Below the pieces are notes generated by a model. That model was not told where the DNA came from. It did not search any database and saw only the letters and a list, made by a program, of their open reading frames with translations. From Scolanthus callimorphus (lineage: Eukaryota; Cnidaria; Anthozoa; Actiniaria; Edwardsiidae): a stretch of DNA of 64,000 bases. Both the position numbers and the translations under genes were made by a program. The stretch spans positions 7,850,435 to 7,914,434 of the forward strand of contig CM066925.1 of the NCBI GenBank assembly GCA_033964015.1. The letters are read 5' to 3'. Positions 1 to 64,000 of this stretch are shown here, piece after piece (within the stretch, counting starts at the first letter, position 1; each line of letters opens with the position of its first letter).

Positions 1-488
1 GTCTCGGCTTTTTCCTCTAGTTCTTTCTTCTTCTTCTCAAATTCCTTCTGCAGGTCATTGAACTCTGTAATAATTATTCTCGCTTCGTCTTCTCTTTTCT
101 TCAAGGGAACAAGAATGTCTTCATACATGGTGACAACGGTTTCGGCAAGCTGCCTGTAAGCAACAGTTTCTTCGCGGATATCTGAAAGCATCTCACACCA
201 CTCGTCGTAAGTCAGAGCGGTGTAATACTCGAAATACTCGCTGATGGATGCCACAAACTTGGTGGATATTGGGAGAATGCCCTTGAGATAGACCATGGCG
301 TCATTTCTTGTGTCATCTCGAAGTTTTCGAAACTTGACAGAAGCTGAGTAGGAGCCGCCAACGGCTTGGTCCGCATAGAGGGCCCTCATTGCAAGGGAGA
401 ACAGGCGCATGTCTTTGGGCATTTCACGGAGATTGTCTTGCAGATCACAGACCTGCGCTTCGGTCTTGCTTTTCTGCAATTGGGCCAT
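1..488 (-). CDS. 5' end of a coiled-coil protein gene, partial
   Basis: Minus-strand reading frame of 162 codons, open from an ATG at 488 to the window edge. An in-frame TGA lies just upstream of the ATG, and a splice acceptor (TTTACAG) puts the exon start at 507, so 489-507 is 5' UTR and the ATG is the likely start. The protein begins MAQLQKSKTEAQ and is rich in charged helical sequence. Its visible C-terminal part (EFNDLQKEFEKKKKELEE) is strongly coiled-coil. No signal peptide or membrane segment is seen. I do not recognise the family. The open frame with helical heptads and the acceptor make it a real exon; the function is unknown. Confidence 0.8.
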   Translation of the reverse strand, partial: MAQLQKSKTEAQVCDLQDNLREMPKDMRLFSLAMRALYADQAVGGSYSASVKFRKLRDDTRNDAMVYLKGILPISTKFVASISEYFEYYTALTYDEWCEMLSDIREETVAYRQLAETVVTMYEDILVPLKKREDEARIIITEFNDLQKEFEKKKKELEEKAE

Positions 489-528
489 ATTTGCGGTTCA
501 GCCAAGCCTGTAAATATAGTAGGTTTTA

Positions 529-1054
529 GGGACTGTTCGTTAATTACGTCGCAGGGGGGGCTGGTGGTTTTATAGGGGGGGGTAAATTTTGCAGAACGTC
601 GAAATATTTGGGGGTAAATTTTTAGAACACGCGAAACTTTTTTTTTGGGGGGGGGGGGAGGTTCATTTCAGTGTCATGCAAATTTTCAACAGGCTAGGAT
701 TGAGATTGAGTGCGATTGCGTGAAACGCAGAACACCGTATTGAATCCGGATGATTTCTGCCGAACTTCTGTTCTCTTTTCTTGCCATTTTAGAGCTTGTT
801 CTACCGGTACATCATCTTCAACAATCGTACTTAGTTTAGACGCCATTTTGAAAATAGGAGACTAATATACTAGCTTTGGATTAGCGCGCAGGGGGGGGGG
901 GGGGGGGGGGGGGGGGGGGTAAAATTTCAAATAGCCGTTTTTCGAAGGGGGTAGAAATTGAAACTACTTTTTTGTACGGGGGTAAGTTTTCACAAAACCT
1001 ACAAGCAGAAAAAAACACCAGCCCCCCCCTGCGACGTAATTAACGAACAGTCCC
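529..1054. mobile_element. MITE, PIF/Harbinger-like
   Basis: Terminal inverted repeats of about 45 bp begin GGGACTGTTCGTTAATTACG and are flanked by a perfect TTA duplication (526-528 and 1055-1057). A 3-bp TTA target site and a GGG start are typical of PIF/Harbinger elements. The interior has no coding frame and contains G-rich runs. It sits about 20 bp outside the acceptor of the coiled-coil exon, so it is intronic. Confidence 0.8.
891..919 (+). repeat. poly-G tract
   Basis: Uninterrupted run of about 29 G residues inside the Harbinger-like MITE. It could form a quadruplex and is prone to length error in assembly. Confidence 0.9.
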
Positions 1055-1057
1055 TTA

Positions 1058-2925
1058 ACAACGGCAGCGACTGTTTACGGCTGTAAGCTTGGCAGGCTAG
1101 AATCGAGGGAACTCCTTCAGTATTATATCACTGAAGCTAATAATACAAATCTGGAGCAGCGTTACTGCATCTTCCGTTCTGATATGAGGGGGTTAAGCGT
1201 GGAGGTTTTCTCTCCTTGCATTATTTGTTACATTTCGAGGTCCACAAGATAGCCAGGGAATATTGATCATAAACAAAATGATGAACAACTTGACAAGTTC
1301 AATTATTTTAGTTTTACGGTTGGATTCTGAAGAACCAAAAGTTACAAATAACTGAGTCGCTACAGGTCACTGTAGCGACAACACGCGCTTGCGTTGTGTT
1401 TTGGAACAGGGGACTTTTTTGCTTATGCCATGCGCAACTACCGCTGCTCTCCAAGTTTACATTGCAGACTCAACTCAGGGAAAAGCACTGTTGAGTATCA
1501 CGAATTTGTAAACAAATGGCGCACTATTTCTATTTCTCGTTTGTTTTTCTTTTATTCTGAATGCGGGCAGGATAAAACTAAATAATAAAACGTTTATTCA
1601 GCTGCCTTCAAATAAAAATTGTTTGATTTTAGGATCTGTGGACCTTCCTCCGCGAATGTCTGAGTCAGACTGAAATTCAAACTGCAAGAACCGGTTTTTT
1701 GTCCTATCCTATCCTATCCCTGATATTTCGGGGCCCTCCCAGACTGAATACAAGCTCATTTTCACCCTAGGATTCAATGATGGATTACGAAAAGGATGAG
1801 ACTCCATATTGGTGAACTATTAATTATGCTTTTATTACTAACAGAACATTCCAACAAGTTCAATACAATTACAATACAATTACACCTGTTGACAATATTG
1901 GGTTTTGAGGTGGCAATATAATTATTACAAGGAAAATTGAAGCAAAGAGGATTTTGATAACAGCATTGTGATGTTCTACTGAGCACTAAACTATCTGTAG
2001 TGAAAACTCTTGAAAGTAGCCCCTACTCCCCAGAAAGTGACTCTCTCTTGATATAGTTCTACTTCTGAAAATCAATTGAAGTGAAATGCTCTCATAATAC
2101 TGCAGCCCTTATCTAACTTGTGTCATCTCTGAACCACCAGCACTTGTGCTAGGAATTGGTATTTGCTTGCAGGGTACAGTTATTTTGTGTCATCAAGCCA
2201 AGAATGGCATTATGTTCCCTTAGTGAATTGGGCATAGACATGTACACCTACACCTTCAGAACCTGCAACAAACAATGCACAGCAAGTTACTTCTGGATGT
2301 CCTACCCTCTATTATATCTTTTATCAGATGCTTCTAAACAACTTTCCATTTTTATGCTTATATTAACTAGGAGAAGTGAAATGGCATTTGTATTATTACA
2401 GTCACATCAGTTGTTCTCTTCACTCACATTGATGGACAACTTGCCTGGTATCAGAATGCAATTGTCGTGCACAACTTTCATTCGCCCATGTCTGAATACT
2501 GGAGGGGAAGACCATAGTGGATGAATTGGAAATTGGACTATTCGCTGGTACAATCTTGAAGACAGATACAAAAATTTTTTTTTGAATTTGATTCAAGCAA
2601 GCTTTCCATCAATGTTGCTAGGCCATGTTGCAAAATTGTAGGGAAGAGAACATCTTGTTTGACTGTAACATTATTTTATCATTTCCACTCACAAGTCACC
2701 ATTTATCAAATCTTGAGACAGCGTGTATACAATCTAAGAGTAGTTTTATCAAAACATAAACTTGAATTTCTCACCAAATTTAATTTTTAATTCAGTAAGT
2801 ATACATAACTTGCAGTGTTTTTTAGACCAGCTCAGATGTCAATTCATTTTGCTTTTTAGGCAAACAAATTGAGCACTTCAGTTCTTTCAACAGCTATGAA
2901 GATATCAATTTCAGTGAAAATATTT
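1058..2925. other. no recognisable gene
   Basis: AT-rich sequence with frames broken by stops. A plus-strand frame at 2156-2524 has no recognisable domain. I see no exon, RNA gene or clear element here. It may be the upstream or first intron of the gene at the left edge. Confidence 0.5.
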
Positions 2926-2984
2926 CTAAGGAGCATGCTCAAGCATAGGTAAGATTATTGTGTCCCGTGTCGGTGAACACACAA

Positions 2985-3445
2985 AAAAATCCTTAACTTC
3001 CCCCATTTTTTTCAAAAATATAGCACCACACAGTGAAGACATATAGAATGTAGTTTTGTTTTCAAGAGATACTTCAGTGGCACAACGAGCCGTTTTCGAA
3101 AAATAATCAATTAATTTATATTCATGAGACAACATTTTCAAGCAGATTTTTGAACTCGAGTAAAGACCCGATTTTGCTGCCGATCTCAAGGTAATCAAAT
3201 GGTTTCATTTAAACTGGGTCCTAGAAACTACGTGTGACATATTTCCAGATCTAATATTCCCCGTGAGGAAAGTGGGAGTACAAGAACAACAACCACTGAA
3301 ACTCATGTGCTTAACTGTCGAACTAAAAACACCTAACTTCCCCCATTTTCTGTTTCATCCCCGTTAGATAAACGAATTTCAACATGATAGTACTTCCATT
3401 TTTCTCTAACAACTCTGTGGCACAACGACTAGATTTCGAAAACAC
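2985..3445. repeat. two diverged copies of a ~110-bp repeat
   Basis: 2985-3100 and 3330-3445 share the flanks TAACTTCCCCCATTTT and TGTGGCACAACGA, with a diverged middle. On the minus strand both encode similar peptides (SKTARCATE against SKSSRCATE, each followed by MGEV). The pair may be a fragment of an unknown repetitive element. Confidence 0.5.
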
Positions 3446-3956
3446 ATTCTGGCAAGACGACAAGAAATCGGCTTTTAGCATTACAGCAAGGAAGCTCAAC
3501 GAAATATCCCACAAAACCCCTTGGAGCGATGTCTCAAAGAGAGACCTACATAAATCAACAATAATTAAAAGCTTACCTTGGCGGATAATTTAACACTTGA
3601 CCTTTCAGCTGCTAGCAGAAAGTTAACATGGGAATTCCACCACAGATCACAAACATCCGCCATATTTCAATCGAAATCCTTGAAAGAGCTGCTTTGCCGA
3701 AGCGAATAGCGTAGCAATCCAAGCTCAAACTGCTCAAATTTCGTTCCCCAAGTACAAATAGTGTTTCTGTTGAAATTCGTTTGTGGTTTACATTACTTAT
3801 TCCCGCTTAAAAATGGAGAAATTAACTCGGTCGACACGACAACAAGCCAGCATTTGCTCAGCTGAAGGCAAATCAGGCCGAACACTGGTGCATCTGCGCA
3901 TGCGTCACACTGAAAAGTCCCCTGCTGTGTTTTGGCGGGAGTTCGCTCACTTTTCC

Positions 3957-4200
3957 TGGGCCAGGTGTCGAAAACCTCCCCCCCTAGGGGAATTTTGCTA
4001 ACACATATCATTCGAAAGCTTAGCCCGAGGGTAGTCTAAAACCGGTTGTTTGCACTTTTGAAGTACCCTGGGTACCAGAGGCTCGAGCTTCACTCGTTTA
4101 CTGACACTCTAAGCCAAAGGCTCAAGCGATTAGGAGTTACGGCGCATTTACATTTGAGCTTCAAAACCACAGGGTACCCACGTAATGATGTTGCGAAATA
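3957..4200 (+). repeat. left arm of a long inverted repeat
   Basis: Matches the reverse complement of 8172-8352 at high identity (shared blocks include CATTCGAAAGCTTAG and GTAGTCTAAAACCGG). This arm carries an extra ~62 bp starting at the GTACCCTGGGTACC palindrome near 4064. The two arms enclose the foldback element at 4849-7165. Confidence 0.75.
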
Positions 4201-4848
4201 TACGAATAAAATACCTGTATTTCATCAAAAACACTGTATCACAAATTTTGCATAATAACAGCCGAAATGCACTATTTTACTAGGAAAGGTCTTTGGCCCT
4301 ACATGATTATCACGCGTTCCCTGTCCTAGATATACATAAAATAGAGTCTTAGCAGTAGCAAACGCATATTTGCGCCGTGAGGCATATCATGCCATCCATG
4401 TTTGTTCTTGTTATTAGATGTATCGGAGCATTTTCGGGCTCTGGGCTCGCCGCACTTTCCGCGTAAGACTTTCCACACAAGACTTGGTTGCTTCCCCGGA
4501 GCCATTTTGTCGTCTTAGCCCGCTTGTAATCGCCAGATCTGGATTTGAGCATTATGCACGCGGATAGCTTGAATAAGTTGGTAGCGGTGATCGCTTACTC
4601 CGAAGAATTAATAATTACCCCCTGTTCATGGTATTGAAATACAATAGTTTGGCGTTATGCTTTGGGATTTGATGTTTACTTCTATGCCGTAGTACGCAAA
4701 AGAATACTAAAAGTTCTGCCGAGTGTTCTCATGCTCTCGAATGTGCTGGATTTCTATCAGTATTGCGACTTTTAGATTGTGAAAGGAAAGTAATAGCTAC
4801 CTGCTTACCAATACGCACTTGCGTGTCTCTGTTTTTTTAAAATAATGC

Positions 4849-7165
4849 TGTTGAGGCCACATTTGTAATAACCTGCCACATTTGTAATAACTGCCACATT
4901 TGTAATAACATTGTGCCACATTTGTAATAACTGCCACATTTGTAATAACATTGTGCCACATTTGTAATAACTGCCACATTTGTAATAACATTGTGCCACA
5001 TTTGTAACCCAATTCTGTCACATTTGTAATAAATTCATAACTAGGTGGAAAGTCATCGTCATCATGACAAAAAGTTGAAAAAATCATATCTCGTGAAGGG
5101 AAGATTCCAAGACAACCAAACTTGGACAACATGGTAAAGCATATCAAGAAAACATTGTCGTCTTTCTAGAGATAGAGCGGGCTTCCTGTGGTGTCTTGTC
5201 TACCTTGTTTCCAAGTTCTTGACCGCGAAAAACAGCGGAAATGCACATAACTATGGCGTACTAGACCGTTCAAAATTAGTCTGACATTTTCCCACCCCGA
5301 AAAATGAGTGTATTTGAGTTCTGGGTGATTTTGAAGTATTCTACGTCAATAAAAATATTGAAAAACAGTACTGGGATTCCAAATATGGTATGCAGATACT
5401 TCCTTATAAGGAAGTTGAAGAAAGTCGACAATTTTTAAGGGAATTTTCTTGATATGGTGAGTAGAGAAGCGCAGCAAAACGGTCATGTGATGTGACGTCA
5501 TCGAACGTCATCAAAATTGGAAAAGAAAGTTAATATCTCAAGAAGGCAATATCGCTAGGTGGCCAAACTTGGGTAAAGTTATCTTGGAGGCAAGTGATTG
5601 CACCCCAAGATCACGTGGCATGATGTCACAACTATGAAGTCATCAAAACAAAGAAAACTCAATATCTGGAGAAGCAACATTGCTAGGTAACCAAACTTGG
5701 ATTAAGTTTTTTTGGAGGCATGTGGGTGCACTACCAAGGTCACGTCATCGATGACGTCATCAAATGTAGAAAAGTCGACTTACCCTCGATAACATGTATT
5801 AACTCCAGCTCCGCTTTTAGGCGGTGCCTAAATCTATATATAATCTTTGTAATATAATAATGTGTATATTAATATAATAATATAATAATTGCATATCAAG
5901 AAAATTTCGCCAAAAGCTGTCGTTTTGCCGACGTTGCAAAACTTCCTTATTAGGAAATCCCCCTTACCTTATTTGGAAGGTCTGTAAGTACTTTTCCTCA
6001 TATCTTAGCGAAAAAAAGCAGGAAAATTGACCAAAACTTGCAGATACTCGAGAAACATCCTTCTCTTGGTCGCCATTTTGTTTTTACCCCCCGCCGAGGG
6101 GCCTGAATCACGTTTTGAACACCACAGGCAACCCGCGCGGATTTGCCATAAAAACGACAGCACTTTCTTGATATGTGTCAACGAAAAGCATTACACATTA
6201 CTCTACACTTATAATTCATTGTTGTCTGACAATATTTTTGCTCTCCAAGCACCGGAGGTATTTGACTTCTGAAATTGATTGAAAACAAGTTTAGCACTCG
6301 AACGTTCGATTGTAAACTTCTCTGGAAAGTTGGGTTATGGTTGATTACCGAACTCAATCGATCGAATGGGGTTTGATTGAGTTTGATTACCGAACGTTCG
6401 GTTGATACATAAGGTTTGTGAAATTGTGTCATTGTACGTTTGTTTGTTTGAGTTTCTCATCTTTCCCTTTTCAATTTTGGATTTGTAATTAAAACATTTT
6501 ATCAGCTCAAGACAATCAATTAGATTTATCTTTGCTCATGCCTGCACTGTAATCTGTCAATTTAGCTCCCATTTTAAGGCTTCGCGACATCACTGACGTC
6601 ATCGATGACGTCACATCACGTGTCCATCTTGTCAGTACTTTTCTAGTCACCTACACAATTTCGAGATCTATTCTCATTCTCCTATTATGAAGTCATTGAT
6701 GACATCATACCACGTGACCAGGCAGTTACACCCGACTGCCACTAACGCAACTCCCCCGTCACCTACATTGGTTGTCCTGACTTCATCCCTTCCTGAGATA
6801 TTTATAAACGGAGGGAGGTCTTGGTTTACCTGTGGTGGATGCCCAGGCAGCCACGGAGGCGTCCGCGATACCCATATGGGAATACCGCTGAACAGTGAGA
6901 AATGAAATCGAACGTATACCTGAGTTCAAGTTTGAATTATTGCATTTGTCCTGGGATAGCTATGGTGCTCCGCTCTGCGGCCTTCGGCCGCTGAGGAGCT
7001 CCGCTATTACAAATGTGGCACAGTGGTATTACAAATGTGGCAGTTATTACAAATGTGGCACAATGTTATTACAAATGTGGCAGTTATTACAAATGTGGCA
7101 CAATGTTATTACAAATGTGGCAGTTATTACAAATGTGGCAGGTTATTACAAATGTGGCCTCAACA
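4849..7165. mobile_element. foldback-type DNA transposon, non-autonomous
   Basis: The ends are long inverted repeats made of tandem ~20-bp units (core CCACATTTGTAATAAC), at 4849-5030 and, inverted, 7006-7165. The termini read TGTTGAGGCC...GGCCTCAACA and are flanked by a perfect 5-bp duplication AATGC (4844-4848 and 7166-7170). The interior has no transposase frame. It holds repeats with CRE-like TGACGTCA palindromes and CACGTG sites. Tandem repeats inside long terminal inverted repeats define foldback elements. A TGTNR start with a 4-5 bp duplication would also fit a Ginger-type relative, which is only a suggestion. Confidence 0.7.
5480..5775 (+). repeat. ~115-bp tandem repeat inside the foldback element
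   Basis: Two to three imperfect units share CTAGGTRNCCAAACTTGG, GGAGGCA and GTGACGTCATC-like blocks. The same unit recurs inverted at 58,160-58,420, so this is a dispersed family. Confidence 0.6.
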
Positions 7166-7295
7166 AATGCAGACTAAAATATGAAAATCCGCGAACGAGG
7201 TATTTTGCCAAGCTGGATCCTGATAAACGGACCTGTCAACCAGTTGAACTGAGAAAAATATATATAATGAAAGGTCGACGAACAGCTTAAACGAT

Positions 7296-7345
7296 GATTA
7301 TTTAATACGATATTTCAATCGGCCATTACCGATCTTCTTCAGGTT
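7296..7345 (-). repeat. Penelope-type terminal fragment, putative
   Basis: On the minus strand CCTGAAGAAGATCGG is followed by CCGATTGAAATATCG. This resembles the hammerhead-bearing termini of Penelope-like elements but with a changed core. It is short and isolated. Confidence 0.3.
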
Positions 7346-8171
7346 TTGAATGGAGATATTTACATTGCATGCTGGATATAAATAAAATAACGGTCACATT
7401 TAAAAAAAGTTGCGCTACGTTTGCTGACGGGAAATTCTTGTACGCGAAATTCTTGCTAGTGAGTGATGAAACTTTTCTTTTGGATTGCTTAGCGTGTTCA
7501 GATATCATCCGAGTCTTTGATAAGTTTTGCTGGTCCCTTATATACAGAGTGAAGTGAGATTCGCTTCGAAAAGTCCAAAGCACTGCGGATTACGAGTTCC
7601 CTCGGATAGCTGATGGCTACCATGCTCTCCAAAAGTGCATTAGTTGGAAACGCGAAGGCTACGATCCATAGCTGGGTATCTTGTGAGATTTTGCACATAG
7701 AGTAACAACAGTGCAGCACTAGTAGTGTTTTCGCATAATGTAAAATTTATTTTTCATTTACAGCAACCACGAAACAATATTAGGAAATAACAAGATTCCA
7801 CCTTTGCTGACAAGCGAGAAGCGCACTTAGACATGGTTCTCCTTTCCAGCTTTCCGACATTTCTACGAGAAAATGTTGATTGAGTTAGCCATTTGTAGTT
7901 GTTATAAACAATGTTGTATATAGTTCATTCATTTTCTCACGGACAAATAAAATTCCGCCTGATACTCAGGCTATAAAGTTCGTATTTCTATTTTCTTAAA
8001 ACCGTGCGACGCGGGTATCCTGTTGAATGCAATATTGACAAATGCACCTATTTCAATGCCTTCGAACACACTTTTTCAACGAAAACATGGCTTTAAGGCT
8101 ATGTCGTGACAGGCGGCACAATATATTTGTGTTTGAATCGAATGCAAGCATTTTATTTGTGTTTTTTCGCA

Positions 8172-8352
8172 AACATTACGACGTGGGTACCCTGTGGTTT
8201 TGAAGCTCAAATGTAAAATGCGCCATAACTCCTAAACGCTTCCACTTCAAAAGTGCAAACAACCGGTTTTAGACTACCCTCAGGCTAAGCTTTCGAATGA
8301 TATGGGTTAGCAAAATTCCCATGGGGGGGGGGAGGGTTTCGACTCCTGGCCC
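8172..8352 (-). repeat. right arm of the long inverted repeat
   Basis: Reverse-complement partner of 3957-4200. It lacks the ~62-bp insertion present in the left arm. Confidence 0.75.
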
Positions 8353-8928
8353 ACGGACTAATCTTTACAACACTGGAAGAAAGTCGACTCGTCAGTCACT
8401 CTAAACTAATTCTGTGGAAGACTTCTTTGATTGCCCGGAAAACAAAAACACAAGAAAAGCTAGTCACCATTCAAACTGCTCAAGAAAAGTGTGCAAACAA
8501 AACACGAAGAACGTGAAGTTCATGACATTTATCGGAAGGAAATTGTTCAATACATGATGGATTTTATCCAGCCTGTAAAAGAATGACGGTGGAGAATACG
8601 AACGAGCCTGGAAGTCTGAGAAGCTTAATCGCTAGCTTTGAGAGATTTCTGAAGCTGAAATATTAAACCAAGTCAGTGTCACAAAATGACAACGAATTTG
8701 AACTGCAAAACTCACTCGAAAGTGCCAAAGCAACAAAAACAAATTCAGGCAAACAGAGAGCTGCATCGTAATGGATAGTGAGGTCGAAAATTTACGCAAA
8801 ATCATGACTTTAAGGCGTAACGTTTATTACGAGCACATTTGTCTTTAAGTTATGCTTCGTGATTTCTTATTACAGCACGTAAAGAGTAAAATATTGTGAA
8901 ACGTTTTACCTTATTCATTTGACAGCAT

Positions 8929-9742
8929 ACTCTTTTTTTTATAAGAACATCTAATTTTCAGTTGAGGCTGGCCCGTTCTTAGTTTGGAGCAGTTTGGGGC
9001 TGGAAAAGTTCTTACGGATGTTCTTAAATTCAGTGACGTCGGAACCCCGGGGGGGACTCCCATATTTTTTGACCGGGGATGATCGTCGGAAATTTTCAGT
9101 TTCACCCTAAAAGATACCAAACATGGCGGGCCATGGCGTGGCTCAAATAATTTCTTACCCTAAAAGATACCCTAAAAGATGAGGCCTTATGTGCAAAGTA
9201 GGCGCGAAGGAGACAGGTAACAGGTAAAAGATACCCATCAAGAAATTTCCGTGTTTGTTTCTAATTTATCGTCTTCTCATCGAGTAATCTCTCTTTCTTA
9301 CACGGTTTTTAGAAGCACCATCATGAGAGAAAACAATTTGGACACATATTTCGGCCCTAAAAGATACCAAAATCCCTAATTTTATTGAAGATTAAGATCA
9401 CCCCTAAAAGAGACCAAGGCCCCGTGATTTTAACCCCTAAAAGATACGACGATCATCCCCGGTCAAAAAATATGGGAGTCCCCCCCCCCGGGGTCGGAAC
9501 CTGAAATATGATAGATCTTATAGAAGGATACACACCAATGAAGTAGTTAAGAGAGTTTATTAATTACAATATTGAAGGTCGTTGTTAGTAACGCATTTGA
9601 TTCTGGATTTTAGAACGCATCACTGAAAATAAATCTATTTTGCTCCTATCTGAGGCTCAGGCATGTTCTTACCATGTTCTTAAAATTTGGTTAAATTTCA
9701 GGCTGAACGTTCTTATAAAAAAGGTTCTTATAAAAAAAGAGT
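8929..9742. mobile_element. MITE interrupted by a second MITE
   Basis: Inverted termini read CTCTTTTTTTTATAAGAAC on the left and GTTCTTATAAAAAAAGAG on the right. TA dinucleotides sit next to the ends but are not perfectly symmetrical. Internal TTCTTA motifs repeat. It is probably a Tc1/mariner-type MITE of about 360 bp once the nested element at 9046-9493 is subtracted. Confidence 0.6.
9046..9493. mobile_element. MITE with 7-bp target duplication
   Basis: Termini CCCGGGGGGGACTCCCATAT and its complement are flanked by TCGGAAC on both sides (9039-9045 and 9494-9500). The related element at 49,030-49,397 also has a 7-bp duplication, which supports these ends. The inside repeats a CCCTAAAAGATACC motif. 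There is no coding capacity. Confidence 0.8.
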
Positions 9743-9745
9743 GTA

Positions 9746-10461
9746 TTTGAGATAAATGGATGTTGTTTTCTCTCCCTTTTTCTGCAAGATGTCTCAGTAT
9801 GAATATAATAAAGTAAATACAACATGGAAAGTGCTTTGTACAAGCCTCGCTCGTTCGATTTCTGACACGAACAAACTCGTGCGTAAATTCCGAACGAGCG
9901 GCGCAGTTTCCATGAAGTATTCTCTATATAGACTGACCTAGAATAGGGTGGGGTGACCTAAAATATCTCCTATGGCTTTACATGTATAACAGTACCTTAA
10001 ACGCAACGTCGCTTGTAATGTAGTGTGCGTTGAATAGTGATTACTTTGCGCTTGCCACCTTGCTGCCGTGTATTTATATCATGTAACTTTCGTATTCTTG
10101 GAAATCAATATAGCGCATGAGGTGGGCAGTTTCGGTTTCGCGTTACACAATGTTTACCATAGTTTATAGAGGGAAATGGTTGGGAAAACTGACACCCTGT
10201 TATTGTACTATGTCTTTGTTTTTTTTCAGAGGAATCCTTTGTTTGTGCAGGGTCACGGTACATAAGTACCAAACTCCAGCCAGAAACATTCCCAGTGTAC
10301 AACCAGACATGCATATTCGATGAAAGCGAAACAAAAGATTGTGCAGGGTCAATATCACGTGGTAGCCCCTTTCAACATCCAGCCCACGCTATTGTGTTGG
10401 TCCTCGGGCTTCCTAACCATTCTACTCCATTAACTATTGACTAACCAAAACTATGAACATC
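9746..10461. other. no recognisable gene
   Basis: AT-rich sequence with short random frames only. No repeat or exon is supported. Confidence 0.5.
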
Positions 10462-11570
10462 TTAAATGTGTCCGGAATGCTCTTTGTTTTCCGACCAATT
10501 GTGTAAAAATTGGCAAAAAAAGCACTTAAATTCCAAGGTATTCTTAGCCACACTGCAAGCCGTACTACCTAGAAGTACGAAAAAAAAGGAATTTTTTCCC
10601 GGAAATGTAAACAAGTGAAACGGCGGACAAAGCTTAACCCTGCAGGAGTTTAGACAGATTTAATAACAAAGCACTTATTCCCGAAGGAAGGGATGCACAA
10701 GGGATTTCTCCGTAAGAATCCCCGCCTATTCATTTTCCGGAAATGTAAAATTAGACCCCGGTTACACGGGTCAGGACGAATTTTTGACCGGGCGAATTTT
10801 GTACCTGGAACACCTGTTTACACGGTACCGTGCAAGTTTTGTTCCACATTGCAGAGGTGTTTACACGGGTCCGTGCAACTGAACTAACACTAACATGGCT
10901 TCTTCAGTCTCGTTCTCTGATTGGTTGAAGGTTGAATAGTAGCTTAGCATCCTCGCCTGAAGAGGGCTAGTTTCCAGGCCATTACCGTGGAAGTGTGCCA
11001 AAACTTGCACGGTTCCGGTGTTCACACGGGTCCGGTACGAAAACGGAACCGTACCGGTCAAAAGTTGTACCTGTTTTTTGCAGGTCCCAAACTTGCACAC
11101 TTTGCCGTGCAAAAATTGGTCCAGTTCCGCCGGACCCGTGTGAACAGAAGCCGTAAGTGGGTCAGAATTCGCCCGGTCAAATATTCGTCCGGACCCGTGT
11201 AACCGGGGTACTAGTTGTAATCATAGATTAGAAACGCCGGAATTAAATGTTTAAATGTCCGGAATGCTCTTTGTTTTCCGACCAATTGTGTAAAAATTGG
11301 CCAAAAAGCACTTAAATTCCAAGGTATTCTTAGCCACACTGTAAGCCGTACTACCTAGAAGTACGAAAAAAGATTTTTTTCCCCGGAAATGTAAACAAGT
11401 GAAACGGCGGACAAAGCTTAACCCTGCAGGAGTTTAGACAGATTTAATAACAAAGCACTTATTCCCCGAAGGAAGGGATGCACAAGGGATTTCTTCGAAA
11501 GAATCCCCGCATATTCATTTTCCGGAAATGTAATATTAAACTACTAGTTCTAATCATAGATTAGAAATGC
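10462..11570 (+). repeat. tandem duplication of a ~320-bp unit
   Basis: Unit 1 (10,462-10,755 plus 11,209-11,250) and unit 2 (11,251-11,570) are nearly identical, with shared blocks such as CCGGAATGCTCTTTG and AAACGGCGGACAAAGC. Unit 1 is split by the MITE at 10,756-11,208. Unit 2 shows the empty site. Confidence 0.85.
10756..11208. mobile_element. MITE inserted in one duplicate
   Basis: Perfect inverted ends CCCCGGTTACACGGGTC with a further GGACGAAT block. Internal copies of ACACGGGTCCG lie in both orientations, so the whole element is palindromic. It is absent from the matching site in the second tandem copy. Confidence 0.8.
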
Positions 11571-11627
11571 GTTTGAAGAAGACTTTTTCCGTATCTATAT
11601 CACCCCGTTTTTATTTGTGATGCATTT

Positions 11628-12672
11628 GTCAACTTTGGCCAAATTAGAAGGCTGATTCAGCTTGGCTTGAATTGAATTTTAATAGTGCTCCGAAAACTCA
11701 TTATTTGGGGCTCTTCCTTCGGCACTATATTGTATAGTAATGTATTAAACTTAACGGAAGGTCAGATTGTAAATACGATGAGCTACTAAAGTGTTGGAAA
11801 ATTATTTACCGAGGAAAGAAATCGTGAAAGCGCAATGAATTTATTACAAGAATGTCGCGTTAAAATGTGTTGTTATTACGTAGTATTTCTTGCTAAGATA
11901 TATATAGACGTTAACCTTGTGGCAATGGTAAGCCTTTGTAACCAAGTTTGACCATTATGTGTGCTTATTTGGTATAGAAGAAAATTCCAAAGTTACGACA
12001 TTCACCCTCTACTCTTGCACGCAGATTTGAAGCTCTCTTGTTTATGAACGATATTGAAATCTGACGTTTTTCCAGGGGGAGCTCATTAGGCCAAATCTAA
12101 TCAATAGCAGTCACGCTCCGAAAATAGCAATTGTCTGATTAAGTCCCTATGGATCATAAAAAACTCGCTATGATAAAAGCTTTCTTTGTTCGTGATTAGA
12201 GTAGGCCTAAATGTGCTCCCCCTGGCGAAACGTCAGATTTCATTACCATTCATAAACAAGAGAGCTTCAAATCTGCGTGCAAGACTAGAGGGTGAATGTC
12301 GTAACTTTGTAATTTTCTTCTACACCAAACAAGCACATATAATGGTCCAATTTGGTTACTTAGTTTTACCAATGCCACAAGCTTTTCGTCTATATAAATC
12401 TTAGCAAGAAATTATACGTAATAACGACACATTTTAACGCGACATTCTTGTAATAAATTCATTGCGCTTTCACGATTTCTTTCCTTGGTAGATAATTTTC
12501 CAACATTTTAGTAGTAGTTCATGGTGTTTACAAACTGACCTTCGGTAAAGTTTAATACGTTACTATACAATATAGTGCCGAAGGAAGAGCCCCAAATAAT
12601 GAGTTTTCGGAGCACTATTAAAATTCAATTCAAGCCAAGCTGAATCAGCCTTCTAATTTGGCCAAAGTTGAC
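11628..12672. repeat. 1.05-kb palindrome (foldback repeat)
   Basis: The arms at about 11,628-12,102 and 12,194-12,672 are inverted copies of each other, around a ~90-bp centre. The outer ends are GTCAACTTTGGCC and GGCCAAAGTTGAC. A further outer match (TTTTTATTTGTGATGCAT near 11,609 and 13,045-13,066 inverted) suggests the right arm was later interrupted. No coding frame. Confidence 0.8.
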
Positions 12673-13690
12673 GGCATTTTTATTACCGCGTTTCTGTTCC
12701 GACGAATTTTCTGTAACTTAGCTCGATTTGAGATTACTTCAACTGGAATCGATTCCTGGAGTTTGAGCCAAAAAAAACCGGCAAATTTTTTTTCTAGTAC
12801 GACCTGAATATGAAATTAAGGCCTCACAAAAATTTTGATTGTGACTTCTAAAAAGTTTCCAAGAAGATCGGTTATTAATAACTGATTTATACATCATTAA
12901 AGTAGGATTTGAAAAAAGAATTATAACAATAGGGGAAAAGACACAAAAGTTATAGCCTTGAGTTTGGCGACGCAGATTTGCGCTCTAGACACAGTTGGGT
13001 GCATTTTGAATTTCGAATGAGTCACCTTAAACCCTGCTCACATCTTGGCATGCATCACAAATAAAAACGGATGGGGTGGACTCTCCTATTTTTTGGGCGG
13101 GGGTGCTCGTCGGCAACTTGGGACGAAAACATGGGACGAAATTAAGTTGCAAATTTTCTTCATCAAGTACAGTAAATGTATGGCAAAATCTCCCGAGAAT
13201 GGGGAGCCGCGCTCCCCTGCCCCCCGTAAGTTAGCGATTTTGTTTCTCACATGGGCGAATTATATTGAATATTGAATGGGGAGCGGTTTTCCCAAGTGGC
13301 ACTCATGCGAAACAATGTCTTTTGTTTTAATTCTTGAATGCACGAGAACATTCATTAATATGGATGTGTGGACAGATGGGTAAACAAACCACAGGGTCCC
13401 CACTAAGTGGAAAAGGTCTATTGACGCGGATATGAAGATATATTATCGGAATCATATCATATGGTGCTGTAGAAGAGTTCTTTATTTGTTATTTAGATTT
13501 TTATCTTACTTTTCTCTTGCTTTACTTGGCAAGACATTCTCGTTTCTCTATCAAAATTCTCAGTATTTTTACTGGCATATTCTTCAAAATTTAAGAGACA
13601 TATATATTAAGAAGGTAAACTTTCTGTTGCAATTTGTTTTAGATTGTTGTGAGTTTCGTTCTTTAATTTTACCGTACTACAGCCCATTGT
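12673..13690. other. no gene; fragments of repeats
   Basis: Contains the outer arm match at 13,044-13,068 and a partial relative of the CCCGGGGGGGACTCCC MITE near 13,070-13,110 (GGACTCTCC, GGGGGTGCTCGTC). The frame at 13,432-13,776 has no domain and runs into the minisatellite, so I do not call it. Confidence 0.5.
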
Positions 13691-16540
13691 TAAATAAAGT
13701 CCAGGTCTATGACATGGCCATTTTAGTTTTCAACCCCAGCAAGAGTGCTGTATATTTGATTAGTCTCATCAGTTGATAACGGTTATCTTATTTGAATAAA
13801 CATTGTTAAATATACTTTATTGGTACTAATTTTCGCGGGCACTTAATTTCGCGAAAAAAATCGACATATTTCGCGGGTCTTTATTTTCGCGATTTGGGTG
13901 CAAAATTATTTTCTTAGGAAATTAATTTTCGGGAAATTGGAAAAAAAAAACATTTTATCTCGAGAATTTATTATCATTTTTACACTTCTTATTGCTGAAA
14001 ATCATCACCTCATAACAAAACCAAACTATAGAAACCGCATCGTGTACCACAGGCATAGTCAAACACATTATCCTTGTGCTAACGTTCTTTGAAATTGTAT
14101 AATGCATATTTACATTGTAGCCATTTGTTCTTCATTAAATCGAGAAAAAACAAGAAATATGGGAGGGAATTAATTTCGCGTCGCTTTAAGTTCGCGATAT
14201 TTTTTAAATCGCGAAAATCGCCAAATTAAAGCGACGCGAAAATTAGTACCAATAAGGTAGTGTCACATAGCCATTTGTCTTCGTCCTGAACCTCAGCAGG
14301 AGTGTTGTATATTGGATTAGTCTCATCAACTGTGACGGTTATCTTATTGGAATAGTCATTGTTAAATATAGTCCTCAGGTGTGTCACGTGGTCATTAGTC
14401 TTCGTCCTGAACCTCAGCAGGAGTGCTGTATATTGGATTAGTCTCATCAACTGTGACGGTTATCTTATTGGAATAGTCATTGTTAAATATAGTCCCCAGG
14501 TGTGTCACGTGGCCACTAGTCTTCGTCTTGATCCTCAGTAGGAGTGCTGTATATTGGATTAGTCTCATCTTATTAGAATAGTCATTGTTGAATATAGTCC
14601 TCAGGTGTGTCACGTGACCATTAGTCTTCGTCTTGAACCTCAGTAGGAGTGCTGTATACTGGATTGGCCTCGTCAACTGTAACGGTTATCTTATTGGAAT
14701 ATAGTCATTGTTAAATATAGTCCTCAGGTGTGTGACGTGGTCATTAGTCTTCGTATTGAACATGAGCAGGAGTGTGTATATTGGATTTGCCTCGTCAACT
14801 GTAACGGTTATCTTATTGGAATATAGTCATTGTTAAATATAGTCCTCAGGTGTGTGACGTGGTCATTAGTCTTCGTATTGAACATGAGCAGGAGTGTTGT
14901 ATATTGGATTAGTCTCATCAACTGTAACGGTTATCTTATTGGAATAGTCATTGTTAAATATAGTCATCAGGTGTGTCACGTGGTCATTAGTCTTCGTCTT
15001 GAACCTCAGTAGGAGTGCTGTATATTGGATTAGTCTCATCTTAGGTCATCTTATTGGAATGTAGTCATTGTTAAATATAGTACTCAGGTGTACCCTGTGG
15101 TCATTAGTCTTCGTCTTGAACCACAGTAGGAGTGCTGTATATTGGATTAGTCTCATCTTATTAGAATAGTCATTGTTGAATATAGTCCTCAGGTGTGTCA
15201 CGTGACCATTAGTCTTCGTCTTGAACCTCAGTAGGAGTGTACTGGATTGGCCTCGTCAACTGTAACGGTTATCTTATTGGAATATAGTCATTGTTAAATA
15301 TAGTCCTCAGGTGTGTGACGTAGTCATTAGTCTTCGTATTGAACAGAGCAGGAGTGTGTATATTGGATTAGTCTTATCAACTGTAACGGTTATCTTATTG
15401 GAATAGTCACTGTTAAATATAGTCATCAGGTGTGTCACGTGGTCATTAGTCTTCGTCTTGAACCTCAGTAGGAGTGCTGTATATTGGATTAGTCTCATCT
15501 TATTAGAATAGTCATTGTTAAATATAGTCCTCAGGTGTGTCACGTGACCATTGGTCTTCGTCTTGATCCTCAGTAGGAGTGCTGTATATTGGGTTGGCCT
15601 CGTCAACTGTAACGGTTATCTTATTGGAATAGTCATTGTTAAATATTAAGTCCTCAGGTGCACCCTGTGGTCATTAGTCTTCGTCTTCAACATGAGCAGG
15701 AGTGTTGTATATTGGATTAGTCTCATCAACTGTGACGGTTATTTTATTGGAATAGTCATTGTTAAATATAGTCCTCAGGTGTGTCCTGTGGTCATTAGTC
15801 TTCGTCTTGAACCTCAGTAGGAGTGCTGTATACTGGGTTGGCCTCGTCAACTGTAACGGTTATCTTATTGGAATAGTCATTGTTGAATATAGTCCTCAGG
15901 TGTGTGACGTGGTCATTAGTCTTCGTCTTGAACCTCAGTAGGAGTGCTGTATATTGGATTAGTCTCATCTTATTAGAATAGTCATTGTTAAATATAGTCC
16001 TCAGGTGTGTAACGTGGTCATTAGTCTTCGTCTTGAACTACAGTAGGAGTGCTGTATATTGGATTAGTCTCATCAACTGTAACGGTTATCTTATTGGAAT
16101 AGTCATTGTTAAATATAGTCCTCAGGTGTGTCACGTGGCCACTAGTCTTCGTCTTACACCTCAGCAGGAGTGCTGTATATTGGATTAGTCTCATCATAGT
16201 CATTGTTAAATATAGTCATCAGGTGTGTAACGTGGTCATTAGTCTTCGTCTTGAACTTGAGCAGGAGTGCGTATATTGGATTAGTCTCATCAACAGTGAC
16301 GGTTATCTTATTGGAATGTAGTCATTGTTAAATATAGTACTCAGGTGTGTCACGTGGTCATCAGTATTTGTCTTGAACATGAGCAGGAGCGTGTATATTG
16401 GATTAGTCTCATCAATTATAACGGTTATCTTATTGGAATGTATTCATTGAATATAGTCCTCAGGTGTGTCACGTGGCCATTAGTCTTCGTCTTGAACATG
16501 AGCAGGAGTGCTGTATATTGGATTGGTCTCATCAACTGTG
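13690..16540 (-). repeat. 121-bp minisatellite made from the receptor's last coding block
   Basis: About 20 copies plus a diverged leftmost one. The full period is 121 bp, and some units are ~17 bp shorter because they lack AACTGTAACGGTTATC. On the minus strand each unit repeats the final coding block of the receptor kinase gene ([14 protein letters not shown], then VQDED and TAA) plus its 3' flank. The copy next to the exon is the real C-terminus. Because 121 is not a multiple of three, and each copy carries its own stop, the array cannot be read through as one protein. It is most likely 3' UTR or downstream DNA. Confidence 0.9.
13820..14252. mobile_element. MITE in the minisatellite, Tc1/mariner-like
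   Basis: Inverted termini TTGGTACTAATTTTCGCG are flanked by TA on both sides (13,818-13,819 and 14,253-14,254). Sub-terminal TTCGCGA motifs repeat. It separates the diverged leftmost unit from the main array. Confidence 0.75.
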
Positions 16541-16660
16541 ACGGTTAACTCCGTGTAGTCAGCCATGCTCATCAGGATATTGTCCAAGGTTTCTTTTAGC
16601 GCGGTGAACGTCGGTCTCTCGCCTGGGCTCAGTTTCCAGCAGCTTTCCATGACGTCATAT
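16480..16660 (-). CDS. last exon: kinase C-lobe end and cytoplasmic tail
   Basis: Opens with [18 protein letters not shown], the conserved tyrosine-kinase C-lobe helix with CW and RPTF. It continues through [20 protein letters not shown] to VQDED and a TAA at 16,480. The acceptor is TTCTAG. The start phase joins the exon at 18,003-18,099 (AT plus A gives Ile). NPIY is a PTB-binding type motif. The end of this exon is the source of the 121-bp array. Confidence 0.93.
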
Positions 16661-19600
16661 CTAGAATAGTGAAACCGCCAGAGGTAGAAAGTTACTCGAT
16701 GAGATTACTTTTTTCTGTACATCATGTACGTCGGATACCAAGACCTATGGCATCTCCGCTCTATAGGAGGATCCTTTTTTATAGTCTGTCAGCATTGTTT
16801 GGAATGAGATAACAAATAATCGGCAATGAATATCAATAGCGGAAAACCATTGAAGCCTGACTCAGAAAATTTGAAGATTGTACATTCAATTGTAACGGCG
16901 CAGTTAAATGTTCATTTTAGAGAGGACATGGGAGAAAATGCGAGTTAATGAACCTTTTGCCACACAGCAATCCACTCATTTTTAAAACCTTTCTCAGAGC
17001 CTACAAAACGTTATGAAACGAAATTCTACGGAATAGTAATTATTTGATCTCCGAGCATTTTTATGACATTTTTCAAGAGCTGAGAGGCTTTCTTGGGTAG
17101 CAAGAGGCTCATTAGCCCACATGTTTGCTGTAAATTGAACTTCCCGCAATGCGCTCATTACTCGAATGAAGAACGTCAAACTTTCTAATTACGCTTCATT
17201 CACCAGGCGCTATTGAAATTCAGAACAATTATTTTTGTAGCTCCGTTACGCTTGCTGATTTTCACGGATGCTTAAAATATGTAAACACTGACGTCACAAG
17301 ATATACGCCTTTATACAACAACACTAGCAAAACGCGCGCTCTGATTGGCTGACAGGCCGTGTGTTATTAGAGTACACACGCACGATTGACGTCAATACGT
17401 CATAGCGCGCGCATGCAGCAAAACTGAGTTTGAAATGCGCGCACTGTGTGAGCTCATTCATCTCTAGAAAAATCGCTTTTGTTGTTGTATAAAACAAATA
17501 GATCTCGTTTTTTGTGCGTTAAATACAACGAAATATTAGAACTTTTTAATGTGTTCGCAGGTGATCTTAAAACGACCTCGATTCTTTTGTTTTGTCGCTG
17601 TGATCATATAGCTTGATCTCACTCCAAAGGTTTGTGTGGGGTTTCTTTCGTATTACATTTTTGCACAATTTAGTTTCTATTTCATGAGCCTTTTGAAAAC
17701 GGATGTTTCTTGCTGTCATCAAACAACTAACAATAATGACAGCTAAAATCACATTACGTTTTTCTCACTCTGGGGAAGGGGGTCACATTCGTCTTTAATT
17801 CGCTTTGTGGAGGGTCAACGCGTTTTTGAGAATTGTTTGTTTTCAAATATAGTAGTCTTTGGAGGACTACCACTCGGGCCTCGGGGGTCGCATATTATTT
17901 TGACGAAGTGCTGACGGTACTAGCAGCTCTGCGAAGAACAATGTGCTCGCCATTGTATTGCTGTGTTCACAGTGATTATTTGTTTCCCCTCTGGATGCTT
18001 ACATTTCGTCTGGACATTCGCTAGGCTTCTCCAGTCTTCCGCCATTCTGGATGTAAAGCAATACTTGAGTATTGTCAAAAGCCGGATAGGGATTGCCACC
18101 TATTAAAAAAAGATATTCATTATTGGCCATATGTTGCTATGATGTATTATGCCTGTAAAGCTTTCTCTTGTCGTTCTGGATATAACGCAATGCTTGATTA
18201 TTGTCAAAAGCCGGTTAAGGATAGCCACCTATAAAAAGGGCACTCATTATTGACTAGGGGCAATTATTTAGGTCCAAGGCGGAATGGGCTATTGACAAGA
18301 AGGGCACAAGGGCGAGAGGAATGACCTTTCCCTCAGCATTGGGAAAACAAGTGACCTGAACAAAATTACCGGGGGAATACAGTGGACCGGCGGAATACAG
18401 GTAATCGTAAGCATCTTACCCATTGTCATGATCTCCCAAAGGGTGACTCCAAATGACCAACTGTTGAACAACGAGAGAACATGAGACAAAAGTATCACAT
18501 CTTGTTAGTACAGGATGGAGTAGATGAGGCAGGAGCTTGAAACAGCTGGAGCCTCATCCTGCTCCAAGGTCATTTTTGAAATTCGCACTTTATGAAAAAG
18601 GTTACGGTTACGGACTACCTTCGCGGTAATTTTCGTTAAAACGCAATAGTTTCGCGAACAAAACGTTGTATCTTGACAAGTGATATCTCATTTTAAAGCT
18701 TATTTCTTCTCCTCAACTATTATGAATAGTTTATTTCTTCAATTAACAAAAGATATTTTTTTAGGGAGTCCGACGCATCGGGTCAAGTTTCGATAGAGCT
18801 CCACGCACGCAAAAAGTAATAACTTGAAAAGGAGATCGAATTTTTAAAATCCTCGACACGTTTTTTTAGAACACATCTTAGGCAACGCTAATATTGAGTC
18901 AATAACGAAAAGAGCAAGTATTCGCGGAGGTTGGAACTCTAAAACGTTGAACTGATGCACCGGAAAGGGAGCTTCAAAAAAATTGTGTTTAGTAAAATTA
19001 AATGAAATTATATACCATAGTTTAGCCCAGGATATAAGCTTTAAAGTGAGGTATCACTTGTAAAGATTCGACCATTTAACCAAACCAAAGTACCCCGAAG
19101 GTAGACCATGACTTTAAGGATACCGTAAACCTTCGCGGGTAACCTTTGCACAAAAATTCTCTACGCGGCGCATTTAAATAAACCCCAATAAACTAGATAT
19201 CATTTTAAAGCTTAATAAACAAAGTTTATGATGATCGCTTTTTATCCTGTTTTTCGAATTCTGCCATAACGCGAAAAAAAAAAAACCCGACAAAACGGTG
19301 CGATTTAAATATGCAAAATGTTCATATAGAATTACGGCTTATTTGATGAGTTTCGGCCTTCGAAAAGTAATAAAAGTGCGAGAAATTAAAATATCGCCGA
19401 CACGCTTTTGAAGATCAATGTTTTTACTGACTGCTCGCCAAATTTGAAGGCAATCGTACAAATCTTTGTGGGCGAACATTTTGGGTCTTTCCTTTGCATC
19501 GGCAGCAAAATGAATACCGAGTTATAGCCATTTGTAGTTGTGTCAACATTTGAAGCGCTAACATCAGGAGAGCAAAAAAACGTGACACGATTGGCCAATT

Positions 19601-22600
19601 GGAGGCGAGCCTTCTCTGCGCGCGGGAAAGTATTACTGTGCTCAGATTTCATGTTGTGCTTGAGCTTTGGTACTCGTGGTAATCGCTATCTCTAACATCT
19701 TCGACCATTTCCAGCAACCAAATTTTGATAAATAATGGGCAAAGTGCCTCTTCAACGAAGAAAGCCAGGCAGGCACATGCCAGGAAGAAGCGCCAATTTC
19801 CTGACCCGAAGGCTAAGTAAACAAGAATAAAAGATTATAGCGGCCGAATCATGTAACGCAAAACAGTTGAAAACTAGATTTTCTTATTTTTCTTCGTGAA
19901 ATATAAGTTATTTTAATTTTCTTTTTTGGAATATTGAAGTTCCTACCCTAACTTATCGACTGGGATCATAGGCTTCCCAGGATCATTGAGCGAACTTTAG
20001 AGTTGATAGTTTGCAGTTTTATAGTGTCGCTGTGTGAAGTTTGACTGAGTTCGATGAGCGCTAAAGTACGAGTACCTACGAAAAATAAAAAAGTTTGAAA
20101 AATACCCTTATCTAGTCCTTTAGTACTTTAATAAATCACTACTACCATTTATTCGGTCAGAAATACACTTTTAAGCGAGTTTTAGCCAATTTTATTGCCA
20201 CCTCTTACTCTTACTATATGTTCTGGAAGGCCGAAAACTGCAAAATTCCGAACGCTCAGCGATCCACAAATTTCCCTCGATTTTTTTCCAAAATCATCGT
20301 CGCTTGCTCAAACAAACCTCGCATAATAAAAGTAAAACTATTCAGCTTTGTTGTTTACCTTTCTCGTGGAAATCAAACTCTCTCTGGCTGATATAAATGG
20401 CGAATCTTTCAGCCTCGTCCTTTGGTCCTGAGAGCAATGGCGGCCCCGGCAGTAAATCCCGTTCCAAAACACAAACCGTTGAGACATTTTTTCTCCCGTC
20501 GAGGGGTGGGCCAGACATTGTGTGAGGCTCTAGTCACTTCCCGTCCTAGACCCGGTAAAATCAATCAAATCCAACGATCACGTGCAAAAACGTTTTAACC
20601 GGGTCTAGTCACTTTCTAGCGTGTGACAAATCTCTCTAATAGGTATTTAGTGCACCTTCGTGTTCGTGGCACTAGAGTGGAGTGTACGCATGTACTTACA
20701 CATCGCTGGATGTAGTAAATTCCATGTCAGTAAGAGCCTAGCGTGCTACAATTCTCTCTAATAGGTGTATAGTGCTCCACAAGCATGTACTCACACATCA
20801 CTGGATGTAGTAAATTCCATGTCAGTAAGAGCCTAGCGTGCTACAATTCTCTCTAATAGGTGTATAGTGCACCACAAGCATGTACTCACACATCGCTGGA
20901 TGTAGTAAATTCCATGTCAGTAAGAGCCTAGCGTGCTACAATTCTCTCTAATAGGTGTATAGTGCACCACAAGCATGTACTCACACATCACTGGATGTAG
21001 TAAATTCCATGTCAGTAAGAGCCTAGCGTGCTACAGTTCTCTCTAATAGGTGTATAGTGCTCCACAAGCATGTACTCACACATCACTGGATATAGTAAAT
21101 TCCATGTCAGTAAGAGCCTAGCGTGCTGCAAATCTCTCTAATTGGTGTATAGTGCAGCACAAGAATGTACTCACACATCACTGGATGTAGTAAATTCCAT
21201 GTCAGTAAGAGCCTCCGGTGCCGTCCATTTGATTGGTAACCTCCTTCCTCTCCCGGTATGATAAACAGCCTCCTGATAAACACGACGCATCAAACCAAAG
21301 TCGGCGACCTTAGCGACAAGACCCTTGGACACCAGAATGTTACGAGCAGCGAGATCTCGATGAATCAAACCCTTGTTGGAAAGGAACTCCTACAGGTAGT
21401 AACGATAATAAGCAATTATTGGATGAGGTTTTTGTGATCTCTAGAATAAACAATGTCGAGACAGGTGGAATCAGGCGAGGCCGTTAGGCCTTGTTAATAG
21501 GGAAAGCGCTCTAGTTGTTCCATGATGCATTGCGCGCGTATCAATAATCAGCTAGCTGATTCTTGAACAATCAGCACGCCTGATTCTTGGAGACCCTCAA
21601 AGTGCGTGATTCCCAAAGTAAAGCGCGCGCTCTTAGCCAATCAGAATCGATATAGTGAGTACAATGTATAATAATGACAATAATCGAAGAGGTACAGAAG
21701 CTCGATAGCAATAGTAATGGCAAATCACAATAGTCACAATAGTAATAATTTGTCTGTGGGTAAACAACCTTTTACGGGGAGGTGAACTAAAACGTCCTTA
21801 ACTTTGCTCGGACCAGTGCCTAGATCCTCTGTGGTCACAGATGATTGAACCTCTTGGGTTTCTCGGGCTTTTCGTTTATAATAGATTCTTATGACGCCAA
21901 ACTACTGCACTTGTATTGCTGTTTCGTAGAATCCAGCCCTGTCCCTGATTTATCGAAATAGAAGAATGTTTTTTTTGCACCTGCTATCGGCCTGGGGAAT
22001 GAGCGAGTAGGCTTTGAGAGCTCACAAGGCATAAAGACGTTTCCTGAGATACCTAATGGACTAAAAATATTTGGTCTAGTTATTCTTCCCCACTACATAC
22101 CACAAAACAGCAATTTTCCTTGAAAAGCAAATGTACTTTATAATCGGTTTTACCGATATGAAGCTCCAAACTCAGTAAATATATAGACAAAGATATCCCT
22201 TATTGGGAACCACTAAATGGAGTACTCACCATTCCTTTTACAATCTGCCACCCAAAAGATGCAAGCTTTGTGACGTCAAACTCTGGGAATGTCTCTTTAT
22301 GTTTCCCAGGTTTCTTGACAGAACCAATTCTCTTCAGCATCGACTGGTACACATCATTGCCATTGTCATTGTCACGTTCGTCATTGCCATTGTAACGCTC
22401 GTCATTGTCATTGACATTGCCATTGTCACACTCGTCATTGTCATTGCCATGCTCGTCATTGTCATTGTCACGCTTCCTGTTGTAATATTTGCTGTTTTCA
22501 CGCTTGTCATTACCATTTTCACGCTCTTCTTGTTCCTCGTTTTGCTGGACAGATTCTTCATGCGAGGTGAGAGCAGAATTTCCTTCTTGATCCTGCTGCA

Positions 22601-25600
22601 ATTCTTCAATAACCTCGGGGTCAATGTCAACAGTCGTGCATGCTGTATGAGCCTCAGGCAAAATGCCAGTAAACCTTACAATCTTCCCGCTGCCTATATT
22701 GCTATCTTTTGTGTGCTGAGAATCAGGACAGGGTTCGTCCGCGTCTTCTTGTTGGTATGGCCTCTGAGTATGGTCTTTCTGCGTGTTGAAGTAGGGTCCG
22801 ATGCTCATATTGCTTTCTATCCTCAGATCAGCTCTGTCCGCAGCAATGTTCTTGTTCTCTGGAGTGTTTTTCTACAGAAAAAAAATTAAATGATTAGGAC
22901 GACCTACTTGGTAAAATATGTCAAAGTTGCCTATCTGGCTATTTCTAATCATGTAACTCAAAGATACTCATAGATACTTTTTATGATGTTGTCAAAAATG
23001 AGCAGCTCCTCTTTGGCTCGTTCTATTTTCCCTTTGTGTAGCTACTCTTACGTGTTCATATCGGTACTGGTGTGTCAAGGCGCCAAGACTTGCCCGACTC
23101 TCGCCTTGCGGGTATCCCGCTTTTACCGACAAAAGCCAGTCCCTATCTTAAGCTATAATAAAACCAATCCATCAATTCCAAATTAATTTCAGGCCTCAGA
23201 CAGATAATGTCAAACCTTTCTGACTGTTTTGAGCAATGTCAATAGGTCCCCATACTCGGCGAACTCCAGGACCAGACTTGGTGGATCTGACCTCGTGCAA
23301 TAACCAATAAAGTTCACGATGTTGGGATGAGATCCCACGTTTGCCATGATAACCATTTCTTTAAGAAACTCTGCTTTCTCGGCTTCACTTGCTCCTTCTA
23401 TGATTTGAGTGACAAAAAGGCAATCAGTGAATTGCTTTGTATTAGAGCAGGACCGTAACCATTTTTGGGTCCTGTCGTCGTTGAAGCGCTTGCAGTATGT
23501 AACAAAATCATACTAAACTTCTTCCGGCTTGTCCAACATAGCTCACTGAGAGTGCTTTGATATTTTTTAATCTTTCTTGTAAAAATTCCTTTATCTCCGG
23601 GTGAATCCTCAAAACCTCACCCACCTTTCTGGTGTGAAGGGCAAGAGTTTCTACTTTTCTCACTCATTGAAGGGTTTTGGAGAGCATCAATATATTCAAA
23701 ACTAATTCAAACAAGAATCGCTCACCATGCAATAAGTTAACTGCCACCTCTCTACCTTCCTTTCCATGAACTTCCCTCTCTCTTGCCGTCTTTTTGAGAT
23801 ACTCTTTCTCGTGTAAAATGGCTTTAAACACAAAACCAAACGCTCCTTGGCCAATGTCATGCTGGTATTTCAGCAAGTCTGGGACTATCTCGTACTCGTC
23901 CTTGCTTGCCCTTGATTTCCTGAAATCGAACTTTCTATAGTCAATCAACTTCTTGGTTGTTTTTTTTCTAATTAAAAGGACAATTGAAACGTTTTAAAAA
24001 ATAATGGCGACGTGAGAGCGTCTATCACTGCTATTATTTGTGGGAAAATTGGACAGACATCGCCCAATTCATCACAAAAGTGTAGCATTCACAGCCATTG
24101 GATGTTCCCCTTTCCCTTTGAAGCGACAGGGAAGTTTCACACTTGAATCTCTCAGGTCTTCAAGGAATAGTATAGATTTAGCATGGCTCTCTTTTATGTT
24201 TCGATAAGAAACTTCGCTTCCATACTTCGCTTCTATTCTCCTTTTCCGTCCTTGTGTGTGTTGTAGTTTTCTGTGTCCTTGATTTTGTTGTGTCACTGCG
24301 TAATTTGTAATAACTAAAACCACCTCGATTAGCTATGCTACCTGTGGGGTGAGTTATTCATGTAAAAATATTTCTACAAAGGAAATAAAATTGAAAATTG
24401 AATTGAATTGAATTGAATTTGCAACGCACCTTTTCCTTTTCTTTACAAGAAAACACACTCCAACTGTTGCAGCGATCAATACAACTGAAACAACTGTCGT
24501 GCCAACGATCACTGGAAAAAAAAAATTGCGTCGAAAAGCAAAGTAATGCCATCTTTGTCAAAAATTCATTTGGAATTTCATCTGCTTATTTGAAGCTATG
24601 TAAAATATATATTATGATAAAGTGTAGAAAACACATATTATATCTTTAAATTGCTCAATAAATGATTTTGAAGCTTATTCTTCACCTCAACTATAGAATC
24701 TTCATTTCTTTCATTTCATTAAACTTAAACACGGATTTTTTTTTAGCGATTTCCCTTTTCGCCAATCTTTTCGAATACATAATCAATATTTTACAAAGAA
24801 ACGAAAGCCAGGGTCGTGGGGCTCGATTCCCTGATCATTTTTCTCTCCTTTCAACGAAAATACTCTATTCTGTGTGTGAGTCCGTCGCAATTTCTCTCGA
24901 ACTAGCATTGCCTGAAGAAATACTTTAAAGCCACCATTAGCATCTCGTCATAACTATTCATTTTATTGCTCACATTCACCATTCCTGCAATGCTACAAAA
25001 TAGCTCGAGTACTCAACAATTACCTGGGTCAACGCCCATGACTTCCTTGGAGTCTGAAACAATATAGATTTTTCAAATGTGCGGGTTTCAAGACGAACAG
25101 ATGAAAATGGAGATGGGAAGGGAGAGTTAACGGATCAAAAGGCGGAAACAAAAAGGGAGGGTAAAGTGGTCTAGCAGGTGTAAAGCTAAGAAAAGAGCAG
25201 CGAAAGGGTAAGGGAGGGAACGGTCTGAGTGGGGGTAATAGCAACCTCGAATTGGGGAAGGGACCTAACTGACCAACAGAAGGAAAAGGGAGAAAGAGGC
25301 AAACAGGAATCTGGGAATTAATAGGAATTTTATGTCAGATCGACGGATTTCTAAAATCAGTTGTATGCCTTACCAGTTAAGAAAGGTATTGGGTCACTCC
25401 ACACCCCTTCACCGACTCTCGTTCGCCCGGCAACCATCGCCGAATATCTCGTGCTCGCGTCTAACCTACTAAGTAAGGCATTTGTCCACGAGACATGTTC
25501 AAACTCCCAGGAAGTGTCACGTTGTCCTCTATACTTGACTGTGTAACCCAGCAGGACACCGTTGATGCCAGATTCAGGGAGTGGGTCCCATTTCAAATGT

Positions 25601-25942
25601 GCTGTTGTTTGAGTGTAATTACTGACACGGAGATTTTTGGCTTGACGTTCGGGGCTGAAATGTACGTAAAATATTTTCTAGAGAGGGAAATGTATCAGAG
25701 GGAATAAATACAACTTCAGAAAAAGACGTGGAGAAGACGCTAAAGCTGGGGCTTGTAGAGTTTCCACTAGTTTATTGCATGTTTGCAGGGAAGCACGGTT
25801 GGTCCAGCGTTACGGCGTTGGATCTCTCACCGCTGTGATCCGGGTTCGACTCCTGGCCGGGACAGAGGAAATTTTCTTTCTGTTCGGGTCTCGGTCGAAA
25901 CTGGTTCATATTGTGAGTTGAACTTTGTTCTACTGTGTTTCA

Positions 25943-25974
<32 letters not shown>

Positions 25975-28900
25975 CGTCTCGCCTTTCTACCCTACCCAGT
26001 TCCAGGGGGGACGTTAAAGAACCACTGGGGACGTAACAAACCCTCTGGCAGTGACCACCCTCAGTGTCTGTGCTTAAGACCGCTTGGCTGCCAGTGGCGC
26101 CGTTGAGACCCAACGCAATTCAGCTTACGAGCTGCGAGTTTGGGGAGTCGGTCGCACATACGTTTTTTTTTTTTTTTTTTACGGTAATTTACAGCGAAGA
26201 ACTACAGTGACGCGCGGTAATTATCAATATCACTACGTCATTTCATGACAAAAGATATACCTATTAGCATCAAAAGGTCATGAAATGTTCAAGAATAATT
26301 AGCAACAAACGTATACTTTCGATAATATTTTTAGTATATATTTGTATATATAAGGCAAAATGGTCGAAAAGCTCAATTCATGCAACTTTATTTAGGAAGA
26401 AAGCAAGCAAAAACAAGGAAGATCACGGTAGAACAAAGGTTATGAACAAGAAGAGAAGTTAAGAAGCACCATTTTTATGAAAAAACTTGTTTAGGTGGAG
26501 CCAGTTAACATAGACTTTTTATTAGTTTGTAGGAATTCAAAAATACGTTGACTTTTTTATAGAATTCGGGAAACTACAGACGTATCAGGACACTGGGCCT
26601 CGGTGTATAACCTGAATAAGAATATTATATGAAAAAAGGTTATATAATATGAAATATCCATCCCTTGGTACATACTTCCCTCCTTTGTCCTCACAGTGAT
26701 GCTAGACGCGGGTCCATCTCCTTTACCAGAAAATGCTCTTACCTATCAAGAAATAAAATACAGCTAAATGCAGATGAGGAGCAGCAAAACAACTGTCAAA
26801 ACGTTCACCATACGCAGACTTTGAGGAAAATAATATTTATCGGATTTACCACAAACGTTTTATCCTTAATCTGACAAATTATTCTAGCCGTGAAGTGATG
26901 AATGGTCTTCTCTCTTTTAGTCAAATTTTATTACATATTACATACAATTTATATCATTTTTTATGTAAATGATAGATCACACGGCTATTATGAAAACCAG
27001 CTATGCTGATGAAACTACCGTGTTAAAATAAAAGATCTATCCTATCCTATATCCGTCTTTCTTGACTGCTTTTTGCCAGAAATGGAACATTGGGAAATTT
27101 GACCGTAGTGATGAATAAATAATTCCACTTCTACAAGAATACTAAAAGGCGGTAAACAATAATAAAACAGTCCTAAGAAAAAGAACGCTTAAAAACAGCA
27201 ATGTCTTAAACGAGAAGTTCCGAAAAATATTGTCATCATATTTGACATATTCTGCCACCTAGGGTGAAATTCCCAACATTTTCCCAGTCAGTCAGCAGCA
27301 AACGTAGGCGAGGGGCGGGTTTTCGGAGGAACAGAAGATATGCGGAACTAGTCGGAGAAGTATGAGTTTGGTGCATTACCTTGATTGTGTAGTTCGTGTA
27401 AGGCTTCAAGTTTTCAAGGGTGGTCTCGGTTTGACTTACAGACTGCGGTGGCATGGCGTCTGTTCTTGGTTCGTCTGTTCTTGGTGTATTCTTTGGACGA
27501 ACATACGGTAACCTTTATCTACTCCCCGCCACTGTTTGATAGTAAGCGGATCCCAGGCGATACGAATGGTTGAGGATGTGACGTTGAGAAGCCTTAGTCT
27601 GTTTGGTGAAGAGACTGGGGCTTTATAAATAAATAAACAGTAAATGAGATTGATTTAATTTGAATCTTCACTAAAACATAATAAGACTCACGGTAGTAGA
27701 CTGATCAACAAGGCAGTCAGCCATAGTGCTTTTCCAAATGGTGGTTCCACATCATTCAGCACAAGAGCTGCCACGTATTCTGATTCCCTTGCTTACCGGC
27801 TGGAAGCCGAGGTTTTTCCGCATATACACCTTAGAAAATGGACTAGATACTTCTCTATTATTCTCGTACAAAGATCTTTCCGACCTTGCTCGTCACTAAA
27901 ACATAATAAGACTCACGGTAGTAGACTGATCAACAAGGGAGTCAGCCATAAGTGCTTTTCCAAATGGTGCTTCCACGTCATTCAGCACAAGAGCTGCCAC
28001 ATATACTGATTCCCTTGCTTACCGATTGGAAGCCGAGGTTTTTCCGCACATACACCTTAGCAAATGGGCTAGGTACTTCTCTATTCTCGTACAAAGATCT
28101 TTCCGGCCGGCCCGTCAGCTCTTAAGAGAGTCTTAAGAGTGTCAACAGCTATTTGAGGGCCTAAAACGGCTGAAATAGCGCACGTACCCACCTTTGTTTT
28201 CTACGCCCTACAAGTAATTGTGAAGCAAACAACTCTTATCTTCTTAGACGCATGCATCAGTGGTTGTTACAAGAGCCTACCCCGCGAGGTGAGGTACGAA
28301 AATGTTTTTTTTTCTTCGGATAAGCTGATTATCGATCTTTTGTCATACCATGCCGGGGTATGGATGAGACGTTGTCGTTGTCATGAAGACAGCACGAGCC
28401 TTTACAGCAGAATTACCCCATTTAAAAAAATCCTTCAAACAGGAATACGGTCATTTATGGTTTCAAACCCGTTACTCTGTTTTCTGTCTTACTTAAGATA
28501 CGCCAGGAAATAAACATCTGAAATTTAAAATGAGGCCATTTCGCCGTCACGAAGTCCCTTCATCCTTTTGATGTCTGTAACATGACAATATTTTTTCGCG
28601 TTTCTTGCGCATGCTGTGAGTCCAGTGACAAAGGAATTACATAACTCTGCTGATCTGAGAGACCTATCTGAAATCCGTTCTGTGGTTATACGTACTGTCT
28701 TCCTCTGTTGGTGCAGTATACCACTTGCTCCAAGGACCGTCTCCTGCTGACGTAGATGCTCGTATAGAGAGCGAGTAGTTTGTATAAGCTGTCAGTTGTG
28801 AGAAGGTTTGATTTGTGATCGAGCCATTTACGGAGGCGTTCAATACCTATAAACAACTTGAAGTTTTAATAGGAAAGAACGACTCTGTGTAGAAGGTGGA

Positions 28901-31900
28901 AACTTGCTACTTACCTCTTTGCTTTCGAAAGCACTTTCCTTAAAATGGAGATTGTACTTGTGGACTTCGCCGTTAGTAGTATGTGGTGACAAGGGCATCC
29001 ACTTTGCGAACAGAGTATTAGGACCCATACTTCTGAAGTTAGTCAGATCCGGTGCGCGAGCTGGAACTAGAAAAAGAAGCAGCGAAACGTTATCTGCTTT
29101 AATTGTGAACAGCTCGTTTTGATTGACGTCATTTATGAACAATAGGAACGTGACTATGCTTTAGATAGCCATTTATCCAGGTATAATTTTCCAGGTTTTA
29201 TCTCTATGGAAGCGTCTTTTGTCTTATATCCCACTCACTGCGGGCTTAGAGAGTCTATAAATTGGCCCTTGAACAGCGCATACATATGGTTCATCCTACT
29301 ATACTTATGTGAATCCTCGTTCTATGGGACATTGGGAGAGATTTATACGGAACACATTATAATGAACCATATATGATTTAAAAACCGGCGCGATCAAGTC
29401 GTCTTGGCTCAGATTTTGTTCTGCCGTTAGGTATACATGAAATGATTAGGGCGCTACCTACACTGACAGCGTGTTGATCACGTGAAATTACGTTTTACGA
29501 ACTCGTAATCATGACAAAGCCTTTAAAATTTCATTAGGGAATATCGACATTGTGTTGATTTGGAAGTTAACAATTGTTGGTAATAGTTTTTGGATATCAA
29601 AAGTTTAACCAAAAGCTCGTTAGTTCGTTAGCAACACTGGTATATTGCGTGTCCTGTTCATTTCAAAGCAGGGACAATATTTAGTCGCACGCTGCGTACC
29701 ACTTGCAACAATGGCCAGAGGCGTTTCTCGGTGTAAACTGTGTTCATAATTACCTCCTTCTTTTGTTGTGACCAATTTGCCTGGGGACGCCTTCCCCGGT
29801 CCTACGGTGACAGCTGCTACGCTTACATTGTACTTCGTGTGAGGTCTCAGTCCATGCAGAACCTTTATCATTGTACTGTTGTTAGCTATTGCAGTTTCAT
29901 TTCTCCATGCGTCCAAAGGCATTGATACATTCTCAGTGATGTAGATTAGGTAGTACCTCAGAACGCCATTAAGAAATTCCTGGGGAATTTCCGTCCATTC
30001 TACTTGTACTTCAGTTGCGGTGAGAGCTGTGATACTTATGTTAGACGGGTAAGTATAGGGTACTGTGAAGCAACAAAAAGTGTTAAATGGGAAAAAGATC
30101 CAAGGTGTCCTTTAACTCCTTTGCCAAAATAGCCGGCATTGCAGCTGTGCTTTAAGCCCTGGCTAAACTAGGACACATGTAGCGCACAACATTGTAGCCG
30201 GACACATGTTTCCTCTATGTTTCGCAGTTTAGCCACGCGAGAAACATTGTCGCGCGCGACAAATTTTGTAGCCGGGACACAAAGAAATGTTTCTTTGCCA
30301 GTCAAGAAACATTTGATGTGTCCGAGACACACGCGTGCGATGTTTCCTAGTTTAGCCACTCGGGGAAACATGCAGGACACAAATGTTGCGCGCTACATGT
30401 GACAATTATTCATCTTATAATTTTTTTTTTCTTTTTCGTAAGTTCTAGGACCTCAGTATTCAAAGGAGCCCATTGTATCATAATATATAAATCAGGGGCG
30501 TAGCCAGCACTTATGAGAGGGGGGGGTTCCAAAATTCAAAAAATAAAAAACTCCACATAGATCTCGGGGAAAAACTAGCGTTTGAAGAAATTTGCTACAT
30601 TTTATAGGAGCTTTTATTTGTTGTCTATTAAATATTTACAATTTTAGTAGTAAGTCGGCCCAGAACAGAGGCGAGGGGGGGTTCCGCTGCGGGAGAGGGG
30701 GGTTCCGGAACCCCTGGAACCCCCCCCCCCCCCCTGGCTACGCCCCTGTAAATGTGCCACTTTTACTGTACGTATGTTCAATATTCAAGACGGCTTTCTT
30801 TTTTTTTACTTATTAGTTTTTGGTGCGACCTGAAAAACTAAACAGACTTTGACCGCATTATCGCGAGCTAGATTTGAAACACCTACAGTGAAATTTTTCA
30901 ACAGCTGACTTTGACAAGGCAATTTGCAAAACTTGGGAAAATATTTGTGCCTGTGCTTACTGAACCAAGGACCTCCTTACTTGACATTACTTGGTTTATT
31001 TGCAGAGACGACCGTGGCTACGGTTGGCTTTTCGCACCTACCTCCTTCTTTTGTTTGGAAGTCAAAAATACATCGGCTTGTCGGCCCTTCCCCTATGTGG
31101 TTGACGACAGTCATTTGCATGGAATAGTTAGTATAGAGCTTCAAGGTCGGTGCGTTGCCTTGGTAACAGTCACTGTAGTTTTTACTATTGTAATTGAAAT
31201 ACTCTGTGAAGTTGTATGTTATTATTTGTAAACTTGAATTTCCTGTTTTTGTTTCCCAAATGTAAAGTTTGAACTCTTGTAATTCACCATAAACGGCATC
31301 TATGTCGATGCACCAGCTAAAAAACGATCTTCTCGACGTTTGGTGTATCATATGAGCGAAGGTTACTGCTCCGGGCACTGAAATACAACAAAACAATTAA
31401 AATATGTTACAACCATGTATGTAATCTAGCAATCTGATTGGCGAATTTGCTGTGGTAAATTATTTTTGTTCCCAGGTTGCTTCGCGCGCTTCACGCTGAA
31501 GGCACATTTTGTAAAATTCATTTTTTTCTGGCACTAGTGCGCATGCGTGGGATTTCATATAAATTCGATGACTTGAACCCAGCATATTCGAACCCCAATT
31601 CCATCGAAAGCTGCGGATCATGTAGAAGCTATCGGAAGGCGCCTCAGTGAAAACAATGGAAACAAAAGAATAGAACGAGAACACAATAGAACAATGAGGT
31701 GCATCAAGACAATAGCGTTAGATCTTACGAGCAGCTGCTTCATAACTGAATGACGTATCACATTTCAAAACCGTTAATATTCTTGTGCAAGATAACATTT
31801 TCTCGTCCTCCACGGGAAATGAGGAGATGGATGTAGAAGTCGTTGTAGAGAACCTGTTTACCATCCATGTTATTCCCTATTACAATTTGCTCTGTTGAAG

Positions 31901-34900
31901 AAAAGGGTACGGCATTCCAGTGCGGATATAAGGGCTGTGCAATAAGCAAATCTGTATTTTTAAAGAATGCTCTCAGACTTGATAGTCACTTTTTAACGCC
32001 CCCATTGTTATAGATACGGCGACTTGAGCTGCACCACGAAAACAATTTTGACCTACCATCTTCTTTAGTTCGCTCAGACGTTATTCCAAGAAGTTCGGCT
32101 CTCTTAGCAGAAACTGCTCTGACTTCGATCTGGTACTTCATATATGCTGTGAGGTTTCGAATACTGTAAGATGCCTTGAAGCTATTAGACATTGAGAGAT
32201 CCTCATTTGTCACATTTATAAACCGTATATTGTTTTCACCCTTAAGGGAATAAATTAGCTTAATTATGAACGTGCTTGACAAGTTTGTCTTCTTCCAGGT
32301 AATTCTGATAGAATGCGGTCCTAATACCTCTGCCTTGACATTTGATCGAGCACCTACGCCTGTGAAAAGAGAAAAAAAAAACAGCCTCCACCATTTGATC
32401 ACAGTACGGCAGCCTTATCAAGAAATTCATTCGATTGAGCAATATTTGTCCTTGGATTTGGAAAGGGGAAAATAAATGAATGCTACACACCACAAATGGC
32501 CACCTAAATACATAATTTTCTTTAAGAAATCGCTGTTCTTTGGTTGCGTTTTAAAGTTTTGAACGCAGCCTAAATAAAGAAAATTATGTATTCAGTTGGC
32601 CATTTCTTGGTCTCGTTTGAGCCGATTTGCCTCATTTTTTGCATCCGATTTTCTTTCCCCTTTGTCATGCAATATTAGTGGAATAAAATTGGAAATTCAC
32701 GATTTTTCAAATTTATGACGTCACACTTGAGTACTCTATTGTGAGTAGTATAGTAGGACCCAAATTAGCCCAATTTTTGGTGGTGAGCACGGTGGTGAGC
32801 ATGCTGGTGAGGAGGATGACGTCACAGATAAGGATGGTGGTGAGCATGAGAAGGGTGAGCCTGTTAGTCTGTGATGACGACGAGGAGGACGACGTCATCC
32901 TGTCCAGAATGTCACCAATTTAACAGTATCCGCTGCAAATCTGAACTCCATTCAATTGATGCTCAATCAAGATCTGAGTAACATAAAGCGCTGGTTGTTG
33001 ACAAACAAGCTTAGCCTCAATGTAGTCATGACGGAATAAAGGATCCAAGCAAAGACTTACTAACACCATACCCAATATTAATATTAATGGCAATGCAATC
33101 GAAAGAGTCAAATCCGCTAAATCACTAGCTGTCATTATTTGACGAGAATCTTAGTTGGGAAGAGCACATTAATATTATTTCTAAGAAAATCGCTTCGGGA
33201 ATTGGGGCGCTAAAACGAGTTCGTTCCATTAACGACATTAGAAATGTTCTAGAAGACAATCATTCAGCCACACTTTGATTACTGTTCTCCCGTTAACAAA
33301 TAAAACACAGTTCCCGTGACTGCACAGGCTTATGCAAACCGAGATGTGGTTGGGAGAATTCGAGAGTAGATCAGTGGAAACACGAGCCGCAGGCGAGTGT
33401 TTGCACCTGCTCGAGAATTCTCCAAACCACATCGAGGTTTGCATAAGCATGTGCAGTCACGGGAACTGTGTTTTATTTGTTTTATAAAATAATTATCTAC
33501 AAAAATAAAATGCGCGTGGAATATAGATAGTAAGTTTTTGAAGCGGATGAGACTCTAAATTCTCCATACAGATGAAAAGGCTGCATCAGCCAATCAGAGC
33601 GCTCCTTCTATCGCATGATTTGTCAATCTCTGATCTCTAATCGGCCTGCAAGTTTTCTGAGATGGCGGCAAACGAAGTGGTTTTAAAATGACATTCGTGG
33701 CTTAAAATGGAGCCTATCTTCCATTAAAAATACAAAATAATTATGACAGAAGGCGAACAGAAGACTTTAGTACAGAAGCCGTTGCTTTACATATGTGTGT
33801 TGGCCGAGTTTCTTCGTCTATGAAGCCGAAACAAAATCTCTCCCGAGCAACAACTTTTTGCAGATTTGGCAGCGGAACTATGATGTTGATGCTTTAGCAG
33901 CGAAGAGCGAATTTGAACGCTTTATTTACGGCACACATGGCAAATAAGAAAGGAATCCACCTATTTGCACCTTCTGGGCTTGTCAAACATTTAATACTCG
34001 AGGATCCAGAGGCAGAATTAGTTAAGATTTACAAAACGAGACTGCCGAACTGACTTGTGACTGTCGAACTGTGTGCCGAACTCAGCTCAGGTAAAGAAGC
34101 GAAAACAATGTTATTTTACGATCTCATGCTTTATGTGAATTCAATGTGCTTTGTCAAATGTCTATCCAAGTAATATTATATTCTCAATAAAGGTTTTTGC
34201 CTAAAACATGTTACTTTTTTCTATCACTCACGTGTTACGTCACAACCATGTTTGCACAGGGAAATGCAAACATGGCTCTAAGCCAATCAGAGCGCGCGTA
34301 CTATCTAAATTATTTTATAATTTGGGATAATTGTAGCAAGACTCGATCGAGTAAATTGCAAAAACTACAAAATAGGGCTGCCCGTATTTTTACGTTTTCC
34401 ACGTATGACAGCTCTGAAGTGCTGGGGAAGCTAAACTGGAAAAGAATTGCAAAAAGACAGATGGAGACGAAGTGCATTTTGATGTTCAAAATATTGAACG
34501 GGCTAATGCCCGATTATTTGACAGCTCTGTTCGTTGATCGCTCCCGCGATGTTATCAATTTTACTGCTAGGGATTCAACTAATAAATTGGCGCTACCAAC
34601 ACCCCGTACAAACTTTTTAAAGCGAAGCCTTAGATACACAGGAGCTTCGCTGTGGAATAGCTTAGGGTCCGAATTGCGACAAGGTGAGTCCCTAAAATAA
34701 TTTAAATCGACACTGTTCCGAGAAGCAAAGTGACTCGAGTCATACAATTATAATGTGCACTCATCGTTTATTATTTGTAAATTTATTATTATGTACATAT
34801 TATTGAACGGTTTTTATGAAAAACAGCTGTATATAGTCTGATAGAAATCCGTGGGTAAATAAAGTTATATGTATGTATGTAACCGGGAATCACAAAACAC

Positions 34901-37900
34901 CGAGTTTGGAATCGAGTCTGAGTTGGAGTTGGATACCGAGTTGGAATTCGAGTTGGAATTCGAGTTGGAATCCCAGTCAGAATCCGAGTTCGGTCTGTCA
35001 TGCTGGCCGACAATTTGATTTATCCACTCATTTGACAAAAGATAGGGCTTGAAGTGTAGATTTTTTTATTCCTTGCCCTCGCCGTGAGCCGAGGCGCAAG
35101 GAACAACTCAAAGCGCATTTTGAACTTTAAATCCAGAAGGATTGCTGAGTTCGTAAATCGTATAAATCGGATTTATATTGGCAGTCTAATAAGAGCACAT
35201 TGATATTACCTCACTTTCATGGTCATTTTTTGGCTCTAACCTTGTACTGCAATTTTCGCTCGTACAATTGTCTTCAAACTTGAATGACAAAAAAACGAAG
35301 GTTGAATGACCCCAAATCCGAAATTTCAGAAAAAACTCCTGAAGATTTTTCGCACAGGAGGGACTTTTTTAAAAATACCACTGTTAGAATATCGGCTCGC
35401 AATAAGCAAATGCGGCCCTTAAAAATAAAGTCAAACAAATAGTTAAAAGCACCATTAGTCGAGGATATCCAGAGCTCAGAAATATCAGACCATTTTTGAC
35501 GCGACGCGAGCGAGTTAAAAAATGTTTGAAATACGCGTTTCATTTTGTGGGAGTCACCTTAAGCGAGTTTGATCACCAACTCGGGTCCAAAAGGCGAGTT
35601 ATTGAAAAAAATTCAACACTATATTTATAGGAAATGAATTGCTATACAGTAGAACCCCGATTTTACGATCTTCGATCTAACGTTATCCACGATTTTACGA
35701 TATCATTTCTGGGTCCCGGCAAAAAATAAAAAGGATGTTACTAAAACGGGGAGCGGGGACCCGGGGAGCGGGGATCCGGGGAACGGGGACCCGCGGTCTG
35801 GATACGAGTTTCGATGGATTTTTCGCGAGAACCAATACGTCCTTACTGCATAGATGTGCAAAAATGAAAATAACAGAGAATTGTTTCTTTGATGTGAGAA
35901 AAAGAGAACCGTTATTACGTTGGGGATATTTTCATCGGCATGTTTTCCTTCTTCTTGTTAAAAGAAAAGCTTGCAAAGAATATTATGGAAACCCAAGAAT
36001 TATGTTGATGAGAAAAGGTATATTGATGTATAGGAGGATGGAAATAACGTGACTTCGCACTACTTCGTCTTAACATATGAACACAAAATGTGCTAGGGGG
36101 TGTTAACAAGACCGCACTCTCCTCGTTCAACTGCCAGACGAGCCAGACAGTCAAGTACTATCAGCCATCCTCTGATTTCCTGGATATAGAAACATGAGTT
36201 CTCAAATAACCTTGAGTGGGACACTCATGAACAAAGAAGAGTAAAACTTTTCGAAAAGCAGCTGTGGCCTCTATGTTTTGTGTCATTAACCTCTCTCCAG
36301 TGAGACTGAAATCAATCATCACAAATTCAGTGCCCCTGACTGCATTTAAAATGGTCTTTTAGCACGAAAACCGGTAAAACGGCTTGCATTTCTTCGAAAG
36401 GAATTTTCAATCGCGAACGGCCGCCATGTTTTTATAATGCAAAATGGGCAAAACCGCTGAAAACTCGTCTCCAGACCGCGGGTCCCCGTTCCCCGGATCC
36501 GCGCTCCCCGGGTCCCCGTTTCCCGTTTTAGTAACATCCAAATAAAAATCAGATAAAACACAACGCCGATCTAATGGGATGTTACTCAAACGGGGAACGG
36601 GGACCCGGGGAGCAGGGATCCGGGGAGCGGGGACCCGCGGTCTGGGGACGAGTTTCCAGCGGTTTTGCCCATTTTGCATAATATAAACATGGCGGCCGTT
36701 TGCGAGTGGAAATTCCTTTCGAAGAAGTGCCAGCCGTTTTACCGGTTTTCGTGCTAAAAATACCATTTTAAATGCAGTCAAAGTCAAGCAGATGAATTTG
36801 TGATGATGTGTGCGACGGATTTCAGTCGCACTGGAGAGAGGTTAATGACACAAACATGAGAGGCCACAGCTGCTTTTCTAAAAGTTTTACTCTTCTTTGT
36901 TCATGAGTGCCCCACTCATGGTTATTTGAGAACCAAGAGAAAATGATATATATCATTTTCTCTTGTGCGAACTCATGTTTCTGTATCCAGGAAATCAGGC
37001 TTGTGTTGCTTTGACTGTCTGGCATGTTAAGATGAAGTAGTGCGAAGCGTGTAATTTACACCCTACTATACATCATAGACCATCATACCAGTATACCTTT
37101 TCTCATCAACATAATTCCTGGGTTTCAATAATTTTCTTTGAAGACTTTTGCTTTAACAACAACAATGAAAACATGCCGATGAAAAGATCCCACTTGTCAA
37201 CTACTAGGCTGAGACAACTTGCTCTTGCAAACGTTATAAAGGTTTTCCTTTTCTCACATCAGAGAAACAATTGTCTGTTATTTTCACTTTTCTCGAATAA
37301 GTGTGGTTTTCCACGAAAAATCCATCGAAACTCGTCCCCAGACCCGTTCCCCGGGTCCCCGCTCCCCGTTTTAGTAACATCCGATCTAATGATACTCGGT
37401 CCAACGATATTCTCGATTTTACGATGGTAATCTTGGGACCCAAGCGTCAATGTGTTCCAGCTACAACAATATAGAAAATATGAAGTAGAACAGAAAGTTT
37501 AGCAATCATACGATTTCCAAACCAATGTCATATGAGTGGTATCCTCGTCTTGCAATAAATACCTTTATAAAGTGAAACTCGCAGCATTACAATGACTAAT
37601 GCAATACAGTCAGCCTTTTTTCATAGATTTAATAGTAATCCATGGCCAAGCGTAAATTTGTTCCTGTAATATGATTTTACGCATATTATGCAAAAAACAT
37701 CTATTTTGTTTGAGGAATAGTGAATTTTGATTTTTGTTTCCAACTCGGTATCCAACTCGGATTCCAACTCGGTATCCAACTCGGTATCCAACTCGGTATC
37801 CAACTCTAACTCGAACTCGATTCCGAACTCGGGGTTTCTGTTCTCCCTATGTAACCAGGCTCAACTGCTCACACGCTGTCATTCTATTGTCTCCAAATGC

Positions 37901-40900
37901 AATAGGGCTCCGCGGCTCCGCACCACCATCCTCACCCGCATGCTCACCGCCATGCTCACCATCAAAATCATCACCATCCTCATCTGTGATGGCATCCTCC
38001 TCACCACCATGCTCACCACCAAAATGGGTTCAAAATAGTCTGTGACGTCATCTGCTCATCGGCAGGCTCACCCGCTCTCCTTCTATTGTCTTGAGATAAC
38101 CTTCTATTGTCTTCTATTATCATTCTATAACAATAGGCTCACCACTATCCTCACCCGTTCTCCTTCTATTGTCTTGAGAAAAAGAAGGGGCTGGGGGTAT
38201 CCTTATATTGTCTTTTGAGAAAAAAGTGGGGGGATGGTATCTATGTAATGTGAGGCTCTTCGGCTTTTCACAGGGCTCCTCAAAAATAAGGGTAATTCGG
38301 TCCCTACTATACTACTATTGTGCCAGGATAACGGAGATTTCTTTTCCCAGCAAAGGCGAAAAGATACCAGGAAGAGGCTCTCTGCTTTTAAGGAACTGGT
38401 TCTTCGAGGAATAGGTCCGTTTTGTGGCCGCTATTTGCTATAGTCAAAGCTTTATACGCCAACGCTACTTACCAATTAGTATAACTTTTGGATCCGAGCA
38501 CGTGATATTTCCAGAGAAAAAAGTGGCGCAGACTTTGAATTCGTAAAAACTATTGCACATGAGATCCAATTTGGCATCTTCACCGTCCGTGCTCACTCTT
38601 TCTGAAAACCAAATTGACTTGTGGCCTAAGGTCTGGAGTGGTCTGTAATTTAGTATCTGATTCACCAGCAGGCAAGTGATCTCTTTGCCATAGTTCCATG
38701 TTAAGTTAATGCTGCAGTTTGGAGTTTCTAGTTCCGTGTTTCTGATTGTCGGTGTACTGGTATCCATAGCTGCAGAAGGAAAACAAGGAAAACGTTTTCT
38801 AATGGGGATCGCCTTATTGTTAGTCGTACTTTTTATGCTTTGGTAGGAAAGATTTCCGAGAAAAATCGGATTAAAGACAAACCAAATGTTGAAAAAGTAA
38901 AAACAAAAAGCATGAACTCCTTATTTAAAGCTCGTCCACCGTGGACATAAAATAAGTAAAATTGTAGCCGTGAAAACACATGTACCGGTATTTGCCCGTA
39001 GTAATCAATATATAACTCCTGATTAATAGAAAAACCTTTCAATTGTTGGACAAATGCAATTGTAGGTTGTTTTGACCTGTTATCAAGGGGATGTAATTGG
39101 ATTACGATCAGAGCTATTTCCTTGTCAGAGAAATGGCCAGCAAGCATGCGAGAGCCTCTTTAACGTCGACAACTCGCAACAGCCTTTGGTTGACAAACCT
39201 GAGGTCGACGGTAAACCTCTTAACTTCTTTTCTCTGAAGGGCTCCATTTGAATGGAAAGCAACGCTATAAGAAAGCTACCTGGACAGAGAAAAGTCAATA
39301 CGGCGTCGGCCCGGGTTCGAACTAATGCGCCGTATCATAAAACACTGCTTTAGCTGGTTATACCGCAATCTTTTGTTTTCCTATGTACATCAAAAAAGAT
39401 GTACAAGCCGGGGCCGTTTGGCAAAAAACATAGAAAGCCAATGCAACCACGTCTTTAATTCGGCATTTTCCAACCGGAAAAATATGCCCAATCTGAGAGC
39501 AGCATTTTATTACCCTAGAATTCGAAATGGTAGATTATGCTTTTCCAGCGCCTCGTTACGGGATTGACCCTTGAACAGTTCCCGCTGAAGCAGTGGATCA
39601 TCGGACATGGTTTTACCTGTGTTGGTGTTAACACATACATTTGCTATTGGTCCTCTTCCGCCATTTGAGAAGGCTGCGATTGAGACTTGGTACTGCGTGC
39701 AAGGGCGTAATTCCATCAATTCAAGTGTAGTTCCATTTGTTACCATCTTCCTTTCTCTTTGAAAAGGTTCTTTATAACGAATTTCATAGAAGATTTCCTT
39801 TGCGTTCCAATGTTTTTGAGGTAACGCCGTCCACGATAGTCGATTGCCGTAAAGCGTTATATTTTGAGTCATTGTATCAGGTGCTAGAACATAAAAAAGA
39901 TAGCTTGAATTGAATTGATTAATACTTGAATTGATTAATATCCTATCAACAGTTCTGACAAGAACGTAGGAAGGACCTGGTATGGTATGCATGTACTATT
40001 AACAATGTTAGTGCTGATTGCGTATCCGCAGATACAATCAAGAGCGAGCAGAAGTGTTCGACCAGATGCAATAAAGGATGTTAAAAATGCCAAATGCTTT
40101 TTACTAATAATAACTTTGATTTGCATATATTGCTGACCACCCCACTCAGTGAACATTCTGGACTTTATTCATATTACCTGCTTCCTGTGTCGTTATGTTT
40201 ATTCCTGAGCCTGAAGGACCGGTACCCTTTGATGTTTTGGCAGCTACAGTGACTTTATAACTTGTTGAGGGATGCAAATCACTGATGGTTGCCTCATTGA
40301 TGTTTGGACCCAGGGAAATAACGCGCCAAGGAATGTCTTGTTGATTAAGGTCTTCCACACGAACAATGTAACCAGCTGACCACCCGTTAAGTTGCCGCTT
40401 TGGCAAGCTGGTCCACGAAATATGGGCACTCTTTGAGTATATGTGCTTCAGTCTAGGAACAATAGTTCCACTTGGAACTGTAAATAGGTTAAAACAACTT
40501 ATTAATTGGTTCGAAGCAATATCGATATTGGTCTTTTAACCATTTATCAAATGCTTGTTATTGGTTATTACAACCCAATGCAATCGACCAAAGAAAGTAT
40601 TTCTCAAACACTTAAAACAGACAGGGAGTGGGAAACTAGCAAATAAAATCAGATAAAGCAATTGCAATTATGCTTTAATTATGCCGTAGGCCCGCGGGAT
40701 GTATTTGGGTTATTGCCGAGAATCGAGGTAATTAAATGGCTTATTACAAGATTGGCAAGGTTTTCAGAAAACAGGAACAAATGAAATGCATTCTCTTCGT
40801 TGAATTTCAAAGTTTTGACAAGGAGTATAGTTTACAATTGAAAAGGGTAGCGCATTCCGATAGGAACTATTGTTAGTTATTTAGCTGTTTTCATAGACGT

Positions 40901-43900
40901 ACGTTCCCCAGAGAAAATGAATGACAGGTTTTATTCAACCATGATTGACAAAGGTCCAAACCAAAAAATATACAGCTTGAGTGCATTCATTTGTTAGCAG
41001 AACACGAATTATGTCTTTTGTTTTCGTACAAAACAGCCAGGCCAGTCAATCGAGTGGCCTTTTGTAAAAGCGCGACTCATTCAAACGGTATTTTCGTTTG
41101 TACCACGCACTGACTGCTACTAGTCAATTTGCATAACGCTGAGTAACAACATGGATCGGAACTGCTTCAAGCTGGAGTAACTGAAGGCAAGTTTCAGGTA
41201 TTTTGCGCTCGTTGGTTGTTTTCTAAGATAAGATATGTAAACGATTTCACCTGTATTTTCAGGTTTACCTGCTTGAACACACTCTATGGGCCAGGAAACC
41301 AAGCAAGTAGGCTGGACAAACGCTTTATGGTTCAAGTCGGTTCAAGTGAAGGCGTTTCTCGGATATTTCGGATATGGTGTTTTGTGGCGTTCAACGGGTA
41401 TCGCGCATAAAGGATAATCATGCAGGAGCAAATAGAGCGGATTTCAGATGACTGTCGTGAGTTATTCGCAATTACTTTGTAATTACTCCAATAGGTTTTA
41501 TTCAGAATTGCTGTAATCACGTTGCGATTGGTCTCACTACAGTCATATGAAATCCGCTCTATTTAACAATTAGACAGATAGTCATATAGATGCATGAACT
41601 GAGATTATTGGTGTTTTTTTCTCGGGATGTATGGATTTGAATTCACTAGGAAAAGAGTTTGGGGGTGACTAGATTGGGTAGCGGTAAGTAGAATGTCCAT
41701 GTATTTAACTGAGTTAAATACCTAATGTTTATTTAATGAGGTATTTAACTCTGTTTATACCCGGGATGTTCCACTTACAGCTATTCAATTCTTTTCATCA
41801 GCCCCTCTCTTCCCTAGAGAATTTCAAATCCCTTCCCGGCTTTAAGTTACTTGCGAGGTATGTACTTTAGTTGGAGACCTCAAAAACACAATGGAAACCG
41901 TGTCAAACATGTAATAAGAAGAGGAAGAGCCAGGACATTCTGTATTCTTAAGAGAAACTTACCGCTTTCTTCTGTGTACACGAATATTGGCTGAGAGGTA
42001 ACTGTCTCGTTATTACTATCATCGAGTAATTTTGCCACTGATATTTTATAGATCGTGTGTGGTTCCAATCCTGACATAACAACTGTATCATCTGTGACGA
42101 TTTTGGACCAGGAGAGGCCATCAGTACCTTCTAGGTTGACACGATATGAAAAACTCTCGTTCGCCGTCTTGTTGTCTGGTTTACTGAAATTTGCTGCTGA
42201 ATTTCTGCTAAAATCTTCAACCTTCATTATTACTAACTTTGTCGTCTTCTTTTGGATTTTTATGAGTAGTTTGGAATTGTTTTCTGAAACAGAAAGTACC
42301 TTATTATTCTTGGGCTTCACGTGTCACGTTGCCATACTAAAACGCTGTAATGCCTATAGGCCACGACAATAAACACATTAATACAGAACCCTTTAGATAA
42401 TGCCATATACTTGTGGTTAAGTTAAGTAATATTTCTCGAAATCTCGTAAATACAATTTTAGTAAGAAATGTAATGGGAGCTTTGCGATTCGATGTCTTAT
42501 TTTCGTTTTTTTTTTCTGATGACATCTATGAGAAACATCAAATAGCATGGATTAAAAGGTCAAGCGGTCTTTTGACCAATTGAGATATGTTAGTTTCAGA
42601 ATGAAATATGAGTAACTTAATACACCTCAAGATTACAATAAAATGCATGGAGTCGCCACGTTTGTGTCCGTCGAAGGGCACAGAGATGGCGGCCAAATCA
42701 CGAAGTCTCTCGAAAGCGCATAATATGAACAGCATCGAATGACATCTGTTAGTTATTACTCAGGCTCCCGTAGGAAGAGCCCGAGTTATAGATTCGGCTC
42801 TGTTTTTATTTTCTGTTGTTTCGAGCAAAACGCAGTCACGTGGGCTTGGACCAATTAGAGCGCTACATGAAAGTGAGGCTTTAGAAAGTGGACAGATTCC
42901 AAACGGAACAAACTTGTGCTTTGTTTTCATGGAAAATGCATGTAAATTTAAAAAGCTGAGTCACTAATAAGGCTTTTTCTGTGCTCCCCGCAAGAAAACC
43001 TTTCACCTGAGCCAAACCGGTTGTAATAAAAAATACTCTGCAGCAACTAAAAAGGTAGCAGTTTGGAAAGCAAATAGTCAATATTTATTTTTTCAAAAAC
43101 TCCGTTTTAAAACCAAATTTTGAATTTTACGTTGATCCTGTGACAGCTGAGTGACAACTGACGTCATAAATGTTGGGGGCTCGCTGTTTTTATAGCGGAA
43201 TCTCGTGTTTAAAGCAAACTGAGCCAAAATATTTTATTTCACATTTGACCTATGCATGCACCGTTCGATTCACGTGTCTCTGATATTGTATACTCCATGG
43301 ATTGCGTGACAAACAAAGGCCGCCAGGATAAATCACCAAATAACTACGCCTTGAATTTGACAATGTTTCACTCAATTCTATATAAAGATAGATATAGACA
43401 GAAGCTCGAGTTCACGCAGTTATGCGTCTAGTTCTAAGATCATATATTCTATACTAGTATTCAATAGAACATAACCTCCTGTAAGTTCCCAATCGCCTCT
43501 TCGAAATTCGTGTTGCGTGACATGAATTACATTCTCGTACCGAGAGCTCCCCGGCTCGTCACCTAACGGGGGGAGGCTCTGGTGACATCCACTGACGCAT
43601 GCGTAAAAGAAAATGAAGGTTTTATGCCTCACAATTACTTTTAGAGCGTTCAAGTCGAAAGCATAGGTTGAAAAGACGACTAGGAAACGAATGCCATGTG
43701 TTATTTTGACAGATACCTGTTTATAAAGCGAGATTAAGCTACTTTTATGTACGCGTGCGCGCCATTTCAGCCAATCAGCGAAGGCCCTAAAATGGATGTC
43801 CCCTGAGCTTCCCCTGCGAGTCGACGAGCCGGGGAGCTCTGGGTACGAGAATGCATGAATTAGGGACGTGTCATTATTTAGCGGGGAGAAGGACTCCTAG

Positions 43901-46900
43901 TTCTGTGGCGAGGGTCCTAATTTTGTTCACGTGTATCAAGGGAGGGTCCAAAAAAATTTCACTCCTGTTTGGGGAAGGGTCATATTTTTTTTCAGCAACT
44001 TTGGACGATGAAGAGGGTAAAATATCTGTCTATAGTGGTTATTTCAGCAACTTCTCCACAAAAATTTCGGCGCGCATGTTCCTCTACCCTTTCTCTGTTT
44101 ATCAAAATTTCGGCCGCGCTTTGCGCGCAACGAAAGATATGCCACCCTTTTTTCTGTAAAATGTCTTCAGTACTAGGTCAAATAGGGGACGGGAAAGGTG
44201 AGATGATCATATCTAAAAGTCATATTCTTCAAATTTCTTTAAAAATTGTAATTAAGTTTTTGGTCACAGAAACTCCTTGTATATGGAATCTTAAGCTTAT
44301 GTTTTGAAATATGGCGAAGTTAGACACTTTTTTTTTGGTAATTTCCGCTCTGTCGTGTCACCCACGAAATGTCAGCCGATTGGCTAAATAAAAATTGACG
44401 GGTTTAGTTTCACCTGTTTCTACTCAAATTGTTCTTAAAATTGTCATAAAACTGTCTTACCCATGGGTTTTGCCTGGTCCCAGCGCATATAAGGACGGCG
44501 ATTTCGTAAGGTCAGTTTTATTAAAAAGAGATGTAAAAGAACTGTTAAAGCTGTTAACAGAGAATTAAAAATCAAGAATCCGCCAAACTACAATCAAATG
44601 CAAAATGTTGGAACACAGTGTCGAGAGAACGTTTTCTCCCTGCCCTCCCTTCAATGTTGGCCAAAATTGTGTCCAGCAAATTTTTCCCGCTCAGCATTGG
44701 GAGGGGAAGGAAGGACTGGATGTTCCAACGACTTATGCATTTGGTTGTAGCTACGGCCTTCTTGTTGTTGACAAACTAACCAGTAGCGCCAGTTCTGATC
44801 CTTTTTCTTCGATGTGGATCCAGGTGACTTACTCCAACTAAGTTATTGGCTTGTACCCAAAAGTCATAATATCTGTCACATTGAAGTGGTATTTCAAAGT
44901 CGTTTTGAGTCACATTGGTGATGAACCAAGGGCTTGTTTTATCGCTTGAGAATACCACACGATAGCGTACAATGTAATGATCCGTCGGAGTACGACAGCT
45001 GTCATCTTGCATCAAGGCAAGACGAATGTTACAGGTTGATTGCATCAGGTCTTTGTTTGTGATTAACGGCATGTTAGGCTCGTCTGAAAACGAGAAGTTT
45101 TATTGTAATGAGTTTCAAGTCACCGGATTTGAAGAAAAAAATATTGCAACATTGAAAGTAAATACATTTTTGTATTCCAAGGGACGTTGCAGGGGTTGGG
45201 GGGGGGGGCTCCTATCTTTGTGGGGAGGGTCCAGATTTCTTTTCACTCCTGTTTTGGGAGGGTCATACTTTTTTAACAACATTTGCAGATGTAGAGAGTG
45301 AAACAGATTCCGATAGCAGTTTTTCCAGCAACTTCTCTAACATTTGAATTTCTCTACTTAATAAAAATTTCGTAGACATCTGGTATACTCGTTGTATTGA
45401 GATGCCAATGACAATCTAGCAATTTTTCTTGTTCCGCTTACTAAGGTCCTTTCTGCGCTTACCAACGCAATTGTTGGGAAAGATCATTCCATCAGCAAAC
45501 GATAAGCTTTCATGCGAAAATTTCTGCTAAACCGGCCACATTTCTGATACAGGGGGAATTTTACCCTAAAATTCTATAGAAAACAGGTCATGTTTACATC
45601 TGTCCTAGGCTATGGTTGTGTAGCTGCAACGTAAATTAATGAAAATGACAAATCTATAAAGTTTCTTAAATTACACGTCCGAACCTTCTCCCTACCTGCC
45701 TCGACTAGCAATAGGCGGATTTATTGTGACGTCAGTGTTTACATATTTCAAGCATCCGTGAAAATCAGCAAGCGTAACGGCCGATTTAGACTGTACGATT
45801 TTCGCCTACAACCATCGCATGCGACATGCTCGTATCAGCATACGACTCGAATCGCAAAGTCTAAATCAGCCCTACAACTCCTCTACGACATGCGCTTAGG
45901 AGCCAAGTCATGTCGCAAGCGTGTCGCATGCGATGGTTGTAGGCGAAAATCGTACAGTCTAAATCGGCCTTTAACGGAGCTACAAAAAGAATTGTTCTGA
46001 ATTTCAATAGCGCCTGGTGGATGAAGCGTAATTAGAAAGTTTTACGTTAGTCATTCAAATTATGAGCGCATGGCGATAAGTTCAATTTACAGAAAACATT
46101 AGGCGGGTAATGAGCTTCTTGCCACCCAAGAAATTCAAGGCTATTGAAAATGCCACTTTGCCCTTGAAAAATGTAATAAAGATGTTCGCGAGATGAAATA
46201 ATTAACATTCCTAAGAACTTATTGACGTTTACGTTCGTTTTGGAGGCTCTACGCAGGTTTTTAAAAATGAGTGGATTGCTGTGTGGCAAACGGTTCATTA
46301 GCCCACATATTTGTACCAAAATGAACATTTAATTACGTCCTTACAACTGAATGTCAAACCTTCAAATTTTCAGAGTAGGTTTCATTTGCTGTCCGCTATT
46401 CATATTCAGTGCTGATTATTTTCGAGTTCCTTCAAACATTCTGAATCTAGACCCTGCTTATGCAAATGAGCCCAAACTGTAAACACGCAATCCCCCTATA
46501 GCTATATGCAGGTAGCTCTGTTCTGTAAAAGATATTGTGTTTATAATTATAATATTCATCCATAATTCATATGATGGTCATCCAATCTCTGCACTGGATT
46601 CGGATCAGGTGACACTACTTGTAACCCCCGATACCAAATGGCTAGGTGTCTGATACAGAATACTTATTGATCTAATTAGTATTCTGTATCTGATACAGAA
46701 TACTAATTAGAGCAATTAGTATTTTGTATAGGACACTAAATATTTGTTTCAAATTACAAATATCCCCTACTGTCCAAAGGCTGAAGGGGACCACTCCAAG
46801 TCCAAGTATGGTCTTCTTTCTAAGAGCAGTACCTAAAAAAAGCTTCACCTGAGAGACTATATGTTGTTTTAGTCCGGCTAGTTCCATGTGGGACAGGAAT

Positions 46901-48270
46901 CATGCCTTCTGCGCATGCTTGCTACTAAACGATTGGCGTTTTTTGTGCATCCGAAAATTCTTTCATTTACAATGCACATTGTTTCAAATATCCCCTACAG
47001 ACTAAAAGCTGAAGGGGACCACTCTAGTGAAGTCCAAGCATGGTCTTCTCTCGTAGAGCAGTACCTAAAAAGCTTCACCTGAGAGACTATATATTGTTTT
47101 AGTCCGGCTAGTTCCATGTGGGACATAGATAAAGATATGACATTCTAGACATGTTAGAATATCATAAGTACTTTACAATATTCGTGTCTATGTTGCATCG
47201 GCAGATACAAACACTCGCGCTGCGCGCTCGTGTTTGTATCTGCCGATACAACATAGCTCCACTCATATTGCAAATAGTACATAAAGTGTTGTTGTTGTAA
47301 GTGTTGTTGTTGTTGTCTTAATATCTTACTCTAGGTTTGTCAATGCTACAAAGTATGAAGCTATTTAGCTTTTAAAAAAATGTTGTTTTAGAAATGACAG
47401 ATGTATGAAAGAAGACTCATTTTTTGCTACCTGTATGGTTTTCAGGGGGATGCGTTTTCAGGGGAAGCAGAAACTGGGCGTGGTTAATGATTAACCAAGG
47501 TAATCACTGTGCACCCATGGACACGCATATCATAACATATTATTTAGACTGTTTTTACAACTAAATCTGCAACGGTTTGACGTTATGATATGGGTGTCCA
47601 TGGCCGTCTAGTCTCGTTCCGATGTATTTTTCCATACATTTCTTGCAAAAAAAATAGCCAGAATACGACGTTTTGAAAATTCATATCTCAGTTCTCAGTT
47701 AACTCAGTCAGTAATCAAGAAATCTTCACCAACTTTGCTATTTTACTAACAGACTAGACGAAATATCAGAAAATTGCAATATTTAAGGCGCATGAGGCAT
47801 TTTTTAGTAAAAGCTGGCAACAAGAGTTTTCTTATGTAATTAATGAAATGCAGTGCTGCTGGTCGAATGAAGCCATATGAAATATATAAAAGGCAAATCA
47901 ATATGAAATGGTGAATCAGATTCACCGCCGCTTGATTTTACGATTTAAACGATATCCCCAGTTTACGATGATCATTCTTGGTCCGGCAACAAAACTGTGC
48001 CTTTGAAGCCCTTATATCAAAAGTTCGTTCACAACGATCATGCAATCTGCTGCCCCCGTGGCATAATCGAAAAACAGCGGAAACCTCAGGACCAGCAGAA
48101 AACCTCAAAAGGAAACCTCAGACAAGAAAGGGGTTGGAATAGGAAAGGGCCTTCAAGCATAGAGAGGAAAGCTACTCCGAGGACAAATTAAAGTCTTACA
48201 TTCGCTACTTTTGCTTATAAGTTTTACCACCAGGCTATTTAACAATTATTCCTCGAGCCCGAATTGGCTC

Positions 48271-48301
<31 letters not shown>

Positions 48302-51300
48302 ATGGGCTATTGAGTCAGAGGCCATGAGGGCGAGAGGAATAATTGTTTTAGTCAAATCACACTAGTAGGTCAATTTGTATTGCCCAAAAAATGTTTTTGT
48401 TCTCGTCATTTGCCATTTTCTGGCTTTCAAATCCGACACTTTTCGCTACTAGTAGGCTATAACTTATAGCCTACTAGTAGCTCAACCAATCAGAACGCAG
48501 CATTAATAATAGACCACTAGTGTGATTTGACTAAAAAAGAAAATTCGGAAAAGGCTGGAGCAACGCCTAAATTGCCATAGAATGATTTCCCCTTTTATCC
48601 CTGCTTTTTTCTTATCATTATTATTCCTGTGTGTGTAAGAGGAATGTTCTGCATGCATTTAAAACAATAGTCGTAAATGTAGTTGACTCAGTGATAGGCT
48701 TTGAAATCAATAGTCATAGTGAGACGTTTTACAGTAGGGACGACTAAGTTGCTATAATTTTGTGGATTGCGCTTCCTACCTAAATTCACTAACAACAATC
48801 ATATATTTGCCTATATATTATTCTCTTTCCACCATAATCAGTTGCTACTTTTTATGTATTGCAAAATCGTTTAAGTTTTGTCTTTTATTTTTTTTTAAGT
48901 TCAGCCTTTGAACGTGTTGGCCTCAAACAATCAACAGCTGATATCCAAAATGGCGGTACGGAGGCCAGCTACACACGCCTAAATCGAGGAATGCTCACTG
49001 ATGATTTTTTTCTAAACAAGCGCTCACCTCCCGGGGGGGGACTCCCAATATTTTAGACGGGGGTGCTCATCGGGAAAATTGATTTTGACCCTAAGGGATA
49101 GCAAAATGGGTGTGGCAAACAGAAAATTTACCCCTAAAAGAGAGCAAATTTGGCGTGGCGACCGCCAAATTTACCCCTAAAAGAGAGCAAATTTTAGGGT
49201 TTTCAACCAAGTTTCCTTTGTAAATATCGGTTCTGGTGTCAGTAGCAATATATTCTGGGCAAGGATTGGTCTGAGACTCACCTAAGGGATAGGGCTGATT
49301 TTAAACACCCCTAAGAGATAGCACGTCTGTCAATTTTATACCCTAAGGGATAGGACGAGCACCCCCGTCTGAAAATATGGGGAGTCCCCCCCCGGGGCTC
49401 ACCTACAGAAATGAAAAAAAGAATTATGAAAATCATCAGGGTTCGAACCTGTAACTTTCCAGTTACTATACCCAAACCCTAACCACTACGCTATGAGTGA
49501 ATTCGCTGGTTCGGACAGCTCGTTTTATTGATTACGTACCTCAATAGTATTAATCTTTAATAGAACGAGGCATATACTAAAACGATGTATTAACCCTTAT
49601 CCTGACTAGTAGTCTTGATAGTTCAAATATTTTGAATGTTTTTAGGTCAATTTGAAGTAATATTATCAAAAATATCGTTAAATTATTCATGGCGAGCATT
49701 CCTCCATTTAGGAATGACGAGGCCATCTTGGATCCGCCATTTTGGATGAGTTCTACGCCCATCAATAACCCTATCCCATAATATAGATACATTTTTTTGG
49801 ATATCACATTGCCACTTATACATTTGAATTTCACTGGCCGTTAAAATTTGAAAAGAAAAATCGGCGAAAAATTCATTGTAGAGGTTTGTGTGACAGCTGT
49901 CAATCATGACGTCATTTCATGTCTTAAATGGCACTTGTTGCCAGCTTTTACTAAAAAATGCCTCATGAAGTACGATTTTCCGAAAGTTCGTCTAGTCTAT
50001 AATACGGATGTGTAGAATTGAATACTGGATTTCATTTTCTGATAACTATTAAAAATTATTAATCAATTTTGCGTGATAACGGCCTATTGTCGAATAGCGT
50101 GCAATATATCCTTTGTATCTTGGTATCTTGAACACGACCACCGTATTACAGCCGATTGCGTTTGACTGTTTAACCAAACAGTTCGCCCGCTACGTTTTAA
50201 CGTTTGAAAGCTGCGTTGTGAGAGGAAAAGTGAGACGTTTCCAAGGGCAACCGCCACGTCTATTTCTCACTGAGCAATCAGAGTGGGCAGAACTATTTGG
50301 TTCTCCATAGAAACGTCTCGTACCTTCCTAGAAACGCAACGTTCCAACGTTCAAATATAACGTGCCAACTGTTAGGGTTAAACAGTCAAACGCAATCGGC
50401 TGTATATGTCTGCTACTTTTTTCTAGTTTTTTAAATGTTTTTCAAAGGCTCGCCAAAAAGGCTCGCGGCTCGCCAAGAGGCTCGCAAATTACACAACTCC
50501 ATTTTTTCTCCCGCAACGTTGGAGTGTAGGAAAGAAAAGACGGCTGAAATTCAGGCTAAATGCTCAATAAATAGAGCATATTACATGGGCTCGCGGAGAT
50601 ACGAATTTTATCTTGGGGTGTTCAACTCAATCTCTCACGAGTGAGCGAAGCGAAAAACATAAAACGCGATTGCTTGTACCATTGCGTTTAGCCCTTTCTT
50701 GACAAGGTAAGATATTTACTTTATCTATTGATGCCCTTTCCTAAATTTAGTGAACCACTTGCGGTATCTTAAAAAACGAATCCTCAAACCCGCGAGCAAA
50801 TCAACGAAACTTAACTAGGAATTTATAGATGGTGTCTAGAGCAGATTTCGTATGACTGTGAAATATGCTGTGACACGGCGCGGTACTGTCGCGGTGGCGG
50901 CACGGGACGTGGCTTGCTGTAGATGCCGAACGAAATCGCGTAATCGCGGTACGGCCGTCATGGTCGCGGCGTGGAACAACTCTTTCGCGGCACTTTCCAC
51001 AGTCATACGAAATCTGCTTTATTTCATTTAGAGTTTCAAGGGCGGGGCTTAAGAAGTTAGTTTCCGCCATGGGAGAGCTTTCCGATATGAATACGAAGCA
51101 GCTCAATTTTCCGTCGAGATGAATAAGAAATTAGGGAATTTGCTCATTAACATGAAACCTCACTCAATTTCTAACCCATACGAAACCACTCAAGGCTACG
51201 CCTTCCCTGGTTATGTAACTAGGCTGTTAAAATGACGGCTGACTGAGGCTTAATTTAATCCTTACCTAGTGGAGTACCACAGCCGCAGTATCTCATCGGA

Positions 51301-51627
51301 CAAGGTCGTCTTCGTAGCAATCTGCCAATCTGCCACAATTTCGGACTCTGATGTTTATGAAATATCTACAGCAATCTCCGGGCGAGCTGAAGCAAACCTG
51401 GCGCGTTACTGTGCCCTCGATAACACTTGGCAGTTTGCCATTCATCCATCCTGGAGCATACGCGCCGCAGTGATATCTGGGAACACACGTTGTAGGCATG
51501 GTCTTCCCAGCATCGCCGCTGAACCGATACCATCCAGTTCGCAGATTGTCACAACCGTACTTCACCATGTTGTACTCCGTCGACAGGGTAGCGCTGCTCA
51601 GGTTATAGTAGACAAAACATTCGTTGT
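16480..51627 (-). CDS. D8C-FN3-transmembrane receptor tyrosine kinase gene, possibly inactivated
   Basis: Twenty-three exons on the minus strand, joined by GT-AG introns whose phases agree except where noted. Order: D8C domain, eleven FN3-like domains (mostly one exon each, phase 1), a short stalk, one transmembrane helix with a basic KKRKR stop-transfer, then a tyrosine kinase with a long acidic insert and a tail ending VQDED. The predicted role is a cell-surface receptor that phosphorylates tyrosines after ligand binding; the ligand is unknown. Tail motifs NPIY and YTEL would suit PTB and SH2 partners. The kinase keeps [24 protein letters not shown] and the C-lobe RPTF, but the beta-3 lysine is Asn (VAVN). 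Three frame faults (D8C exon, FN3-10, start of FN3-11) suggest a pseudogene or assembly indels. The signal peptide exon was not found with confidence; see 63,693-63,738. Confidence 0.85.
16930..17290. repeat. copy of a dispersed repeat
   Basis: Matches 45,725-46,330 in inverted orientation. Shared blocks are GTGAAAATCAGCAAGCGTAA, CAATAGCGCCTGGTG and AATGAGTGGATTGCTGTG, as read at 45.7-46.3 kb. This copy lacks the MITE present in the other. The rest of the intron 16,661-18,002 shows no exon. Confidence 0.65.
17311..17492. mobile_element. MITE, unclassified
   Basis: Inverted ends TTATACAACAAC and GTTGTTGTATAA bound a 182-bp GC-rich core with CGCGCG motifs. The target duplication is unclear. 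Confidence 0.45.
18003..18099 (-). CDS. kinase exon (C-lobe)
   Basis: Encodes [20 protein letters not shown] followed by [12 protein letters not shown]. This is the classic PYP...GxRxEKPxxCP stretch between the WSFGV helix and the CW helix. Acceptor TTTAATAG, donor GTAAGC. Both phases fit the neighbours exactly (2+93+2 nt). Confidence 0.93.
18165..18228 (-). pseudogene. decayed duplicate of the kinase exon at 18,003-18,099
   Basis: Carries an acceptor-like TTTTTATAG and then a diverged copy reading GGYP, stop (TAA), [14 protein letters not shown]. It is a tandem exon duplicate inactivated by the stop and lacks the GRLEKP part. Inclusion in mRNA would truncate the kinase. Confidence 0.8.
18420..18460 (-). 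CDS. 41-nt micro-exon of the kinase (helix F)
   Basis: Encodes [14 protein letters not shown], the invariant helix-F region. Acceptor TTCAACAG, donor GTAAGA. The split Val codon joins SSDV from the exon at 21,175-21,389, and the exit phase fits 18,003-18,099. Confidence 0.92.
18605..19230. repeat. diverged inverted repeat with a third arm
   Basis: Arms near 18,605-18,710 and 19,030-19,119 (inverted) share CTACCTTCG and ACAAGTGATA...TTTAAAGCTTA. A further partial copy lies at 19,125-19,230, and a related fragment at 24,660-24,760. No coding capacity. Confidence 0.5.
19231..20630. other. intron sequence, nothing recognised
   Basis: Between the kinase exons at 18,420 and 21,175. No exon is needed here by phase, and no clear repeat or RNA gene is seen. 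Confidence 0.5.
20640..21215 (-). repeat. 95-bp minisatellite containing an exon end and splice donor
   Basis: Landmark TCCATGTCAGTAAGAGCC recurs at 20,721, 20,816, 20,911, 21,006, 21,101 and 21,196, exactly 95 bp apart. The last copy is the real 3' end of the kinase exon. Each unit holds about 40 nt of exon ([13 protein letters not shown] on the minus strand), the donor GTGAGTAC (GTAAGTAC in the first unit) and ~50 nt of intron. All copies lie downstream of the true donor on the transcript, so they offer decoy donors. Confidence 0.92.
21175..21389 (-). CDS. kinase exon with catalytic and activation loops
   Basis: Encodes [17 protein letters not shown], then [32 protein letters not shown] and TTSSDV. 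HRD and DFG are intact, and the AAR signature is that of a tyrosine kinase. Two activation-loop Tyr residues are present. Acceptor CTGTAG, donor GTGAGT. Phase 0 in; GT carried out. Confidence 0.95.
21390..22229. other. intron, nothing recognised
   Basis: AT-rich with a run of CAATAGTAATGG-like simple sequence near 21,700. No exon is required here. Confidence 0.5.
22230..22871 (-). CDS. kinase insert domain and helix E exon
   Basis: A 214-codon exon in phase 0 at both ends. It begins [20 protein letters not shown] and ends [17 protein letters not shown], the helix that precedes HRDLAARN. Between lies a ~190-residue insert unusually long for a split kinase. It includes an Asp/Asn/Glu-rich stretch of degenerate [14 protein letters not shown] repeats encoded by a simple sequence at 22,340-22,510. 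Inserts here hold docking sites in FGFR/PDGFR-type kinases; this one is mostly low complexity. Confidence 0.9.
23216..23397 (-). CDS. kinase N-lobe exon (helix C to hinge)
   Basis: Encodes [20 protein letters not shown], then [12 protein letters not shown] and [18 protein letters not shown]. The FLKE glutamate is the helix-C residue that normally pairs with the beta-3 lysine. Acceptor ATCATAG, donor GTTTGA (weak). Phases fit both sides. Confidence 0.92.
23726..23967 (-). CDS. juxtamembrane and glycine-loop exon with Lys-to-Asn change
   Basis: Encodes the juxtamembrane [14 protein letters not shown], the glycine loop [14 protein letters not shown], a ~20-residue charged insertion, and EVAVNLLH. 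The beta-3 position that should be Lys (VAVK) is AAC, Asn. Acceptor TTAATTAG, donor GTGAGC. 1+240+1 nt fits both neighbours, so the frame is certain. Confidence 0.92.
23968..24429. other. intron, nothing recognised
   Basis: Short intron with a GAATT microsatellite near 24,400-24,420. The minus-strand frame at 24,072-24,323 shows no domain. Confidence 0.5.
24430..24511 (-). CDS. transmembrane exon
   Basis: Encodes [20 protein letters not shown] then FLVKKRKRK: a single hydrophobic helix followed by a basic stop-transfer, as expected between FN3 domains outside and kinase inside. Acceptor TTTTCCAG, donor GTGCGT. 2+78+2 nt. Confidence 0.9.
25024..25053 (-). CDS. 30-nt stalk micro-exon
   Basis: Encodes [10 protein letters not shown] between FN3-11 and the transmembrane helix. 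Acceptor TTGTTTCAG, donor GTAATT. The phase fits on both sides (2+27+1). Confidence 0.8.
25374..25654 (-). CDS. FN3 domain 11 exon
   Basis: Encodes [20 protein letters not shown], then [20 protein letters not shown] and a C-terminal [15 protein letters not shown]. Trp and Tyr core residues are present. In the FN3 frame the exon starts with one base after the acceptor, while the preceding exon also leaves one base. One nucleotide therefore appears missing, perhaps in the CCCC run at its start. Confidence 0.88.
25791..26182 (+). mobile_element. tRNA-derived SINE
   Basis: The head is tRNA-like, with box A-like GGTTGGTCCAGCG and box B GGGTTCGACTCCT near 25,846. A body follows with GATGAGACAATAAACCGAGG and GACGTTAAAGAACCAC, ending in a T-run at 26,164-26,182. 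The body block recurs inverted near 63,216-63,350. Confidence 0.75.
26676..26742 (-). CDS. FN3 domain 10, second-half exon
   Basis: Encodes [14 protein letters not shown] then ITVRTKEG, the last two strands of an FN3 domain. Acceptor TTGATAG, donor GTATGT. Joins 27,380-27,620 in phase 0. It leaves one base, which clashes with the start of the FN3-11 exon. Confidence 0.85.
26743..27379. other. intron, nothing recognised
   Basis: AT-rich. Splits FN3 domain 10. No repeat or RNA gene seen. Confidence 0.5.
27380..27620 (-). CDS. FN3 domain 10, first-half exon, frameshifted
   Basis: The 5' part reads [17 protein letters not shown] and [15 protein letters not shown] in one frame, which runs to a TAA. 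The 3' part reads [20 protein letters not shown] then NYTIK in another. Its 241 nt is not compatible with phase 1 in and phase 0 out, so one nucleotide is missing or two are extra. A 15-bp direct repeat (ACCAAGAACAGACGA) lies near the switch but is itself in frame. Confidence 0.85.
27668..28112 (+). repeat. tandem duplication of a ~223-bp intronic unit
   Basis: Two near-identical copies (27,668-27,892 and 27,893-28,112) share CACTAAAACATAATAAGACT and CAAGAGCTGCCAC. Confidence 0.85.
28160..28310. repeat. fragment of the 9-bp-duplication MITE family
   Basis: GACGCATGCATCAGTGG...AGAGCCTACCCCGCGAGGTG...GTACGAAAATG resembles the termini of the element at 43,530-43,853. Only one end is seen. Confidence 0.35.
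28696..28846 (-). CDS. FN3 domain 9, second-half exon
   Basis: Encodes [40 protein letters not shown] and ends PTEED. Two N-glycosylation-type sequons are present. Acceptor TTTATAG, donor GTACGT. The phase fits 27,620. Confidence 0.9.
28915..29066 (-). CDS. FN3 domain 9, first-half exon
   Basis: Encodes [20 protein letters not shown] then [20 protein letters not shown]. Acceptor TTTTTCTAG, donor GTAAGT. Domain 9, like 10, is split by an intron at the same structural point. Confidence 0.9.
29067..29753. other. intron, nothing recognised
   Basis: AT-rich spacer between FN3-8 and FN3-9; no repeat identified. Confidence 0.5.
29754..30062 (-). CDS. FN3 domain 8 exon
   Basis: Encodes [40 protein letters not shown] and ends [17 protein letters not shown]. 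The W, Y and L core positions of FN3 are all present. Acceptor TTCACAG, donor GTAATT. Phase 1 both ends. Confidence 0.92.
30169..30402. mobile_element. MITE, imperfect palindrome
   Basis: Ends GGACACATGTAGCGCACAAC and GTTGCGCGCTACATGTGACA are inverted. The interior has paired GAAACAT and TAGCCAC motifs in both orientations. Confidence 0.5.
30493..30748. mobile_element. MITE, hAT-like
   Basis: Perfect 15-bp inverted ends CAGGGGCGTAGCCAG are flanked by TAAAT on both sides. G-rich inside. The CAGGGGCG start is typical of hAT elements, though 8 bp would be the usual duplication. Confidence 0.7.
31042..31377 (-). CDS. FN3-like domain 7 exon
   Basis: Encodes [40 protein letters not shown] and ends IFDFQTKEG. 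It is more divergent than its neighbours and contains four Cys. Acceptor TATTTCAG, donor GTAGGT. Phase 1 at both ends supports it. Confidence 0.87.
31378..32056. other. intron, nothing recognised
   Basis: No repeat structure or exon supported; several short frames only. Confidence 0.5.
32057..32359 (-). CDS. FN3-like domain 6 exon
   Basis: Encodes [40 protein letters not shown], and [17 protein letters not shown], then TKED. Acceptor TTTCACAG after a long pyrimidine tract, donor GTAGGT. Confidence 0.88.
32740..32910 (+). repeat. GGTGAGCAT-type simple repeat
   Basis: Degenerate units of GGTGGTGAGCATG with TGACGTCA. The inverse (CTCACCACCATGCTCACC) is at 37,900-38,045, so the two flank the repeat-rich intron in opposite orientation. 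Confidence 0.7.
32921..34882 (+). mobile_element. LINE (non-LTR retrotransposon) 3' remnant
   Basis: Translated plus-strand pieces match the C-terminal part of non-LTR reverse transcriptases: [19 protein letters not shown], then [30 protein letters not shown], and after an insertion [29 protein letters not shown] and [15 protein letters not shown]. Stops and shifts break it. It ends in a short ATGT microsatellite (34,868-34,882), a typical LINE 3' tail. Non-functional. Confidence 0.85.
33296..34325. mobile_element. insertion splitting the LINE
   Basis: Separates the FDYCSP part of the reverse transcriptase from its continuation. A hairpin formed by 33,296-33,360 and 33,415-33,482 (AACAAATAAAACACAGTTCC and its complement) is followed by a segment with TTATAAAATAATT ends near 33,483 and 34,310. 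It is probably two nested non-autonomous elements. Confidence 0.6.
34890..35000 (+). repeat. 12-bp GAGTTGGAATYC minisatellite
   Basis: Tandem GAGTTGGAATTC-like units. The inverse array is at 37,735-37,835. Both sit next to GTAAC, so they look like inverted ends of a ~3-kb composite. Confidence 0.7.
35650..35732 (+). repeat. pogo/Tigger-like element fragment
   Basis: AGTAGAACCCCGATTTTACG followed by repeats of GATTTTACGAT is the terminal style of pogo-type MITEs. The complementary part continues at 37,383-37,440, interrupted by the two elements between. Confidence 0.5.
35735..36537 (+). mobile_element. MITE copy 1, GGATGTTAC family
   Basis: Ends ATGTTACTAAAACGGGGAGC and its complement near 36,537, with tandem CGGGGACCCGGGGAG units inside both ends. 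The interior contains CTCTCTCCAGTG and ACTCATGAACAAAGAAG blocks that recur inverted in copy 2. Confidence 0.75.
36579..37380 (-). mobile_element. MITE copy 2, inverted relative to copy 1
   Basis: Same terminal structure, with the interior in opposite orientation and only ~41 bp away from copy 1. Together they make a 1.6-kb inverted repeat. Confidence 0.75.
37735..37835 (-). repeat. inverse copy of the GAGTTGGA minisatellite
   Basis: Units of TCCAACTCGGTA. Partner of 34,890-35,000. Confidence 0.7.
37900..38045 (-). repeat. inverse copy of the GGTGAGCAT repeat
   Basis: Units of CTCACCACCATG. Partner of 32,740-32,910. CTATTGTCTTGAGA motifs repeat just beyond, to 38,215. Confidence 0.7.
38473..38769 (-). 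CDS. FN3-like domain 5 exon
   Basis: Encodes [40 protein letters not shown] and ends [12 protein letters not shown]. Six Cys suggest extra disulfides. Acceptor CTTCTGCAG, donor GTAAGT. Phase 1 both ends. Confidence 0.88.
38770..39616. other. intron, nothing recognised
   Basis: Only a small hairpin (GTACATCAAAAAAGATGTAC near 39,385) stands out. Confidence 0.5.
39617..39883 (-). CDS. FN3 domain 4 exon
   Basis: Encodes [40 protein letters not shown] and ends [18 protein letters not shown]. Acceptor GTTCTAG, donor GTAAAA. Confidence 0.9.
40178..40477 (-). CDS. FN3 domain 3 exon
   Basis: Encodes [40 protein letters not shown] and ends [18 protein letters not shown] textbook FN3 pattern. Acceptor TTTACAG, donor GTAATA. 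Confidence 0.92.
40478..41962. other. intron with one MITE
   Basis: Apart from the element at 41,430-41,564 I see no exon or clear repeat. Confidence 0.5.
41430..41564. mobile_element. short palindromic MITE
   Basis: Ends AAATAGAGCGGATTTCAGAT and its complement with one mismatch, 135 bp in all. Same family as 50,840-51,018 (shared GATTTC-TATGACTGT). Confidence 0.65.
41963..42283 (-). CDS. FN3-like domain 2 exon
   Basis: Encodes [40 protein letters not shown] and [16 protein letters not shown], ending YTEES. Divergent but with the YxxxVxx strand. Several Asn-X-Ser/Thr sites. Acceptor GTTTCAG, donor GTAAGT. Confidence 0.86.
42284..43529. other. intron, nothing recognised
   Basis: No exon required by phase between FN3-1 and FN3-2, and no clear element in this part. 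Confidence 0.5.
43530..43853. mobile_element. MITE with 9-bp target duplication, Mutator-like
   Basis: Inverted ends CATTCTCGTACC(C/G)AGAGCT are flanked by a perfect 9-bp duplication CATGAATTA (43,521-43,529 and 43,854-43,862). A 9-bp duplication points to a Mutator-like (MULE) family. One-ended relatives lie at 28,160-28,310 and 57,840-58,010. Confidence 0.8.
43880..44030 (+). repeat. GAGGGTCC repeat-family fragment
   Basis: GGAGGGTCCAAAAAAATTTC with CACTCCTGTTTGGGG and GGGTCATA. Related fragments at 45,185-45,300 and 59,030-59,090. Loosely similar to the CCCGGGGGGGACTCCC MITEs. Confidence 0.5.
44781..45083 (-). CDS. FN3-like domain 1 exon
   Basis: Encodes [40 protein letters not shown] and [16 protein letters not shown], ending RIRTGAT. 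An earlier GTAAGT inside it (after LVG) is a possible alternative donor but is out of phase with the next exon. The chosen donor GTTAGT fits. Confidence 0.85.
45185..45300 (+). repeat. GAGGGTCC repeat-family fragment
   Basis: Contains a G-run, GGGGAGGGTCCAGATTTC, CACTCCTGTTTTGGGAGGG. See 43,880-44,030. Confidence 0.5.
45725..46330. repeat. copy of a dispersed repeat, split by a MITE
   Basis: Inverted match to 16,930-17,290. Interrupted by the element at 45,781-45,971. No coding frame recognised. Confidence 0.65.
45781..45971. mobile_element. MITE with known empty site
   Basis: Ends CCGATTTAGACTGTACGATT and its complement (plus a trailing CTT) are flanked by TAACGG on both sides. The second copy of the host repeat at about 17,235 shows the uninterrupted GCGTAACGGAGCTAC. 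Confidence 0.8.
46740..47127 (+). repeat. tandem pair of a ~150-bp repeat
   Basis: 46,740-46,893 and 46,980-47,127 share CAAATATCCCCTAC, GCTGAAGGGGACCACTC and AGTCCGGCTAGTTCCATGTG. Confidence 0.75.
47191..47253. repeat. 63-bp hairpin
   Basis: 24-bp arms (TCGGCAGATACAAACAC and its complement) with one mismatched pair, around a self-complementary CGCGCTGCGCG centre. No terminator role is expected in this genome. It may be a MITE relic. Confidence 0.75.
47254..47751. other. intron, nothing recognised
   Basis: Short GTTGTT simple sequence near 47,290. Otherwise no feature. Confidence 0.5.
48237..48533. mobile_element. insertion present only in copy A
   Basis: Copy B lacks this block (CCACCAGGCTAT joins directly to an A-run). 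Contains an inner palindrome AATAGCCCATGAGGCCG and a TAGTCAAATCACACTAG motif. Confidence 0.65.
49030..49397. mobile_element. MITE, same family as 9046-9493
   Basis: Ends CCCGGGGGGGGACTCCC and its complement are flanked by a perfect 7-bp CTCACCT duplication (49,023-49,029 and 49,398-49,404). Interior repeats CCCTAAAAGAGAGC. Confidence 0.8.
49436..49500 (-). mobile_element. tRNA-like SINE head or tRNA relic
   Basis: On the minus strand CATAGCGTAGTGGTTAGGG (box A type) is followed 30 nt later by AGGTTCGAACCCTG (box B). The acceptor stem does not fold, so it is not a working tRNA gene. Confidence 0.55.
50149..50402. mobile_element. MITE, Tc1/mariner-like
   Basis: Inverted ends CAGCCGATTGCGTTTGACTG (continuing TTTAACC) flanked by TA on both sides. 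Largely palindromic. Confidence 0.75.
50840..51018. mobile_element. short palindromic MITE
   Basis: Ends AGCAGATTTCGTATGACTGT and its complement. GC-rich centre with CGCGGTAC motifs. Relative of 41,430-41,564. Confidence 0.65.
51266..51627 (-). CDS. D8C-domain exon with frame-breaking indel
   Basis: Encodes [60 protein letters not shown] and VRNCG, a clear D8C domain as in uromodulin-type proteins. After NCG, GGCAGATT occurs twice in a row and the frame runs into TGA. The domain's last motif (CPMRYCG) is present downstream in another frame, then donor GTAAGG. The aromatic FxVY motif expected between them is missing. Acceptor TTTTCAG. Donor phase fits FN3-1. Confidence 0.9.
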
Positions 51628-51756
51628 CTGAAAATAGAAATCATAATTGTCAACTCTTGACTTGAATCGACGATCCGGACCTTGCTTCGCTGGGCTCACT
51701 CGTAGAATATTGAAAAACGCATCCATGTGTCGCGACTAGAGAACGATATAAACACT

Positions 51757-52000
51757 TATATATGTTTTGTTTGTTTGGTCTGGCTGTGTTTCTGGGGCCA
51801 GTAGGGGCCTGGGACCTCACACGTGTTTGTAATTTGACACGAGTTCTGTGCACACGCCATCTTGGAATTGTGAAGTATTATATATGTTTTGTTTGTTTGG
51901 TCTGGCTGTGCTCCTGGGGCCAGTGGGGGCCTGGGACCTCACACGTGTTTGTAATTTGGCACGAGTTCTGTGCACACGCCATCTTGGAATTGTGAAGTAA
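51757..52000 (+). repeat. tandem duplication of a ~121-bp unit
   Basis: Two near-identical copies with TATATATGTTTTGTTTG, GGGGCCAGT and CACGAGTTCTGTGCACACG. Confidence 0.85.
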
Positions 52001-52934
52001 AAACACTGGAGTTTATATTTGGTTTTATTGGTCAAATTCACCCACATCATGTAATGACAGATAGACAGACACTGGAATTGTTTATTGGAGCCTTGCAAAA
52101 GACTATATTTACATTAGAGTAGATCCACTGCCGGATGGAGGGCACTCGGATTGACAGGGGTCCGACAGAACTCCAAATTTCATACCTCACAACCAAAAAT
52201 TTTATACCCCTAAAATAACTCTTTTAAATTAGCAAAAAGGCTGGTGGAGCTGGTGGAATAATTATAAACAAAGTTCTTGATGATCAGCTAGCAGCATGTC
52301 AGATATTTCAACCCAAAAATACCCTCGGATCCCCCCCCCCCCCCCACAAAAAAAAATCAAAAATACCCTGAAGAATGCCCCAAAAATAATTTTTACTGCA
52401 AATTTCATACCCAAAAATACGTCAGACCTCCCGCCCCCGTAATTTTCATATCCAGTACCCCCTGGGATAATGTCTACTGAGGCATTCGCCTTTGTCACAC
52501 GAGCGCCATTTTGAAATTGTCAGCCGATTTATTCAGCACGGAAACGAGGCCAAGCAGCGCACAGGATTTGCTCATGGCGGAAAGCGACGCCTGATGCTGG
52601 AATTTATGCTACAAATGCTTTGAAAAATACCAAAAATTACTCCTTATTTGTTAAGAACCAAAAAGTTGATTGGCCGTTTGCTTTTTTCTGCTTTGCCGAG
52701 TCGTTCTGGAAACAAAATGGCTGCCGCGTGACAAAGGCGAATGTATCTCTAACTCCAAAAAAGCTTTCAAAACACCAACCTGGTTTAAGTGTTGTTGGAA
52801 GAGCAGATGGTGTCATTGTTGGATCTGAAAACAAAGATATTAAAAACGTTTTTGAAAATACTGAATAATGTTGCGGCCACAGCGCAATATTAACACGACG
52901 CATAACGACGCGTTAACTCGGGCTTCTGTCTATA
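52001..52934. other. no recognisable gene
   Basis: Includes C-run near 52,330 and a plus-strand frame (52,620-52,868) that matches nothing I know. Confidence 0.45.
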
Positions 52935-53738
52935 ATGCATTACGGTTTTAAAATAAAACGCAGCATAATCAAGAATACTAGTTTGTATTTGTGTATCTGT
53001 GAAAAAAGGAAAACCAGTAGCTACTCAACGTTCGGATTTCTAAACAGGCAACAATATTTCGTTGTTGCGACATTTTATGGACATGAGGTTATAACAGATA
53101 GTAGCATTTTGGCTTTTCCGTTCTTTCTAAACGACTAGCACAGCAAAGAGCACTGAACCTTGTACGCAAGAATTGGCTATCTTGTAAATCGCTCTAAAGT
53201 CATTGGGAAATAGTCTAACGATATTTTGAAACTTCCCAACTCGCGTGTAGAGATCAAGCGTGTACAAGGTCAAAAAGCAGGTATCAAAACAGATGAGCGA
53301 AGCTGTGATGGAGTAGAATTGACGTAAGTTAAAGAAAACTACATTTGCTCTGAACAATATGCATTTCGGTTGTAAAATAAAATTAAAACAAAATGCAGCA
53401 TAATCAAGGAATACTAGTTTGTAATTTTGTATCAATGAAAAAAGGAAAAACTAATAGTAATATATCCTCACTGGTCCTATTGTGCTCATATAAGTTATGG
53501 GAAGGAGACCTGGCTACACCCATGATAGGCTGCCCTACTTCACGGGCTGCAGAACCGGGGAGGTTAGCCATCACCACTTAACAGACTCGGTATTCTGCAA
53601 CTCAGCCTCTTTGTATGTCATACATTACCTGTAACGAGCCCCAGCATCTACTCGGCGATGTCCAGTATCAGCGAGACATCAAGGCACAAAGTGGCTTACG
53701 CTACGCAGTAGTAGGAGTGGGGTAGATAACCCGAATAT

Positions 53739-53776
53739 ATAGATTTAGCCACTGGCTAAAAGCGGAGCTCCCGGTT
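53739..53776 (+). repeat. short dispersed motif
   Basis: TAGATTTAGCCACTGGCTAA then AAGCGGAGCTC. The same motif occurs at 58,081-58,113 and inverted at 5,810-5,840. Confidence 0.5.
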
Positions 53777-54659
53777 ACATATATATTTTATTAAGATATT
53801 TTATTAATACTATAGATAACGCACGGCTTACTTAAGGTGGATTGACCCAGTAATTTTGCACCCATGCCAACCAATTTTGTACCTCTCATATAAAAACACA
53901 TTGATTTCTATTGCGCAGCCAATATAACATACATACTACAAATAGACTGAAATACATGTCAGTACAAAAATGGGGGAGATCGGAGTTAGTATCACGTGAC
54001 AATCGAACCACGCCTACTTTTACTCTCATCCCAGATTCAGGCTGAAACGACATTTTTTTGATAAATGCTCTACGGAACCTCGAGATTGACTGATTGCCTA
54101 CTTGTAACCCAAGTTTGATTAAATTCTACAAGCCCGATCTGAAGATATTCTAGCATTTATGAATCATGGCTATAATTTATGTAAAATCCAGTGTTATGAA
54201 TTAACATGGCAGAGTTTGGTACTTCATGGTTATAAATTGAAAGTTTTTATAGCTCATTCTATTTGTTTAAGGAAGGTCATGCCTTTTATCAGAATAAAAT
54301 ATTTCTTTGCGATTATGTTGTAACTATCCACATTATGGCCCCATGCATCAGCTTGCTGCGACATTTGGGGTTACTTTCACGAAATTTGGTCTGATTTAGA
54401 AAATCGCAGTTTTTTTTTTCGCTTCAAATTTTTGGACGACTCCAATAGATCAATGTAAAGTTGAACGCACAAACCGGAAGTCCATGACAGAATCGTTGGA
54501 TGTGTATACACTTTTTTTGTTCCGTTTTCTCCCGCATGTAGCTATGGACTATGTCCAGGTGAGCAGAAGCATGCCCCCCGGATCAACGGAGGGATAAAGG
54601 TTAAGGAGGAAAAACGCTGTAGATACATAAGGAGTACCATAGTCCCGCCACTTCCACTG

Positions 54660-55390
54660 CATGTTGTAGAAATCCTGAAGCTTCTACCACGTAATGCTAA
54701 TCCGCAGCTTCTACTGCATAATATAACCACTTTACAGCCTCTAATGCATAATAACCGATTTACAGCATTACTGCACTACCACTTTGCAGCTTCTACTGTA
54801 TTAAATAACCACTGCAGCATCCATCGCATAATAACCACTTTGCAGCTTCTACTGTATAAACGACACAGAAGAACTTTACCTGCCAATGAGTCCTACCACT
54901 GTGTAGCTACCGGTACCACCTTGTAGCTACCACCTAAGACAGCAACACCCTTGCAGCTATAACTGCAAGTATATTCCCCTTGCAGCTACCACTGCCACAA
55001 GCCCCCCTGCAGCCACCACTGCAAACAAATCTCTTGCAGCTACTACTGCCGACAAGATCCCCTTGCAGCTACGACTGCAAATGTCCCCCCTTGCAGCCAC
55101 CACCACAACAACTGCAAAAGTCCCCCTTGCAGCTACCACTCCAAACAAATCTATTGCAGCTACTACAGCAGACAAGACCCCCCTTGCAGCTACCACTGCA
55201 GATGTCCCCCCTTGCAGCCACCACTGCAGATGTCCCCCCTTGCAGCTACATCTGCAAACAAATCTATCGCAGCTACTACTGCAGACAAGACCCCCCTTGC
55301 AGCTACCACTGCAAATTTTCCCCCTTGCAGCTACTACTGCAAACAAATCTCTTGCAGCTTCTACTGCAGACAAGACCCTTATACACAAAG
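54660..55390 (+). repeat. hairpin-unit minisatellite
   Basis: Tandem units of CTTGCAGCTACTACTGCAAA with spacers ACAAATCT, GACAAGACCCCC or TGTCCCCC; about 24-50 bp each. Each unit has TTGCAG and CTGCAA arms and could fold on itself. Left part (54,660-54,890) is a diverged CAGCTTCTACTGCATAATA version. Open frames on both strands are by-products. Confidence 0.85.
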
Positions 55391-55639
55391 ACACCCACTA
55401 AACAGGATAAACTAATCCAGGTGAAGCCGGTAAGAAGACAGAGCGGGACAACTACGATGCATAAATAATACAAAAGAATGCACCACATGAAAGAAGGTTA
55501 TGCAAATAGAAGCACCGATCATGAAAAATGTGTACAGGGGAAAGAATTAAAATTATGCAAGAAAGTAAAGGACATGGACGAATAAAATTACACGGTGGGC
55601 GAAGGAACAACAAAAGCGAAAGAAAACTAGGTAGAGAAT

Positions 55640-55925
55640 AGGGAAACTACAAGTAAACTGTGAGAGAACCGAATACTGTAAAATAGAATTTCCAATTAAC
55701 CGCCAATGTAAACGAGTACTGACCCCGGGTACTGACACCTGAAAGCTGATGGAAATCACTGTGTATGCCATGAAATAATTACTAGAGAGACTAGGGATAT
55801 TACAAGCAAACTGTGAGAGAACCAAATACTGTACGATAAAATAACCAATTAACGCCAATGTAAACGAGTACTGACACATGGTACCCGACGAAAGCACTGT
55901 GTATGCCATGAAATAATTACTAGAA
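55640..55925 (+). repeat. tandem pair of a ~135-bp repeat
   Basis: Two copies share AACTGTGAGAGAACC, CCAATGTAAACGAGTACTGA and GTGTATGCCATGAAATAATT. Confidence 0.8.
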
Positions 55926-56664
55926 AGGACAGAAACCCAGGAGGTAGAAAAATAACGGCTTCTCCCAGATAACGAAACTGCTCGCTATAAAAGTCGCCAT
56001 CCACGTTGGTTGCAGCCGCCAACCACACGCCGAGTCCTGCAGTAAATTCTATGCTGCATATAATCGGAAATAAACCAACAAACCTGACAAACCTTGATAA
56101 ACAGTTGGGCTAGCTTGCCAGAGCTTGCGACGGAAAGTAGAAAGATTCTGGAAATGACAACGGTTTAACAAGTGCCGGTCAGCTCACCGAACTAAGAGAC
56201 CGTGACAACCAATTCCAAATAGTCGAGCAGCAGAAGCGACAGAAATAGGCCGATCCCAGCCACAAACAACGGTCCATGAGGGCGTCGTGAAGAAAAGCTG
56301 GCGTCGGAAATGAATGGAGCCATGAAGAAAACGAACTTTATTAAGTGTGGCGTTGTAGTCTTGGGGCAAGAATGCAGCTATGGACGAGCGGTGTGTGCCC
56401 TCTCCGAGATGAGTACATTACTTGCTAATGAGTACATTACTTACATATCGCACTTATTGGTCCAATGAGGTTAGTGAACGATAGTTTAATAAAACTACAT
56501 TTGATCTGAACAATCACGGAACAATGCCAGTTTTAAAATAAAAGGCAGCATAATCAAGGAATACTATTGTGTATCTGTGAACAAAGAAAGAAACAATAGC
56601 CACAGATTTCTCAACGCTCGGATTATTCTGTGCGTCCAAGCGCTCCTTCTTAGAATATAATTAA

Positions 56665-57343
56665 GGTATAGATATAGGTTTGAGAGGTGTCCACGGAAAA
56701 AAAATCGTGTCGGGTCGCGCAATTGAACCTACAAAGCTGACTTTGGTATCATTTTAAAGCTAAAAGAATGACGTTTTTGGACATAAAAAATATTTAGTTT
56801 AATGTATTACCAAACTCACGATTTTGGGCCCCAAACAAAAACGCAGTGTCTTTGCTATAAGAGTTCCAGGATGTTTGTGATTAAATAAACACGACCGCTC
56901 TAAACTGAATTGTGATAATAGATGAATGTTCTAAAAAACCGTGTGCGGGATTTTTGATTTTCAAAATATTTTTCAAATATCACGTTTTAAAGTTAAACGT
57001 TTTTTTACTGGAAAATTACTCATAAAATCAATTTGGAAAAGAAAATCAAAAATCCCGCACACGGTGTTTTCAATACTACATGCGTCTATCATCTTAAATT
57101 TGAGGTCATTATCTTAAAACAGGTCCGACCTAGAACTCCGAGAAGGAGGAAATTTTTCGTCAACATCGAATCGCTAAAAACCTCCCTCCGGCCTTTTGTG
57201 GTTGTTAGGCTAGCTTCGTCCCTTACTTGAACGCCAGTTGTACTTAGCCAATCAACTTTGAGCACGTGCAGAGAAATTTATGTCACGAAAAATCGAAAAA
57301 AGTAACTTTGCCAATGTTAGCAAAATTAACCTATATCTATACC
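56665..57343. mobile_element. TTAA-flanked element (piggyBac or Kolobok type)
   Basis: Inverted ends GGTATAGATATAGGTT and its complement, flanked by TTAA on both sides (56,661-56,664 and 57,344-57,347). An internal inverted repeat GTGTGCGGGATTTTTGATTT lies at about 56,940 and 57,064. No transposase. Confidence 0.75.
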
Positions 57344-57839
57344 TTAACGGGCAACAACATAACATTTCATTGTTGAAAAATAAGAGTCATTCCCCCTCCT
57401 GGTCAAAGTAGAAGATGATGTAATCTCCTGTTGTTGTTACGATAAAGCTTCACTTTCATGTTGTAGCTCACCAGCCGGCGCGATACTTAACCCTATTTGT
57501 ACCCGCGTTTTCTGACCGAAAGCAGAACAAAAAAACAGAGCCGAATTTCTGACTCTGGTTCTTTAGCAAAGGAAAGCCCGAGTAAATAGCCAAGAAGAAA
57601 TGGCTTCTTTAGTATAGAAGAGATCCATTTGATCCCTTGTAATCCCCCTAACAGATCCTTTAGATGAATGTGCTTCAAAAATAGGCGTGTAATCCCTGTA
57701 AACTTGGCGTCTTTTCTGTGTTCTTTCGAATCAATGAAATAAAACCTGCGCCTGTAATATCGGCTTGCACTATTTCGATATACAAGATACACAGAGATTA
57801 CGAAGATACAGAGAAACGAAAATACGAAGATACAAAACT
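57344..57839. other. no recognisable gene
   Basis: No repeat or exon identified. Confidence 0.45.
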
Positions 57840-58010
57840 CTGGTGACAGACACTGACGCATGCGCGAGATTTAATACAGAGCCGCTGAGAGAAAGACCTT
57901 TCAGCGCATGCTCCAACGCTCAAAATCAGCCAATCAGCGACGGCCCTCAAATAGATGTCCCTCCCCCGCGAGGTTACGAGCCGGGGAGATCTGGGTTCGA
58001 GAATGGTAAG
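57840..58010 (+). repeat. one-ended relative of the 9-bp-duplication MITE
   Basis: CTGACGCATGCGCGAG, CAGCCAATCAGCGACGGCCC and ACGAGCCGGGGAGATCTGGG with GAGAATG match the right half of 43,530-43,853. Confidence 0.5.
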
Positions 58011-58159
58011 GGGAGGAACTTTCCGCCCATGCCCCAACGTTGAAGATCACTCAATTAGTGGAGCTCTGGAAACGATAATGTATAGATTTAGGCCCTGCCT
58101 AAAAGCGGAGCTCGAATCAATACATACTGTCAACGACGTATCGACGTTTCGAGATATTT

Positions 58160-58420
58160 TAAAAGTTTTCTAGTTTTGATGAAGTCATTGAGGACGTCAT
58201 GCCACGTGACCTTGGTGATGCACCTCCCTTGCCTCCAGGTAACTTTACCCAAGTTTGGCCACCTAGCGATGTTGCCTTCTCGAGATACTGACTTTTCTAG
58301 TTTTATTGACGTCATCGATAAAGTCATGCCACGTGACATTGGTGATGCACCCCCTTGCCTCCAATATAATTTTACCCAAGTTTGGTCACCTAGCGATGTT
58401 CCGTTCTCAATTTTTCTTTC
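58160..58420 (-). repeat. ~115-bp tandem repeat, inverse of 5,480-5,775
   Basis: Two units with GTCATGCCACGTGAC, GGTGATGCACC and CCCAAGTTTGGYCACCTAGC. Confidence 0.7.
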
Positions 58421-58711
58421 TTGATGGGAACCCTGTGGTGGCACAGGGACGTCCGACGGACACCGCACGCGCGTTCAAAAATCAGATTCATACCTATACA
58501 TTATTCTAAGTATGGAGAATCCGCTGCCACGCTTCGCGAGCCTGTGGTCCTCTAGTTGATAATCAACTATCAGGAACAAGGCGTTTCGTTAATTCCTGCT
58601 TGAAATATTTTTGAAAACACTAACAGCGATGGATCTGGATCCAAAATAGATGCAATGTCCCAATAAAATCGAAGACAAATAGGGAGAAAGGACAAAACAG
58701 ACATGATTTGT

Positions 58712-58753
58712 GCCGACGTTTCGGACTCTTTACATTCAGTCCTTCATCAGGGC
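58712..58753 (-). ncRNA. hammerhead-ribozyme-like motif
   Basis: Minus strand: GCC, CTGATGA, A, stem II GGACT/AGTCC with loop GAATGTAAAG, GAAA, CGTC, GGC. CUGANGA and GAAA boxes are intact, GUC would be the cleavage triplet, and GCC/GGC could form a short stem I. Stem III is minimal and one A is extra before stem II, so activity may need a dimer or be lost. Confidence 0.5.
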
Positions 58754-58773
58754 GGTTACAGAAATCTGTAACC

Positions 58774-58815
58774 GCTCTGATGAAGGACTAAAAGTAAAGA
58801 GTCCGAAATGTCGGC
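58774..58815 (+). ncRNA. hammerhead-ribozyme-like motif, second copy
   Basis: Plus strand: GCT, CTGATGA, A, GGACT/AGTCC with loop AAAAGTAAAG, GAAA, TGTC, GGC. The core boxes are intact. It differs from the other arm by a C-to-T after GAAA and a U-G pair in stem I. Confidence 0.5.
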
Positions 58816-59029
58816 ACAAATCTTGTCTGTTTTGTACTTTCTCCCTATTTGTCTTTAATTCCTGCTTCTTACTTTGTGTCGTCGTAACCAAGAGTTCAAT
58901 GAAGACTATTGTCTGAAGGGAACTGAAACAAAGGGATGTAAAAGAAATCAGAATTTAGTATATACCGTTTCCGGGAAACGTCGCCCAAACGCCTATAGGC
59001 TTTGAGCGCAAAAGATACAATCGCGTGGC

Positions 59030-59090
59030 TAAAGGGAGGGTCCAAATTTTTTCACTCCTGTTTGGGGGAGGGTCATAATTTTTTCAGCAA
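59030..59090 (+). repeat. GAGGGTCC repeat-family fragment
   Basis: GGGAGGGTCCAAATTTTTTC, CACTCCTGTTTGGGGGAGGG and CAGCAACATTTG, as at 43,880 and 45,185. Confidence 0.5.
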
Positions 59091-61047
59091 CATTTGATTT
59101 TACGAATTTCTCTTACGTGACTCGTGATTACAGGCCTAGAGATTCGTGAAACGTGAAAGCTGGTCATTAGGGACGGACCATTTGATACTTGATTGTCTCC
59201 TGACTGCTTTTTAGGGAACCCGACGTCCTTATAAATAGACTGGCTTTTTTTGGTCGTCTCGAGCTGCGCGCTCGCCATCTACAACATTAAAATGTTTTTT
59301 TTTTTAATTGGGTAAATTTACTATCAGCCAGCAGTAAATAAAGGTTTAGCAAATGTCAGGAGCCTCAATTGTTAAACACCAAGTTCTCATTTACTCCTGG
59401 ACTTTTCCCATTCTTTAAACTTATATGTCAAAAATTTGCACCGCGCTTCGCGCGCAAAGAGGATACTTTGGTGTAGCATTTACAAACTAAAACACCGTAC
59501 TGGAGTATGTTTAATTTTGGAAATTTTCTATTACGTTTCTTCCGTGACTTCATTTCTTCAGCGTGATTTTCGTGTCCCAGAAATGAGAATTTTATTAATC
59601 GCGTTAATTTGATTTTCAAAATCGCGGCCCGCTTCGCGCGCATCAGATTTTTAACAAATTGTGCAGATTTTTAACAAACTCTGTACTGATACACCAAAGA
59701 GCACTTGGATAAGAAATAGAATCCTGAATCCGAATACCTTCATAGTAGCGAAAATCCCGTGACCAAAAACCCGAACTGTTCCGGATGCTATAGTATAAGC
59801 ATCCGTCCGTCCCTAACTGCATAGTAACACACGTTGATAATGTCCGATGTACAAGAACGAGGAATTGCGACATCTTTTTTCCACGAATCCTAATACTTTA
59901 GTTCAATGGTGATCAGTTTTGCGTGGATCAATCAAATCTTTTAAGAGTTCGAAAAAACTGTGATTTTTCTATTCACATGGCATAACAGTAACACTACGAG
60001 AGGGGGTGGGGGTCATATTTTGGCTAGCATTTGAGGGGGGTCAAATTTTGGGCTTGCATTTTAGGGGGGTCTAAATTTTTTCTGAGGGACTCAACATGGC
60101 GGCGCCATACATTTTACAGTAAACAGTTTGCACATTAGTTCGCTTATATCTCGCTTGCAATATAAGATACCAGTCTAAAACTTGGCAAATCTACTGAAGT
60201 TCAGAATATTGGCTTTTTGTTCGAAATAACCCGATAAAAATCAAATGTCTGAACAACAAGAATAAGGACCTCCAAGTCGGTAAATAACATATTTAAAGTA
60301 TCTACCCACATTACTGGAGGGAAACATGTGAAATGCATGTCAAATACTGATGCGAATAATTAGCTATTTCACATGAACATTTTACAACGTTGCCATGTGA
60401 AATGATGATGTGAACAGGTACACCTAAATGTAATTGCATGATGTAGTTGTGAATGTGCAACCTATTCGTAATGAAAAGCTCTCATTGTCAATCTTTTCCT
60501 TGCCATTTCAAAATAGCTAAACAATACAACTTGAAGCCAGTCTATATCAGATTTCTTATATCTCGATTTCAATGAAGTAGTTCTTACAAATTTATTTCCC
60601 TTTTTTAAAACTAACTAAATATGAATTATTACTGGCAACCGTTTTAGAAGTAGCTCGTTTTGTAAACATTACTTAATAATGTTTATTTAAATTTACAATA
60701 TCTCCTCTCAAGCAGCGCTGTAGCAGCTGATCGGCCACATGTAATTAGCCTCAATTAGAAATGGGGATATAAATTCATGTCCAAGTACACCAATATAGAT
60801 TCACTACAAGGGACACGACTGTTTTGTAGAAAAGTCTAGCTGTTATCTCTAGAAATGGAACTTCTCCGTGATAGAAAATCAGCTCCTCTGTGAAATATCT
60901 CTTCTTCGAAGAACAGCTTGTGCACAGTCTTCAACCATTTGGTCTCCTCATAAGTTGAACACGGCTCAACCATTTATCGTTTGGCCCGGCGTTTACGTCC
61001 TTATTTGAGAGGAAGCGAAGGTCGCTAATCATTTGCGGGTCAACTAG
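59091..61047. other. no recognisable gene
   Basis: AT-rich. CTTCGCGCGC motifs near 59,445 and 59,632 and GGGGGGTC motifs near 60,040-60,070. No exon or RNA gene. Confidence 0.45.
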
Positions 61048-62618
61048 ACTAGACGAAATATCAGAAAATTGCAATATTTAAGGCGCACGAGGCATTTTTT
61101 AGTAAAAGCTGGCAACAAGAGTTTTCTTATGTAATTTTTCACGCTGAATCCGAATTTTCTTGTTGCCATCCCTGATTTTGCATTTTAATGGGTGAAATGA
61201 CGTCATCATGATTGACAGCTGTTCGCTTAAAATAGTTTTGTCGCTTATATTTCAAATTGGAACGAATATTTAACTTGAACAGGATAGTTTAGAATGTTCT
61301 ATACGAAAAATTGTCGTATATTCGGATATGGCGCTGCTGTGATATTCAAAATGGCGGATTCAAGATGGCCGCCATATCGTCAAATTTGATTTTAGAAACT
61401 ATCAGTCTGGTAGTCAAAAAGACATGGAAATAAATACCTGACAATGAATTCAAGGTATCACAGTATGAAATGCAGTGCTGCTGGTCGAATGAAGCCATAT
61501 TAAATATATAAAAGGCAAATCAACATGAAAAGGTGAATCAGATTCACCGCCGCTTGATTTTACGATCTAAACGATATCACCATTTTTCGATGATCATCCT
61601 TAGTCCCGGCAACAAAACTGTGCCTTTGAAGTCCTTATATCAAAAGTTCGTTCACAACGATCATGCAATCTGCTGCCCCCGTGGCATAATCGAAAAATAG
61701 CGGAAACCTCAGGACCAGCAGAAAACCTTAAAAGGAAACCTCAGACAAGGAAGGGGTTGGAATAGGAAAGGGCTTTCAAGTATAGAGAGGAAAGCTACTC
61801 CGAGGACAAATTAAAGTCTTACATTCGCTACTTTTGCTGATAAGTTCAAAGTTGCTACCACCAGGCTATAAAAAAAAATTCGGAAAAGGCTGGAGCAACG
61901 CCTAAATTGCCATAGAATGATTTCCCCCTTTATCCCTGCTTTTTTCTTATCATTATTATTCCTGTGTAAGAGGAATATTCTGCATGCATTTAAAACAATA
62001 GTCGTAGATGTATTTGACTCAGTGATAGGCTTTGAAATCAATAGTCAGTGAGAACTTTTAACTTTTTTGCTATAATTTTGTGGATTGCGCTTCCTACCTA
62101 AATTCAATAACAACAATCATATATTTGCCTATATATTATTCTCTTTCCACCATAATCGTCAGTTGCTACTTTTTATGTATTGCAAAATCGTTTAAGTTTT
62201 GTCTTTTATTTTTTTAAAGTTTAGCCTTTGAACGTGATGGCCTCAAACAATCAACAGATATCCAAAATGGCGGCACGGCGGCCATCTTGGATCCGCCATT
62301 TTGGATGACGTTCTACGCCCATCAATCACCCTATCCCATAATATAGATACATTTTTTTGAATATCACAATGCCACTTATAGATTTGAATTTCACTGGCCA
62401 TTAAAATTTGAAAAGAAAACTCGGCGAAAAATTCATTGTAGAGGTTTGTGTGACAGCTGTCAATCATGACGTCATTTCACCTCCTAAAATGCAAAATCTG
62501 CATTGGCAACAAACAAATTCGGATTCAGCGTAAAATTTCGCATAAGATGGCACTTGTTGCCAGCTTTTACTAAAAAATGCCTCATGAAGTACGATTTTCC
62601 GAAAGTTCGTCTAGTCTA
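61048..62618 (+). mobile_element. long non-autonomous DNA element, copy B
   Basis: Same ends and interior as copy A (47,752-49,999), without the insertions. Flanked by TA if the ends are taken as GACTAGACG...CGTCTAGTC. Contains GATTTTACGAT-type pogo-like sequence near 61,555. No transposase. Confidence 0.7.
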
Positions 62619-62646
62619 AACAGCAAAACCGGTCCCGTTTTCATTG

Positions 62647-62950
62647 TTGACACAAAATTCATGACTGGAAAAAGACACCGATTGCAAAAACGTAGTGTAG
62701 CTGTCTCAGTAAATATGCTGTTATAAGTTCACAAGAAAAGTAGAAGAAGTAAATAGGAACACTTTTAAGTTCTGATTAAGAAAGGACATTTTTACATTAT
62801 AATTGAATGCTAGATCTGACAAAACATTCATTACTTGAAAAAGACACCGATTGCAAAAACATATTGTAGCTGTCTCAGTACAAATATGCTGTTATAAGTT
62901 CATAAGAAAAGTTGAAGAAGTAAATAAGGACACTTCTAAGTTCTGATTAA
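62647..62950 (+). repeat. tandem pair of a ~130-bp repeat
   Basis: 62,647-62,780 and 62,820-62,950 share AAAAAGACACCGATTGCAAA, GTAGCTGTCTCAGTA and ATATGCTGTTATAAGTTCA. Confidence 0.8.
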
Positions 62951-63215
62951 ACTTAACATTATTATTGAAAAAATTGCTTATTGTTTGGTTGTGAATCAAG
63001 CGAAGACGAAGCGGTCCATTATCTACGGAGTCGAATCTCAGGAACAAGGACCAGATCACCGGAACGACTAAACTATGTAGAATAGTTTAGTCTATGTATT
63101 ATGTAGAATACCTACATAAGTAAGTTAGTGACATTATTTATACACGAATTTTTGAGCAGCTTGGTGGAGCTAGTATCTTCGAGTGTATTTTAGTAGATAT
63201 CAATGTGTGTTAAGC

Positions 63216-63350
63216 GTTAGGCCTGCACTGAGGATGGGCAACTTCCGACGTCCCCGTGGTTCTTTAACGTCCCTCTGGTTCCGGTTAGTGTAGTGTATGT
63301 GAGAGACGGGGACCTACGGTTTAACGTCCTTATCCGAGAAGACGCGAGAA
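63216..63350 (-). mobile_element. SINE body remnant
   Basis: On the minus strand AGGGACGTTAAAGAACCACG and GATAAGGACGTTAAACCGTA match the body of the SINE at 25,791-26,182. Confidence 0.6.
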
Positions 63351-63692
63351 TACATAACCAAACTATGATAAGCTAGAGAAAAACAAATGCAGAAGTGGTA
63401 GGAATTCTTAAGCAGTCTTCAATTAGCCATTTTGACATCTGCCTATCGCCAAACATTGCAACAACAAAACGAATGCTGTTGGAGAATTCAGATCGTAAAT
63501 GAGAGGCGCGACTTCAATGTGTTGGTATACCAACTCATCTCGAAAGGGGCTCCGCCTCTCAAGAGGAACTTAACTGAACTCTACTTAATCCTTTGGGCGC
63601 AATTTAGTGCTTTAACCAAACCTCGCGCGCGGTTCATCAACTGCTAAACACGGCTAAGATCAGTACTAAAAAGGGGGAAATGTTGTACTTAC

Positions 63693-63738
63693 AAGCTATG
63701 GCCCTTCCAAGCTGGCATGTCTCACAAAACAATTGTTC
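63693..63738 (-). CDS. possible further 5' exon of the receptor
   Basis: Pyrimidine tract and acceptor CGCCTGAG, then EQLFCETCQLGRAIA and donor GTAAGT. It leaves one base, which fits the phase of the D8C exon 12 kb downstream and would give ...AIA-Y-NECF. Two Cys suit an extracellular region. The exon is short, so chance is possible, and no start codon or signal peptide was found. Confidence 0.25.
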
Positions 63739-64000
63739 CTCAGGCGTCGGTTAATCGAGGGCGAAAAGGAAGGGGGTTTTATATGTGGATCATTAGTAGT
63801 CTGCACAAACGCCTATTTGTAATAAACCCGTATATTAGGAGGTCTGGCCCTTTAGCGATTCGAGAGACAGAACATGCCCGCAGCCGCCGCCAATTTTGAC
63901 ATTAATGCATGAAGAAGTCCAAAATTCGCATATAATTTCTAATGCGCATTTAAAATAAAAACGAATTTTCTACTTTCGTACTTCGCGCACACCATACCTA

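Follow-up and report, generated by a model that had tools for sequence, protein, structure and literature searches.

What relation does a tandem array bear to the coding exon beside it, and can it feed back into the protein? The question is raised by a receptor gene in the window, the 64-kb stretch of DNA analysed here as a whole, in which copies of the gene's own last codons follow the true stop.

RESULTS

The receptor kinase gene and its terminal exon

The gene encodes an FN3 receptor tyrosine kinase on the minus strand, with an open frame that runs continuously over seven exons (Table 1). Its kinase domain (PK_Tyr_Ser-Thr, Pfam PF07714, E = 5.2e-85) contains the HRD and DFG motifs. In a comparison of the window with four other gene copies (C7 left out), the catalytic lysine of VAxK has no match in the window copy (VAVN), and the other four read VAVK. 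Upstream, five open reading frames searched against Pfam gave one D8C and four FN3 domains; a D8C_UMOD-like domain lies near 51.3-51.6 kb, a series of FN3 exons belongs to the stretch 25357..51640, and the other upstream exons were read by eye. The terminal exon, E7, matched its own locus at 100% and five other gene copies at 88-95%.

The receptor tail carries NPIY, which we take to be an adaptor-docking motif of the PTB type. Since homologue tails resemble MPYIKLTADESQPYY (P0180), the tail block is an old receptor tail; the tails of related receptors vary much. No significant match was obtained among 48 orthologue candidates sought via the kinase insert, nor was a close orthologue present among the best 120 of 5929 and the best 120 of 3830 matches in two wider protein searches, where these 240 matches reached identities of up to 56% over part of the query.

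Table 1. Positions of the receptor exons, repeat arrays and candidate mRNA-end signals in the window
Feature	Position	Strand	Basis
Terminal exon E7	16480..16660	-	Continuous frame across seven exons; stop TAA 16480-16482
Duplicated part of E7, about the last 26 codons plus stop	16480..16557	-	82-repeat alignment
Kinase exons E1-E6	18003..23993	-	Splice sites, open frame, PF07714; E1 start provisional
Kinase exon E1	ends at 23726	-	Splice sites and open frame
Kinase exon E2	23397-23216	-	Splice sites and open frame
Kinase exon E3 (kinase insert)	22871-22230	-	Splice sites and open frame
Kinase exon E4 (...SSDV)	21175..21389	-	Open frame and splice sites
Kinase exon E5	18460-18420	-	Splice sites and open frame
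Kinase exon E6	18099-18003	-	Splice sites and open frame
Exons further upstream in this gene	25357..51640	-	Pfam matches and reading by eye; approximate gene model
Second exon-seeded array, 95-bp unit	20688..21214	-	Tandem Repeats Finder
19 head-to-tail unit copies	14260..16461	-	Tandem Repeats Finder, nhmmer
Most diverged, distal copy	13704..13814	-	nhmmer
Element with 42-nt inverted ends, 83% complementary	13813..14259	.	Inverted repeat I1
Candidate early polyadenylation signal AATAAA in a unit (AATAAAATAACC)	15743..15748	-	Motif scan
Candidate polyadenylation signal, first AATAAA beyond the array	13481..13486	-	Motif scan

Arrays built on exon ends

Each 121-bp unit holds the 26 terminal codons with their stop, plus roughly 40 bp of the 3' flank. 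Tandem Repeats Finder reported a period of 121 (16.6 copies, 14255-16196) followed by one of 122 (2.9 copies, 16197-16547). An nhmmer search of the 64-kb window with the unit returned 21 places, all on the minus strand and none elsewhere at E<=10, namely the true exon (16462-16566), 19 adjoining copies and one diverged copy. Twenty copies thus lie beside the exon, which sits at the high-coordinate edge of the array; the two programs agree with the original prediction of a roughly twenty-fold block with a 121-bp period and the exon at one edge. The element with inverted ends is inserted in the array and splits off the last copy, and its end motifs are also present in the gene copy at 8.26 Mb.

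Among 82 repeats compared from six gene copies (six of the 82 being exons), 26 are 121 bp long and 11 are 105 bp. NPIY and TAA had been expected in every unit, an expectation that fails: 16/20 window units contain NPIY, 18/20 NPxY and 17/20 a stop in the stop columns, and six have a continuous frame of nine residues, NPxY, ten residues and stop. Across gene copies the frame is intact in 39/74 units of the four arrays and in 0/2 of the two-copy genes, and the stop columns hold a stop in 67/74 units. The array is built like a minisatellite or VNTR, its long units following one another head to tail; its period is not a multiple of three, and it is not a repeat translated in one frame in the manner of a coding minisatellite. 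CACGTG boxes number ten in the array region of the window, three of them in the longer form GTCACGTGAC.

A second array repeats the last 38 nt of E4, the GTGAGT donor and the intron start. It has six copies including the exon end, the last being longer and carrying GTAAGT.

Origin of the array among gene copies

Six close gene copies were found in the assembly, four with arrays (20, 26, 17 and 11 copies) and two, C9 and C7, with the exon and one degenerate copy, past which comes the distal flank also seen in the window. This two-copy arrangement represents the primordial state. In the window the distal copy ends in TTTAACAATG followed by GGCTGTAGTA, the duplication breakpoint, and the same junction occurs in C9, C7 and the 8.26-Mb copy. 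The junction lies between imperfect microhomologies, CATGGCTG/ACTAC in the exon and CAATG/GGCTGTAG in the 3' flank (slash, junction). Both the tail and the array are missing from two remoter paralogues. Taken together, the four copies with arrays, the sisters C9 and C7 and these two paralogues form a graded series with built-in controls in one genome.

Every tail-block match listed for the 597-Mb assembly falls at a terminal exon of the receptor family. The proposal that the terminal coding block seeded the array is upheld by C9 and C7, with their exon, single degenerate copy and shared distal flank. Of the two findings named beforehand as telling against it, neither turned up among the matches listed: no array that predates the exon or is independent of it, and no unrelated locus with the unit.

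C192 and C15:6.13M, whose arrays differ in size (17 versus 11 copies), lie on collinear contigs that look like two haplotypes of a single locus. The 8.26-Mb copy might likewise be a second haplotype of the window. A probe taken at 8.10 Mb, in the interval separating them, met nothing near-identical among 40 scored candidates of 2349 (best 93%); this speaks against a simple 390-kb tandem.

Divergence of the tail and tree conflict

Between the window and the 8.26-Mb copy, differences occur at 9/81 tail positions, 3/99 positions in the rest of the exon and 6/299 intron positions (tail excess: p=0.001 versus intron, 0.04 versus exon). The corresponding counts for C9 and C7 are 0/81, 0/99 and 12/288. 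For C192 and C15:6.13M, 11/81 tail differences stand against 614/49,279 in the background (1.25%, p=7e-9; the larger number counts the bases aligned out of 74,999 taken from C192, with non-collinear rows and the C192 array stretch left out), 34/2242 near the gene (p=2e-7; rows below 90% identity and both arrays left out) and 2/99 in the same exon (p=0.003). Comparisons among the four copies with arrays gave pS values of 0.12-0.30 for the tail and 0.02-0.08 for the body.

pN/pS is 0.25 in the exon tails and 0.67 in the units (computed on 40 units of 76, those whose frame is intact, of which 26 are distinct), and only 31 of 4984 random unit quadruples gave an equally low value. Selection for diversity at the expressed tail, as in a silent-cassette system, is not indicated by this 0.25. 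Unit diversity at the three codon positions (0.128/0.067/0.121; flank 0.108) revealed no codon constraint on the units. Exons are on average 79-85% identical to the units of their own arrays and at best 85-90%, so that no recent wholesale replacement is seen.

Phylogenetically informative sites in the body exons support the gene tree by 13 to 2 (for: ten at the end of E3, two in E6, one in the E7 body; against: two in E4). We preferred these rows to the script total of 100 for and 3 against, which includes intron windows, some of them poorly aligned between lineages. The tail codons, by contrast, count 0 for and 7 against, and the flank 0 for and 11 against, the flank sites being adjacent and hence non-independent. 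In AU tests the body rejects other trees (<0.001) and the tail, short as it is (12 variable coding sites, 7 informative), rejects the gene tree (9.6e-7), with marginal KH and SH values for the tail (0.07 and 0.08). The exon tail appears to have a history separate from that of the gene body.

At the seven conflicting coding sites, the exon allele was found in units of its own array in 20/28 cells. Allele shares in the units of the arrays concerned are 95-100% for 18A, 75-100% for 35T/39A, 100% for 56C and 95-100% for 71T. Exon alleles lacking from their own arrays are 56T, 71C, 76G and 77T and, in some copies, 18T, 35C and 39G; 56T and 71C are read here as ancestral exon alleles. The exon combination GATGAGACC is carried by no window unit in the 82-repeat alignment. 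The original prediction that exchange could alter the tail itself gains support from the tree conflict and the tract analysis.

DISCUSSION

Probable overwriting of the tail and competing explanations

We consider it likely that gene conversion and unequal exchange carried sequence from the minisatellite into the last codons of the receptor and rewrote part of them. A mosaic tail could also have arisen by gene conversion between the exons of sister genes, the array playing no part, which we regard as rather unlikely. Such conversion would account for 56T, common to the 8.26- and 6.13-Mb exons, and for 71C with a flank, common to the 8.26-Mb and C192 exons, 56T and 71C occurring in no unit of the arrays concerned. 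These shared alleles are, however, more simply retained ancestral exon alleles; the replacing alleles (35T, 39A, 56C, 71T and 66C/68T) are present in units of the same array, and the body exons give little sign of conversion, two sites in E4. Some of the mosaic could stem from conversion between exons of different gene copies. Also unlikely is that a neutral downstream minisatellite arose from the exon end and that relaxed constraint or a mutational hot spot, in place of exchange, produced the tail excess. The units' want of codon constraint and the variable tails of related receptors suit this account, but synonymous tail sites are raised too, the C9/C7 pair shows no excess, and hot-spot mutation does not predict conflicting alleles that so often match local units, in tracts.

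The units might instead serve as alternative terminal exons or mRNA-end switches that yield receptor isoforms with different tails, which we judge highly improbable. An in-frame AG would in some units join E6 to the unit frame, and 27/130 array AGs, counted in all frames, equal or exceed the weakest real acceptor in pyrimidine fraction (0.625); yet the in-frame AGs of the adjoining copies have fractions of 0.38-0.56 against 0.63-0.81 at six real acceptors, splicing of this kind would remove the last part of the kinase domain, and the unit codons are not conserved. The acceptor-site scan of the units that had been proposed as a check listed eight in-frame AGs, six of them upstream of NPIY in five of the 19 adjoining copies and preceded by weak tracts. 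A usable acceptor thus does not precede each unit, as mutually exclusive exons would have it; splicing into the units looks unlikely, and we rejected them as spliced terminal exons. For a switch of mRNA end speaks the AATAAA in one window unit, at 15748, which is the first after the true stop and lies inside the array; beyond the array, ATTAAA at 13667 comes before the AATAAA of 13486. That a mobile or satellite family landed by chance beside the gene is scarcely credible: inverted-end elements are inserted in the array, but among the genome matches listed the unit occurs only beside this family's terminal exons, and it contains the exon's own codons. A dispersed repeat or mobile element was rejected on the same listed matches.

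Proposed course of events

We propose that the array began with a local tandem duplication of the receptor gene's final 26 codons, together with the stop and some 40 bp of 3' flank, and that the duplicate grew to 11-26 copies in the ancestor of the four gene copies, an expansion indicated by the comparison and attributable to unequal exchange. With the true exon as its first repeat, the array would allow gene conversion and unequal exchange to run across the exon edge, as the mosaic sequence implies. Unit sequence would then have replaced parts of the exon tail and, in two copies, of the 3' flank as well, while selection on the expressed tail presumably held NPIY and a low pN/pS. The minisatellite would thus act as a passive donor that diversifies the end of the receptor's coding sequence and its 3' flank.

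The sequences suggest that, as a result of such overwriting, related copies in one assembly encode slightly different receptor tails. Assembly error inside the arrays may have contributed to the sequences observed there. In a bolder reading, which we think improbable, the array serves as a permanent store of tail variants from which the NPIY docking end of a receptor family is rewritten time and again; individuals would then carry differently tailed receptor alleles, and this diversity would itself be of use, for instance to recognition or to immune signalling.

The locus seems a natural example of repeats that arose from the final codons of a gene and return sequence to its coding region. It would allow tests of how far a neutral minisatellite can change a protein end, how selection filters the imports, and whether the size of the array has consequences for a signalling receptor.

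Comparison with known systems

In the portions of the literature that our search returned, no report describes a minisatellite seeded by a receptor's terminal codons, or one donating to its exon. VSG, pilS and vlsE are silent-cassette systems. As in these, an expressed site here would be fed by unexpressed partial copies, the donation being deduced from tracts and tree conflict. The donors differ in being direct repeats that adjoin the expressed site and derive from the end of the same gene, and the programmed switching and selection for diversity of silent cassettes are not seen as features of this locus, known from one assembly.

CEL repeats are translated as protein, whereas here most units carry a stop and sit behind the true one, and the unit reproduces the receptor's real terminal codons. 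Shared with the CEL VNTR, a minisatellite in a gene's last exon (PMC12185230), is a tandem array at the gene end. The PRDM9 zinc-finger array, termed a coding minisatellite in PMC3890296, likewise shows repeat turnover changing an expressed protein segment, but its repeats encode zinc fingers and here only the first copy is read. The E4 array, with 2-9 copies within an existing intron, shows no new intron, unlike the intron gain by tandem duplication described in PMC4974935, with which it nevertheless shares a tandem duplication at an exon-intron border, repeating the exon end and the splice donor.

Receptor kinase gene and tail array

The repeats lie at the 3′ end of a receptor tyrosine kinase gene on the minus strand, whose seven kinase exons (E1–E7; the 5′ limit of E1 is approximate) form one open frame via GT-AG introns, ending with the stop TAA at 16480–16482. 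The kinase region matches PF07714 (Pfam, E = 5.2e-85), and of the upstream ORFs, four contain FN3 domains and one more has a D8C_UMOD-like domain. Relatives ranking high among the matches listed come from stony corals (Oculina, Montipora, Porites), the sea anemone Exaiptasia and many other animals, with a best identity among those matches of at most 56% over part of the query. At the VAxK lysine (~23726–23741, end of E1, minus strand), the window copy has VAVN and the four other gene copies read have VAVK; the receptor encoded by the window copy may be catalytically impaired. The kinase insert (22354–22474), encoded by a degenerate repeat of the NDNDE type, varies in length among gene copies, and part of it matches twice in succession in the C9 and C7 copies.

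Repeat features of the receptor gene (window coordinates)
Feature	Position	Strand	Method
19 head-to-tail tail units, 121 bp	14260–16461	−	repeat finding and nhmmer
Inverted-end element interrupting the tail array	13813–14259		
Single diverged tail unit, distal	13704–13814	−	
E4 array, 95-bp unit (last 38 nt of E4, splice donor and intron start)	20688–21214	−	

The first repeat of the tail array is the true exon, and each unit comprises the last 26 codons, the stop and ~40 bp of 3′ flank; window units share a mean identity of 0.89 (range 0.76–1.00). The original statement that every unit keeps NPIY and TAA proved too strong: window units retain NPIY in 16/20 and a stop in 17/20 cases, with NPxY in 18/20 and a continuous tail frame in 6/20. 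Across the four arrays, the corresponding counts are NPIY 61/74, stop 67/74, NPxY 67/74 and continuous frame 39/74. Two different inverted-end insertions interrupt the tail arrays, one shared by the window and 8.26-Mb copies and another near C192:117.1–117.5 kb, its inverted ends read by eye.

Genomic distribution and relationships of gene copies

The 597-Mb assembly containing the window (C15:7850435–7914434) was queried with a 721-base stretch of exon plus array and with the terminal-exon protein. The block belongs to six gene copies: four bear arrays (window, C15:8.26 Mb, C15:6.13 Mb and contig C192), and two are two-copy genes (C9:3.24 Mb and C7:14.48 Mb). Among the matches listed, these account for 24 of at least 26 nucleotide and 43 of at least 51 protein matches, and a dispersed repeat was rejected on that ground. 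The remaining two nucleotide matches (44 and 53 bp) fall in exons of remoter C9 paralogues (17.30 and 17.35 Mb), which also gave two protein matches; the six other listed protein matches (C5, C10, C12) are weak (30–55% identity) and start in the kinase part. The paralogues' proteins end in ...SMADYTQLTADA and ...SMADYTQLSADG, and NPIY and array were both absent from the 1.1 kb read there.

C192, a 125-kb unplaced contig, is collinear with C15:6.024–6.146 Mb in 9/9 sampled pieces, with 614 mismatches (1.25%) over 49,279 aligned of 74,999 bases, and is most simply read as the other haplotype of the 6.13-Mb locus. The two differ in tail array (11 versus 17 copies) and E4 array (9 versus 8 copies). 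In four sampled pieces, ~38 kb of the window (14.3–52.1 kb) runs collinear with the 8.26-Mb copy. A duplicated haplotype would be the less likely account of this pair and a segmental duplication the likelier, because a probe from between the two loci found no near-identical partner.

The E4 array is a second tandem array of this gene seeded by an exon end; its unit copies, exon end included, number 6 in the window, 2 at 8.26 Mb, 8 at 6.13 Mb, 9 in C192 and one each in C9 and C7; among the six gene copies, the unit is thus repeated only in the four tail-array genes. Other repeats include a 122-bp repeat (51756–51999; two copies in the window, several more at collinear C15:8.30 Mb), a 40-bp array at 4856–5033 and 7005–7158 in opposite orientation ~2 kb apart, like mobile-element ends, and a 27-bp array of ~15 copies (54948–55378) with open frames on both strands.

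Separate history of the exon tail

Among the array-bearing copies, the duplicated part of the terminal exon (tail) differs more than its surroundings. Between window and 8.26 Mb, 9/81 tail positions differ, against 6/299 in the final 300 bp of intron 6 (Fisher p = 0.001) and 3/99 in the unduplicated exon part (p = 0.04). Between 6.13 Mb and C192, 11/81 tail nucleotides differ, in excess of the 1.25% background (p = 7e-9), of the 34/2242 counted close to the gene (p = 2e-7) and of the 2/99 in the rest of this exon (p = 0.003), and the two exons encode different 23-residue tail sequences. The two-copy pair C9/C7 shows 12/288 differences in the intron and none in either exon part (0/99 unduplicated, 0/81 duplicated). 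Among array copies, pS is 0.12–0.30 in the tail and 0.02–0.08 in the body.

The two parts also support conflicting trees. Body exons hold 13 informative sites for grouping window with 8.26 Mb and 6.13 Mb with C192, and 2 against; tail codons hold 0 for and 7 against, with window joining 6.13 Mb at sites 18, 66, 68 and 71 and C192 at sites 35, 39 and 56. Including adjoining flank gives 0 for and 11 against, although the flank sites adjoin one indel and are not independent. AU tests reject other trees for the body (< 0.001) and, for the tail, the tree of the body (9.6e-7), although KH (0.07) and SH (0.08) of the tail are marginal.

When C9/C7 serve as outgroup, the exon that appears closest to the ancestral array-gene tail is that of the 8.26-Mb copy. 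Relative to it, the window exon differs from position 35 onwards, past the stop, and most of the differing alleles are of unit type. The C192 exon differs over a tract of positions ~11–63, which looks like gene conversion, and then again shares the sequence of the 8.26-Mb exon. The 6.13-Mb exon differs from position ~66 through the stop, and a shortened-type unit (110 bp) separates it from flank that, at 8.26 Mb and in C192, lies immediately 3′ of the exon; this looks like gain of a unit. At the seven conflicting coding sites, the exon allele occurs in own-array units in 20/28 cells; 56T and 71C, which every unit of the relevant arrays lacks, are interpreted as ancestral alleles of the exon, and 76G and 77T are private. 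The proposal that exchange within the array could alter the tail is supported by the tree conflict and tracts, but 8/28 cells have no own-array match. On good comparative evidence, albeit from a short sequence, the array appears to have overwritten some of the receptor's terminal codons in several of the copies. Any advantage of the change is speculation.

Constraint and transcript structure

Across the 74 units, the first, second and third codon positions have diversities of 0.128, 0.067 and 0.121, and the flank 0.108; position 2 is less diverse, and position 3 shows no excess. pN/pS is 0.67 among intact units (0.47–1.51 by array) and 0.25 among the four exon tails; 31/4984 random unit quadruples (one unit per array) gave a value that low. 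NPIY is kept in 6/6 exons. These patterns indicate unconstrained unit codons and a constrained exon tail, and nothing pointed to a function of the units.

E6 is unlikely to be spliced to units in the frame of the tail, because in-frame AGs upstream of NPIY are scarce and weak and such a junction would remove the end of the kinase; when all frames are counted, 27/130 array AGs have a pyrimidine fraction at least equal to that of the weakest real acceptor. The unit series contains a single AATAAA (15748) and the inserted element three, with ATTAAA (13667) and AATAAA (13486) past the array, so the mRNA may include the array or lack it.

Origin and expansion of the array

The minisatellite is real and exon-born. 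Excluding the exon, nhmmer found 20 unit copies in the window, 26 at 8.26 Mb, 17 at 6.13 Mb, 11 in C192 (some partial) and one each in C9 and C7. In C9 and C7, a single degenerate copy lies behind the exon and leads into TTTAACAATG|GGCTGTAGTA, the distal flank that the window and 8.26-Mb copies also have; the 6.13-Mb array likewise ends at TTTAACAATG. With their two copies and this shared flank, the C9 and C7 genes preserve the first duplication step, from which the larger arrays expanded. This supports the proposal that the terminal coding block seeded the array. An imperfect microhomology exists between exon CATGGCTG|ACTAC and flank CAATG|GGCTGTAG. Homologous proteins with tails of comparable form, such as MPYIKLTADESQPYY in P0180, support the view that the block served as a receptor tail before the array existed.
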